From assembly GCA_038501625.1 (NCBI GenBank), contig JAZAYU010000005.1, positions 11,557,484 through 11,621,483 on the forward strand: a DNA stretch of 64,000 nucleotides, given 5' to 3'. The notes under the pieces were generated by a model that was not told the DNA's origin, did not search any database, and saw nothing but the letters and a program-made list of their open reading frames with translations. This document shows, one piece after another, positions 1-64,000 of the stretch. This stretch comes from Corbicula japonica. Lineage: Eukaryota > Mollusca > Bivalvia > Venerida > Cyrenidae. Position 1 is the stretch's first letter, and every line of letters begins with the position of its first letter. The position numbers were made by a program, and so were the translations under genes.

Positions 1-221
1 ATGTGGAAAGATGAGATCTGAAAAATTAAAACTGTTAACTTACAGTGCAATTTCAATTTATGGACCCCAAATACGGTGTTATACCAAGAGTAAGGTGCAT
101 TTAGAAATATCAACTCTATATATAAATGAATAAGTATTTTGTTGATGATCATATTGTGGAAGATTTATGTGATGATTCCTTGAGTATGTGATAAATATGC
201 AAATGCAATTCATTGACACTT

Positions 222-476
222 AACTCTTTACACCATAGATACACATTTTTTATGCATTTGCAACCAGTGTTAATTCAGATCAGCCGGTACATCTGTGCCT
301 TCTGATCAGGATCTTGACTGTTCACTTTTTATACTGAAATAACCTGAGTTCAATATAAAAAAATAAGTAAAAATTAAAGAATGTAGAAACTGATCAGATG
401 GCACAGATGTGCATGCTGCTCTGGATCTACACTGTTCGCCAATGCTTAAAAGTGAGTATATATGGAGGAAAGGGTT
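222..476. repeat. palindromic MITE, family A
   Basis: About 250 bases bounded by inverted ends of the form aac(c)ctttcctccat / atggaggaaagggtt, with inner inverted halves around gatccagatcagcc and ggctgatctggatc. It lies just upstream of the first CARMIL exon seen. The same family recurs at least fifteen times in the window. Confidence 0.8.
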
Positions 477-499
477 AAAATGATATCTGTGTTTTTTAG

Positions 500-3400
500 C
501 TTGTGTTGACAACAGCCAGCAAATCCTACGCATTTATGACGTTAGAGGCAGACACAGATGAAGTTAACCACATGATCACACACATCGGCACTTCACTGAA
601 GACCATCTTCCCAGCTTTTCCTGTAGAGTAAGTGCTAAATTAATGAAGTGGTCTCCCTGTTATCAACCAAGTTTTATTTGGAAAACATTGGTTATTAGAT
701 TAGGGTATTCGATGGGCAGGCAGGCAAGGGGGCATCCACATTTCATTAAGATTTTGTTTAAGTTCACTTTTTATCTAATAACCATTCAAGTTAGAGCTTT
801 GAAACTTAACATAGTTGTCTGACATCACAAAAGTAATAATCAAGCCAAGTTTCATAACTGTTGACTGTATTTTGTCATAGTTATGCCCCTTTTTCCACTT
901 AAAATTTAAAAAGGAAACCTGGTTTACATGAATTTTGGCGTCTTCTTGGTCTTCAGTTATTAATTGGACGAGTTTGAATATGGGTCACCTGGGGTCAAAA
1001 ACCAGGTCACTGTTACAAAAAATAGAAAAATCTTGTCCAGGCTATAAATTTGTTATTTCTCATTGGATTTTAAAATAACTTGGCTAAAATGTTTACCATG
1101 ACAAGGTGTAGTTTCGCGTACAATACCCATGCCTGTTGGTCCAAGGTCAAGGTCACTGTTACTAAAAATAAAATTTTCTTGTCTGGGCTGTAAATTCCTA
1201 ATGAATGGAGTGATTTCAAAATAACTTTACATAAATGTTCACCTTGACAAGGGGATGTGTTGCTTACAATACCCATGCCGGTAGGTCAAAGGTCAAGGTC
1301 ACTGTTACTTAAAATAGCATTTTCTTTTCCAAGCTGTAGATTTGTTGTTTCTTATTGGATTTTAAAATAACTTGGTGTAAATGTACACCATATCAAGACG
1401 TTGGGTCTCGTACAACACAACTTTGTTGTACTCAGGTGAGTGATAAAGGGCCATCATGGCCCTCTTGTTCATATTACCCACATCATATGTAGTAAGGTCC
1501 ATAACTCTAATAATCATTTTCCAGGATAATCTCCCCAATAATCTTAGAATTTTCTAAAAAAAATGTAATATTTAACTTTATTTAACTATATATTTACTAC
1601 AGACTTGAAACATATGATCCTTTCATCTTTCAAATTATATGCATGCAGTATGCTTTGTCTTCCACAAGCATATTTTTCATTACAAATGTTTATTTATAAC
1701 ATATGTATACCTATTCGATTTCAAAGCTACATTTCGGGGGCATATGTCAATTTCAAGTGACAGCTCTTGTTTTTTATGATAGTCACACAAAATGAAATCA
1801 AATGTTTTGTGTTATAAAAGCAAAAAGGTTTTAACCTTTTCCTCCATAGATACACTTTTATTGCATGTGCAAACAGGATCACTTTTTTATAGATACGGTT
1901 ATTTCTGACCAAAATGCGACCAGTGCTGATATGGGTCTACACTAGTCGCACATGCATAAAAAGGTGTATATATGGAGGAAAGGGTTAAGTGATATGAAAT
2001 AATAGTAGCAGATAGAACGTTTTGCTTTCACCCCAGAATTTGTAACTGTTCTAATTACAGGAGAATAATAAAGAAGATAGATGTGCAGCCACCAGACAGA
2101 TTAAATCTGATGAACGACCTGATCCACACCATAGAACAGAAAGAGACAGGTCCCTGTGGGGGATTTACCCTGATGTACGCCTGTATGTGTGACTTCCATA
2201 ATCTCACATACAGAGATGAAGTGGCATGGGTAAAATTTTTCTACATTTTTCTATTGATCTAAAGGGGTTGGTCCCTGTAGGGGATTTACACTGATGTATG
2301 CTTGTATGTGTGATATCCACAATCCCACATTGGGATGAAGTGGAATGGGTTATTTGTACATTTCATATTTATTTTCTCTTGAACCCAAAAGACAGGTCCC
2401 TGTAGTTGATTTATCCTGATAATGTGCATGTATTTGTGATCTCAAAATCACATACAGGGACAGAGTGGTATGGGTACCAGGGTAAATATTTTATACAATT
2501 TTTTATTGAACAAAAAGAGACAGATCCCTGCGTTTGATTTGCCCAGATCTATGCTTGCATAGGTGACTTCCACAAGGTGGCATGGGTTAAACTTCTCTAT
2601 GGTATTCATGTAAAATTTAATGTATTGTAAAATTATGATGTAGAATTAACTTGAGATCACGATGCAGTGAGACAGTTTATTCACTCTGATTTTCAAATGA
2701 ATACTTGAATTATTCAAAAACAAACTTCATCATAGGCTTTACTTATCAGTTTCAAGTCATTGACATTGTTTTAATGCTCTTTGTTGAGTATTCTACAAAT
2801 TAGACCTTGGATGTTAGTCATGAATAAAGTATTATTTCAAAATGGTGTTGCTCATACTGAACATTTACAATGCAGTACTCCTTTATCTTCATAGGTTTAT
2901 TTTTGATATTGCAGGATGTGGACACTATATATCTCTCCCAAGAGTGCAGGGAGTTAAACCTTAGAGATTTTGACCATCTCAAAGAAAGGTAAGTAGTGAA
3001 GCAGAGTATATACCCAAACTTTTCATGAGTATATGATAACAAAATTGTTAAGGTCATGTGATAATAGCATAAATACACTGAAGCTATCCGAAGCACATGC
3101 TTGGGTAAAATTTGTGAAATTACTAACACAAAAAAGAAATGTTGTAAAATATAAGCATGCTTGTAGACTGCTCCCTGGGTGTAAGGTTTGACCTTAATAT
3201 TAATGTCATGAAACTGGACCACCATTGTGCAATTTCAAAAGTTGCTGAAATAGGTACTGGGCCCAAGATCATAAAACTAAGATTGGAGACCAGTCTCAAT
3301 TCTCAAACATCTTGATGCTTAAGATTTGAGAATGGCCTCCAGATCTTGGGTACTAATAATATAATTACCGTAATTTCAGAGATTTGGTGCCAATTGTGTC

Positions 3401-6400
3401 GGCATTGGTCCATAACACTTGGTTTACAAGTCTTAATGCTAACAATGTGAAATTGGTAAGTATGATAACAAACTGTTAACAGCTGAAGCATCTTTAGGAT
3501 GTATTGAGCATTAAAATATATTTTTAAAAGATATTAGTAAGGCACCCAACCCTCTAATATAACAGGATGACAATTGGGGAACTGAAGAATAAGTCTTATT
3601 AGGTTGAAAGCTAGCATTTTGGAAGAGCCATTTTGTGTTTGAATAACAAGTGTTGATGTGAGTTTAGTCACATCAGTTAGATGTCCTCTGTCAGTGAGTC
3701 ACATCCGTTTTCACACTGGCCAGGGATGCTATCTCCCAAACTACAGCTTACAATCTTTTACTAGTGATTACCATGTGGTCACTTGTTTTTCACAAGTTCA
3801 CTGCCATCCTTTTGTTCTGAAAGCTGTGTTATCACAAATACTTAGAGAAAATTTTATGGTGTAAATATAAGAATTGACTTTAGTTTAAACTTATTTATTT
3901 TACATTGATTGTGAAACAAGTTATTCCAACTTATATTAATCACGCTCGATGACTGCTTCCTGGGTTTCCAACCAGTACTCGCGCTGAATGTGGATTGAGG
4001 AAACTGCAGACGAACCCGATCTTTGGTGGGATTTGAACCTGCAGTCTCCAGATCTGGAGTCTGACACTCTACCCCTAGACCACTGATCTTCCAGAAATGA
4101 ATTAAATTTTTATTTTGTTTATAAGGGTGTGTAAGTCATTTTGTAGTTTAAAGTAAGGACATAGCCTAAATGTTTTAATACCCTCTTTGAATGCAATTAT
4201 ATATTGATTGAACTCTTCACTCAATATTAGTGTAATCTCCATAACTCTGATTTTGAACAAATGAGCCATATTTATTTTCAATGTGATCTTAAAAAAGTAA
4301 ATGATTATTTTTAGATACAAATTCACGAAAATTCTTTTTTATAAGATAGCTTTTTATTTAATAGTCTTGTCCAATTTTTGTTCCTTATTTGTTCCCTTTC
4401 TTTTTCTTCGTTTGAAAGTCTGAACTCATGTTTTGTTCACAGTCTGCTGAAGTGTGCAATGAAATTCTTCGTGTCATGAAAAAGAATGGTGTGATAGAGG
4501 CATTGTTGCTTAGCAACACTGGAATCTCAACGTAAGTGCACCAAGGATGAAGTAAACATTTTATCATCTTAAGAATTCATTTTACAAAATTTACGTTTGT
4601 TTTGAAGAGGCTTTTAGAAAGGTACCATGTACATTAAATTATTATGTTGGAAGTGTTTGCCCAAGATCAGTATTTCCAGTAATTATACTATTGTTTAAAC
4701 TGGAAAACATACAACCCCCCACCCCAGTTCGCCCTGTAAATTGAGTGTAGTGTGTACACTGCAGCTCCACTATATTGTGATCTTCAGTGTCCCAAGATAT
4801 AGCTGAAGTCATGTATCTTGAAAACTACAAAACTGCATGAAGATCGGGGAGTAGTTCAGTACACGATCGATGAACATGGGTTTCATTTGATGTGGAAGGT
4901 TACAACCTGACCCTGGCTATTCTTAATTTGTTTCTTTGCTGTGTTTTTATCAGTGCATCACACAAATTGGTAAATACTACGAAACTCTGCCTACTGCTAT
5001 CTGCCAATTTTTCTGTTCATTCATTCAATACTGTGTAAAGAATTTTTCAATAAATTGAAGGTAACAGGTTAAAATACCTGAAAAGTTTATTGGTCTAAAT
5101 GAAATAATTTCAGTGAGTTGCTTCAACATCAGAGAAAATTGATGAGTGGCATTTTTTTCTTTTTTAAACTTCTAAATATTTGCAAATGGGAAAATTTGCT
5201 TATTTCAACGTTCAGAAGATTTTCTATTTCTTGTCTGAAGGATTACTTAATGTTTCAAAGATTCCCATTTTTCTCAATAAGAAAATTTTCATTACTTGGG
5301 TAAGAACTTTTTTTAACCATTTACTTTATGGATACTGCTAATATCCCATGTGTGAACAGTGTAGATCCAGATCAGCCTGCACATCCATGCTGTCTCATAT
5401 GAATCTACACTTTCACTTTAACATTCAATAAATTAATTCTGGGTTGAAGGTTATAAAGCTGAGCATGGAAACCAGTCTAAAATCTCAAGCATCTGATTGG
5501 CTGAAATGGCGACTGGTCGCCATTTCAGCCAATCAGATGCTTGAGATTTGAGACTGGTTTCCATGCTCAGCTTTATAACCTTGGGCACAGACTACACAGA
5601 TGTGCTCAAGGGTTGCACTGAGATATAAACTGTATTAATGTAGTAAAGCATTAAAAAATCTCTTTGCACATTTGTAACTAATTTGTCACTAAATTTGTAA
5701 ATTTTCTTGAACAATACAAGAAGCCTTGACCTGGTTATAATTACAGTTTACAGATACCACTTACTATTAAGGAAACAAATCACTATGGCAGAAACAATAC
5801 GAGTCCTTATTGTGCATGGACTCCATATATGGACAAAGTTAAACTAATTGTCAGATATAGAGATATATTTTCAACCCGTTTCTGTCTAAATATAGAAATA
5901 TTGGGAAAACTAAGCAAATCCAAATATATTGAAAGAAATTAGAAACGCAACTTCTTTAAACACAAAATTCATTTCGTCAGTTGCGAAGTTGCGTTTCTTA
6001 TTTCTTTAAGTATATTATATAAAGTGAAATAAATTAGAAACGCAACTTCTTTAAAAACGAAATAAATTTAATCAGTTGCGAAGTTGCATTTCTAGTTTCT
6101 TTAAGTATATATTGTGATAGCCTTATCCCTTTACTCCATATATTGTTGCTTTAGTGCAATAACGATCTCCTTCATATTTCAATGAATGCTACTTATACCG
6201 TTATTTCACTAAGGTGACAGTATGTGTATTTTAAGCATGTGCATCTAGTGTAGATCCAGATCAGCCATCACATCTGTGCTATCTAATCTGGATCTTAACT
6301 GGTCACATCTTTGTCAGAAATAACCTAATGAATCAATAAGCAAACATTTTATATCCTTATCAGATGGCACAGACGTTTCAGCTGATCTGGATCTACATCT

Positions 6401-9400
6401 TTTGCCTATGTAAAGGCATATCTGTGGAGTAAAGGGTTAAGGCAAAGAAAGCTGTATGGAGTATAAAACATTATCAGTGTTGTCTGAAATAAAGTATCAT
6501 TAGGGATTAATAACTTGTTTTCCATCATGTTTCCAACATTTCCCTATTCTTCTAAAATTATATTAGTTCATAATTATCCTTCATGAACCAAGAGAGGAAA
6601 AACATAAATTGTTAGTATAGAAACAATTATGATCGTTTAAGAAAAGAAGTTCAGTTTATCAATTCTAATATTTTTGTGTCACTCTTTCAAAGAAAAGACA
6701 ATTCATAGAAATTGCCTTGTGCATCTGTCTGTTGGTCCATCTGTCAATCATGAATACTTAATGTTGGCCATTAATTTGCTATTTGTTAAGGGATTGCCAC
6801 ACTCCTCCCAACTTTGTTCATCGATAAAAAGAAAATTATCAAAATCTCAAAAACGGCACTTTGCACAAATGTATGTTATTAATGTATCTTTATTTTGCAG
6901 ATGGTAAGACACGTTAGAAGAGTAAAGAAAAATAGCGAGATATAAAAATTCCCTAAACTTCTATTTACATAAATTCACAAAAACTAAACAACACAAAACA
7001 GCATTTTAAATGCCCACATGAGTAATACGATACTGACAACAATTTATTGTGTCCTCGTGACTTACATATGTAAACTTTACGAGATATTAGTAAAAGTGTG
7101 TTTGACCTTCAATTTTCTGGACGCTTCCTGGTCGCGTAAACAGATGACAATCACTGATTTCTCTTTTAGAAGTTGACAATTCTTTACAAAGTACACAACA
7201 TTTTCTTGTCAGTATCATTGTGCTCACTTGGGAAATTAAAATTATGTTTTGTACCGCTTAGTTTTTGTGAATTTATGTAAATAGAATTTTAAGGGATTTT
7301 TAGGTCTAGTTTTTTTTTCCTTACCTTTCTAACGTGTCTTACTGTATGCAAAATACAGATACAGAAGTAAAATTCATGTGTGCAAAGTTTCATTAAACGG
7401 CATTTTGCCATTATTGAGATTTTGATAATTTTCTTTTTATCGATGAACAAAGTTGGGAGGAGTGTGGCAATCCCTTAATATTTCTTCATCAAACTTTCAA
7501 ATAAAATTGCTTCTTACAACAATTGTGATGATGCCAAAATCTTTAGAATAAAGTCACATTTAAGGACTAGATTGTAGTGTCACATTAATATTGTTAAGAT
7601 TATATGTGTATGTATTAAGCCATATGATAACTCTTACATATATTTTAATAAAAAAATTGTAAGTGAAATTACACAATGAATTACTCTGACAGAAATAAGT
7701 TCTGGCCATCTGCGGGAGATGTGTAAGTGTACATGTACTTGTTGCTTGCTTTGTTATTTTATTGCAACTATTCCATTTTAATAGATTTGAAGCATTAGAC
7801 TGGCTTGAGGATTCCACTAGCCCTTATGTGTTATTTACAAAACCGTTGCCGATGGTTGCCTAAGTTGAAATTACGAACTAATTGAGCTAGATAAATGGCT
7901 GCATGAATTTCAACTTAAATTTACCTAATGCTAAATCAGTGAGGTGAAATAAAAAATAAATGTATTATTGAGAAAAGTGCAAGAAACAGTATCCATCATG
8001 CATGCTAGGTTCAGCTCTTATTGGCTGAGCATCATGACCCTCCCAAAAAGAGTGTACTTGGGCCTGATTCCCTGATCCAAACCTGGCATGTAGTCCGTCA
8101 CCAGCAAGGGATGTCATCTCTACTCAATGGGATATGGCTGTTATTCGCCAGTGTAGTACTTCTGTGCTGTCTGATCAGGATCGACACTGTTAGCTTCTTA
8201 ATTCATTAGGTAATTTCTGACCAAACAGAAGCAAACAGTGTAGATCCCAATTCAGACATCATGGATATGCCAGATGATCTGGATCTACAACATTCACACA
8301 TATGATAAAATCTATACATTTGGAGTAAAAATGTTATTAAGTCTTACTCCTTTGCTCCATGGATATACAGTCGAACCTGTCTTTAGCAGCCACCAACGGG
8401 AGTGACAAAAAGTGGCTGCTGAAGACAGGTGGCTGTTACAGACAGTAAAAAATTAGAACAAAATGTCAGTTTAGGTCATATTCAAACTGGCTGTTTAAGA
8501 CAGGTGGTTGCTATAAATTTGCAGGTGGCTGCTAAGGCAGGTTTCACTGAAGCTAATATCACAAGTGTGATAAGTGAAGATCTTGGCCCAAGATCATAAA
8601 ACTAAAGCTGGAGACCAGACTCAAATCTCAAGCTGGTCGCCATTTAAGCCAGTCAGACTTGAGATTTGAGTCTGGTCTCCAATCTCAGTTTTATAGTCTG
8701 GATCTACACTATACACTTCCTGGATGGAAAAAATAGGAAAGAGTGTTGTTCCAGATCAGACTGCTAGCATGTATAGGCAGATCTGGATCAACACTGGTCG
8801 CAAGTGGGGTAAAACCGTAACTTTAGAGTAAATGACAAATAGTATTCAGTTGCTTTGTCAGAAAATATCACGTATAGCACATAACCTATGTCATGAGTAA
8901 CTATGTCTTTGGACAGCTGAGACTATATTTTCCGAATTTTTAAAAATTTTTGTTGGCATGAAATGTTGAGGTTTTCAGTAATTTGTCATAATGCATTGTT
9001 TATTGTTTATAATCAGATTTGCATACCAGTCTTTCAATCGACCTGTGAAATCCACAAAAATTAAATCATCCAAAACAATAATTACTTAATTATGTAAAAT
9101 GGCTACGACTGGAGTAAAAAAATATAAAAATGTCATGTTTTTCCGAAATATTTGAAATTCTGAAAAATTTAAGATATCTCTTAACTCCATAATAATTATA
9201 CAGCGCCCAAGATCATAAAACTAAATATGGAGATCAGTCTCAAATCTCAAGCATCTGATTGGCTGAAATGGCGACCAGTCGCCATTTCAGCCAATCAGAT
9301 CCTTGAGATTTGAGACTTATCTCAAAACTTAGTTTTATGATCTTGGGTCCAGGTTTTGTTGGGTGTGCGAACAGTGTAGACCCAGATGAGCTGGGACATC

Positions 9401-12400
9401 CGTGCTGTTTAATCAGGATCTACACTGTTCATTTTTGGTCAGAAGTAACTAATAATGAATATAAGGCAAACAGCGTAGATCCATATCAGATGAAGCAGAC
9501 ATGCTGGCTTATATGGATCTACCCTGTTCACCAACTCGATAACAGCCATATCCCATGGATGAACTGGTTATGTCTCAGTGATTGATAGACTTTGACAGGC
9601 ATGTATTTTTTCATGCCTTTTAACTAACTAATTATTATTTTCTCTGCTACTGGGACAGGGTATCAGTATACAAGCAATTCACTAAACATTGTAATCAGAT
9701 TTTTCAACATTTTATAGTACATGTACTGCAATAACCAATATTCTTGCATACCAGATCAGGTCATCCAGTATTTTCACCCGTATAGGAAATTTCGATCCTA
9801 CACCGCCCATGTAGAATGAGTCACGCACCTTATATGACGTCACGACGTCTTGCACAGTTATGAATGAACGATGGAATGTCTCGTATATCCCTCCGCTACT
9901 ATAAAAAAGTAGTGCAAAGAAAAATTTACAGGAAAAAAAAAATTCGCAAAACAAATACGGTATGCAAGAAAAAGTATCATTCACTTTTGTTGGGTAAAGA
10001 TCGCGTGATCTGGCTCTCGTGAAATATGCACTTAGGCGGTAACTTGGCAGAGCCTCATTAACGCCCTTGTGACCAACACACGTGAATGATACTTATAATA
10101 TATTCCTGCTGTTAAAGAAGGCATCTACATAATGTGGAATATGTATCTTTACATATAATGTTCATTTTCTTCACATCAAATGCACGAATTAAAAGCCTCA
10201 CCAAACAACCGAGTGAAACTAATACCTTGAAATTGCTATAACCTTTTACAAGTGCAAGCTGTTCATTGAAGCTTCCGCATGAAATTAGTCCCAGAACAAT
10301 GAAATTACACTTAGTTCTCAGATGTAAAATATGTAGTTACAGTTACCATTTGTCTTCATTCTTTAATTCATGGATATGATTTATATCCTATCTGTGACCA
10401 GCATAAATCCAGATCAGCCTGTGCATCATGATAATAATCCACAGTACGATGCGCCAGCTGATCTGGATCTACACTGGTCTCACACACATAAATATGCAGA
10501 GTAAAGGGTTAACTGAAAATAGGTGGTCTTCAAAAAAGTTTGTAAATGGTATCAGACTTGATATAAAAAAACTTACAAAACAATAGTGACTATAATCTAT
10601 AGGAAACAAATTCCCTACTCTGTAAATGTATCATGTAGGTATTTGCATGGTGTATTAACTGGATATTCATGTATTTCAGAGAGTTTATAAAGAAGCTGTC
10701 CACACTCTCCATGACAGACACTCAACTCCATAAACTAGATCTGTCCAACAATGCCATTGATGATCTTGGTAAGCAAGTCAGAAGGGTAAATTGAACCTTC
10801 CTCTTACTGTATGTCTCACATGGGCAAACGGTGTAGAATCTGATCAGCCAGCATCTATGCAGGCTGAGCTGGATCTATTCTGATCACACTGAATTGATGA
10901 CAAGATTGTATGGATGTGCAGGCTGATTTTGATATACTCTGTAAGCCCATTAGATTTCAGTCATTCTCTTCGTAAAGTGGTCTCTTCGTCGGTGCTAAAT
11001 ATAGGTGCATTATATTTAGCCACTTAAAAGTTTTGTTAACTATAATTTGACAATATCATTGAAAATCCCGTCTATAAGAAAGAATTCGATCAGACCTTTT
11101 GTGTTCTGTTAGAGATTTTATATATTGGAGTCTATATAAACAAATATGATTTTTCAATAGTATATTCTTAAGTTTAGGGCTGGGGCTTTAAATATCAAGG
11201 ACATTTATTCATCTTGGGTTCTGACTACAAATACTCTGAAACTGAATGAATGTAGATCAAGACTTAATTTAAGACGTTGCTTCTTTAATCAACATATTAT
11301 CACCAAACGAAATTGTTGCAACTGCAGCTTTAACATTTTTTGGACAGACACTTTCAATGAATTAATGGGGTTTCCATTACTCGGTCACTTTATCCCTAGC
11401 CCATACTAAGAAGGCATGGATGGTTCGTCAACAGCTATAACAAGTAAACGAAAATTATTAAACAGTGTCTGCTTCGTCACTCTACATTTCTTTGTTATAT
11501 ATATAAAAACTTTTCCATCAATGCTGTTTGTCTTTTTTAAGGATATTTCTTGTTTAAAATCAATTGGAAAACAGATTCTTTTACCTTAGATTAATAACAC
11601 TTGGGTACATTCTGGATTGACAACTAGCACTTGTGTTGCTTGTGGATTGTGATAATTGCACGAAATCTATACCTGATAGTAGGATTCGAACTTGCCATAT
11701 CAAATGCTGCAAACTGTGGACCAAGGTTTGGCTACCAGAAAGTATATTAAATAAAAAATATTTACAAACAGGATAAAGAATAAATTCACAAAAAATATCA
11801 GCCTGTGAAAATTTCCACATTCTCCAAGTTTAGTTTTATCATTTCCTCCAGTATCAGGTATTTTTGCTGCTGAAAGATCAAGACACTGATGATTGATTAT
11901 AGAAAATAATGTTAGATGTCCAACGAATTTACAGGCAAAAGACATCAATAGGGCCGTCTTGTTTGTGTAATGAAGCTAATGTTGATTGAACATTAAATGT
12001 ATGGTTTGAAAATTTTATTTAGGTGCTGAACATATATTTGGAGCATTAAGCAGCCGAGGTCGGAGATTCACATGGTTGGACTTGTCCAAGACAAAAGTCA
12101 CATCGAAAGGTCTGAACAGGATATCTGAAGCTATGAACAGAAGCCCGCATGTGTTCAGTTGTGTTCAAACTCTCATACTTAATGGTCTTACCTCAGGGAA
12201 CAAAATAGACGATTTACAGGTAAATAGTCCAGGCATATCAACGAAAAAATGTTGGGAATAGAGGCCTAAAGATTGATTGGTCAGCTTATTTGCGATGATT
12301 TCAACTTCAACCTTTTACTGCAAAGATACAACTTTTATCGCAGTCTTCTTATCAGGATCTAGATCAATTCATTAGGGTATTTCTGAATAGGTAGCAGCCA

Positions 12401-15400
12401 GTGTAGATCCACAGGAACCTGAATTTCTTTCAATAATCACCCCGATCCCACTTATATGTCGTTTGACCCTATATACATATATAATAAACACAAGGAATGC
12501 AACGGATTTGTACCCCACCCACTAACACGTGATAAGAATTTTCCAGCTACAGCCTTGACTTGGAGTTTTTGCTGGTCAAACATTTGAACAAAATAAAAAC
12601 CCATTATTAGCAATCATAGTGCTTCAATAAAAGTCATTCTGGAATTGGCTGTCAAACAGATTTTCGGATTTATCGAGTATTATGTTAACCAGGATTACTC
12701 CATTTATTTGACTGATACAGCTTATATCGTATATGCTATATACAAAATATAAGTAACACATAGTTTTATAATTCCATAGTTTTATTAATACAAGATGACT
12801 TCTTGCTAAAAACTAAATTAACATTCTGAAAATCTGCTTAAGAGGGATAAATGTAGATGATTTTTTTGCAATTTTTATCCTGAATGAAACATAGTACAGA
12901 AAATCATTTATAAATGGGCCAGTCTCTGCCATAATGAACCAAAATGAACTTGTTAATATGCATTGTTTTATATCCCTTAACAGTAAATATTAAATTATAG
13001 GTTGAAAACGAACTTGCTAACTTCCCGCTCAGTCAAATAAACACTTATTCTAATAATCAGAACTGGTATCATTCATATTCAAATTAACAAGCATTTTATG
13101 AAAGTAAGGATAGTAGGACTAAGCACCCAAAATTTTAAAAATTCCAAAAGGGTCATTTTCTCAGAGACTTGCCCAAATGCTAATTGGGAGTTAATTAAAC
13201 ATTTGAAGAAAGAAATGTCAGGCTTCTTTAATTGAATTGCTTATCCATTCCCATTTTGAAACTTCGAGTTAAGTTACACACATTCCGTTTCTGTGGTATC
13301 AATTTATTTCTCAGGGATCAACTTTTGGTACATAAAATATGAACAACATTTTTGTTCAGGCTGTTTATTACCTAAGCTTGAGACCCACCTGTAAGTAAAA
13401 CATTTGGATAAAGGCCATGTGGTATTTGTCCCACAGCTGATTTAAAGAACAAATTTACATGCAATCAAAGACCACCTGCCTTCAAAGATCACATTGGGGA
13501 TCTGGGTTTTCCCCTGAGTGGTCTTTGAAGACAGGTTTGACTGTATTCTCATAAAATTAAATATTCAATAGATTTAGTTTGCTGAGCTGAAGGTTATAAA
13601 ACTGAGTTTGGAAACCTGTCTCAAATCTCAAGCATCTGATTGGCTGAAATGGTGACTGGTCGCCATTTCAGCCAATCAGATGCTTGAGATTTGAGACTGG
13701 TTTCCATGCTCAGTTTTATAACCTTGGGCACTGAGGTTTGATTTTGTGCACTTTCCCTGTTGTAAAATACGAAAAATTAAATCCTGAAAAATACATTGAT
13801 ACCACTGTACATTACATGAATGAAATTTCATTAAGTCACCTTGACTGTTTTTAGTAATTACACCTTTTCACTGCATCTCATAAAATTTCGAAGCATGTAG
13901 CAGTATGCATACTATTCAACCTCATTATTTCATAATAGTGTCATCTGTCTGAACCCTTTCCTCCATGAATAAGCATTTTAACGCATGTACGACCAGTGTA
14001 TATCCAGATCAGCCGGCACAATTATGCCGTCTGATCAGGATCTGCACTGGTCACATTTAGGTTAGAAATAACCTAACAAATCAAACAGTTAACAGTGCAG
14101 ATCCTAATCACACGGCATGAATGTGCGGGCTGATCTGGATCTACACTGTTCCTCCATGCAGAAAAGGTGTGTCTATGGAGGAAAGGGATAAAGTTAAACT
14201 TGTGAAGTCATTGAATTACAGTATGGTTTGAAGTAGCAACTTAATCACTTAATGGTGTAAGCAATTCATGTACAGTAAGACCTCTCATCAAGACCATCTC
14301 TAAATTAAAACCACCTCGATAATAAGACCACTTTTAAGGTGAACCATTTAGCAGTTCTGCACTATTTTCTTCCCCAAAATTAACACCACCCGACTATTTA
14401 GACCACATTTTCCCAGTCCCAAAGATGTTCTTAATAGCGAGGTTTCACTGTAATACAATGCAAATACACAAAAATATCAATGTACAGACAATAACATTAA
14501 AGATAATGGAAAATAAAAATCTTAACAGTATTCTGTAAGCAATGTAAAATATAATATAGTTATTTGGTTTCTTGACAGGGAATGTGAGGATATATTGCCG
14601 GTCTGGGTGTCATATAACCCGAGCCGCAGGTGAGGGATAATATGACACCCAGACCGGCAATATATCCTCACATACTCTTTCAAGGAACCAAATAATTGTT
14701 TAATTATACTGCAAAGACTTTTTCAGACAAAAATAATAAGAAAAAATTGATTTTCATTTATTTCACTTATTTAATGGCGAACATGTTAATTCCCCTCTGA
14801 GAACCTCAATAATTACATGCCTGACTTCATTAATTTACCTGCATGACGTCTCTTCTATAGAAATTAAATGGACTATCGATTTGATTTTTATTTACAAAAT
14901 TTTAGAATAATATGACCGATTTCAATGTTAAAAAACATAACACAAATATTTTCTGTAACAATTTAAGTAAACCCTATGCATACCACTTAATAATTTACAA
15001 GATCGGCTTGAAATTATGCATTTTTATATAATTCAAAACAAAATAGCGGAGGACAACAAAAGGTGAGAGGGCAGAGAGGGAAATTAAGGCATGTGAGTTC
15101 ATATCTATGGCCGATCCGTAAATACGGATATACATCAACGGCAAATTATCCAATCAAATTCAAGCAAATTTCTTTGCAGTATAATATAAAGTTCTAAAGC
15201 ATTACTTCTGTACAAACATACATATACAATCACAAAACTGCAACCAATGTGTTGTAACCCTTTACTCCACATGTATGCAATTTAAGGCAGATGCAACCAG
15301 TGTATATCCAGATCATCTGGCACATCTGTGCCTTCTGATCTGGATATGCACTTGTCACATCTTGTTCAGAATTAATCTAATGAATCAAAAAGTGAACCAT

Positions 15401-18400
15401 GTAGATCCTGATCAGTTGGCAGATGGCATGGATATGCCAGTTAATCTGGATCTACACTGTTCACACATGCAATATAGGTGTATCTATGGAGTGAAGGGTT
15501 AAGTAGCAACTAAATGACTCAAAAGAATTAGAAGTTAATACAAAACTATAACATCCAAATACACAAAGATTTCAAATGTTACTGTAACATACATACATAC
15601 AAACAAAGATTATTGAAAAAAAAACTCAGCAGTATTCTGTTAGCAATATAGAATTCAAAGTAAAAAAGCAATACATTATGTACAATCATATAACCCTTTT
15701 TTGGAATTCTCGCATCGGACCCTAAATGTTCTACAAAGATTTTGAAAAATTGTTTTAAGCCCTTTTCCATATATCAAGGAAGAAAAGCTCTTTATCCCTT
15801 TACTTGATATATACACATTTTAACACATGTGCGACCAGTGTGAAGTCTGATCTTGACTTGACTGCACTGGTGGGATCTTGATCAGAAATTACCTAAATAA
15901 TCTAAAACAAACAGTGCAGATTGTGATTAGATGTCACAGATGTGCTGGCTGATCTGAACTAACAGGGTCCCGTATGCAGTAAAGGTAAATCTATTAAGGG
16001 TTGTAGAGGTTTGGTATTTTTGTTGACAAATAGAAATAATGTCAGTCATCACTTCACAACTGCCATAGTGACAAATCCATATGTAGGTGCTTGACAGTTT
16101 ATTTTTGATTGCCAGCCTTATGTGTTATTCGAAAATGCTAAAACAATGTTTAAAGAAACCTGCATTTTATTTGATCAAATTTTGTCTTGTATAAGCAAAA
16201 CTATTCTATAACCTTCTTAATTTATAAACAATTACAAATGTTTAGCATATAAGCAAAACAATATCATTGTCACTTTCATCATGTAGACATATTATGGATT
16301 CACAGGGTATTTACATGTTTTTATCAATATATTTATGCTGAGAATTTTCCATAGAATATCTACTTTATACATGTATATTGTTCAATGCAATAAGGGTTAT
16401 GTATACGGTGAAACCTGCCTTAGCAGCCACCTGCGAATAGGAACCACCTGTCTTAAACAGCCAGTTTGAATATGTCCTAAACTGACATTTTTTTCTCATT
16501 TTAACCTATCTTTAACAGCCACCTGTATAGAGCAGCCACTTTTTGTCGCTCCCTTGGGTGGCTGCTAAAGACAGGTTTGACTGTATACCTTACTTTAACA
16601 TATTGTTAACAGCTATCACTTTAAAAAATATCTTATGGGCTGCGTCACAGCAATAGGTACCTTTGCACAGTTGAGGTCAATTCTGAAAGTGATGTCATAA
16701 AGCTGAGCAGAAAACAGTTCTATTAGGTATTTTGCTGTAAAAATAGCATTATGTTGTCAAAATGTGTTACAAATCTCTAATAAATTATGAGAAAATAATA
16801 AATATTTGCAAGTCCTTTCCAATATAGTTACAACTAAAATGATGAAAAAAATTACAGTTACACCTTGTCCCATGATTTTCTACATATAGTATTGTTGTTT
16901 CTGCAAAAATCAACAAATCATTTAATTGCCACTGATCATAACGTATGAAAACAGTCTTGTATAATTTATGGCAATTTATATTTCAGAACCTGTACACATT
17001 TTTGGCATCACCTAATATGATTACACACTTGGACTTGTGTGGCACTGATGTGGAACTAGATAAGGTAATTCAATGATTTCTTGTTGGTTATATTGTGCAA
17101 AGAATGTGGTTTACACAGAAGACCAGTCCATAATTGGAAGCATGTGATTGGTTGAATTTGAGACCTGTCTCTAAATGAGCCAATCAAAAGCTTGGGTTTT
17201 GAAGATGGTCTCCATTTTCTCTAGTTTTATTTTCTTGGGCACAAATTTGCCTGTTGGAATGTTTTATACACCCAGGCCTGTGTAAAAAATATTAAAAAGA
17301 AGTTTACATGGAAATAGTGCATTTAATAAAAGCTATCAAATTATCTATTCAATTTTTCTTGAAAGCTATCATTTTTTATGCCCCCGCCATGAAATGGCGA
17401 CGGGCATTAAGAGTTGCTCCTGTCCGTCCGTCCTTCCGTCCGTCCGATATTCTCGTGAACGCAACTCCTCCTAAACTACTGGTGGGAATTTAATGAAACT
17501 TTACCACAATGCTTGGCTTGATATGTAGTTGTGCATGAAGGTGGGGTTTCGCTCTTACATGTTCCGTTCAGAAGTTATGGCCCTTTGATACTTCCATTTA
17601 CATTAGTTTTAATAGGAATATATCTTGTGAACGCAACTTCTCCTAAACTACTGGTGGGAATTTAATGAAACTTTACCACAATGCTTCGCTTGATATGTAG
17701 TTGTGCATGAAGGTGGGGTTTCGCTCTTACATGTTCCGTTCAGAACTTATGGCCCTTTGATACTTCCATTTACATTAGTTTTAATAGGAATATATCTCGT
17801 GAACGCAACTCCTCCTACACTACTGGTGGGAATTTAATGAAACTTTACCACAATGCTTGGCTTGATATGTAGTTGTGCATGAAGGTGGGGTTTTGCTCTT
17901 ACATATTCCGTTCAGAAGTTATGGCCCTTTGATACTTCCATTTACATTAGTTTTAATAGGAATATATCTTGTGAACGCAACTCCTCCTACACTACTGGTG
18001 GGAATTTAATGAAACTTTACCACAATGCTTGGCCTGATATGTTGTTGTGCATAAAGGTGGGGTTTTGCTCTTACATGTTCTGTTCAAAAGTTATGGCCCT
18101 TTGATAATTTCATTTACATTAGTTTTATTCTTATATTTTGTGTTAAGCAAAATATGCATTTTGCCCATAACTATAAAACTACTTGAGATATTGCCTTGAA
18201 ACTTGAAATATATTTTCACCATCAAAATCTACATCATAACCAACAAGACCCATAACCCTGCTTCCAATATTTTTTCAAATTATGCCCCTTCTTCACTTAC
18301 ATTTTGTGTTAAGCAAAATATTCACTTGGCCCTTAACTTTGTTATGAATGGAGGGATTTCAAAATAACTTGGCACAATTGTTCACCAAGACAAGGTGGTG

Positions 18401-19855
18401 TGTCGCATACAACACCCATGCCTGTAGGTCCAAGGTCAAGGTCACTGTTACTAAAAATAGAAATTTCTTGCAAAATTGTGTCGGCTCTGTAACTTTGTTA
18501 TTTGTTATTGGATTTTTAAATAACTTGGTTTAATTGATCACCATATTAAGACTGTGTGTCACATACATTCCCAAGCCTGTAGGTCCAAGGTCAAGGTCAA
18601 TGTTACTAAAAATAGAATTTTCTTCTCCAGGCTGTAACTTTGTTATGAATGGAGGGATTTCAAAATAACTTGGCACAAATGTTCACCATGACAGGGTGGT
18701 GTGTCCGCACAAAACCCATGCCTGTAGATCCAAGGTCAAGGTCACTGTTACTAAAAATAGAATTTTCTTGTAATAGGAATATATCTCGTGAACACAACTT
18801 GTCCTACACTACTGCTGGGAGCTTTAAGAAAAACCCATAGCTGGGGCATCCGTGTCCTTTGGACACATTTCTAGTTTCTTATTTGCTGATAGCCTTAAGG
18901 TACTTCAGCCTCAGTCATTGCACTGTCATTAATAACAAAGAAAATAAAAATCTCTAAAAAGGTAGCAATAACATTTTGGACAAATACATTATATTAATAA
19001 ATCTTTACTTTACATATGTTAAGAAAATTTATAACAGGAAATAAAAAACACTAGATCTAAAAATTAAAAAAAATTCTATTTACATACAAACATAATAACT
19101 AAGCAACACAAAACATCAATTTCATTTCCCACATGAGCAATATGATACTGACAACAATATGAAAGGCCCTTTTGTTTAACAAGAGATATTTGTAAAATTG
19201 TATTTGACCTTGAATTTCCTTTTCACACAAATAACTCATTTCGTCATTGAAAGTTTGTTAAAAAAAACCTTACACTATTGTTATCAGTACATGTATCAAT
19301 AGAAAATGTAACAAAAACTCGACCAATTGCAAAGATGGATGTTTTAACCCTTTCCTCCATAAATACATGATTTTACGCATGTGTGACCAGTGTAGGTCCA
19401 GATCAGCCCACATATCCATGTTGTTTGATCAGGACTTTCACTATTCACTTTTTATTCAGAAATAACCTAATAAATAAAAAAGCAAACAGAGCAGATCCTG
19501 CTTTGATGGCAAGGATGTGTTAACATGGAGGAAAGGGTTAAAGTCATAGAAAAAACATGTTAATATTTTACAGATGTACTGGCTGATCTGGATCAACACT
19601 GTTCGCCCATGCCATAAAGGCATATATATGGAGGAAAGAAAAATCATGTTAATTATTTTGTTAACAGTTGATGGCCCCATTGCAGAGAGGTTGTAGTCAG
19701 AACATAACAACACTGAAGCTAGCCAGGACAGTGTTCTCCAATAAGAAGGTGAAAGAAGTGGTTGTCCAGCCGTCATTCAAACAGTTCTTTGCCACTGTAT
19801 CTGCTCTGAAGCACATTGATCTGTCGGGGGCAAAAATACCACCAGAGGCATTCAA
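500..19855 (+). CDS. CARMIL: CARMIL (LRRC16) capping-protein regulator, internal part: nine exons
   Basis: Exons by GT-AG borders and continuous phase: 500-627, 2061-2229, 2915-2988, 3380-3455, 4443-4531, 10680-10768, 12023-12219, 16987-17064, 19668-19855. The joined reading frame is open and matches CARMIL in order. It begins at the end of the PH-like domain (HIGTSLKTIFP), passes the linker motif GPCGGFTLMYACMCD, then DVDTIYLSQECRELNLRDF, and enters the leucine-rich repeats (LHKLDLSNNAIDDLG, ITHLDLCGTDVELDK, LKHIDLSGAKIPPEAFK). CARMILs bind and uncap actin capping protein at the membrane through a C-terminal CPI motif; that half is not seen here. The 5' exons lie before the window. The last donor (19856, GTATGA) splits a Lys codon, so the gene must continue, but I could not find the next LRR exon before 64000. 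Introns 5 (6.1 kb) and those after it are crowded with MITEs. Family call very likely; paralogue number not determined. Confidence 0.9.
960..1475 (+). repeat. fragment of tandem-repeat element (aaggtcaaggtcactgttac family)
   Basis: Three degenerate ~150-base units, each with the core ggtcaaggtcactgttac followed by an A-rich stretch. It ends with a short hairpin, gggccatcatggccc, then tcttgtt. A hairpin near the 3' end is a Helitron-like feature. Related arrays lie at 17378, 27259, 33324 and 40560. Confidence 0.7.
1831..1987. repeat. MITE family A, short copy
   Basis: Bounded by ttaaccttttcctccat and atggaggaaagggttaa. The middle is shortened compared with the 250-base copies. It lies 74 bases before a CARMIL exon. 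Confidence 0.8.
2266..2605 (+). pseudogene. three decayed tandem copies of the CARMIL exon 2 3' half
   Basis: The last ~80 bases of the 2061-2229 exon plus its donor-side intron are repeated three times directly downstream, at a spacing of about 121, 125 and 128 bases. The copies start at tccctg positions 2272, 2397 and 2525; the parent is at 2151. Copy 2 still reads GPCRGFTLMYACMCDIHNPT, then shifts frame and hits a stop. Copies 3 and 4 carry more substitutions and indels. None has a good acceptor in frame, so they are probably dead intronic relics of unequal crossing-over or slippage. Confidence 0.8.
3255..3354. repeat. degenerate palindrome, family B
   Basis: Inverted arms cccaagatc...ggagaccagtctcaattctcaa and its mismatched complement ending gatcttggg. 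This is an older copy of the fold-back family at 5447, 9205, 13590 and 22866. It ends 26 bases before the CARMIL exon at 3380. Confidence 0.65.
3941..4093 (-). repeat. tRNA-derived SINE head
   Basis: On the minus strand the sequence reads agtggtctaggggtagagtg (A-box-like) and, about 30 bases later, ggttcaaatcc (a perfect B box), followed by a non-tRNA tail. No clean acceptor stem closes, so this is a SINE rather than a working tRNA gene. Confidence 0.65.
5316..5440. repeat. partial MITE family A
   Basis: Contains gaacagtgtagatccagatcagcctgc and gaatctacac. The right end is missing, and a family B palindrome follows directly at 5447. Confidence 0.6.
5447..5582. repeat. near-perfect palindrome, family B (about 68-base arms)
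   Basis: Starts aaggttataaagctgagc and ends with its complement. The two halves match at almost every base, including atctgattggctgaaatggc and gccatttcagccaatcagat around a few-base centre. Transcribed in the CARMIL intron, it would fold into a long hairpin. Other copies: 8587-8696, 9205-9348, 13590-13725, 22866-23009. Confidence 0.9.
5929..6110. repeat. two tandem hairpin units
   Basis: Each unit is an inverted repeat with arms agaaacgcaacttctttaaa and gaagttgcgtttctt (second unit gaagttgcatttct), followed by tttctttaagtatat. Unit spacing is about 110 bases. No coding sequence is seen in it. Confidence 0.75.
6121..6440. repeat. MITE family A, long copy
   Basis: Ends ccctttactccatat and atatctgtggagtaaagggtt. 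The inner halves have gatccagatcagcc and agctgatctggatctac. The middle is longer than in other copies. Confidence 0.75.
6786..7478. repeat. fold-back element with ~220-base inverted arms
   Basis: The left arm starts ttaagggattgccacactcc and the right arm ends with its complement. Similarity continues through the stretches around the atcgataaaaagaaaattatc and ctatttacataaattcac motifs. A spacer of about 240 bases separates the arms. Related but more decayed sequence is seen at about 18880-19320 and 28500-28870. Confidence 0.8.
8140..8335. repeat. MITE family A, diverged copy
   Basis: Contains ctgatcaggatcgacactg, aacagtgtagatccc and gatgatctggatctac in the family order. The ends are worn. Confidence 0.55.
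8367..8549. repeat. MITE family C (cagccacc type)
   Basis: Starts cagtcgaacctgtctttagc and ends aggcaggtttcactg, with inverted internal motifs ggtggctg and cagccacc. Other copies: 16404-16585, and one cut off by the assembly gap at 42637-42720. Confidence 0.75.
8587..8696. repeat. family B palindrome with internal deletion
   Basis: Arms cccaagatcataaaactaaa and tttgagtctggtctcc. The left arm has lost the attggctgaaatggc block, so the hairpin is asymmetric. Confidence 0.75.
9205..9348. repeat. family B palindrome
   Basis: Starts gcccaagatcataaaactaa and ends ttagttttatgatcttggg. The centre is tggcgaccagtcgcca, with about 70-base arms. Confidence 0.9.
9360..9560. repeat. MITE family A, diverged copy
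   Basis: Contains gcgaacagtgtagacccaga, tcaggatctacactgttc and cagcgtagatcc in the family order. It abuts the family B palindrome on its left. Confidence 0.55.
10360..10512. repeat. MITE family A, short copy
   Basis: Contains atccagatcagcctgtgc and cagctgatctggatctacac, and ends gcagagtaaagggttaa. It lies 168 bases before a CARMIL exon. Confidence 0.65.
13590..13725. repeat. family B palindrome
   Basis: Starts aaggttataaaactgagttt and ends with its near complement at acctt. The centre is tggtgactggtcgcca. Nearly identical to the 5447 copy, so recently active or homogenised. Confidence 0.9.
13952..14191. repeat. MITE family A, full-length copy
   Basis: One of the clearest copies. Ends aaccctttcctccatgaat and tatggaggaaaggg, with gatcagccggcac in the left half and gtgcgggctgatctggatc in the right half. 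Confidence 0.85.
14271..14452. repeat. MITE with tacagt...actgta ends
   Basis: Starts tacagtaagacctctcatca and ends gaggtttcactgta. Inside are repeated aagaccac motifs in both orientations. No open frame of note. Confidence 0.6.
14558..14699. repeat. long hairpin with a perfect 33-base stem
   Basis: Positions 14583-14615 and 14640-14672 are exact reverse complements (33 bases) around a 24-base loop. The flanks extend the match imperfectly (attatttggttccttga type) to the outer limits given. It lies in the CARMIL intron between exons 12023-12219 and 16987-17064. Confidence 0.9.
15255..15502. repeat. MITE family A, full-length copy
   Basis: Ends taaccctttactccac and atggagtgaagggttaa. The left half has tatatccagatcatctggc and the right half agttaatctggatctacac. 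Confidence 0.8.
15793..16002. repeat. MITE family A, diverged copy
   Basis: Starts tatccctttacttgatatat, contains gcgaccagtgtgaagtctga and ctggctgatctgaac, and ends ctattaagggtt. Confidence 0.55.
16404..16585. repeat. MITE family C, opposite orientation to 8367
   Basis: Starts tacggtgaaacctgccttag and ends aagacaggtttgactgta. The inner order is reversed compared with the 8367-8549 copy. Confidence 0.75.
17378..18875 (+). mobile_element. non-autonomous tandem-repeat element, Helitron-like ends
   Basis: The 5' end is tatgcccccgccatg, able to pair with the following atggcg...gggc, then a short tccgtccg run. The body has four ~165-base units (start motif tcgtgaacgcaactcctcc; from about 17450 to 18120), then ~150-base units with ggtcaaggtcactgttac. 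The 3' end is the hairpin gtgtcctttggacac followed by atttctagt. The same two termini bound the 33324-35638 element, so the boundaries are well supported. Hairpin-plus-CTAG ends and tandem cores are known for Helentron-derived elements such as pearl in bivalves; assignment to that group is inferred. Confidence 0.75.
18880..19320. repeat. decayed relative of the 6786 fold-back element
   Basis: Contains tctatttacata...aagcaacacaaaaca and gatactgacaacaatat, motifs shared with the spacer and arm of the 6786-7478 element. No gene seen. Confidence 0.5.
19346..19540. repeat. MITE family A
   Basis: Ends aaccctttcctccataaat and catggaggaaagggtta. A second partial copy follows at 19572-19638, ending tatatggaggaaag, just before the last CARMIL exon. 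Confidence 0.8.
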
Positions 19856-19873
19856 GTATGATTCCATTTTTCT

Positions 19874-20093
19874 TAACCTTTATTCAATGGATACACCTGT
19901 TATGACATTTGGAACCAGTGTAGATCAGCTGGCACATCTGAGCAGTATGAACTGGATCTATACTGCTTTTAAATTGATTTGGTTATTTCTGACCAATGAG
20001 CAAGTATTATTGATCCTGATCAGAGAATGTTCAAGCTGATCTGGATCTACATATTGTGCATTGCATACAAGTCATATCACATGGAGTAAAATA
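19874..20093. repeat. MITE family A, downstream of cGAS-like gene 1
   Basis: Contains ggaaccagtgtagatcagct, gatcctgatcag and agctgatctggatctac. A related copy sits at 37458-37635 in the same position relative to cGAS-like gene 2, so it was probably copied with the gene. Confidence 0.6.
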
Positions 20094-20287
20094 TTATACA
20101 CATGTTTGACAGCATAAAACTTTTTAAATTATTTCAAAAAGTTCCCCAAAAACCTATTATAGAATCATTTGCACTGTTCCATGATTTTCTTTGTTCATCT
20201 GACAGATTGTTTGCAATCTTCTTTCATTGGATATCTTAGTTCTTTTTGTTTGTCATACCAACATAACTGTTTTATGTAAACTATAAG

Positions 20288-22402
20288 TTATTTGGATCTT
20301 GATTTACACTTACGAGCCAGCAGTCTACATACATGCCATTTGGCTGTATTGTTCCTTTCTCTCACTTTCAATGACATCATGTAGCAACATAGAGCAGAAT
20401 TTATTCTATTCTCCTGTTCCATACATTGTCCTAAGAGATTTAATGCTGTCTCCCTGTGGCACAAGTTTGGATCAGTGTCAATTGTTCTGATCAAGTTGTC
20501 CAGGGCTTGCTTTTGTTTTGCTGGTCTGTGGAGCTGAGTGTACACCTTGTGCTGCAGAAAGTACAGGTATGGCACCGAGTCCACCACTGCCCAGTCCATC
20601 CAGTCATCATCTTCATCTCTGTATGGTTGGTCTTCTGCTGTTGATCTAAACATTTCAAACTTGAGCTCTTTAGGAACACAGTTTACCTGACAAGGCAAGT
20701 AAGTGACACAGAATGCTATGTTCTGTTTTACCACATCTTCATTCTTCTCATAAAGGGCTGTTTGAATGTCTTCTGAAACTGTCTGTCTATCTGCTTGAAT
20801 GCAACGACAAAGTGTCATAACCGGTGTTTGTGACAGGTGTATTCTAAGAGCATTCAGGATAATTTCGCATGTGACCAGATCTCCTGCACAGTACAGAGCT
20901 GATGCTAGCTTCACCTTGCCTGAGGAGATATCAGAGTTCATGCCAACAGTTAACCATGAAAGAGCTTTAGTAGATAAACCCTGAGAAAGCTGTATATCTT
21001 CAGATGCTATGATAGACCCTATTAGAGAACATAGAAAGGGTCCATAGAGACTGAAAGCCCTACGCTCTGTTGTACTGACGACAGTATGTGCCAGACGGTG
21101 TTTACATACATGAACAATTAGCATCTGATAAGCAGAGGCAAAATTTCTTGAAAGAAATACATGAAAGTTCTTAATGAGATTCACTAGGTTGTTAGCTACA
21201 GTTACATTGCTGAATGCAGTGATTAAGATATCATATGCAGACAGCAGATAAACATGTGATATTCCACCCGATTTAAAATGAAGAAGATCACCAAGATGAT
21301 CTATCTGTATACTCAGCAGTGATTGTCCTATGTTATCAGTCAGGCTGCACATGACATCTATAAGCTGACGTTTGACCTCTGCAGACAATTTACCTGCAAG
21401 CAGATTGTTCCTGGGTATCAAGAAATGGGGACAGTTTTCTGTCTGTATACAGTTCAGTAAAGATTGCAGACACTTACTTAACCATGTCAGTAAACTACTT
21501 TCATTCCATATACTGCTGTTTTCTGATTCTGCAATACAGTGAAATAAAATATTCTTACACATAAAAGTTGAAATGACCTCTCCAGATATGGGCTTCAAGA
21601 AAGTCTGTAAAATCATTTTCATAAGAATGTAACACCTCATCTGTGTTATGTTGATATTAAACATCAAGCATCTCTCAGCCAGAGAAGTAGATATTCTCCA
21701 CTCCAGGTCCTGGTTCACACATGTCCTACTGCTTACAGGAACTACAAAACATCCTTGTTCTGCTGAATACTTCTTCATTTCTTCAGTTGGCCAGCCACTC
21801 ATATTCTGCTGATGAAGCCAGGGATCAGCTTCTTTAGGCCAGGATGAACAGTGAAAGGCAATTACATAGTCTGTGTCATATTGGTCATGTCCTCTGGGTA
21901 TTGTGTGAGCAGGACCATTTCTAACCTCACCATTCTGTCCAATATATTCTTCAAAAAATGAATGTCTCAGCAGCACTCTTCCTCTGTTATCTGTGGTGTA
22001 ATGTTTACCATGGAAGTTTTTAGCAGAAAGAGGTGCATCATGTCTCGTTAGCTGTAGCAGACAATAGCATGGAGATGTTGTCTCATCCTGCACCATTAAA
22101 AACTTCGGTTTGTGAGGCAGATCATCCCACTGTGATAAGTCTTGTATTATCTTGAAGCAAGGGTCACATAAAAGGTAATCTACATCAGATTTCAGACCTT
22201 GGGTGGTTGATCCTTCACTTTGACTGCCAAAATTATATACTGATGTACCTCCTCCTAATTGAACTGAAGTTGTGAATAAAGTCTCGGCTAACATCCAGGC
22301 TCTTCTTCTCTTCAGTATCTTTGTCTTGTTTACTCCGATGTCATCGAGAACCTGGGACAGTTGCAGGGACAGGTTATGATAGTGCTCTGGTTGATTTGAC
22401 AT
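20288..22402 (-). CDS. cGAS-like receptor / Mab-21 family nucleotidyltransferase, copy 1
   Basis: Predicted 704 residues in one coding exon. The N-terminal half is a Mab-21/cGAS nucleotidyltransferase: GS motif in FGSQSEGSTTQG (residues 58-69), metal-binding D73 and D75 in SDVDYL, and the third acidic residue D178 in YDTDYVIAFHCSSWP, the strand that carries the last catalytic Asp in cGAS. The helical lobe follows (MRCYILMKMILQTFLKP; SLLTWLSKCLQSLLNC). No HxxxxCC zinc-thumb motif is seen. The ~300-residue C-terminal extension is helical and ends in a TPR-like pair (ETALNLLGQCMEQENR). Family members make cyclic dinucleotides after sensing nucleic acid; the ligand here is unknown. An in-frame ATG lies nine codons upstream (22429), but tattgtatcag at 22403-22413 is a good acceptor and the paralogue starts at the matching Met, so the start at 22402 behind a 5' UTR intron is preferred. 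Confidence 0.9.
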   Translation of the reverse strand: MSNQPEHYHNLSLQLSQVLDDIGVNKTKILKRRRAWMLAETLFTTSVQLGGGTSVYNFGSQSEGSTTQGLKSDVDYLLCDPCFKIIQDLSQWDDLPHKPKFLMVQDETTSPCYCLLQLTRHDAPLSAKNFHGKHYTTDNRGRVLLRHSFFEEYIGQNGEVRNGPAHTIPRGHDQYDTDYVIAFHCSSWPKEADPWLHQQNMSGWPTEEMKKYSAEQGCFVVPVSSRTCVNQDLEWRISTSLAERCLMFNINITQMRCYILMKMILQTFLKPISGEVISTFMCKNILFHCIAESENSSIWNESSLLTWLSKCLQSLLNCIQTENCPHFLIPRNNLLAGKLSAEVKRQLIDVMCSLTDNIGQSLLSIQIDHLGDLLHFKSGGISHVYLLSAYDILITAFSNVTVANNLVNLIKNFHVFLSRNFASAYQMLIVHVCKHRLAHTVVSTTERRAFSLYGPFLCSLIGSIIASEDIQLSQGLSTKALSWLTVGMNSDISSGKVKLASALYCAGDLVTCEIILNALRIHLSQTPVMTLCRCIQADRQTVSEDIQTALYEKNEDVVKQNIAFCVTYLPCQVNCVPKELKFEMFRSTAEDQPYRDEDDDWMDWAVVDSVPYLYFLQHKVYTQLHRPAKQKQALDNLIRTIDTDPNLCHRETALNLLGQCMEQENRINSALCCYMMSLKVRERNNTAKWHVCRLLARKCKSRSK

Positions 22403-22619
22403 TCTGATACAATAAGAATTTAATGTCATTGAAAGATATTATTTAATTTGATTTATTGAACATAATGTTTGCTTGTTTGATTTTAAACATATATGTTACC
22501 TTCAAAAACTGATTTGATAAATATTGAAGATTTTTCATTCAACAAAATAAAGAGAGATTCATCAGGGACCAACAATTTCCAGTATTTCATTGTTGCCCAC
22601 TGGGCAAGTAGAATTCCAG

Positions 22620-22861
22620 CCCCGTGATTATAAAACTTTTTTCATGCATAACTGAATTCTGTGCTCAAACTTAAAATGTCTAAAACATTAACAGTCTTCA
22701 TATATAGGGAATAACTATCTGTTCAACAGTTGTTATTGAGAGCAATTTTGTCATATTTTTAGTTTGAAATGTTTTATTTTATATAATGAACAGAAACAAA
22801 GCCATCATATTTTCATGCTCAAATTGAGTCGAGCATGAAAAAAGTTTTATAATCATGGGGC
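22620..22861. repeat. MITE with ~27-base inverted ends
   Basis: Starts ccccgtgattataaaac and ends gttttataatcatgggg, with one mismatch across the arms. A family B palindrome (22866) abuts it on the right. Confidence 0.75.
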
Positions 22862-22865
22862 CAGT

Positions 22866-23009
22866 GCCCAAGATCATAAAACTAAATCTGGAAATCAGTC
22901 TCAAATCTCAAGCATCTGATTGGCTGAAATGGCAACCAGTTGCCATTTCAGCCAATCAGATCCTTGAGATTTGAAACTGATATCAAAACTTAGTTTTATG
23001 ATCTTGGGC
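22866..23009. repeat. family B palindrome
   Basis: Starts gcccaagatcataaaactaa and ends tttatgatcttgggc. The centre is tggcaaccagttgcca. It lies 460 bases upstream of cGAS-like gene 1. Confidence 0.9.
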
Positions 23010-23130
23010 CCAGATCTGGTTGCCCAGAAAATTTTGTAAAATGTTCGTGTTGTATATATGGTCATAATTATTTTTGGATTTTGAAACACATTTGGTGTTT
23101 AATCAGTTGTATTCTACTAATTATTCAGAA

Positions 23131-23868
23131 ATACCATATAATGGTTTTTTTTCGCGAGCATAATATTTTTCACTATTTTCGCGATCGTCGTGAATTCACA
23201 AAAATAACAAACGCCAAAAATTCCCGACTTTCTTTTCGTGAAGTGCACTATATTGCAAGACTGACGTTGCTATTTCTTTATGTTCTGAGTTAATCGAGTA
23301 TATCTCATAGTGCACAAATTAAGTAAACGCTTCGGGCAGAGTAGATATGTACCGATACAGTTAAATGTTCGGGAGTCAAAAATATTGGTATTGATGCCAA
23401 GCGTGGGGATTATTTAATTCTTTCAAAATTTGCTGCATATACTATGCTTTACAAACAATGCTGATGAGCATTACTTAATAAAGGTCAATTATCGCTTCAT
23501 TACGTCTATATTTGCGGTGGTCATGGTTATTATTCTGTCAATAAAAACATAAACACTAATTGTTATTAAAACGGATGTCAATTATGCTGCGCGCAATTTC
23601 GTTTATAACAGTTTGATAAAATACCACTGTTAAATGCACAGCTTTCACCTATTAGCAAACACTTCTTCTAATAATAAATTGTTTTTTACAGTTACATTTG
23701 CTGGTACTGGATTACAAGAAATATAGCAATATGAATGCACTGCAACAGTAAAACACGCAAAAATTAATTACTGCGTACGCAAATTCGCTAAAATTACAAC
23801 CGCGAAAATTTAAATTATGGCAAAATCGCAAAAATTTTCAATCGCGAAAATAACCCATTATACGTTAT
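23131..23868. repeat. probable MITE with cgcgaaa-rich inverted ends
   Basis: The left end ataccatataatgg...ttcgcga and the right end tcgcgaaaataacccattat are imperfect inverted repeats about 35 bases long. The interior is AT-rich with no open frame of note. Confidence 0.55.
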
Positions 23869-23869
23869 T

Positions 23870-26800
23870 TGAAAATAAAGTTTACATCTTGTGTAATAAT
23901 ACTTCAGTGTTACATGAAGTTAATTTGTCTATTACTTGTGTTTAAACTAAATCACTTGAATCCAAATGCATTTCATAAATGTTCAGGAATCAAACAACCT
24001 ACCCAAATCACTCTTCTCCACATATTTGTTATTAATTTAGGTTGAGATGGTGATATGTTAATCATTTGTGCTTAAAGTGTAAGTTTACAAATACACTTGC
24101 AAGCACAAGACCTTAATGATATTTAGGAATACACACTATCAGAAATGATTGCTGTCCGAATTTATGTCTGCATTGAAAGTCGGCATTTTTCAATGTTTTA
24201 GATTGTGCTCAGTGATAAATCAAGTTTACACTGAAACATTTTATGTTTCCTCGGCTTTTCCATGTATTAAAAGAGTGTCAGAATTCATCATGTTTAAGTG
24301 TCTTTAAATCAGTAACTGGTGTTAAATATGTGTGTCTTGTAAGTCTTTTAAAAGGAGTTTAATGGTTTTTAGCAAGAAATAATTTGGAAAAACGGAGCGA
24401 CCTGTGACTGATAAAGTACGTCACTGATTGTCTAGTTTGTTGTATTTTAGTAGTACATACAAACATAAAAATCCTTTCAAAATGACATCATTTAATAATT
24501 GAAAACATTGACAATGTATTTATTTCGGCGCCAAATAACCAATATGCTTTTTATGCCCCCCGCTTGAGGGATTTCATTGAAACTTCACAGGAGTGTTTGT
24601 CACCAAGACAAGTTTGCATTTGTCAGGAATTTCAGCTTGGATTATTTTTGGCCTAGTTATGGGCCCTTGTTCATTTTTATATTATAAGGTGCATTACAAA
24701 AACAAATTCTAATCAGACCAAAACATGTTAAAAACTTATGAGCAAGTATTACGGTAGGAGTTCAAATATTTGTACAACATTCGGTCTGATAGCATAAGAA
24801 ATCACGTCCCACCGGCTCAAATTTTACCGCACAAGGCCTTCGGCCTGGCAACTTTTGGGACATCTGACTTGCTTCTACGGAAGCATCAGCAGTCTGATAA
24901 TGATTACAAACAATTCAAATTAAATGTGTTGAACTGTCCGGCAGGCTAATGAAGAAACTTTTCACACGCCCAGCGGATCATAGCTTGTTGCCTGCAGGCA
25001 CCAGGCAAATGATTTGTCGGACCCTGATTCATGTGTGCATTATTCGGCCAGTAAACATTCACCTTAATATTCATAAACTGGTAGCAAAACTAAGGTAATA
25101 CTGTTGTTTATGCCTATTGTTTGCCATTGTAAACTTGACTTGGTATTTTACAACAGCTACTCAGTAACACTATGAAGACTTTAAGTACTGTTCACAACTT
25201 TACAGCTGTTTGATATACACTTAAGTGAGCCCACTCTTAACAATCCACTATTATTTAAACTTTCAAACATAGCATATAGATGAACAAAAGTTTTAACTTT
25301 AAATATTTTATTTTGTTATTTTTAGATGTTAACTGTTGACTTCCCAATGTTTACCCAAGAAATGAATAATCTTACAATTTCTGCAATTAATCAAAATCTT
25401 CCTGCTCAAACCGTTTTTATTATTTTTATCATAATGAAATATGTATGCATTTATTATCAATTATGTAACTTGTCAGATAGCAACTTATTTATTTGCATAA
25501 ATTAATATCAAATTTTACAAACCTAACATTTATTGGCGAGTTGTAAAATTTTAACACATCTCTCCCGGTTATTTTCAAATAATGTACTTCCTGTTTCCTT
25601 TATAAAATCTGTCAAAGGTAGATAACAAGATACATACCTTTTTTAGAACAATTTAGTTTGGGTACTCTCCCTTTCAAACTTAATATGTTGGTTACAAATA
25701 TTAGATGGGGTAATCTTTGAAAGAGAAGAACTAGGAAAAATATTAATATGATGTTCATGAAACACAATACAGAAATATGTTGATTAACAATAGCTGATGA
25801 CTTTTGATGTTTATTTGTTACTCTTTTTGCTCAATATACACTGCACAGTACAATAATGAATAATGAAAAATATGTTATTTTACTATAATGATAAAGTGGC
25901 AGACAATCACTTTTTCAGTTAGTGATCTATATTAATTATATCTTCATAAATATATAATTTTGACAAACCTGTCAGTGAACATTTAACTGTCACATTGTGG
26001 AAAAATTAAAGAATTTGCATCTGAGGTTAAAGCATATACTGAGCAAAAATGAAAACTTACCAGATTTTAATTTCAAAAATTGTGTTCAAATATTGTAATA
26101 CAATATTGTATTCAGTGATTCTATATTTTATCTTTTAATATTTACACTTCAACTTCATTCTCTACAATGAGGTCTTATTCATCTAACGAACCATAATTTC
26201 TGATAGTTAACAGTATGGTGTATTACTTTAAAAGGCTTGGTTACAGTAGAATAGATCTAGTTCACATTTGTTTGGACTTTGCACAATGTTTTGACATGTG
26301 ACATCACCAACCACGCATGTTTTGCCACAAGTTGCTGCTTGCCGGCATTTACTTTGTTGTCAATGTTGCTGTTCCAACAGCCATTGAAAAAATATAATAT
26401 ATATAAGATTGTTTAAAGTATGCTTGAAGCCCTTCATGTTTCACACACTTTAAACAACCCAACTGTTTTCCAGATATGTGAAAATGCCACAAATTAAATT
26501 AAATTACCCAAATGAAAATGATCAAATATCGATTCTATCCTTAATTTAATTTGTGTTATTTGCACATATCAGGACATTTGATAAAGCAGAAAGATGTTAT
26601 TTTTCATAGAGAGTGATGATTTTAATGTCCACTGAAGCAAGGAAATAAAATACAGTTACTCAAATATACAAATAAAACAATAAATAAATAAAACAAAATC
26701 CAACGCTTAATTTTCAAAAACCACTTAATTTTTTCTTATTTCTTTTTTTAAACCAATAGATACTGAACTGACAACTTCAAAGATCAAAATATTTTCAAAC

Positions 26801-27250
26801 GAATTCCTCCAGATATTTGCATTCACTGGTACCATTAATGTAATAGGAGTCTCCCATGTTTTTTAAGTCAAGTTTTTATTTTGGCTCATTATATCAAAAC
26901 AAAATATATATTCTAGAATAATTTGTGGTCAAAATTATCATTAACCTTTAGGAATCTCCTTGTGAAAAATGAGGAACAAGAAGTTTGCATTACCAATAGA
27001 CATCTAAGTAAACATTAGCTAGGATTTGGGATTATCCAGCATAATTTTATGTATTATGATTAACACTTCGTGGAAGCCTTTCATCTTGATTCAATTGATG
27101 CTTCATGCAATGAAGATGGAAACATTTTAAAAGGTGTCCCCTATTAGTCAAGATGACATCGTATGACATGGAACAAGAAGTTTCCTGGTATACAATACAT
27201 GTAGTAAGACAGAGTTCTTCCTGTATAGAAATGTCAAATTTTAGCAAGAT
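23870..27250. other. AT-rich intergenic or intronic DNA, no gene seen
   Basis: No open frame with family similarity and no exon-like stretch that I can support. A short remnant of the tatgccccc element lies at about 24553-24670. If CARMIL continues beyond 64 kb, this would be intron. Confidence 0.5.
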
Positions 27251-27258
27251 TTCGTTAT

Positions 27259-28490
27259 TATTATACCCCCACAAACGAAGTTTGAGCGGGTATATAGGAG
27301 TGAGCTTGTCGGTCGGTCTGTTGGTCTGTCTGTCGGTCGGTCGGTCGGATTCTTCGTTTCCAGATGATAACTCATGAAAGGCTTTACAGAATTAAATAAT
27401 TTTTGGTACACAGGTATATCGTCATAAGATACAGGTCAAGTTCGATTTTGGGGCTGGTGGGATCAGTGTCAAGGTCACTGTTACTAAAAATAGAAAAATG
27501 GTTTCCGGATGATAACTCATGAAACACTTCACAGATTTAATCCTTGTTTGGTAAATAGATGTAACATCACAAGATACAGGTCAAGTTCGACTTTGGGGCT
27601 GGTGGGGTCAATGTCAATGTCAGTATTACTAAAAATAGAAAAAGGGTTTCCAGATGATAACTCATGAAAAACTTCACAGATTAAATCCTTTTTTGGTACA
27701 TATATGTAATATCATAAGATACAGGTCGAGTTCGACTTTGGGGCCTGAGGGGTCAGTGTCAAGGTCACTGTAACTTAAAAAAGAAAAATTGTTTCTGGAC
27801 TATAACTCATAAAATACTTCATAGATTTAATTATTTTTTGGGACACAGATGTAACATAAGATATAGGTTAGGTTTGACTTTGGGGCCTGTGGGTTCAAGG
27901 TCAAGGTCACTGTTATTTAAACTTCAAAACTTCGTTTCCACTCAGTAACTATAGCTTGGAATGAGATTCTTAAATGAAATTTGGTGTATTGGTGTTTTTT
28001 GTGAAGATGACTTTAGGGATTCAAGGCCTGTGGGGTCAAGGTCACTGTTACTAAAAATAGAAAATAAACTGTATGCTCAATAACTTTGGTTCAGAATGAG
28101 ATATTGTGATGAAAATTGCTATATAGGTAGTGTCTGTGAAGACGAAACTTGGTATTGAAATTGGGTCTGATGGGGTCAAGGTCACTGTTACTAAAAATAG
28201 AAAAAATGGTTTCTGGATGATTTCTCATAAACAATGTTTGGCATGCAGTTCTTAGATAAAAGTTAGGTAAAGGCCACTGTTACTAACATATTCAAACCAT
28301 TTCTGCTCAATAAATTTAGAAGGAATGAGATATTGTGATGAAACTTGCTGTATATGTGGCTACTGTGAAGACGACACTTTGGATTGAAAGTGGGGCACAT
28401 TATGCCATTAATTCGAAGCATTCCCAGTTCAATTATCAAGCATACATGTGGGGGTATTTAATCACTTTCAGTGATAATTCTAGTTTCATT
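27259..28490 (+). mobile_element. tandem-repeat element, tacccccacaaacga type
   Basis: Starts ttatacccccacaaacgaag and a (gtcg)n-like run, then about seven ~150-base units with gatgataactcatgaaa, gatacaggtcaagttcgac and aaggtcactgttac. Ends atgtgggggtatttaatcac, complementary to the start, then attctagtt. Same general design as the 17378 and 33324 elements but a different subfamily. Confidence 0.7.
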
Positions 28491-28499
28491 AACCATAGA

Positions 28500-28870
28500 C
28501 TCACAAGATAGATGTTGATCAAGAGTTGCACAAAAGTTTGTGGATTTGATTTTTAAAATAAAGGAAAAAGTTAGACCTAGAAAAACCTTAAAATCTATTT
28601 GATATTTATCAGAAAATAAAAAGCAACACAAAACAACAATTTAAATGCTGACATAAGTGGAAAGGATACTGACAACAATATTTAAGGTCCTTGAAAAGAT
28701 CTTTCAATTATGAAGAGAGAAATCAACATTTTTAATTTTGATAATCCACTTTCACGACCTGGAAATTGAAGGTCAAACATTCTTTTACAAATAAATCACA
28801 TTGTTTACATTTGTTAGACCAAAAGACCTTAGATATTGTTGTCAGTAAGTCATTACTCATACTTCTTGTT
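28500..28870. repeat. decayed relative of the 6786 fold-back element
   Basis: Shares aagcaacacaaaacaacaat, gatactgacaacaatat and the ttgaaggtcaaac region with the 6786-7478 and 18880-19320 sequences. Confidence 0.45.
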
Positions 28871-30832
28871 TTTAAGTATAGACACTGGGATATAATTACA
28901 AACATAGCAGCAAGTACTAGCTATTTTTGGATGTCTATCAATTAGTAGCCATACTTGTAAAGTAGCTTTTTTAGTTTTTAAAAGTTATTGTAAGAACATG
29001 AATACTAGATATATCTTGATTTAAGTTATATGAAGCAAATTGCAGTAAAAAAAAACACACCCAATTTTTCTCCGAAATAGCTACTTTTCAAATATGCCTG
29101 TAAAAGTTTATGTAACCAATGAATGCACTTTATCATAGTTATTCCCAGTCGTAACTTTGAAATCAAAGTTCCGCATGGTTGTTGGTCAGTGTATTTACCT
29201 TCACATGTTATATCATATAATATGTTTTAATAAAGGGGGTTTCAGTGTAATTACCGAGCCTATATCTTGTGTCCAAATTTAGGAAAGCAAAAATACCTCT
29301 TCTAAAAGTGTCCCAGAATATAGGGACACTAATTATTTTTATGAAAAATAAATGTACCGTAAAAACCCTATGTTTTTGGCCACCCTATGTTTTCGGCCAC
29401 GTTCTTTTTTTAAAAAATATTAATTTTTTTATTGACCCTAAAAATTTGGCCACTAAAAATCGGCGATTTTTTCACTAACCCTATGTTTTCGGCCAGCATT
29501 TTAAATTCTAAATTCATCATTTTTATTAGATTAGTAACAAAAAAATATGTTTGTTAACCTTGGTTTTGATTTTGATATTAAAGATAGAACTAGGCAATAA
29601 CCGTATACATCATTGGCTGCCGATTGAGGATATGTTTGTTTCTGAAAAATTATTTGTCATCATCTTATTTGCGGTAATTAATATTGTAACAACAAAGTGG
29701 TAATAAGATCGAAACCTGGTAAATATAATGTGTTTTTTATTTAAAGCAATTATAATTATGATAATCTTTAGTTTGCAATCTGTCATCTCAAATCTGGAGA
29801 TGTTGCTATGCAACTAGGCTATGAAGTGCGAAAAATTGCGACTTTATGATTGCCGCGGGCAAACATCTATTGTACTTTTTACCTGATCACATAATCGGCA
29901 CTTAATAATATCCAAACTGATTTCAGTCAAGACAAATGGTTTTTCCGAAAAAAATATCGTAACTCAATTCTAGCCTATAAATTTTTATGAACAGAACCGA
30001 TGTTTTTAAAACTGTTATTCAAAAGCGAGTTTAATTTTGTTACGCATAAAAAATAAAATAATCGATGTGTGTTTTTAAACTTGCGAATACTTGCCCCTAA
30101 AATATCCAAGAATTATTACATGTACATTTACTAAAATCATCAAATTTACAACTGCCATGAACACCTGTTCGTTGCCCGCTTTGATCTTAAATGTCAGCGA
30201 TGCTTGTGTATTTCATCAAAGACGCCAACATCAACTTGAAACGGTACGCACCGCGCAAATATTCGATCGACGATGTATTACAAAAAATTGCAACCCGTCA
30301 ACAAACTAGGTTGATTTCATTTCTAAATCAGCTGACTATTTGATAGTATTTGGTATAATTATTGCTAATTTCTGATCAGGTTGTGTTTGTATCTGCAGAA
30401 CCGGCACTTTGCAGAATTAGCAGTTTGCAACTAATCTATTGCACTCTTATTTGCGACGGTCATCAAACTCTTTTTGCAATGTTGATTATACAACAATAGT
30501 ATGTTTATTTAGCAACGATGGAGTTAATTGCTTGACAAAGGTAAGCAGAAATTTCAAAGGTACAAACGTCTGGTATGTGTTGACATATTCTAGTCTTACA
30601 TTTATGGACGTGTCAAGTAATGCACATGTGTCTAAATGTTTGGACGATCTGTCTTTAAATGAAAATTCTCGTCTCTAAATATTACTTCAGCCAGAAAAAT
30701 AATATTTTTTCCGTCCAAAGACTTAGGCAAAATACGTTAAGTTATGCATTTCATAAATACAGATGTATACTGTACCAGTATTCGGATAGTCGGTGACGCG
30801 GACAAAATCCTATGTTTACGGCCGCGATTTTT

Positions 30833-32768
30833 AGCTCGACTATTCGAAGAATATGTCGAGCTATTGTACTCACATGGGCGTCGGCGTCGCCGTCGCTGTC
30901 GGCGTCCCGCTTTGGTTAAAGTTTGCGTGCAACCTACCTATATCTTAAAAACTACTATAGCTACAGCTTTAAAACTTGGCACACTTGTTCATCATCATGT
31001 CCCGAGTGTGTATGCCAAGAACCATAACTCTAACTTTCATTTTGATCAAATTATGGCCCTTTTTCAACTTAGAATTTCAGGTTAAAGTTTGCGTGCAAGC
31101 TACTGTACAAACACATAACTTCAATACTACTTATACTACAGCTTTGAAACTTGACACACTTGTTCATCATCATGTCCCGAGTGTGTATGCCAAGAACCAT
31201 AACTCTAACTTTCATTTTGATCAAATTATGGCCCTTTTTTGACTTAGAATTTAAGGTTAAAGTTTGCGTGCAAGATACTGTACAAACACATAACATCAAT
31301 ACTACTTATACTACAGCTTTGAAACTTGACACACTTGTTCATCATCATGTCCCGAGTGTGTATGCCAAGAACCAGAACTCTAACTTTTATTTTGATCAAA
31401 TTATGGCCCTTTTTTGACTTAGAATTTAAGGTTAAAGTTTGCGTGCAAGCTACTGTACAAACACATAACTTCAATACTACTTATACTACAGCTTTGAAAC
31501 TTTACACACTTGTTCATAATCATGTCCCGAGTGCGTATGCCAAGAACCATAACTTTAACTTTCATTTTGATCAAATTATGGCCCTTTTTCGACTAAGAAT
31601 TTCAGGTTAAAGTTTGTGTGCAAGCTAGTGTACAAACCCATAACTTCCATACTACTTATACTACAGCTTTGAAACTTTCATTATCATATCATGAGTGGGT
31701 ATGCCAAGAACCATAACTCTAACTTCCATTTTGCTCAAATTATGGCCCTTTTTCGACTTAGAATTTTAGGTTAAAGTTTGCGTGCAAGCTAGTTTCTTTA
31801 ATACTTCTTGTACTATAGCTTTAAAACTTTCAACACTTATTTACCATCATGACCCTGACTATGTACGCCAAGAACCATAACTCTTTCTTTCATTTTTTTA
31901 TCAAATTATGGCCCTTTTTCAACTTAGAATTTCTGGTTAAAGTTTGCGTGCAAGCTAGTTACTTTCATACTTCTTGTACTATAGCTTTGAAACTAAAGAC
32001 ACTTGTTCACCATCATGACCCTGACTATGTATGCCAAGAACCAGAACTCTTTCTTTGATTTTTATCAATTATTGCCCTTTTTTTACGTAGAATTTCAGGT
32101 TAAAGTTTGCGTGCAAGCTAGTTACTTTCATACTTCTTGAACTATAGCTTTTGAAAGTTGTTCACTATCATGACCCTGACTATGTATGCCAAGAACCATA
32201 ACTCTTCCTTTGATTTTTATCAAATTATTGCCCTTTTTAGACTTAGAAATTAGAGGTAAAGTTTGCATGCAAGCTGGTGAAACCTCATAACTTTCATTCC
32301 ACCACCACCACCACCACCACCACCACCCACCCAACCACCCATCCAACCACCCACCCACCACCACCCACCACCACCACCCATCACCATCCACCACCACCAC
32401 CAACCATCACCACCCACCACCACCACCCACCCACCACCACCACCCACCACCACCACCACCACCACCACCACCCACCCCCACCACCCCCCACCCACCCACC
32501 CTCCACCACTCACCCACCCACCCACCACCACTCACCCACCCACCACCACTACCACCCACCACCACCACCAACCACCACCACCACCACCACCACCACCCAC
32601 CACCTTCCACCACCACCACCACGTAAAATTTATTGATTTCATAACTTGGATTATGAAACTTTTGTTCATGTGTATGTTGGGTGTCATAAACTCCTGAATC
32701 ACTCTCCAGTTTAAACGAAGCCCAGTTTAAAACATGCTTAAATATGTCTGACTTCGAATAGTCGAGCT
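30833..32768 (+). mobile_element. tandem-repeat element with 175-base units and a CCA tract, nested in 29357-32880
   Basis: Inverted ends agctcgactattcgaag (30833) and cttcgaatagtcgagct (to 32768). After a gtcggcgtcgccgtcg run come about eight units of roughly 160-175 bases starting ggttaaagtttgcgtgcaag; the first four are nearly identical with a 175-base period. The array gives way to a CCA/CCCA tract at 32298-32620. The overlapping small reading frames in the array only reflect the 175-base period shifting frame and are not genes. Confidence 0.75.
32298..32620. repeat. CCA/CCCA low-complexity tract, about 320 bases
   Basis: Strand-asymmetric mix of cca, ccca and a few tca units with almost no G on the plus strand. 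It sits at the 3' end of the 175-base array, where pearl-like elements usually carry a microsatellite. Confidence 0.9.
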
Positions 32769-32953
32769 TGCAGTTGTTTCCGACTGGCTCTTGTTATAAT
32801 TATTTTTTCATAACCCTAAGATTTCGTCCAAGAAAAAAAAATTATTTTAAGCTGCCCGAAAACATAGTTTTTTTTTACGGTATCCCCATATTTAGGGTGT
32901 CCCAAGACTTGGAGTGATTACGGTAATAACAATATTTTTTAAAGATGCGATTA

Positions 32954-35900
32954 CCGTATATACTCAGCCATAGGTCGATCCGTTCATAAGTCGAGGGGTG
33001 GATTTCCATCTCTTAAAGGCCGTTTTTTACCTTGACTCATTTATAAGTCGAGTTGAAAAACTGCTAAAATTAGGCCTTCTTAAGCAACTTTTATGCAGGT
33101 ATATACGGCCCAAAACGTATCCGACGTAACCATGAGAAAATCAATAAGTACAACTCGCTGTTTCTTTTATACTTCTGTAATGCCATTTCATTAACCAAAT
33201 CATGTTATATTGAACAAAAACTAATATTTTTAATTAATTAAAACAAGTACTTATAACAGAAATATTGTTTACTTTATTTCAAGTACACAACAAAATAAAT
33301 ACGACTATCATTCACAGCTTTATTATGCCCCCGCCATGTAATGGCGGAAGGGCATATAGTGTTCACCCTGGCTGTGGGTGGGTGGGTGTGTGTGTCAGTG
33401 TGTGTGTATGTTCGAAAATCGTGTCCGCTCTGTAACTTTGTTATTTCTTATAGGATTTTAAAATAACTTGGTATGAATGTTCACCATATCAAGACGGTGT
33501 GTCGCGTACAATACCCATGCCTGTAGGTCCAAGGTCAAGGTCACTGTTACTAAAAATAGAATTTTCTTGTCCGGGCTGTAACTTCCTTATGAATGGAGGG
33601 ATTTCAAAATAACTTGGCACAAATGTTCACCATGACAAGGCGGTGTGTCGCGTACAAGACCCATGCCTGTAGGTCCAAGGTCAAGGTCACTGTTACTAAA
33701 AATAGAATTTTGTTGGAAAAATCTTGTCCGCTCTGTAACTTTGTTATTTCTTAATGAATTTTAAAATAACTTGGTATGAATGTTCACCATATCAAGACGG
33801 TGTGTCGCGTACAATACCCATGCCTGTAGGTCCAAGGTCAAGGTCACTGTTACTAAAAATAGAATGTTCTTGTCCGGGCTGTAACTTCCTTATGAATGGA
33901 GGGATTTCAAAATAACTTGGCACAAATGTTCACCATGACAAGGCAGTGTGTTGCATACAAGACCCATGCCTGTAGGTCCAAGGTCAAGGTCACTGTTACT
34001 AAAAATAGAATTTTGTTGGAAAAATCTTGTCCGCTCTATAACTTTGTTATTTCTTAATGGATTTTAAAATAACTTAGTATAAAAATTCATCATATCAAGA
34101 TGGTGTGTGGCATACAATACCCATGCCTGTAGGTCCAAGGTCAAGGTCACTGTTACTAAAAATAGAATTTTCTTGTCCGGGCTGTAACTTCCTTATGAAT
34201 GGAGGGATTTCAAAATAACTTGGCACAAATGTTCACCATGACAAGTCGGTGTGTCGCGTCAAGACCCATGCCTGTAGGTCCAAGGTCACTGTTACTAAAA
34301 ATAGAATTTTGTTGGAAAAATCTTGTCCGCTCTGTAACTTTGTTATTTCTTAATGGATTTTAAAATAACTTGGTATAAATATTCACCATATCAAGACGGT
34401 GTGTCGCGTACAATACCCATGCCTGTAGGTCCAAGGTAAAGGTCACTGTTACTAAAAATAGAATTTTCTTGTCCGCGCTGTAACTTCCTTATTAATGGAG
34501 GGATTTCAAAATAACTTGGCACAAATGTTCACCATGACAAGGCGGTGTGTCGAGTACAAGACCCATGCCTGTAGGTCCAAGATCAAGGTCACTGTTACTA
34601 AAAATAGAATTTTGTTGGAAAAATCTTGTCCGCTCTGTAACTTTGTTATTTCTAAATGGATTTTAAAATAACTTGGTATAAATATTCACCATATCAAGAC
34701 GGTGTGTCGCGTACAATACCCATGCCTGGAGGTCCAAGATCAAGGTCACTGTTACTAAAAATATAATTTTCTTGTCCGGGCTGTAACTTCCTTATGAATG
34801 GAGGGATTTCAAAATTACTTGGCACAAATGTTCACCATGACAAGGCGGTGTGTCGCATACAACACCAAGCCTGTAGGTCCAAGGTCAAGGTCACTGTTAC
34901 TAAAAATAGAATTTTGCTGGAAAAATCTTGTCCGCTCTGTAACTTTGTTATTTCTTAATGGATTTTAAAATAACTTAGTATAAATATTCACCATATCAAG
35001 ATGGTATGTCGCGTATAATACCCATGCCTGTAGGTCCAAGGTCAAGGTCGCTGTTACTAAAAATAGATTTTTCTTGTCCGGGCTGTAACTTCCTTATGAA
35101 TAGAGGGATTTCAAAATAACTTGGCATAAATGTTCACCACGATAAGGCGGTGTGTCATGTACAACACCCATGCCTAAAGGTCACAGGTCAAGGTCACTGT
35201 TACTAAAAATAGAATTTTGTTATAAAAATCTTGTCTGCTCTGTTACTTTGTTATGTCTTATTGGATTTTAAAATAACTTGGTGTAAATGTTCATTATATC
35301 AAGACGATGTGTCGCGTACAATACCCATGCCTGTAGGTCCAAGGTCAAGGTCACTGTTACAAAAATAGAAATTTCTTGTACTGGCTATAACTTTGTTATT
35401 AACAGAGTGATTTCAAAATAATTTGGCACAAATGTTCACTATGACAAGTCGTTGTGTTAAGTACAATTCCCATGCCTGTAGGGTCAAGGTTAAGGTCACT
35501 ATTACTAAAACCAGACTTTTCTTGTCTAGGCTGTGAGTTTGTTATTACTTATTGGATTTTAAAATAACTTGGTATAAATGTTCACCATGACAAACATGCA
35601 TAGCGGGGGCATCCGTGTCCTATGGACACATTTCTAGTTTTATCATATTTTAATGCATAGTCTGTCACTAAATGCACTATTAGAAACTGTTTAATATTTT
35701 ATTTATAGTTCTAAAGAATTTACATTTATTTTATTTCATCACAATTTATGCGAAATAACACTTTATTTTCTATTCAAATCATATTCAATCACACGCAATT
35801 TGTATGCGTTATCATACGACTGACGCTTTCTCTTGGGCAATGTATTTTTTTATGTAAATTATTTCAATGTAAGACAAGTGAATAAATTATGATAAGATAT

Positions 35901-36895
35901 CTGATGATCGTCGCTACAGTTAACGTGTAACTCCGCCTCCCGCCTATAGAAATAAACTTGAAAATTCATATGCGAGTTCTGACTGGTGGGAGGCGGAGTT
36001 TCTTTACGATTTGGTCATGCTAACTTGCTAGCGATTGGCTAGAGCAAAGCTGTTAGACAATCTCAGCGTAGCGGAAAGTTGGGGCCAATTGGCAGGTGTT
36101 CTTATAGTAAACTTCCTTTGTTATGCCCAGTTTGTTTTGATAGCAATTAGCGACTGTCGGCGAGAGTACACAGCAAATTGTGTACCGTTATTAAATGTCA
36201 TCACGGTTTGACAGGCACTAGGCAGTTTTCGGAGACAATTATGTACAATCAGGGTCTATTAATAAAATTGAATAGAGCCTGGTTTAATCTTGATTTACTC
36301 GGTTAGTCGCAAGTTGAATAATATTTCACTAATTACATGTTTCAATTAAGCATACATGTAATTATATTTGAAAGCGTTTCAACAAAAACATCGCAATTGT
36401 GTAAAACGTAAATAATTATATTTCATAATTTTCTACAAACAAGCGTTGTAGGTAGAATTATAATATTGCAATTATTCTCATTCCGTTTCCCATTGAATTC
36501 AATGTCATATTGATACAGCGTATCTCCGAATACTGCTTATACTCGTTAACACAGCGGCAATCGCGGCGATTTTCCTAACTGCTATATTGTGAAAAAAAAC
36601 GTGAATAAATAAGTTTTCTAATTTTCTAAAAACAATCATTGTAGGTAGAACGCTCACGTTGCAATAAATTGTCTTTCTGTTTTTCAATGAATTAAATGAT
36701 ATAGATACGAACGTAACTCCAAATACCGTCAGTACTGTTTTTATCACGTTAAGAACAACAACAACTATTCAAAATGGCGGCGATTCGCGACGATTTTTAA
36801 AAGCTTTTTTTCTTTCTCTCAGCCATAAGTCGAATCGACTTTTTAGAAGTGTTTTTGAAAGGAAAATACCTCGACTAATGGCTGAGTATATACGG
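32954..36895. mobile_element. TA-flanked DNA element with perfect 19-base inverted ends, invaded by a tandem-repeat element
   Basis: TACCGTATATACTCAGCCA at 32952-32970 is the exact reverse complement of 36879-36897. Taking TA as the target duplication leaves CCGTATATACTCAGCCA ends. Similarity continues imperfectly inward (ataggtcga / tcgactaat). Internal sequence outside the nested array has an inverted aactccgcctccc motif (35928 and 35987) and no transposase frame. Probably a non-autonomous derivative. Confidence 0.8.
33324..35638 (+). mobile_element. tandem-repeat element (300-base dimer array), Helitron-like ends, nested
   Basis: Starts tatgcccccgccatg. The body is a higher-order array of about seven ~300-base dimers. 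Each dimer has two ~150-base halves: one with cttgtccgctctgtaac and accatatcaagacgg, the other with gggctgtaacttccttatg and accatgacaagg. Both halves carry ggtccaaggtcaaggtcact. Ends with the hairpin gtgtcctatggacac and atttctagt, as at 18875. The most regular and probably youngest array of the family here. Confidence 0.85.
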
Positions 36896-37143
36896 TAGCA
36901 CTAAAGAACAGAGAGCACTTTTCTGTAAACTTTCTGAACACTGCTTGTACCATGTAAATATAATGATATATAATAAAAGTTAAAATATTATCATATTACT
37001 TACAAATGAATCCATGTAAAAATCATGTTTCACCTTTTCAAACTAAAATATGATCTTGAATAGATACGGTGTATGTAATCTGTCTTTACACTAAATGTAA
37101 TTATAAAGGACATAAATAAGGTCAAAATTGTTTGGTGACAACC

Positions 37144-37350
37144 TTAACCCTTTCCTCCAATGATATACCTTTATTGCATGGGTGAACAGTTTAGATCCAG
37201 ATCAGCTGGCACATCCGTGCTGTCTGATCAGGACCTAAAGTGTTCACTTTTTGATTTGTTAGGTTATTTGTGACCAAAATGCGACCAGTGCGGTGGATCT
37301 ACACTGGTCGCATATACATAAAAATGTGTACATATGGAGGAAAGGGTTAA
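37144..37350. repeat. MITE family A, full-length copy
   Basis: Ends ttaaccctttcctccaatga and atatggaggaaagggttaa, with gatccagatcagctggc inside. Confidence 0.85.
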
Positions 37351-37457
37351 GCTATATAATTTCCATGTTTTTTATCATTTGTTTTCTTCCCAAAGCTATC
37401 AATTTTTGAATTTTTACCATTTGCCATAAAACAACAACCTTTGTTCTTTCCAATTAA

Positions 37458-37635
37458 TCCTTTATCCCTGTACTACATTATTACATCTTAAGAGTGAGAT
37501 CTATAATCTGGATCTACACTGTTTCCTTTAAAATTAATTTCTTATCAATATGGCATCAGTTTATAATACTAATCAAACTGCGCAGCTGTTATAAGTTGAT
37601 CTGGATCTAAGTTGATATATCCCATGAAGTAAAAA
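37458..37635. repeat. MITE family A, downstream of cGAS-like gene 2
   Basis: Worn copy with atctggatctacactg and gttgatctggatctaa, ending cccatgaagtaaaaag. It matches the copy at 19874-20093 in place and order relative to the paralogue. Confidence 0.5.
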
Positions 37636-37780
37636 GATCCCTACAAAACTCACTACATTGAATGATAATTTGCAATATTCTATGACTTGAGTTGTTTATC
37701 TTATGGAATGTAACACTCTTTTTTCACTGGATATCTTTTGTTCTTCTTTTTTGTCGTATAAGCTGTGTCTAGATAATGGA

Positions 37781-39871
37781 TTAACACATACAAGCTAACA
37801 GTCTACGTAGATGCCATTTGGCTGGATTGTTCCTTTCACTCACTTTCAATGACATTGTGTAGAATCTTATAGCAGTATTCATTCTGTTCTCCTGTTCCAT
37901 ACATTGTCCTAAGAGATTTAGGGCAGTCTCCATATGGCAAAGACCTTCATCAGTGGCTATAGTCCTGATCAGGTTGTCCAGGGCTTGCCGTTTTTCTGCT
38001 GGCCTGTTGAGCTGAGTGTACACCTTGTACTGCATAAAGTACAGGTATGGCATGGAGTCTACATTTGCACTGCTCATCCGGTAATCAATTTCACCTCTGT
38101 ATGGTTGGTCTAATGCTGTTGATCTAAACATTTCAAACCTTAGCTCATAAGGAACACAGTTAACCTCACATGGCAGATAACTGATGCAGCATGCCATGTT
38201 GTGTTGTATCACATCTTCATTCTTCTCATAGCAGGCTTTTGCAAAGTCTTCTGAATCTTTCCATGTATATGGAAAGCAACAACAAAATGACACAAACAGT
38301 GTTTGTGACAGCTTTATTCTTAGAGCCTCCAGGATAATTTCACATTTTTCTAGATCTCGGGCACAATACAGTGCTGATGCCAGCTTCAGCTTGCCTGAGG
38401 AGATATCTGAGTTTAGTCCCAAAGTGAACCATCTTAAAGCTTCAGCAGATACAACCTGAGCAAGCTGTATATCTTCAGATGCTATGACAGACCCTATTCT
38501 AGAACATAGAAATGGTACCCAGAGACTGATTGCCTTTCGCTCAAGTGTATTACCAATGCTATATACCTGGCAGAGACTTAAGACCTTTTCTTTGAAAGAA
38601 TCAATACAACACTTGGTGAAGCGCAGTAGAAAGAAAGCCACAAATTGAATGTTTCGTGAGCCTACTTTGATAGAGATATCATATGGAGTCTGTAGATAAA
38701 CATGTGATATTCCGCCTGCTTTAACATGAAGACGATTACCAAGATCATCTATCTGTGTTCTCAGCAGTGATTGCCCTATGTTCTCAGTCAGGCTGCACAT
38801 GACATCTATAAGCTGATGTTTGACATCTGCAGACAATTTACCAGCAAGGAGATTGTTCCCAGGTATCATGAAATGGGGACAGTTGTCTGTCAGTATACAG
38901 TTCAATAAAGATTGCAGACATTTACTTAACCATGTCAGTAAAGAACTTTCATTCCATAAACTGCTGTTATCTGATTCTGCAATACAGTAGAATAAAATAT
39001 TCTTACACATAAAACTGGAAATGGCCTCTCCACATTTGGGTTTCAAAAAAGTCTTTATAATCATTTTCATAAGAATGTAACACCTCATCTGTGTTATGTT
39101 GAGATTAAACATCAAGCATCTTTCAGCCATAGAAGTAGATATTCTCCACTCCAGGTCCTGGTACTCCTCCACACATGTACTACTGCTTACAGGAACTAAC
39201 AAACATCCTTGTTCTGCTGAATACTTCTTCATTTCTTCAGTTGGCCAGCCACTCACATTCTGCTGATGAAGCCAGGGATCAGCTTCTTTAGGCCACGATG
39301 AACAGTGATAAGCCAATACCACGTCAGAATCAGGTTGATTTGGTCTGTTTAGTCTTGTTGCAGCAGGACCATGTCTTACCCGGCCAGTTTGCAAAAAAGC
39401 CCCTACCAAAATTGAATGTCTTAGCAGCACTCTTTCACTATCATCTATGGTGAAATTTTGATTGTGGATCTCTTGGGCAGGAAGAGGGGCATCATCTCTT
39501 GTACGCTGTAGCAAGCAATAGCCTGGAGATGTTGTCTCATCCTGCACCATCACATACTGCTGCTTACCAGGGAGATGTTCCCACTCTGACCAGTCCTGTA
39601 TTATCCTGAATTCATTGATGCATGCAAGGAAATCTACATCGGAGTTTAGACCTTGGGTAGAAGATCCCTCACTTTGACTGCCAAAACTATATGTCTTTGT
39701 TGAATGTCCTCTGAACTCTGGTGTTATGTGAAAGAAAGTTGTGTTTAAAGTCTCATGTAACATCATGGCTCTTCTTCTCTTCAGTATCATTGTCTTGTTT
39801 ACACCGATGTCATCGAGAACCTGGGACAGTCGCTCTGACAGGTTCCGATAGTAGTCCGGTAGTCTGAACAT
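37781..39871 (-). CDS. cGAS-like receptor / Mab-21 family nucleotidyltransferase, copy 2
   Basis: Predicted 696 residues in one coding exon, closely similar to the 20288-22402 protein along nearly its whole length. Catalytic features are kept: FGSQSEGSSTQG with GS at residues 64-65, D78 and D80 in SDVDFL, and D183 in DSDVVLAYHCSSWP. It has a six-residue longer stretch before the GS motif (HITPEFRGHSTKT). The part from about residue 410 to 460 (KVGSRNIQFVAFFLLRFTKC) is much less like copy 1 than its surroundings. The C-terminus ends in the same TPR-like helices but is shorter. The ATG is directly preceded by taattaacaga, an acceptor site, so a 5' UTR intron is likely. Flanks resemble those of copy 1, consistent with duplication of a block larger than the coding region. 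Function as an active sensor enzyme is inferred from intact residues. Confidence 0.9.
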   Translation of the reverse strand: MFRLPDYYRNLSERLSQVLDDIGVNKTMILKRRRAMMLHETLNTTFFHITPEFRGHSTKTYSFGSQSEGSSTQGLNSDVDFLACINEFRIIQDWSEWEHLPGKQQYVMVQDETTSPGYCLLQRTRDDAPLPAQEIHNQNFTIDDSERVLLRHSILVGAFLQTGRVRHGPAATRLNRPNQPDSDVVLAYHCSSWPKEADPWLHQQNVSGWPTEEMKKYSAEQGCLLVPVSSSTCVEEYQDLEWRISTSMAERCLMFNLNITQMRCYILMKMIIKTFLKPKCGEAISSFMCKNILFYCIAESDNSSLWNESSLLTWLSKCLQSLLNCILTDNCPHFMIPGNNLLAGKLSADVKHQLIDVMCSLTENIGQSLLRTQIDDLGNRLHVKAGGISHVYLQTPYDISIKVGSRNIQFVAFFLLRFTKCCIDSFKEKVLSLCQVYSIGNTLERKAISLWVPFLCSRIGSVIASEDIQLAQVVSAEALRWFTLGLNSDISSGKLKLASALYCARDLEKCEIILEALRIKLSQTLFVSFCCCFPYTWKDSEDFAKACYEKNEDVIQHNMACCISYLPCEVNCVPYELRFEMFRSTALDQPYRGEIDYRMSSANVDSMPYLYFMQYKVYTQLNRPAEKRQALDNLIRTIATDEGLCHMETALNLLGQCMEQENRMNTAIRFYTMSLKVSERNNPAKWHLRRLLACMC

Positions 39872-39899
39872 TCTGTTAATTAAAAAAAAAATTCAGTTT

Positions 39900-42636
39900 C
39901 ATTGTCTAAAATAATTAAAATTTAATGTTCTTTATTAAAAATAATGTTCTATTGTTTTGTTTTGAGATATATTGTTAATGCACTTTTATATTTGTAAGCA
40001 TAAACTTTGATGGTTTTATGTTAGACATTCCTTTTTTAATTGTGGTTTTAAAATCATGGATCTGCCCACAAAAATTAATGTCTGAAAACGTCTGAAAATT
40101 ATTATCCCATGAATATTAATTAATTCACAGTAAATATGTTGAAAAAACAATAATTTCATTTAAAATATGGATTGTTAGTTTTCTTGCTTTATTAAGAGAT
40201 GTTATATATGCATATCTATGGCTGTTATTAATTTCATCTACCTGTATAAAAACATGGCAGTCTGAGTGTCTTGATTGTGTTTCTGAGCTGCCATATTGCA
40301 AAAAATGCTACAAATCCACCTCTTCATCACCAAATATAATTTTGATGATTTTTTAAGAACAATTTTTAAATGAGAAAATTAATATTTTGCTTGATATATT
40401 TCTAGGATATAACCCACCAATTTGAAATTTTATGCCACAGATGAGTAGCATCTAGTATAACCTGTCCACCCATCCCGGCTGGTTTGGTTTGGTTTCTGGT
40501 TAATAACAGTAGAACAGTTTAACCTTCAGTGTCACCAAACTGAGAATGTTAAGAGAAATATAACGCTACTTTTTTAGGTTAATGTTAAGGATAGCTCACT
40601 TCCAAGCCAAGGTCTGTTCTGTAACTCTTGAACCATTTGAAGGATTTTAAAAAAAAAGGAAACACAAATGTTAAACACATTGAGATGACATACTGAAGCC
40701 ATGTTCAGGATAGTTAGCTTCAAGGTCAAGGTCAAGGGTCAAAGGTCATAGTTAGCAATTTCCCTTTCCCTCTGTAACCCCTTGAAGGATTTCAAAAAAA
40801 CTGGCACAAATGTTAACCACATTAAGACGACATGCAAAAGCCATGTTCAGGATGGCTTGCTTCAAGTTCAAGGTCAGACTTAGGGTTCAAAGGCTATATG
40901 ACTTCATTACCCTACTGCTCTGAACCCCTCAGGGGTTTTCAAATAAACCTGACACAAATGTTAACTACATTGAGATGTCATGCAGAAGCCATGTTCAGGA
41001 TGGGTCACTTTAAGGTCAAGGTAGACTTACAGATCAAAAGTTGAGGTCGGGCCCTTAGATATCTTCATCCTTCTGTATATTTGAAAGTATTGTAAAGTAC
41101 TGGAAAGAAGCTTAATATAAAAAAAAATGTAGTGGAAAGAGGCCTAAGACATTGTCGTCTCAGTGATAATTATCACTGCCAAGCAATCCATTACAGGAAC
41201 TTTTCATTATAGCAACAATTTTATTCCATTACTGATAATGCCTACTGTCAACCAACTGGTTTTTCCCCCCGAGTGTGGGTGGTGAGTGGGTATCATTCTG
41301 CTAGTTTGAGAGGATGAGTGAATGCGGGAGTGAGTGATAAGTGGGATGAGTGAATGAGTGAATAAAATTAAATCAGTTCTAAAAGAATATTCAGATAATA
41401 TATTTATTACCAATGTCCGATGTACCTCAATATTTTACTGTACTTTTGTATGTTTTTGTAATTGAAAATTGAAATAAAATATTAATAAAAAAAACAAAAA
41501 AACAACAACATTTTTTCCATGATTGGTAATGATTGCAGAAGCACCAGTGCAAGTCAAATTTTGCCAGATACTTTTTCAGCATGATCAGTTTTGTTAGAAT
41601 ATCAACTGAGAAGTACCAAGATCAGGCTACTGATTTAAAATTTTTTGATTTCTCAGTGATGTGATACCTTTTTCTTAGAGTAAGAATTATAATATGACAA
41701 AACCTTCGGTTCATGTTGTGTTGTTAATATTTGTGTGGCTCTTCTCATAAGCACATGCTCTCTTTTTCCTCTCTACATTTTGGCTGCAAGGGGAGAATGG
41801 GTGTATTATCTGGGTGCAGCAATTCACAAAATACATACAGTTGCTTGCTTCAAGATTGTTTCTCAAGACTTACTTGAAATTTCATTCTACTGAAGTGTCT
41901 TTAAACAGAATGGAGAAGGTTGAGTTGCATGATTAATGTTGCAACATACAGTCAGAAAGGTCATCTGTCAAAATGATGTAAAAATGTTTTGACCATCAAA
42001 ATTGAAAGTAAAATGCTACTATTTTTTTTACAAAATGGCACTTATGATTGTAAACCAGCATATACTTACATCACGTATGAGTTGTTTTGGTATATTGTTC
42101 ATGAATTTCAGAGTTCTCATGCTAATGGTTTTTTTATTGTTTCAGTACCGGTATGTGCTTGATAATTAGAACATGAATTAGACTTAACTGAGCTTGCACA
42201 CATTAGGATATTCTTAGATAAATACATTTCTTCATTGAAATCTATGCAGCAATGAGTATTTCCACCCCCACCAACCCCCCCCCCCCCCCCCCCCCCCCCC
42301 CCGAAATTTATATTTGAAATTTTATCCAGTTTTTGGCATTTGCTAAGTTAGCGATACCTTAAATAATTCAGTTTGGATAATATTCTTTTAAACTCATAAA
42401 AGGCTATAATGCTTCTGCTTGGTTATATTGGTAAAAAATATTAGCCCATGGTGAAGATCAAGGAATAAAGAAAAATGCTGTTATCAAAAATAAATATGTT
42501 AATAAACATTAGCTAATATTTTTTGTTTCTTTATTGGTTACTATTTATACATGCAGTTCAAAATACTCTGCACTGTACATGTATAATAGACAATTACTTC
42601 TGCATCATTCAATCAGAAAATATATTTTATGCTTTA
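39900..42636. other. region without a supported gene
   Basis: AT-rich DNA with a degenerate tandem-repeat stretch at about 40560-41060 (units with aaggtcaaggtc and aagccatgttcagga). A run of 28 C lies at 42275-42302. At 41745-41830 there is a single copy of a repeat also seen on both sides of the GPCR gene (about 45838-45935 and 48285-48400). Confidence 0.5.
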
Positions 42637-42720
42637 CAGTTGAACCTGTCTTAGTAGCCTCCAGCATTCAGCAACCACCTGTCTTAAACAGCCAGTTTCA
42701 ATATGTCCTAAACTGACAAT
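42637..42720. repeat. MITE family C, cut by the assembly gap
   Basis: Starts acagttgaacctgtcttag and reads cagccagtttcaatatgtcc up to the first N. The matching half is missing, so assembly stopped inside a repeat. Confidence 0.75.
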
Positions 42721-43220
42721 NNNNNNNNNNNNNNNNNNNNNNNNNNNNNNNNNNNNNNNNNNNNNNNNNNNNNNNNNNNNNNNNNNNNNNNNNNNNNNNN
42801 NNNNNNNNNNNNNNNNNNNNNNNNNNNNNNNNNNNNNNNNNNNNNNNNNNNNNNNNNNNNNNNNNNNNNNNNNNNNNNNNNNNNNNNNNNNNNNNNNNNN
42901 NNNNNNNNNNNNNNNNNNNNNNNNNNNNNNNNNNNNNNNNNNNNNNNNNNNNNNNNNNNNNNNNNNNNNNNNNNNNNNNNNNNNNNNNNNNNNNNNNNNN
43001 NNNNNNNNNNNNNNNNNNNNNNNNNNNNNNNNNNNNNNNNNNNNNNNNNNNNNNNNNNNNNNNNNNNNNNNNNNNNNNNNNNNNNNNNNNNNNNNNNNNN
43101 NNNNNNNNNNNNNNNNNNNNNNNNNNNNNNNNNNNNNNNNNNNNNNNNNNNNNNNNNNNNNNNNNNNNNNNNNNNNNNNNNNNNNNNNNNNNNNNNNNNN
43201 NNNNNNNNNNNNNNNNNNNN
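42721..43220. other. assembly gap, 500 N
   Basis: Exactly 500 N, a conventional placeholder length. True distance and content are unknown, and the order of the two flanks depends on scaffolding. Confidence 0.99.
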
Positions 43221-46200
43221 CAAACGAACAAGTTATTTCAAGTCCAGACTGGTTTTACCTCTTCTTGTTGTATTTGTCGGCTTTTATCTATTTCAGAAGA
43301 AAAAATCTTTGCATTGCCTTTACGTTTACTTCTTACAAGTGGAAACAGTGTTCAACAATCTGTAATATAATACGAACACGCTACTTCTGTCCACATAATG
43401 ATTTTTTCAGTATTTCATTCCTTTTTGTATTATTGTGTTGTTTTAATATAACAGTCAGCAGAGCTTTAGATCTTACGACATACCTCTTGCTTTTTCCGCA
43501 TCTAATGTGATTTGCGGTATTATATTCTCAGGCCCCTTGCCAAAATTTATTTCCGCTATTTCGCTAAATCTTTTACGCTTGGGCAAACTTATTCTGTTAT
43601 GTGCTGATCATGGTATGTTATTACTTTGAAAATACCGCCCGAATGTCTTCCGTGAATGCCCGTGAACAGGGTTTATGCTCAGTTCACTTTGCGAACGACG
43701 CTCGCGGAACACTTTTTCGGGGCTTGCTGAAAATTGGGGTTTCCAATTTCATTTATTCGTTTACAGATGAATTGGCGCTGAAAATACCTTTCCGGTGATA
43801 TAAGATTTAACATATTGTGACCAGTTATGACAACGTTGTGTACCGTTAAACGCCGTTTTCGCGTTAAAAATGACGTCGAGTTTTGCCATTTTTCTGTCGA
43901 CTTTTTCGAAATTGTGAAAAAATCCCGAATTTAATTTTTGATTTTTTTTGCTTAAAAAGTTTGAAAAAAGCAATTCCAATAGAATAAGCGAATCAAATTT
44001 GGGGGTCACCGACTAAGTTATTGAGCTATTGCCATTTTAAGTACCCCTATCCCCTTTTGAAAAAAATACGTTATTTTTGAAGATTTTAGAAACAAAAAAT
44101 TGTTCATTAATTAAAAACTTCGCCAAGAAACACCACAGAGTAAGTTAAAATTAATTATCATATTACAATGACAACTTATCGATTTAGCTTTTGTTAATTT
44201 GTCAAAAATATATTTAAAATCGCTACGACGGGTAAAAACGAACATTCCAAAATGCGTATAATACTAACGTCAATTATTTCTTTTCGGACGTTACACTTTG
44301 TATTTGGATGAATTTCATCAATTCTGCTGGTTTTTTTTCTTCTATTGTCAAAGCATTTTCGCTAAGGCATGCTAACTTTATTTTATAGTGTTCTTAATTA
44401 CTAAAGAAACGCCCAAGATTTCTGTGTATAAATAGACATTTGATTAAAACTGTTCAATTCGTTAGTCTATGCACGTAATAGAAATACTGTAGCGCCTAAA
44501 TTTGTACGGGATGACGCCTAAAATAATTTAAAAATATATTTCTTAGCCCCAGCAGATCTATAAAATGAATATCTATCAATTCTAGTTAGCTAACGGCCTT
44601 ATTTTGTCAAGGTACCACGAACGAAGCAGCATCAGGCATCATACGAAATTTCATAAAGAAATTCGAAAATTCGCAAAGTGTCGCGTTCCACCTTAATATT
44701 GTCATAATTCTTTTATTCTGTATTGCCATTTATACCATAAATGTACATTCATAATTATTTACTTTCATTCTGTATGGCTTTAATAACATAAAAGCAATGA
44801 CCTATTTGAAATGGCCATGATTGCAATTAATTATTCATATTTTGCTTTAACGACTAAAACCAATAAATGCCTTGCCTTAAGCAAATGAGGGTTTATACAA
44901 AAGTTGTTTTGAATTCAGCACTGTGAGAATATGATGGTTGTTAACGCATATGAAAATTGCTGCTACATATTCATATACAGTATCGTGGAAATATGTTTCC
45001 TAATTTGTATCTTTTACACTGTTTGCACTTTTCGCAGCGGTTATTTCCCTTACAGTGATTGCAATATAGTTTTTCGTATATATTCAAATACATTTATTTT
45101 TTTACTGAGCATGCGTCTTCAACTTATTTTCTTTATAACAATTAAAAGTAAAAGAAAGATAATATGCAAATCGATAAAGATAAAACTTGTTTTGCATCTG
45201 TCACGTGATATAAATCATCGTCACGTGTTTACTAAGAAAGACTATGATTAGTGTAACCAAAATGGAAGTAACCTCTATGTGGAGATTGAGAAAGACAGTT
45301 TAAAGTTTATCTTATTATTTTTAAACGTAGTCAGCATGTTTTAATGTGGAAAGTCGAATGAATTCAATATTGCTTCTACTTGGCTAAACCGCTGGAAAAG
45401 GAAAAGAGAAATTTTAGATACAGATATGCATTTCTCCTTGTTTCCATCGTAAAATGACGATCTAGAAATAGAAATTAACATCGAGAATACAATATGAAGC
45501 ATGACTTTCATTTACTGATATTTTTCAATTTAAATTCCTATTAATTATCATTATAATTATGAAATTCGTATGGTATTATACACATATACTCAATGATTAA
45601 GGAGTCTTTAGGTTACAGTGAACGTGACACGTGTGAATAATTAGAACCACTTTAATAGGCGGGTTGAAGCTAATTCAACAACTCGACTTTAACATGTTTG
45701 TCCATAGGCGAGTGTGAGGTTGAAGCATCTTAGAACCTAATTTAATCTCCATAATCTCCATAGGCAGTTTTTTTTGCCAATGACCGTTTCAAGGTTGTTA
45801 ACACTCAGCTCCTTTTTGTTAATTGTTTTTGATGACCAATTCAAAATTGATCAATTGAAAAATCCATGCCCTAGCTCTTCTCCTGTCTACATTTTGGCTG
45901 CCTGGGGAGGCTGTGTTTTCTGGGTAAGGCGATATCTTTTATGAATATTTTTGTTTGATATACTATTATAAAATTTAAGCTGCTTTATTACTGATACGTC
46001 GAACGTAGCATTTGGGATAATTACAGTGTTATGTTTCACCTGAGATCTTCTTCTTTAATTAAAATAACAAAGTTCTTTTATATATTGAAATCATTAACAA
46101 TATAACGGTAAAACAATGTCTTTGAATTAATTGTGTGCAGGGAAAATTATATCAACCTGGCAAGTTTGTTTCGGTTAAAACAACCCGACACTCGTGTAAC

Positions 46201-46252
46201 TGGTGTGGATATTCATTCCTGGCTGTACTTCGCACAGGTGAAACAGAAATAA
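43221..46252. other. AT-rich intergenic DNA, no gene seen
   Basis: Several short open frames exist but none shows codon structure or a recognisable domain. At about 45650-45960 lies the left copy of a direct repeat whose right copy is at about 48210-48440. Confidence 0.5.
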
Positions 46253-46811
46253 ACTCAACAAAAGTTCTAATTGGTCACTTTTTGTCAGTAATTTGTTATT
46301 AGAAAGACATTGAATTCACTCTTTATTTATGATCATATGCCAACATCAGTCTTCAACTTAAGCTTTAATCTTGTAATAATTGACTTTGGAACAGTTTGGC
46401 AAGAGCTATCCTTAATTTTGCTAAAAATGCATTTATTGCATAAAAAGGTGAAGCACACAGAAATTTGCTCTAAATTCCTTGTTTTATTTTAATAGGACCC
46501 CTCATTAGTAGGAAAAACAGAAAACATGATTAATCAATAGCACATTTGTAGAAATAAACCGCTTTCAAAGTATCCAATTTTAAAATTACCTCCCTTTTAA
46601 TTAAAGACTGTTCAAATTTTGTCCCTGCGCTGTAGGTAAATGGTATTGTATTTGTTTAAGAAAACAATCAATAAAGATTAAAAAGACATTAGATAATTGA
46701 TTTCTAGACAAAACAGTTCTTTCCACAACCCCTCTTGACGTAGGGAAGAAACGAAACTAGCATACATTGTAAACAGATACAATGAATGACCAATTAGAAC
46801 TTTTGTTGAGT
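46253..46811. repeat. MITE with perfect 25-base inverted ends, upstream of the GPCR
   Basis: 46253-46277 and 46787-46811 are exact reverse complements (core caacaaaagttctaattggt). About 510 bases lie between them with no coding sequence. The right end is 167 bases before the GPCR start codon, so the element may hold part of its promoter or 5' UTR. Confidence 0.8.
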
Positions 46812-46978
46812 GTACATATAGATATACACATTTGTTGTATACAGTTCATCAGACAAACCCAATTATTTCATACATTCGCAATTATCACCTTTATAACGGC
46901 CCTCATACAGTAAAGGCAGATTGATAAACTTCGGTAGCCAAGTATTTTTTGATTGTTACACTTCACAGCGACACAACA

Positions 46979-47953
46979 ATGAACGAAAGTAAATGTTGGG
47001 ATAACAATACGCAATTTTATTCAGTTGATCTTCAAGCAGCAACCGTTTTGTTTTCAGTAAGATTACTGCTTCTTGTGTTGGAAGTGTTAGGTAACATTTT
47101 ATCACTTATTGTATGGAGTAAGGGACACAGGTGTAAGGACCTTTCATGTTCTTTGAACTTCAAGATTCTTGCTGGAACTGACATTATTGTATTAATAATT
47201 TGCATCGGATTAGATACAACTGAATATTTTTTGTATGAGTCTGTAGAAATAATCGCATTAGTCCGAGGTTTTTGTGATGACTTTGGACCACAGTTATCGC
47301 CATGGATTATAGTAACTTTGACATTAGAAAGAACAAAAAGTATTCTGTTTCCACTAAAATTCAAAGAAAAACCTTCAAAATGTCGGACTTTGATATCGTT
47401 TGGGTGTATTGTTGCCATACTTGCTTCGCTGAATGTGATCTGGGTATTTTCAGAGCGTGACGATTGTGGATTTATATATACTCCCGAGTCTATTGATCGT
47501 ATTTTAAAAATACAAGCAGCTTTGAATACATGGATCTTGTGCATATTGCCATTCATTTTGATAACGTTTTGTAACATTCTGGTAGGCATTCAATTATTGA
47601 GCATGCGCGAAATAAAAACAGCGACCGGAAGCAGACGGAGAAATGGGGTATTAGCAACATTTACTGTTCTTACAATTGTAACGGGACTGTTGCATTGTGT
47701 ATCATCAATTCCGAAAATGCTTTTCAGTATTGTATGGTATAACCGGCTTGTTCTAGGGAAAGGATATGACCCACTCGTGTTTGATTATATGTTTTGGGGA
47801 GATTTCGCAAATACAACACAATATTTAAACAACAGTTTGAATTTTTACGTTTACTGTTTGGCGGGACGGGAGTTCAGAAAGGATTTAAAGGTGATAATGT
47901 GTCATGTTGCCGAAATTCGAACACCAATGACACAAAACATACATCTGAAGTAG
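46979..47953 (+). CDS. class A (rhodopsin-like) GPCR, probable peptide receptor, intronless
   Basis: 324 residues with seven hydrophobic segments. Extracellular N-terminus with sequons N2 and N10; TM1 with GNILSLIVW (N39); TM2 with the conserved Asp in LAGTDIIVLI (D68); C99 and C163 as the expected disulfide pair; ERT (117-119) in place of DRY after TM3; TM7 ending NNSLNFYVYCLAG, a variant of NPxxY; then an FRKDL start of helix 8. TM6 has no CWxP motif (VLTIVTGLLHCVSSIPK). The first ATG in the frame is 46979; the frame is open ten codons further upstream but has no ATG there. Molluscs have many intronless peptide receptors of this kind. The ligand cannot be told from sequence; similarity to FMRFamide-type receptors is only an impression. 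Confidence 0.85.
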   Translation: MNESKCWDNNTQFYSVDLQAATVLFSVRLLLLVLEVLGNILSLIVWSKGHRCKDLSCSLNFKILAGTDIIVLIICIGLDTTEYFLYESVEIIALVRGFCDDFGPQLSPWIIVTLTLERTKSILFPLKFKEKPSKCRTLISFGCIVAILASLNVIWVFSERDDCGFIYTPESIDRILKIQAALNTWILCILPFILITFCNILVGIQLLSMREIKTATGSRRRNGVLATFTVLTIVTGLLHCVSSIPKMLFSIVWYNRLVLGKGYDPLVFDYMFWGDFANTTQYLNNSLNFYVYCLAGREFRKDLKVIMCHVAEIRTPMTQNIHLK

Positions 47954-50587
47954 TTGAGTGTGTAACATAATCATTTGTTGATCAAAAAAGTCAGTCAGGC
48001 TATCTAAAGCCTCGCACCTGCGATACACAAAGAATGGTGAACTACTGTAACAAGATTTTTTCTAACAGTGTTGCCGGAATCAGTAATTACATTTTTAGGA
48101 TAGTGAGTTTTCTGTTACAGGAATTTTTTCTCTAACAGGAATTATAATTTACACTTTGTTAGTTCATCTGAGAAATGAGTACACATCAAAATTTACGCAT
48201 ATCATATAAATGACTTGTTGGGACAAGTGTGAGGTTGGTCTCTCTAAAATCAACAAGTGAAAATTGTTATGCCACTGACCGTTGAAAGGCGGGTGTTTTT
48301 TGTTAAATATTTGTGGTTTCTCTTTTGAAATTTAATCATTTAATAAACCTACGCTCTCCGTTTCTCTCTACCTTTTCTCTGCGAGGAAAGCTGTATTTTC
48401 TAAGTGTGGCTAATCTTAATATGCATTTATTACTCTTTAAATACTTCTAACATGTTATGTTTTACTTTTGAGTCAGTAATAATTGAATAATTATACATAA
48501 AATCAAATGCTTTCGTTATTTTATATATGCGTCTACATGATTATCTAGAAAAAAGCCATCTTAAGCCTAACTGGAATATAATATTTTTTTGCATTTAATT
48601 TTTCTTAGATAATATGATTTGAGAAACGATGCATGCCTTGCTGTCCTTTTGCACAGTAACTGTCTTGTTTATTGTTGCTAGAAAAAATACGTTTCTTAAC
48701 GACGATTGCTTTTGTTTCTGTTTTCACAATGTTATGAAATATACATGTACACCGTTTCCATGAGATCAAATTTGCAAACTCAGTCATTGAACAAAGTTGA
48801 TTAAAAAGTATTATTTAATAAAGAAAATATCTCCCTTGTTGAAAGATTACGCAATTTAAATTCCCTTGAAACAAACAACCCTTTAAAGGATGTTAACGGT
48901 TCCCATGTAAAATTCATAATATCTGTATCGGAAAATACAGGCAAAAAGATATGAGGCAAATAACACAAAAAGACCGACATATGTTGTTCTTCAGCCAAAA
49001 GATCGTCCAGAAATGTTCAATAAAATTCGCTAATTTTAAATTCATCTTACTTCGTATACATGTTTTGCATGGAATGCGACTCGTGTCAGACCCTTTGTTT
49101 GTTACACTTATCATAAATTCTCGAGGTAATATATTAATTATATTATTAAATATTACTAGCAGCGTTTTAATAATATTTCATTCTATTACATGGCATCTGC
49201 TTGTGAGATACGTGTTTGTTTGACTGGATAAATTCATGGGACATTTCAGCTTTGTGAATGCTTACAGGAAATGAGGACCGCAATTACATATATTTAGTAT
49301 AGAAAATCAAAAAAAAACAGAAGGTTGACAGAGTACCTGGAAATGGCAGATCATTAGTTTCTAGTATCGTATCCGAATGGTGAAATTGACAATGTCACTT
49401 GATATAATGAAAACAGAAATATTGTATGTGCCGAGTCTGAAGCAGGAGAATTGCATTGTCGGTCAATTTTGAAGCAATTACAACCTGAACAAATTGGCTT
49501 TGTTTGGTCCAGATTGGATAATAACTAGATTATTTTACCCGCACTTTGTTTGTTCAAGTATTAAGTATTTTGATGAAGACCACTTTAGTAAGTTTATACA
49601 CAGTTATAGGTACATCTCAACCCATTCCATGAAAATATTCGGTATAAAATCGTAACCCATTTTCTTTTCTTTTCAGGAATGCATATTCTTTTGAGTTGTC
49701 TATTTAATAATATATTATTAGATCTCGTATTTGGATATTAAAGAATCGATCTATGCTATTATTTAATAGCTAAGATGGGATATTTTTAACAACTTTATTT
49801 ACTTTTTCTAAGAGTTTATGAACTTGGGGAATGTTATAAAAACACAAACTCGAGCTGTTTCTTTTATCAATGTCATCGTGTTCTTGCTGATTTGACTCGA
49901 GGGGCTTTGATCTCTGCATGTTCATTGAGTACCTGCCCTTTTGCTTTACAAACAGAACCTGCAATATTTTCATATTTGTCGTGTTCGATGGCTTTCAAAG
50001 TTCCTTTTTAATCTATTTCAATATCACAGTAGCGTTGCTTGTGCCGTTATTAATGACGTCCTTTGAAGGTCGTTGAACACGATACTTGTATGTTAAAAGT
50101 ACTTCTAAAATTACAATTGTTTTAATATTTTGGTCAGTTTCGAGATGGGTGGTTTCAATTTCCCAGCCAATATAGATTTGGATATTATTCAATCACCTCA
50201 TGGATATACTTCCTGTTTGTAGTTTTTTTTTTAATTTTGCCGTTTGCGTTGTCTGTGATATGCAGGATTTATATTCTAAGATCCCCTCTCAAAATTAAAT
50301 TCTGTTTAGTTCCGCTCATTGTTTTCTTTTCGTTTTGGGCAAATCCATTCTTTTATCTGGGAGACCAAAAGCCGCTGAACATAGAACGGTATTAATATGA
50401 AAATAACCGCATTGAAGGTTCCATGTCCACCGCCATATGCCGCCATCGTTTGGGATGGTCAAAATTGTATTGTTTATTAGTGTAAATATTCAGTTGCGCT
50501 CAACCCGGGGCTATGCGGCGTAGGCAGATTATTTTCGTCTCCTTGGTTTCGCTAAAACGAACCTGACTTATTAGTTATTAAAGGGTA
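47954..50587. other. AT-rich intergenic DNA, no gene seen
   Basis: Contains the right copy of a direct repeat at about 48210-48440 (acaagtgtgaggtt..., ctgaccgtt..., ctctctacc...) matching about 45695-45960 on the other side of the GPCR. Small open frames at 48605-49223 and 49770-49973 overlap on both strands and show no domain. Confidence 0.45.
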
Positions 50588-51430
50588 GGTATAAACACCG
50601 AAATGGAAATTTTACGGCGAAATGGGCGAAATGGAAATTCTACGGCGAAATGGAAATAAAATTATACTTTAGGACATTTTAAGAAGAGATTTAATATTAA
50701 AAACATTTAAATAGATATGCATTGTACATAAATGTTAAATTTCAACAAGTTCTGTCTATCTATACCGTAGTTATTGCAGTTTATAATGTCGTATTCATAT
50801 TTCTATGTACCGCGAAATGGAGATCTAGGACGTCGAAAGGTAAAAAAAAATCTTCCAGATACATTTAATAAATAAGAAATACACATTTTATCAATTGAAT
50901 GATACTAAATGTATTTACATTTGCCAAATGTCTTTTTCAATATCATTTTAATTACCGTACCGATTCAGATTGTTGTTGTAGTTTATTTTCCATTTCGCGG
51001 ATCAGCGAAATGGAATCATCCAACGGCGAAATGTAAACGAATAAAAAGAAGGCTTTAGTTGAGATTTATAATTAATTCGCAATTTTATAATTGTTATTTA
51101 AAGTCCTAGCTTTTTACCACGAAATGGAAATTTAGGACGCCGAAATGGAATTTAAATACGTAAAAGTGCACTGAAAATTATAGAGGACAGTATGTAAGAG
51201 ATAATAAATTAAAGGATCGGATAATAAATACTTAAATTAGCCAAATGTATTTTTATACATTTTATTTTCCGTACTTATTTTAGACAACTAATTGTTATTT
51301 TGCGTTTCTGTGCATAATGTTTAAGCTATTTCTATGAATTTATTTCTTACTTTATCGTCCTGTGTTACAAGTCAAATGTACCGCGAAATGGAAACGGGAT
51401 GTGGAAATATATGACGGTAATTACGGTATA
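50588..51430 (+). repeat. left terminal/subterminal repeat region of the transposon
   Basis: Motif copies of the form cgcgaaatggagat...gacgtcgaaagg at 50599, 50618, 50627, 50646, 50814, 51007, 51119, 51140 and 51384, plus one inverted copy at 50991. Such arrays often serve as transposase binding sites; that role is inferred here. Confidence 0.8.
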
Positions 51431-51791
51431 TAAAATATAATATATATATATAATAATAGATATTCTTTAACTTTTATATTAATATTTTTATTTTATTCAT
51501 TCGAAAAGTTTTTAAAAACAATTAACATGTGATACATTTTATGTTACATGACAACAATGACAGCAGTAGCCCCTAGTATGATTGCCGCCATAAAAATAAA
51601 TACATTTTTAATAATTTGAAAATATCAGAACAAATTATGTATTTAACATGTCATTAAACATTTAATACATGTACATTCAAAATATATATACAAAGCATAA
51701 ATGGCGAATGTGTGTACCCCCCATTAACCGATGGCAATGTGTGCATATTTAATGCAAAGGCTGGTCACCACGTCCTATCCTACGTTCTTTT

Positions 51792-54700
51792 CTAATTTGC
51801 AATAAGCTGACGCTTAGATTTCGGTGTTCGTGATCTTTCTGAACGCTTTCTTTTGCGTTGATGTGGTTTTTTTCCGGCAGAGGGCGTTTTCATAACCGTT
51901 CTGTTTCCTGCTGTAGATGTTATAACATTTGGTTTTTCTCTCCCCTTGTCACTGAAAAACCTCTTTTCTCTGGCTTCCCGTTGTGATTGAGACATGTCGG
52001 TCCACACATCTAAATCTACCAGATGATGATGGAAGTTTGGGTGTAATCTAAAGTTGCCCCTGTTTCTAATGGCCCGACATCTTTCGGTAAAATCTCCTTC
52101 TATAATAGTGTGTACCGTTTTTATAAATTTTGGCATGTCTTGCGCTTTCCATTTTATTGCAGCCTTCAAAATATGGTTGACACTTTCACTGTTGTTGTTT
52201 GTCCATTTCACTGGAATTTTTCCTTGCTTTGCTGGTTCCATTACGTGCTGTTGGAGGAGTGGAATTAATTTGTTTTCAAAATATCCTTTGAATTTTTTTT
52301 CACAGTTGCAGTCTTTTGTTTCAATAAATTCGAGAATTCTTCTAACGCGTGTGTCATATGTGTCCGTGTCTTCACTGTAAATTATTCCGTCTTCCTCAAA
52401 AATTGCTTTAATGATATACTGGCGGTCATTAAGCGGGTACCCTACGTTATCTTCAAGGTATTTGCTGGTATTTTGCTTAAGATGACGTGTACATAAAACA
52501 TGCGTGCACCCCGGTAAGCATCGGTGTATTGCATTTTTAAAGGATAATTCTTCGTCTGTACCGATTGTCAAATTGCTGATTTCCTCTTCTGTAAGGTTGT
52601 CTGCTATTTCATGCAGGAATGTGCTTATTGCTTTTGTGGTTGAACTGCAGTGTATAAAAATCGGCCCAAAGCAAAGTGGATGGTCACCGGTCGTCCTCCG
52701 TAACACCGATAAATCTTTATATACTGTAGGGGTAACGTGGAAATCCCCTAAATTGTATGTCTTATCCATTCCTAGCACGGATCCTCCTGGTCTACAACAG
52801 AAGCGTTTAACGTCATTTATTTGCTGACTTGTGAACAGTGTAACCAGTGGATTTTTTATGTCTTTCGAATGTTTTACACTGTATACTAATGGGTGAGTAT
52901 GTACCATCTCTTCTACTGCGATGACGTGATCGGCAGCGTTGCCGGTAGATCCGCAGAAGTCTTTGGCGGCTTTGTCTAGTGCATATTTGAAATTTTTCAA
53001 CTGTCTATTATTTCTCATTTTTTCATGCTCATCGGTTTGTGTTGTATTTATTTTCCGCTCGACGTCGCTGACAGTATCGGATTTTAGCATTTCTTTAAGA
53101 TTTTTTTTCACATGTGACTTTGTCTTTATGTATTTCTGGTTGTTGTCACTATATTTTACGTTGCCATGATAAGATCTTGAGGGGAATACACCTATATACT
53201 CTACAACAGCCACGTTCATCGGCAGGAAAGACATGCTAGGTGGCACCTTGGCAAACCATGTTATCCTTCGTTTGAATTGTTCTTTTCCCGAAGTTGACGC
53301 TTTCAGTGTTTGATAAATCCTGTGTACTTTAAAAATGTCAATTCCATCTGCTTTTTCTTCTATCGGTACATACACGCGTTTTCCCTTGCACATTTTCTCG
53401 CTACAATACAATCCATCCTTCAGCACTACGGATATAAGTTTATTATTCATTTCAACAAAATTTTGAATTGGGCATGCTGCCTTATTCCAGGCTCCGCAGT
53501 TATCCCAGAATTCCGACTTACTTCCGTTTGTCCTGTTCTGCATATTATTTTCATTGTTAACAATAAAGAACATGCCATCTTTTCGTGCTGTTGGGATTTC
53601 ATTTATCACTGTATATGGACCTTTGAAAAGATTTAACAGTTCGGGCATATCCATAAATTTCTTCAATGGTCCTGGCACAAATGTTTCCTCTGATATAATG
53701 CTTCCAGTGTCCACTAAACTGTCGGGTTCCATCACACTGTTTCCTGTGGCAAATGAAGAGTTGTCTGAATCATAATCAACGTAATTACAATCGGGGGACC
53801 TTAAAGATTCCTCGAGAATGGTTGACAGTTGTCTAATGTCTTGGATATCGGAGGACATTTCTGAAAGTGTTGAGATATCACCTACCCCGTCGACATCGCC
53901 AGAAATAATAGAATCTGTTGTTTGAGATACTGGTTTGGCCGGCGAAGTTGTCGTTTGTATTGTTCTTTGCTTACGGTCCTTAGAACATGCTTTTGTTGTT
54001 GTTGTTGTTGTTTCGTGCACTGTTTTACTTTTCTTAGTAGTTTTTGTTGGATTTATTGGCTCTTCAAGATCTGGCAAGGATTCTAGTGCAACATCAAGAC
54101 ATTGGTATCTATTGGGAGATGTTAAAGCTGGTTCTGTATGCGGCACTTTTCCGATAGACGGCGATTCCAAAATGTCGTTTACTTTAACGGAATTACGACG
54201 AACAGCAGTCACAACTAAAGGAACAAAATGGTTTGGTCTCCATTCTGTTCCAGATTTAATTCTCCCACTCACGATTTCGTTTCTCTTTGGTACAACGGTA
54301 CTAGTCCACATAATGGTTATATTGCCATTTTCCGGATCAGCGAATGGTGGTCTGAATGTTGTATTGTAAGCTTTAAACGCAAAATAGCGCGTGCCATTGA
54401 TTGCGGGGTACACACATTCTATAGGAATATTCAATAAATTCGACAATGCTAGAATTCTGAAGGAAGAAGAATATGAATTTTGTTGAGCACAATTGACGGT
54501 GTCCTTATCCAAATCATCGGACAGCAACTGCATTTTGTCATACAATCGATGATGAACAATTTTGTGTCTGTTTATGACCATCTCAATGCTACATCTGTAC
54601 CGGAGTTCTATACTCCTCGATTCGTCTCCACACAGACATATTGACACAGAATTGAATAAACAGTTCCCATCGCCAGTACTGACAACAGCCGTTTTGTCAT

Positions 54701-54854
54701 TTGAGTGGTAGTGGTCAAGGATAAAGTTAGACACAAGATCATGCTCGTTACTTTCAAAATCCTGGTGCAGTTCATTAGCCACCGGAACATCCACAAGAAA
54801 CAGCTTTTCCCTCTCAACAGCAGTTTTGAGTTTCTTGTAGCCGTGATTAGCGGC
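51792..54854 (-). CDS. OTU-domain MULE transposase, main exon
   Basis: Large open exon. Numbered from the in-frame Met at 54863 (1023 residues): OTU cysteine-protease domain about 35-220 with STGDGNCLFNSVS (D65, C68) and the partner His in RPNHFVPLV (H212); a low-complexity Thr/Ser/acidic linker about 270-395; an uncharacterised Cys-containing part about 415-560; then the Mutator-like DDE core with D700 (GMDKTYNLGDFHV), D770 (IGTDEELSFKNAI), CTRH (791-794) and E893 (TNNNSESVNH); and a basic tail (KPHQRKRKRSERSRTPKSKR), probably nuclear targeting. All catalytic residues of both enzyme parts are present. The Met at 54863 is followed at once by atgtttcag, a good acceptor, so the exon probably begins at 54854 (GCC, phase 0) and joins the PHD exons upstream. 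The OTU part resembles vertnin (VRTN) in order of motifs (ELRYR..EM...RH; ITIMW). It lies inside matched TIRs. Confidence 0.92.
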   Translation of the reverse strand, partial: AANHGYKKLKTAVEREKLFLVDVPVANELHQDFESNEHDLVSNFILDHYHSNDKTAVVSTGDGNCLFNSVSICLCGDESRSIELRYRCSIEMVINRHKIVHHRLYDKMQLLSDDLDKDTVNCAQQNSYSSSFRILALSNLLNIPIECVYPAINGTRYFAFKAYNTTFRPPFADPENGNITIMWTSTVVPKRNEIVSGRIKSGTEWRPNHFVPLVVTAVRRNSVKVNDILESPSIGKVPHTEPALTSPNRYQCLDVALESLPDLEEPINPTKTTKKSKTVHETTTTTTKACSKDRKQRTIQTTTSPAKPVSQTTDSIISGDVDGVGDISTLSEMSSDIQDIRQLSTILEESLRSPDCNYVDYDSDNSSFATGNSVMEPDSLVDTGSIISEETFVPGPLKKFMDMPELLNLFKGPYTVINEIPTARKDGMFFIVNNENNMQNRTNGSKSEFWDNCGAWNKAACPIQNFVEMNNKLISVVLKDGLYCSEKMCKGKRVYVPIEEKADGIDIFKVHRIYQTLKASTSGKEQFKRRITWFAKVPPSMSFLPMNVAVVEYIGVFPSRSYHGNVKYSDNNQKYIKTKSHVKKNLKEMLKSDTVSDVERKINTTQTDEHEKMRNNRQLKNFKYALDKAAKDFCGSTGNAADHVIAVEEMVHTHPLVYSVKHSKDIKNPLVTLFTSQQINDVKRFCCRPGGSVLGMDKTYNLGDFHVTPTVYKDLSVLRRTTGDHPLCFGPIFIHCSSTTKAISTFLHEIADNLTEEEISNLTIGTDEELSFKNAIHRCLPGCTHVLCTRHLKQNTSKYLEDNVGYPLNDRQYIIKAIFEEDGIIYSEDTDTYDTRVRRILEFIETKDCNCEKKFKGYFENKLIPLLQQHVMEPAKQGKIPVKWTNNNSESVNHILKAAIKWKAQDMPKFIKTVHTIIEGDFTERCRAIRNRGNFRLHPNFHHHLVDLDVWTDMSQSQREAREKRFFSDKGREKPNVITSTAGNRTVMKTPSAGKKPHQRKRKRSERSRTPKSKRQLIAN

Positions 54855-55312
54855 CTGAAACATATAACTTTCATGATAAAATTGTTACAATTATTTATTT
54901 TTTGTTTATTAAATGCCGTCTACAGTGCAGTCATTAGTGCACGTTCATCGATACATAATAAATTTGCACAAATAAATGTTATTAATGTATCTTTATATTG
55001 CATATGTAACCACACGTAAGATCTGTAAAATATAGCTAGATTAACAAAGTGGTAACAAAGTGTTATTTATTTTCCAAAGGCATAAATTTTAATATAAATA
55101 ATTAATTTTATGAAAAGATTATAATTATTCAAGAAAACGAAACGAAAGAATTTCTTTTTTGATTAATTTGAATTCTAATTGATTTTTTTAAAAGGGAAAT
55201 AATGACGTCCACACTGTCACAGACGAAAAGTAATGTACGCTGCTTTTATTTCAGCAGGCTTATGATCAAATATTGTGGTCATTTTCAATATTTATCTCTT
55301 TATTTTTTAAAC

Positions 55313-56301
55313 CTGCTGAAGTCGTCCCGATCCCATCAGGAAGTCGAACGATCCATCATCTTTGGAGCGGCAGGTGATGCAGATGTAAGCAGCCGATACT
55401 TGTGACCATTGCTTCCGCAAACCTACATCTATGTTCTGACACTCGTAGTGGAACCATGTTGTACATGACTGAAAAAAGAAGATATATTTAGCTAAGATAA
55501 TTACATGGAATTTATTACGCTAAGCATTTTGCAATTTCCTTACAATTTTCATAGCAGTAAAATTACATATAACTATGAAATGTGTACTCTGACAGGTTCA
55601 CAAGGAACAATTAACGTGGTATTATAGTTTACAAATTGCTTATTGTCCGAAAAAAATATAATAGAAAAATACGTTTAGAAAACAACAGTTCAGTCGACAG
55701 AACACAACTAGCCAGCGTGTATTTTTGCGACGGAGATGCCTGTAAAAATCCGAATTTCACATACGGACATGTTTAAAACACGGCCCGGTCGTAAAATTAA
55801 GTGCTTCTCAAACCAACCAAAATCAAGTATTGTATTTTTATTATGACATGTACTGAAACATGTTCACTGGTTTATCAAATAAAAGTCAATACTGTTTGAA
55901 CTGAATTAAACCGGAAAATGCTACTAGATGTTATGTATGCATTGTTTATTGGTGTACCTACTTTAAATTTTTGAACAAATAGGCTAATGTGACTACGGAA
56001 ATTTTGGTTTTTCGAGATTTTAAAGAAATTCCTGTACACTGTCACTGAAACAACTTCGCACCACTGCAAAGTTTCATTGAACGACATATTGTCATTAGAG
56101 AGATTTTGATATTACGCGGACTGGAGGACTTTTGTTCTGATATTTTTCTTTATTATGTTCTAAATGGAAAAGCATCACCTTTTTTAACAAGTTCACTCTG
56201 CACATAGATGAACATTAAACCAAAGAATAACTTACCTCGCAAAGAATGCAATCCGTTCTGCAATTTTTCAAGCACACGGAACAAGCGGACTTCTTCGTCA
56301 T
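55313..56301 (-). CDS. two 5' exons encoding a PHD finger, predicted to join the OTU-transposase
   Basis: Exon 1, 56301-56236, starts ATG and encodes 22 residues (MTKKSACSVCLKNCRTDC then ILCE) up to a strong donor gaG|gtaagt. Exon 2, 55468-55313, follows acceptor ttcttttttcag and encodes 52 residues with SCTTWFHYEC and AAYICITC. Joined in phase 0 they form a PHD-type C4HC3 zinc finger (CSVC ... CESC-TTWFH-YEC ... CITC). Neither exon alone is a domain, so the match across the junction supports both. Exon 2 ends at CAG|GTTTAA, a weak donor in phase 0, matching the phase-0 acceptor at 54854; reading on without splicing gives Val then stop. The full model is 22+52+1020 = 1094 residues. PHD fingers read histone tails, which could steer integration; that role is inferred. 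Confidence 0.72.
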
Positions 56302-56949
56302 TTTGATCCTTAGCACGTTAACGATTTGTATAATTAAGTAATAATCAGAACTATTTTGTTTAATTAGTTTAAATAACGATCAGTATGATATACTTTGCTA
56401 TGTTTGTAATTGCTGTTCAATAGAACTTAACGAAACTTCTAGTAGTAATTTTATTTATTTCAGTTCTTGAAGTTATCTTACTTGACGTATACATAGTATC
56501 CAACCAACGAATCTATTAGAAATCTGATTATATAATTAGCGGATGACCGCCGGCACGTGCCATATGCTCAACACTTAGATTCATGTCGCGTTTGCACCAC
56601 AGGAGTTAATACCGTGCTGTGATAAGTGTGGCATATGACGAATTGCCTGATATATCTGGTTAATGAATTGTAGAAGTAACGGTTGTTAAAAAATTAACTG
56701 CAAGCTAATTTAACTTCCAGGAGTAGCAGAAATTAATCAATTTATTCTTCTTTATTGTAAAAAAAATAATTAAGTCATAAACAGAACAGAAATTTTTAGA
56801 ATTATACAAATAAACATTATCTTGTGATACAACATGTTCATTATAACATAACATGGGTAATATGTACATTTCTTTCTTATAACTTTTTGATGATATTGAA
56901 ATCAAATTAGAGTACTAATTCAACAATAAATATAAATATTTATTTTGTT

Positions 56950-58010
56950 TCCTTGTTTTGCTACTTTATTGAAAAGCACTGACTCGCTGTCTGAAGAAAA
57001 ACCAAACGAGTGACCGCACTTATGAAATTAGCACTGTGTGGCTAAAACAATTAATAAGGATTTCTATATTTTTCTGTTCTTTCAATTAAACATATTTTTA
57101 ATCAGTCCAGAATTTAAATAGATATTCATCTTTTACAGTTATTTCTTCTTTTCTGGCGTTCAAATTAGCGATCTCGTTTAAAAAATTAAGATTGCGCGTC
57201 ATAAATCTCAATAAAATAAGATGATTAATGTTTTCAAATGTATTTTTCCAAATCTTTCATTAAACAAATATGTTTAATCCAAATAGGTCAATAAATAGAA
57301 AATATATGCCTGCTTTCGCAGTTGTTTCGCGATATTTTCAGGCGCTGACATTAGCGATCGTGGACGGTTAGTGAATTTCTCATTTCTAGATGAACTTAAT
57401 ATTATACAAAAAGACAAGACATCTTATGTTATTTTTCCTGATATTTCGTTTTAAAACAGAAATTGCATTAAATGAATTACCATGCCAGGGCTTAAATTAA
57501 ATATATGCCCGCTTTTCGCAGTTGTTTCGCGATCTTTTCAGGCGCTGACATTAGCGATCGTGGACGGTTAGTGAATTCCTCATTTCTAGATGAACTTAAT
57601 ATAATACAAAAAGACAAGACATCTTATGTTATTTTTCCTGATATTTCGTTTTAAAACAGAAATTTTTAAGCTCTGTGTTTCAAAATTACTTCATCTTGTC
57701 ATGAACTAAGATTAGCGATCGCGCTCAAAGAACTCGTAATTTCTGTACAGAAATCTTAGCTAAATATAAAAAAGACAATTTAGTTAGCGTAATTTTTACT
57801 GATCTTTCATTTTAAATAAGAAATTTCGAAATCAGTAAAAAAATATGCTTTCATTACGCATGTATTTCTTCTTTTTGAGTGGTCAAATAGTTATTGCATT
57901 AAATGAATTACCATGCCAGGGCTTAAATTCTAATGATATATGATGATTTAATTTTTGTTAATGTATTTTTCCTGATCTTTCATTTAAAAAAGATATTTTT
58001 GAGAATCGCT
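56950..58010. repeat. tandem ~199-base repeats inside the transposon
   Basis: Two nearly identical units start at 57308 and 57507 (tgcc.gctttcgcagttgtttcgcgat, gctgacattagcgatcgtgg), spaced 199 bases. Older units with ttagcgatc and tttcctgat.tttc are seen at about 57150, 57710 and 57900. No coding sequence. It lies upstream of the transposase gene and may be part of its control region or a replication/transposition signal. Confidence 0.75.
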
Positions 58011-58521
58011 TAAAAATTTAAAAAGATATGCCTATATTTCTTAATTATGATATGTGACTGAGTAGCTTGTTTTTTGTTCCATTTCGACGTTCTTAACCTC
58101 CATTTCGCGATACGAAGGAATCTGAACACGACGCTATAAACTGCAATAACTACGGTATACATGGACATATATTGTTGAAAATTAAGATGTATGTATAATG
58201 AATACCATTTCAATTATTTTTGTATTAACTTTCATAGAAAATGTGTAACTTAAGTGTTTTTTATTTCCATTTCGACGTCCTTAAATCTCCATTTCGCGAT
58301 ACATAGAAATATGAAGATGAAATTATAAACTGCAATAATTACCTTATAAATTGACAGAACTTGTTGAAATTTAACATATATGTACAATGAATATCTATTC
58401 AAATATTTTAATATTAATTTTCATTAAAAAAATGTTCTTAAGTTTAATTTTATTTCCATTTCGCCGTAGAATTTCCATTTCGCCCATTTCGCCGTAGAAT
58501 TTCCATTTCGGTGTTTATACC
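57990..58521 (-). repeat. right terminal/subterminal repeat region of the transposon
   Basis: Read on the minus strand it gives the same order as the left end, but with two tandem copies of the ~190-base unit that contains taccgtagttattgcagttt and cgcgaaatggag. The outer 65 bases mirror the left terminus almost exactly. Confidence 0.82.
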
Positions 58522-59156
58522 TTCCGGTAGCGTCGTGTTTACATCAGCTGTCGATATCCAATATGGTAGAGCTAGGTAGATTTTACCGTGTTAAATCAGT
58601 TTGAAAGTTTAACTGCCGATATGAACGATTGCGTGAATGGATTTTCTTTATAGATGTCTCATCTGATGCAGAAAATTACAAGCTTTCTGTACATGTTAAA
58701 ATTATGCAGGTAAAACCCAATTTTTAGCCATAAATCGTGCCCAACGGATTTCGTTGGGCATTACACAACTTTTCCACCACAGTTTTGGTCTATTTTGGTT
58801 TGTACTCTGAAGGGGGATATTGACCCAGCAAAAAAATAGCACAATATCCACCTTTTAGAGTACAATTATTTGGACTACATGCAAGCTTGCTCTATATGAC
58901 AAATTGTTTAATTTTGTGGTTGTTTGCAAATCAGATTTCAATGTTTAAATTTTAATTTGGAACCTTAAATTTGTCACAAAATCTTAAGAACAGCACTTTT
59001 CAATCCAACAAAAGATTCAACCATTTAGTGGTATCTTATTTCAAAATCTTCTCATATTCTGCAATTTAATCACTTTTGTTAACAGAGCATTCAATCCATG
59101 AAATAGCTGTTTTTATTTAAGTTTTAGGAATGGATATGTTAGCAGAACAAGTCTTA

Positions 59157-59390
59157 TATACTGAAAGGATAAAGAAACGCAGGGTAACAATTGGATAGGC
59201 AGGTTCGAAAGCTCATGCTCCACGACGGTTTACACTGAGGCAGTGGAGACAAGTTTTATTCACTTTCGACACATGTTAAGGTGTATCATGACCTAATAAC
59301 TCAATACACAAAGTTTCACTTTATTTGGAGAACGCGTTCTGAATATATCGGAACAAATGTTACCCTGCGTTTCTTTATCCTTTCAGTATA
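59157..59390. repeat. MITE with ~33-base inverted ends, just upstream of the B-box gene
   Basis: Starts tatactgaaaggataaagaa and ends with its exact complement; the arms include cgcagggtaaca. About 165 bases lie between. The right end is 200 bases before the start codon at 59590, so it may overlap the promoter. Confidence 0.85.
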
Positions 59391-59589
59391 GTTATAAACT
59401 TAAGACTTACAAACTTTTAGTTTTTAAAGTATTTCAATCTGAAAGCTTAATAGTAATTGTAAAGAGGTATGATGTTTTGCACTTTAAAGTACATCATTCT
59501 GATTATTATTCTCTATTAAACAGGATATTCTTTGCAAGAAAAAGAATCAATTTTACCCAGCTGTTAAATGAGAATTCCATTTCATAAGA

Positions 59590-61056
59590 ATGGCAGATCA
59601 GAGCAGAGAGTCTGATGAATGTATGGATATTTCTTGTGATTTGTGTAAAGAACATCATAACACAAATGTTCCAGCCCAAGGATTTTGCCCCGAATGTGTG
59701 GAATACTTGTGTTCAACATGCTTGATATACCATCAAAGATATATGCGGACCCATAAACATCAAGATGAAAATCAAATGCCAAAGGATATTTGCACAGACA
59801 CTTGTGATAAGCATGTAAACTTACCAGTAAAGTTTTACTGTGAGAACTGTAATGATTTCATCTGTATGCAATGCAAAAGTGACAAACACAACAATTGCAC
59901 AAAATGTTCATTTTTACCACTTCTTGCCCAAAATATTGAAAACAGTGAAGACTTCAGAAAGTTTGAAAACCGACTAGAGCACTTTAAAACAGCACTTGAT
60001 GAAACTAAAGTGTCACATGACAAAACACAGGAAAAAATTGAGCAGTATAAAAGGGAAGCCAGTACTGCAATGGAATTCCAAAAACAAGAGCTGCTAGAAG
60101 ATTATGGTGATGCAACCAAACAATTTGAACAAACAATTGAACAAACATACAACAATGACAAAGCTACATATAATTCTGTAACTAAAGAACTGAATTCTCT
60201 AGCTGATGAACTTAAAACATTATTTAATGACATCAGTATTCTGAAAAACTGTGTACAGAGATGTAAACTGTTTATGAAAATGAAAAAGACAGTCTCAATA
60301 ATTGATCACCTGGATAGAAAACTTGCAAGTGTAAAAGATGAGTCTGCACTTACTGTGACTGTGTATAAGTACAAACCAGAAGTATCCATTCTGAAAAGTC
60401 TATGTGTAGGAGAAATGGACATCAATGGAGATACTATTATTTCAGATGATTGTGAAAGAGTCAGTTTACAACAAAAATGGAATGAAATAGAACAAAAATC
60501 CAAATGTGCTGAACAGATGTCAAAAGAAGCTGAACAGAAGTCAAAAGAAGCTGAACAAAGGTCAAAAGAAGCTGAACAGAAGTTAAAAGATGCTGAACAA
60601 AGGTCAAAATTAGCTGAACAGAAGTTAAAAGATGCTGAACAGAAGTCAAAAGAAGCTGAACAAAGGTCAAAAACAGCTGAACAGAAATTAAAAGAAGCTG
60701 AACAGAAGTCAAAAGAAGCTGAACAGAAGTCAAAAGAAGCTGAACAAAGGTCAAAAACAGCTGAACAGAAATTAAAAGAAGCTGAACAGAAGTCAAAAGA
60801 AGCTGAACAGAAGTTAAAAGAAGCTGAACAATGGTCAAAAACATCTGAACAGAAGTTAAAAGATGCTGAACAGAAGTCAAAGGAAGCGGAACAAAAGTCA
60901 AAGAAAGCTAAACAGAAGTTAAAGAAAGCTAAACTAATGTCAACGGCAGCAAGAGAGCTTGTAAGTACAGAAGAAGATACAGATGAAGAAGAACATTGTA
61001 ATGATTATAGAGTAAGCAATAGGAGGTATAGAGGTGCAAAGAGATCAGACAGATAA
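59590..61056 (+). CDS. RING-less double B-box, coiled-coil (TRIM-like) protein with 7-residue repeats
   Basis: 488 residues in one exon; an in-frame TGA at 59569 and the acceptor-like ttttacccag before it support the ATG at 59590. B-box 1: CDLC (16-19), CPEC (33-36), CSTC (41-44) with His at 48-57. B-box 2: CDKH (72-75), CENC (84-87), CMQC (92-95), KHNNC. No RING finger precedes them. A coiled-coil region covers about 115-250. From about residue 300 to 450 come some twenty copies of a heptad of the form AEQKSKE / AEQKLKD, encoded by 21-base DNA repeats; Leu or Ser alternates at one core position and Ala holds the other, as in an extended coiled coil. It ends in an acidic then basic tail with no B30.2 or NHL domain. 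Such RING-less TRIM-like genes are greatly expanded in bivalves, with presumed scaffold or immune roles; this one has no proven function. Confidence 0.9.
   Translation: MADQSRESDECMDISCDLCKEHHNTNVPAQGFCPECVEYLCSTCLIYHQRYMRTHKHQDENQMPKDICTDTCDKHVNLPVKFYCENCNDFICMQCKSDKHNNCTKCSFLPLLAQNIENSEDFRKFENRLEHFKTALDETKVSHDKTQEKIEQYKREASTAMEFQKQELLEDYGDATKQFEQTIEQTYNNDKATYNSVTKELNSLADELKTLFNDISILKNCVQRCKLFMKMKKTVSIIDHLDRKLASVKDESALTVTVYKYKPEVSILKSLCVGEMDINGDTIISDDCERVSLQQKWNEIEQKSKCAEQMSKEAEQKSKEAEQRSKEAEQKLKDAEQRSKLAEQKLKDAEQKSKEAEQRSKTAEQKLKEAEQKSKEAEQKSKEAEQRSKTAEQKLKEAEQKSKEAEQKLKEAEQWSKTSEQKLKDAEQKSKEAEQKSKKAKQKLKKAKLMSTAARELVSTEEDTDEEEHCNDYRVSNRRYRGAKRSDR
60489..60940 (+). repeat. 21-base coding minisatellite in the B-box gene
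   Basis: About twenty-one units of the form gctgaacagaagtcaaaaga, with runs of identical units suggesting recent expansion. The unit length keeps the reading frame. The matching long antisense open frame is a by-product of the repeat. Confidence 0.9.
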
Positions 61057-63120
61057 AACTTATGGTGAACAATAATTTAGAGAAGACAAACATGTAGTAA
61101 GAGAAGAATTACAAGTGACCTTTAATATAGGATAACAAACTGAACTATCATACCCAAATTTATTGAGTTAAACATCACATTGTTTTTTTTTCTTCTGTCT
61201 ACATGATTAATCAGAATACTGTATAAATACTTCGTTTGGCGGGGTTTAATTTTGGCTATATTGGCAGTCAGGGTCAATTGCGCCAATATAAAACACCACC
61301 AATATAATTCATCGTCAATTAATAACACCGCCATTTTAATATCTGGAAGGTAGACAACTACGAAACACTAGCACATATTATGTGGCATTTTTCTCAGTTT
61401 GAAACAAAAATGACAAGTCATGAATCAAACAAAGCAATCTATTATTAGGTACTTGTCATAATGTTTTCACATTGGTATTAAAATAATGTGGTGTTGAATA
61501 CTGAATGTAAATGTTTTACTTTGACAATCTGTGTTAATGCCAATTTTAGACCTGCGATTTTTCATCAAGGGTTTTATTTTGGCAGTCTGGTTTGTTTGCG
61601 CCAATTTATGACACCGCCAATATAAAACACTTCAAAATACGCCAAAATTTGACACCTCCAATATTAAGCGCTATACAGTATTTAGATCACAGTCATCCAA
61701 ATTCAAATTAGTCTACTTGCAAAGAACGAATCCAGTAAAAGGCAAATTATATAGGTAGCCTAGTCAAATATGTGGGTTTTTGAAAAATCTGAAGCTTATG
61801 AAATTCAAAGTTTGATTTTGATGACTGTGATCGTGGCAAGGTTCTAATAAATATTATTCTAATAAATATTAACAAAAAAAAACTGAATTTTGCGTGTTAA
61901 GTGCACTTTTAGAACACATTTGTAAGACCAAAATCGTTGGCTGGTTCAATATTATGGGCAAATTTCTGGATTGTGGGCCCTTGTCTATTATTGACAAAAT
62001 ATCCTTTCCTCAAAAATCATGGGCTAGTTACAATTATGTCATTGGTGGGAACTCTACGTTTATGTGACATGATGTCAAAACAATAGAAACATAACCAAAC
62101 ATGGTGGCGTCACTCAGTCACAATGAAAAAAAACCCTACTCAGTTTCTAACTTTAAAATAAAGATACACAATAATTTGCCATAGATCCCAATTCAATATG
62201 ATTTTAGGTGGTTACAAAATAATTCTGTTGGTAGCAAAGTTAAGTCGCGTGGAATATTTTTTTATGAGGTGCACCCAGGATAATGCAAAATTTTACAAGC
62301 TTGTTTCTTTAATTTAATGTTTGTTATCTTATTTTATCTTCTTTTGAAAACATAAAATGAAAACTAGTCATGAATTTACACCTTTTATCACATTACTAAG
62401 TAGTTAAGTTGAAGTATAACAGCAGCTTAGTAAACTAGTGGTAGGTCATAGTATTGTGGGAGGTACTATTTTGACGATGCATGTATGTAACCAGTAGACA
62501 GACCTTATTATGATTTGAATAATTTCATTTGTTTCTGATGTCAGTCATTTGAGAACACATAATTATATCTCCGACATTTTCAAATCCTCATTGTCACGTA
62601 AAGTTACTTTGAAGTCACACCATTTTCCGCATCATATTAAGAAAAGCACAATATATATTACCATGTTTTGATGTCTGTCACGTCACTTGTTTATACTTCT
62701 GTAAAGTAAACAAACAGTTCAGCAGCTTTTTTACTTATTTTATTGTCTACACGAAACTCCTACTGATGCCCAAATCTCCCTTATTTGAAGCCAAAATCAC
62801 TTATTATGGCATACGAATAGGCTCAAAAGGTAACAATTGCTGGTGCACCTATGAATTTATCAGTTCAATGCACAAATTTAAGCATTGGACATATGAATTT
62901 ACAGGTGCACCTGTAAATAATCGGTGTATCTTTTTTAAAAATTGAAGGTGGACCCCTAAAATAGTGGTGGACATACAAAAATATCTGTCCGTCGTATAAA
63001 TTTTATGGGCTCAACGTAAAAATACCTGTATTTATATGACAGTTGTATAAATATAAACGATGGATGTATAAAAAAAGAAGGTGCACCACTATACAGGGTG
63101 AAAATAAATCCAAGTCACAA
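61057..63120. other. region without a supported gene; probable MITE at 61216-61681
   Basis: 61216 (atactgtat) to 61681 (atacagtat) has inverted ends and gcgccaatataaaacacc / accgccaatataaaacac motifs in mixed orientation. The rest is AT-rich with no exon I can support. Confidence 0.45.
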
Positions 63121-63333
63121 AAAGTCAAATCTGCAAACATTGTGATCAAGATCAACAGGTACATATGTGCTATCTGATCAGGATCTTAATAGTTGAGTTT
63201 TTGGTCATAAATAACCTAAAATACAAAAAATCAAACAGTGTAGAACCTAATCAGACAACATGAATGTTCCAGCTGATCTGGATCTACACTGTCTGCCAAA
63301 GCCATACAGGCATATATACTGAGGAAAGGGTTA
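63121..63333. repeat. MITE family A
   Basis: Contains gcaaacattgtgatcaagat, tgatcaggatcttaatagtt and cagctgatctggatctacac, and ends actgaggaaagggtta. Confidence 0.65.
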
Positions 63334-63444
63334 TCACCAAATGACAACAAGTCTCAACTGGTTTATATCATTTAATGACAGTGAACATAACAAATTTGTA
63401 CATAAAACTAAAAGAACAGCATGTTAGACTACGTCAGATTTTGT

Positions 63445-64000
63445 TTATTCCTGCACATAGTTGGCTGGGTATTGTAGTTGAACATTGCTTGGGCAGTTGG
63501 GTACCTCACAACACTTGCCGGCAGGTGGTGGGTCCAGGTGGCAGACTGGAGGTAGGCTGTTCCAGATCAGGCAACTGTAATGTATCAACAAACAGGAGAG
63601 TTAGTATCTCAGGTTCTAACCATATCAACAAGAATGAAGTGAATAAATAAGCATAAACAATCAGGTTTCTTTAAACAATCAAAAGACTTAAAATGCATTG
63701 ACAAAAAGGCAAAATGACATATGGGCCCAGGCCTTTGTGCCTGTGAAATTACAAATACTTGTAAGCATTAATGTTGTATTCTGATTACTTTTTTAAGTAT
63801 GTATTTTATGAGGTAAGTAATAATTTTGGTAAAATCTACTGGAAACTAACCAGAGACAACTTTCTAACTACTTACAGTGTTTGACATTGGTAGAAGCCAG
63901 TCTTTCCATCAACACAAGTACACTTGTACTTACAACCATCACGCCATTGTTCACCCTGGTGGTAATATTTGTTTCCATAGTAACATGTGTCAGCTGGGAA
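63445..64000 (-). CDS. VWFC-type cysteine-rich secreted protein, last two coding exons (partial)
   Basis: Exon 64000-63876 (cut by the window end) reads DTCYYGNKYYHQGEQWRDG, then CKYKCTCVD and FYQCQT, and ends at a good donor ct|gtaagt. Exon 63574-63445, after acceptor acattacag, continues in phase with CHLDPPPAGKCCEVPNCPSN and stops at 63447-63445 (TAA). Together they make one von Willebrand factor type C domain: spaced cysteines with CxCxx early and the closing CCxxxC. VWFC proteins are extracellular, in matrix, shell/byssus or growth-factor binding roles; which applies here cannot be told from one domain. Signal peptide and other domains lie beyond the window. Confidence 0.8.

Follow-up and report, generated by a model that had tools for sequence, protein, structure and literature searches.

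A Mutator-like element of Corbicula japonica whose transposase gene joins PHD, OTU protease and MULE DDE domains

The element and its transposase gene

The 64,000-nucleotide stretch of Corbicula japonica DNA analysed here (the window) contains a transposon that encloses one gene on the minus strand (Table 1). The preliminary description had placed this element at 50588..58521. The element is real, but nine other copies in the genome put its true ends 5 bp further out on each side (50583 and 58526). In the window copy the tips read GGGTA-GGTATAAACACCG on the left and CGGTGTTTATACC-TTCCG on the right. Inverted repeats had been said to bracket the gene, and we found them as compound structures. 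The outer arms (50584-50680 and 58429-58525) are complementary at 95% across 97 nt, and the inner arms (50700-50827 and 58282-58409) at 89% across 128 nt. Two units of a 28-bp minirepeat built on CGAAATGGAAATT lie at each element tip. When up to 3 mismatches were allowed, the 19-nt tip occurred in the 64-kb window only at the two element ends, with a mean of 0.00 occurrences in 100 shuffles.

Table 1. Positions of the element and its parts in the window
Feature	Position	Strand	Details
Whole element (7944 bp)	50583..58526	.	ends GGGTAGGTATAAACACCG...CGGTGTTTATACCTTCCG; fixed by nine other copies with 9-bp target duplications directly outside
Left terminal inverted repeat, compound	50583..50827	+	28-bp CGAAATGGAAATT..GGCG minirepeat x2 plus 128-bp subterminal block
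Right terminal inverted repeat, compound	58282..58526	-
Subterminal block, about 2 tandem units at right end	58077..58467	.	period 189, 2.1 copies, 79% matches
200-bp tandem repeat, 5' side of gene	57300..57664	.	1.8 copies, 96% matches
Exon 1 (predicted)	56236..56301	-	start codon and first half of PHD finger; GTAAGT donor, phase 0
Exon 2 (predicted)	55313..55468	-	second half of PHD finger; CAG acceptor, GT donor, phase 0
Exon 3	51792..54854	-	OTU, linker, beta-rich domain, DDE, basic C-terminus, stop; acceptor TTTCAG directly before 54854
OTU domain, ORF residues 58-218	54210..54692	-	Cys68 codon 54660-54662, His212 codon 54228-54230; Pfam E 2.8e-7
Conserved beta-rich region, residues 416-570	53154..53618	-	between OTU and DDE; conserved in alignment, strands in model
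DDE catalytic region, residues 694-905	52149..52784	-	D700 52764-52766, D770 52554-52556, CTRH, E893 52185-52187

The open reading frame at 51792-54863 comprises 1023 codons on the minus strand. The preliminary description had taken it for a single gene. One gene is indeed present, but it most likely consists of three exons, with the ATG at 54863 lying inside the last intron and the PHD finger encoded by exons 1 and 2. The PHD finger of this gene thus sits in separate small exons. The three exons join in phase 0 at GT/AG sites, and the predicted splicing gives a protein of 1094 aa. At the exon junction the sequence RLQQ-AANHG has a counterpart, RLRQAANKG, in P0016 of Mya arenaria, and at two further loci (L050 and L069) PHD and OTU lie within one uninterrupted ORF.

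Pfam recognised the OTU domain above the family cut-off, as it did the PHD finger when exons 1 and 2 were joined (E 1.6e-5). The MULE match (E 1.5e-5, 25.8 bits) fell just under its cut-off of 27.6. Structure models matched OTU deubiquitinases and IS256/hAT transposases. The model of the OTU domain (pLDDT 79.7), with hits to OTUD1, OTUD3, A20 and VCPIP1, predicts a deubiquitinase fold with the catalytic Cys and His. The DDE residues previously listed (D700, D770, CTRH and E893) are all in the ORF. D65, C68 and H212 of the OTU domain are also there, but D65 is not invariant among the relatives described below. The proposal that one transposase gene holds a PHD finger, an OTU domain with intact Cys and His and a MULE DDE core is supported.

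The beta-rich region between OTU and DDE gave no Pfam match in the window protein, and no part of that protein matched FLYWCH at E up to 1. A relative, P0047, has a FLYWCH domain (E 6.4e-8) at the corresponding place, beside OTU and MULE. We regard the beta-rich region as a candidate end-binding domain.

Other copies, target duplications and mobility

The preliminary description had proposed to look for copies with the same paired ends and for their target duplications, and both were found. Searching the 1.07-Gb assembly, in which the window occupies 11557484-11621483 of contig C5, with the left end gave 90 candidates, of which 40 matches were scored. Twenty of these 40 formed 10 head-to-head end pairs, one being the window copy. 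The other nine copies start with GGGTA (GGGTT in L039; CGGAA at the other end), followed by GGTATAAACACCG or GGTATATACACCG. In eight of the nine, exact 9-bp direct repeats stand directly outside the ends, all at one fixed offset (CTTACGCAC, GTTTTTTTG, TTATTTTTT, CATATAGTT, CCGGGTAAA, TAAATAGAA, CTTTGAAAT and TGTCACACT). In the ninth the duplication, GGTCAAAAC, is shifted by one base. As a control, flanks of different loci were compared, and these matched at a mean of 2.47 of 9 positions (maximum 6, n=90). Set against this control, the nine pairs show, at the level of sequence, both the ends of the element and a 9-bp target duplication.

The window copy itself has no target duplication, its flanks GTTATTAAA and GTAGCGTCG matching at 2 of 9 positions. 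It had been called apparently complete, which holds for its ends and gene but not for the duplication. We give even odds to an explanation that is independent of protein function, namely that the window copy is a chimera of two copies produced by recombination between direct copies, its completeness being partly accidental. This would fit a copy without a duplication when all nine other pairs have one (one shifted by a base). It would also fit the presence of L031 ~0.56 Mb away on the same contig and in the same orientation, with two retained parts 99.8% (3415 bp) and 99.6% (771 bp) identical to the window copy. However, the same picture would result if a flank had been lost or the assembly were wrong here.

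In L031 the middle part, which holds PHD and OTU, is gone. This copy is flanked by a target duplication of its own, and this, together with the near-identity, indicates recent movement. In their larger collinear blocks, L032 and L033 share 93-97% identity with the window copy. They have a common deletion junction (element 3170/5800) and lie at two targets with different duplications. Since one junction is common to two such targets, the deleted form has probably moved at least twice. The transposase for deleted copies was presumably supplied in trans. Neither PHD nor OTU can be required in cis, given the movement of copies that lack both; this agrees with supply in trans but does not by itself indicate that the domains are needed. 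Another copy, on C290, spans element positions 1-7573 of 7944 with 94-96% identity; it is without the last ~370 bp and the right end, and contains stops. No second intact full-length copy was present among the 45 scored of 1108 candidates. The window copy looks autonomous.

Conservation of the OTU domain with the DDE core

The preliminary description had made its case depend on the OTU frame being linked to the DDE frame in further copies. The linkage recurs among relatives, as 25 of the 50 proteins retrieved carry both. By home-made profiles, built from some of these same 50 proteins, OTU was found in 44, DDE in 31 and PHD in 6. DDE occurred without OTU in 6 of 31 and OTU without DDE in 19 of 44, and 22 of the 25 proteins with both had no PHD; the missing domains may reflect gene models that are truncated or domains encoded by small exons lying apart. 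All three domains were present in P0023, P0025 and P0038. In Pfam, the PHD matches of P0016, P0023 and P0025 scored under the curated cut-off. We consider it very likely that PHD, OTU and DDE are made as one protein, a confidence slightly lowered because only 3 of the 25 retrieved proteins with OTU and DDE showed a PHD finger. Named sources of the relatives include Mercenaria, Ruditapes, Sinanodonta, Mya and the nematomorph Gordionus (P0044), in which OTU was found by our own profile (1.7e-16) and not by Pfam. Among 69 genomic loci examined with a PHD profile that includes the window sequence itself, matches were obtained at L042, L043, L052, L058, L066 and L068 (E < 1e-6), loci from the transposase search, and at the end-sharing copies L037 and L038 (E 3e-6).

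Identity to the window protein in P0002-P0008 was 45-59% for OTU (partial in P0006 and P0007), 52-63% for DDE and 14-26% for the linker after OTU. In the more distant P0017 the values were 32%, 38% and 13%. The linker has one short conserved motif, LSTIxEE (majority consensus). Catalytic residues were surveyed in 20 sequences chosen for having these domains. The OTU Cys was kept in 18 of 18 covering sequences and the His in 20 of 20. Of the 18 sequences that cover position 65, 14 have Asp and 4 have Asn, so that D65 is not essential. At the locus L057 the Cys motif is broken. OTU and DDE distances correlated with r 0.852 over 18 sequences, a value reached by 0 of 5000 permutations; as the sequences are related by descent, this count serves for orientation, not as an exact probability. 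The correlation favours a single old OTU-DDE fusion, inherited together, over repeated capture. The dN/dS ratio between young genomic copies was uninformative (1.06 for PHD and OTU in L050/L069, on 16 changes).

Judged from these comparisons, the protease is an old and probably selected part of the transposase. Its degree of conservation, close to that of the DNA-cutting part, points to a use in the movement or survival of the element.

Relation to known transposons and possible roles of the protease

We regard it as practically certain that this is a MULE cut-and-paste element. Its nature is shown by the compound inverted repeats, the conserved tips, the 9-bp duplications at other copies, the single gene and an OTU kept with DDE over long divergence. 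The Mutator superfamily is listed with target duplications of ~8-11 bp, usually 9 (table of PMC6446971). The element has the long terminal inverted repeats and the MULE/IS256-type DDE core of that superfamily.

The linkage of OTU to a transposase had been called unusual, which overstates the case, since published examples include Ginger1 and Helitrons with OTU and Mutators with Ulp1 (PMC2836005), Helentrons with OTU (PMC6431247) and MuDR-6_HM with OTU (PMC6446971, Table 1). MuDR-6_HM is a Hydra MULE of group 14 with one ORF, for which 'Ovarian Tumour Gene' is entered under other motifs/ORFs. It resembles our element as a MULE with OTU, but its table row, a description only, gives no zinc finger, terminal inverted repeat or duplication length and does not mention PHD. 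Rehavkus has a PHD finger, 9-bp target duplications, terminal inverted repeats of 26-400 bp and repeats near one end, a minisatellite before the 3' repeat (PMC6446971). In our element the PHD finger comes from exons joined by predicted splicing, and the longer tandem repeats are near the right end, the 5' side of the gene. The Rehavkus row, again compared by description only, differs in making no mention of OTU and in listing Arthropoda and Annelida as hosts. Phantom elements are likewise animal MULEs, with terminal inverted repeats of 18-613 bp or none, 8-10 bp duplications and sometimes FLYWCH (PMC6446971), a domain seen in P0047 but not in the window protein.

In Ginger1 a DDE transposase is fused to OTU or Ulp1, the terminal inverted repeats are 44-270 bp long, and hosts include Hydra and the mollusc Aplysia; PHD is listed with Ulp1 in Ginger1-9_HM (PMC2836005). 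Ginger1 differs in its Gypsy-integrase-like core and C-terminal protease, whereas the window element has a MULE core, with no integrase family matched by Pfam at E up to 1, and OTU on the N-terminal side. The Mutators with Ulp1 and the Helitrons and Helentrons with OTU also link a ubiquitin-family protease to a transposition protein. However, the former carry a SUMO-type protease and the latter a rolling-circle replicase in place of DDE (PMC2836005, PMC6431247). Among the literature matches listed, none describes PHD, OTU and MULE in one transposase, and the main texts of PMC13359780 (arthropod MULEs) and PMC10294476 (bivalve transposons) contain no OTU, PHD or protease.

Several unrelated transposons are on record as carrying ubiquitin and SUMO proteases (PMC2836005), and among the literature matches listed we saw no test of what these proteases do. 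Our overall explanation, to which we assign a probability of about 0.6, is a recently active MULE with a transposase carrying an active deubiquitinase in cis. The spliced 1094-aa transposase would bind the element ends through its beta-rich domain, the RNase-H-fold DDE core would cut and join DNA, and the PHD finger would anchor the protein on histone tails. The OTU domain is likely to be catalytically active and would then work as a deubiquitinase in cis; that its activity is needed for efficient transposition seems somewhat more probable than the opposite. Most likely it would remove ubiquitin from the complex of transposase and DNA and in this way keep that complex from being degraded or unfolded until cutting is done and repair can take over the gap. 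Our preferred role is protection or controlled turnover of the transposase complex; a close rival is the removal of ubiquitin from chromatin or repair proteins. Only tentatively do we name the transposase itself, and not chromatin or repair factors, as the main substrate.

Ubiquitin on nearby histones or repair proteins would be the next most likely substrate. Here the PHD finger would bring the complex to modified nucleosomes, and OTU would strip ubiquitin from histones or repair factors where the element leaves or inserts, and this would open chromatin or direct how the gap is repaired. PHD and OTU do co-occur among the relatives, and OTU and Ulp1 domains have been proposed to activate downstream repair factors during transposition (PMC2836005); we take this role to be possible, if rather unlikely.

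MULEs often take up foreign DNA (PMC6446971), and OTU could be a captured domain, catalytically dead or a ubiquitin-binding scaffold without protease function. Asn in place of D65 and the broken Cys motif of L057 would agree with this. However, Cys and His were kept in all the surveyed sequences that cover them while the linker was free to change, and the correlated divergence of OTU and DDE is unlike that of a recent capture, and we find a dead OTU improbable. Some viral OTUs act as polyprotein proteases, and the long variable linker holds LSTIxEE as a putative cleavage site, but that OTU splits the transposase into PHD/OTU and DDE parts is the role we think least likely.

Returning to the transposase with its own active deubiquitinase, a more far-reaching and rather doubtful extension would be a deep animal MULE lineage built around an obligatory deubiquitinase. 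In such a lineage a PHD-OTU-DDE machine would require histone-guided local removal of ubiquitin and would act as a built-in controller of transpososome turnover. The family combines a protease conserved about like the catalytic core with defined ends, target duplications and nearly identical young copies, and is suited to settle directly if a transposon depends on the deubiquitinase that it encodes.

Repeats at the transposon ends

At seven loci in the same genome (L009, L010, L011, L013, L015, L016 and L017), the end sequence of the transposon (50583-58526) was found to lie within a longer common flank. These loci represent another dispersed repeat, which either contains the transposon end or has borrowed it. 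On the left side of the element, the flank at 50280-50527, which ends 55 bp before it, is a very high-copy repeat. The genome search returned 7027 first-look candidates for this flank, and the 40 that were scored gave 88-100%.

Neighbouring features

The right end of the transposon lies ~1 kb from a B-box ORF. The run of 500 Ns in the window is an assembly gap or a withheld stretch. The two Mab-21-type ORFs, of the cGAS-like-receptor kind, were alike when compared by eye.

Features in and around the transposon
Feature	Window position	Strand	Remarks
Mab-21-type ORF	20288-22429	-	~700 aa, Mab-21_C domain
Mab-21-type ORF	37781-39871	-	~700 aa, Mab-21_C domain
500-N run	42721-43220		
Rhodopsin-type GPCR ORF	46949-47953	+	Pfam 7tm_1, slightly under cut-off
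LSTIxEE linker motif	roughly 53810-53875	-	residues ~330-350 of ORF 51792-54863; alignment majority consensus
B-box ORF	59590-61056	+	long degenerate AEQKSKEAEQ repeat

Related proteins and the linker after the OTU domain

Among the proteins retrieved, one OTU-MULE protein (P0040) is filed under a Sedimenticola (bacterial) MAG, and its source is probably contaminating animal DNA. In a gene model from Mya arenaria (P0016), Exo_endo_phos_2, an endonuclease-reverse-transcriptase-type domain, is fused with PHD and OTU, probably as the result of a merged annotation. The linker that follows the OTU domain is variable except for the short motif LSTIxEE. This motif may be a binding motif, a modification site or a cleavage site.
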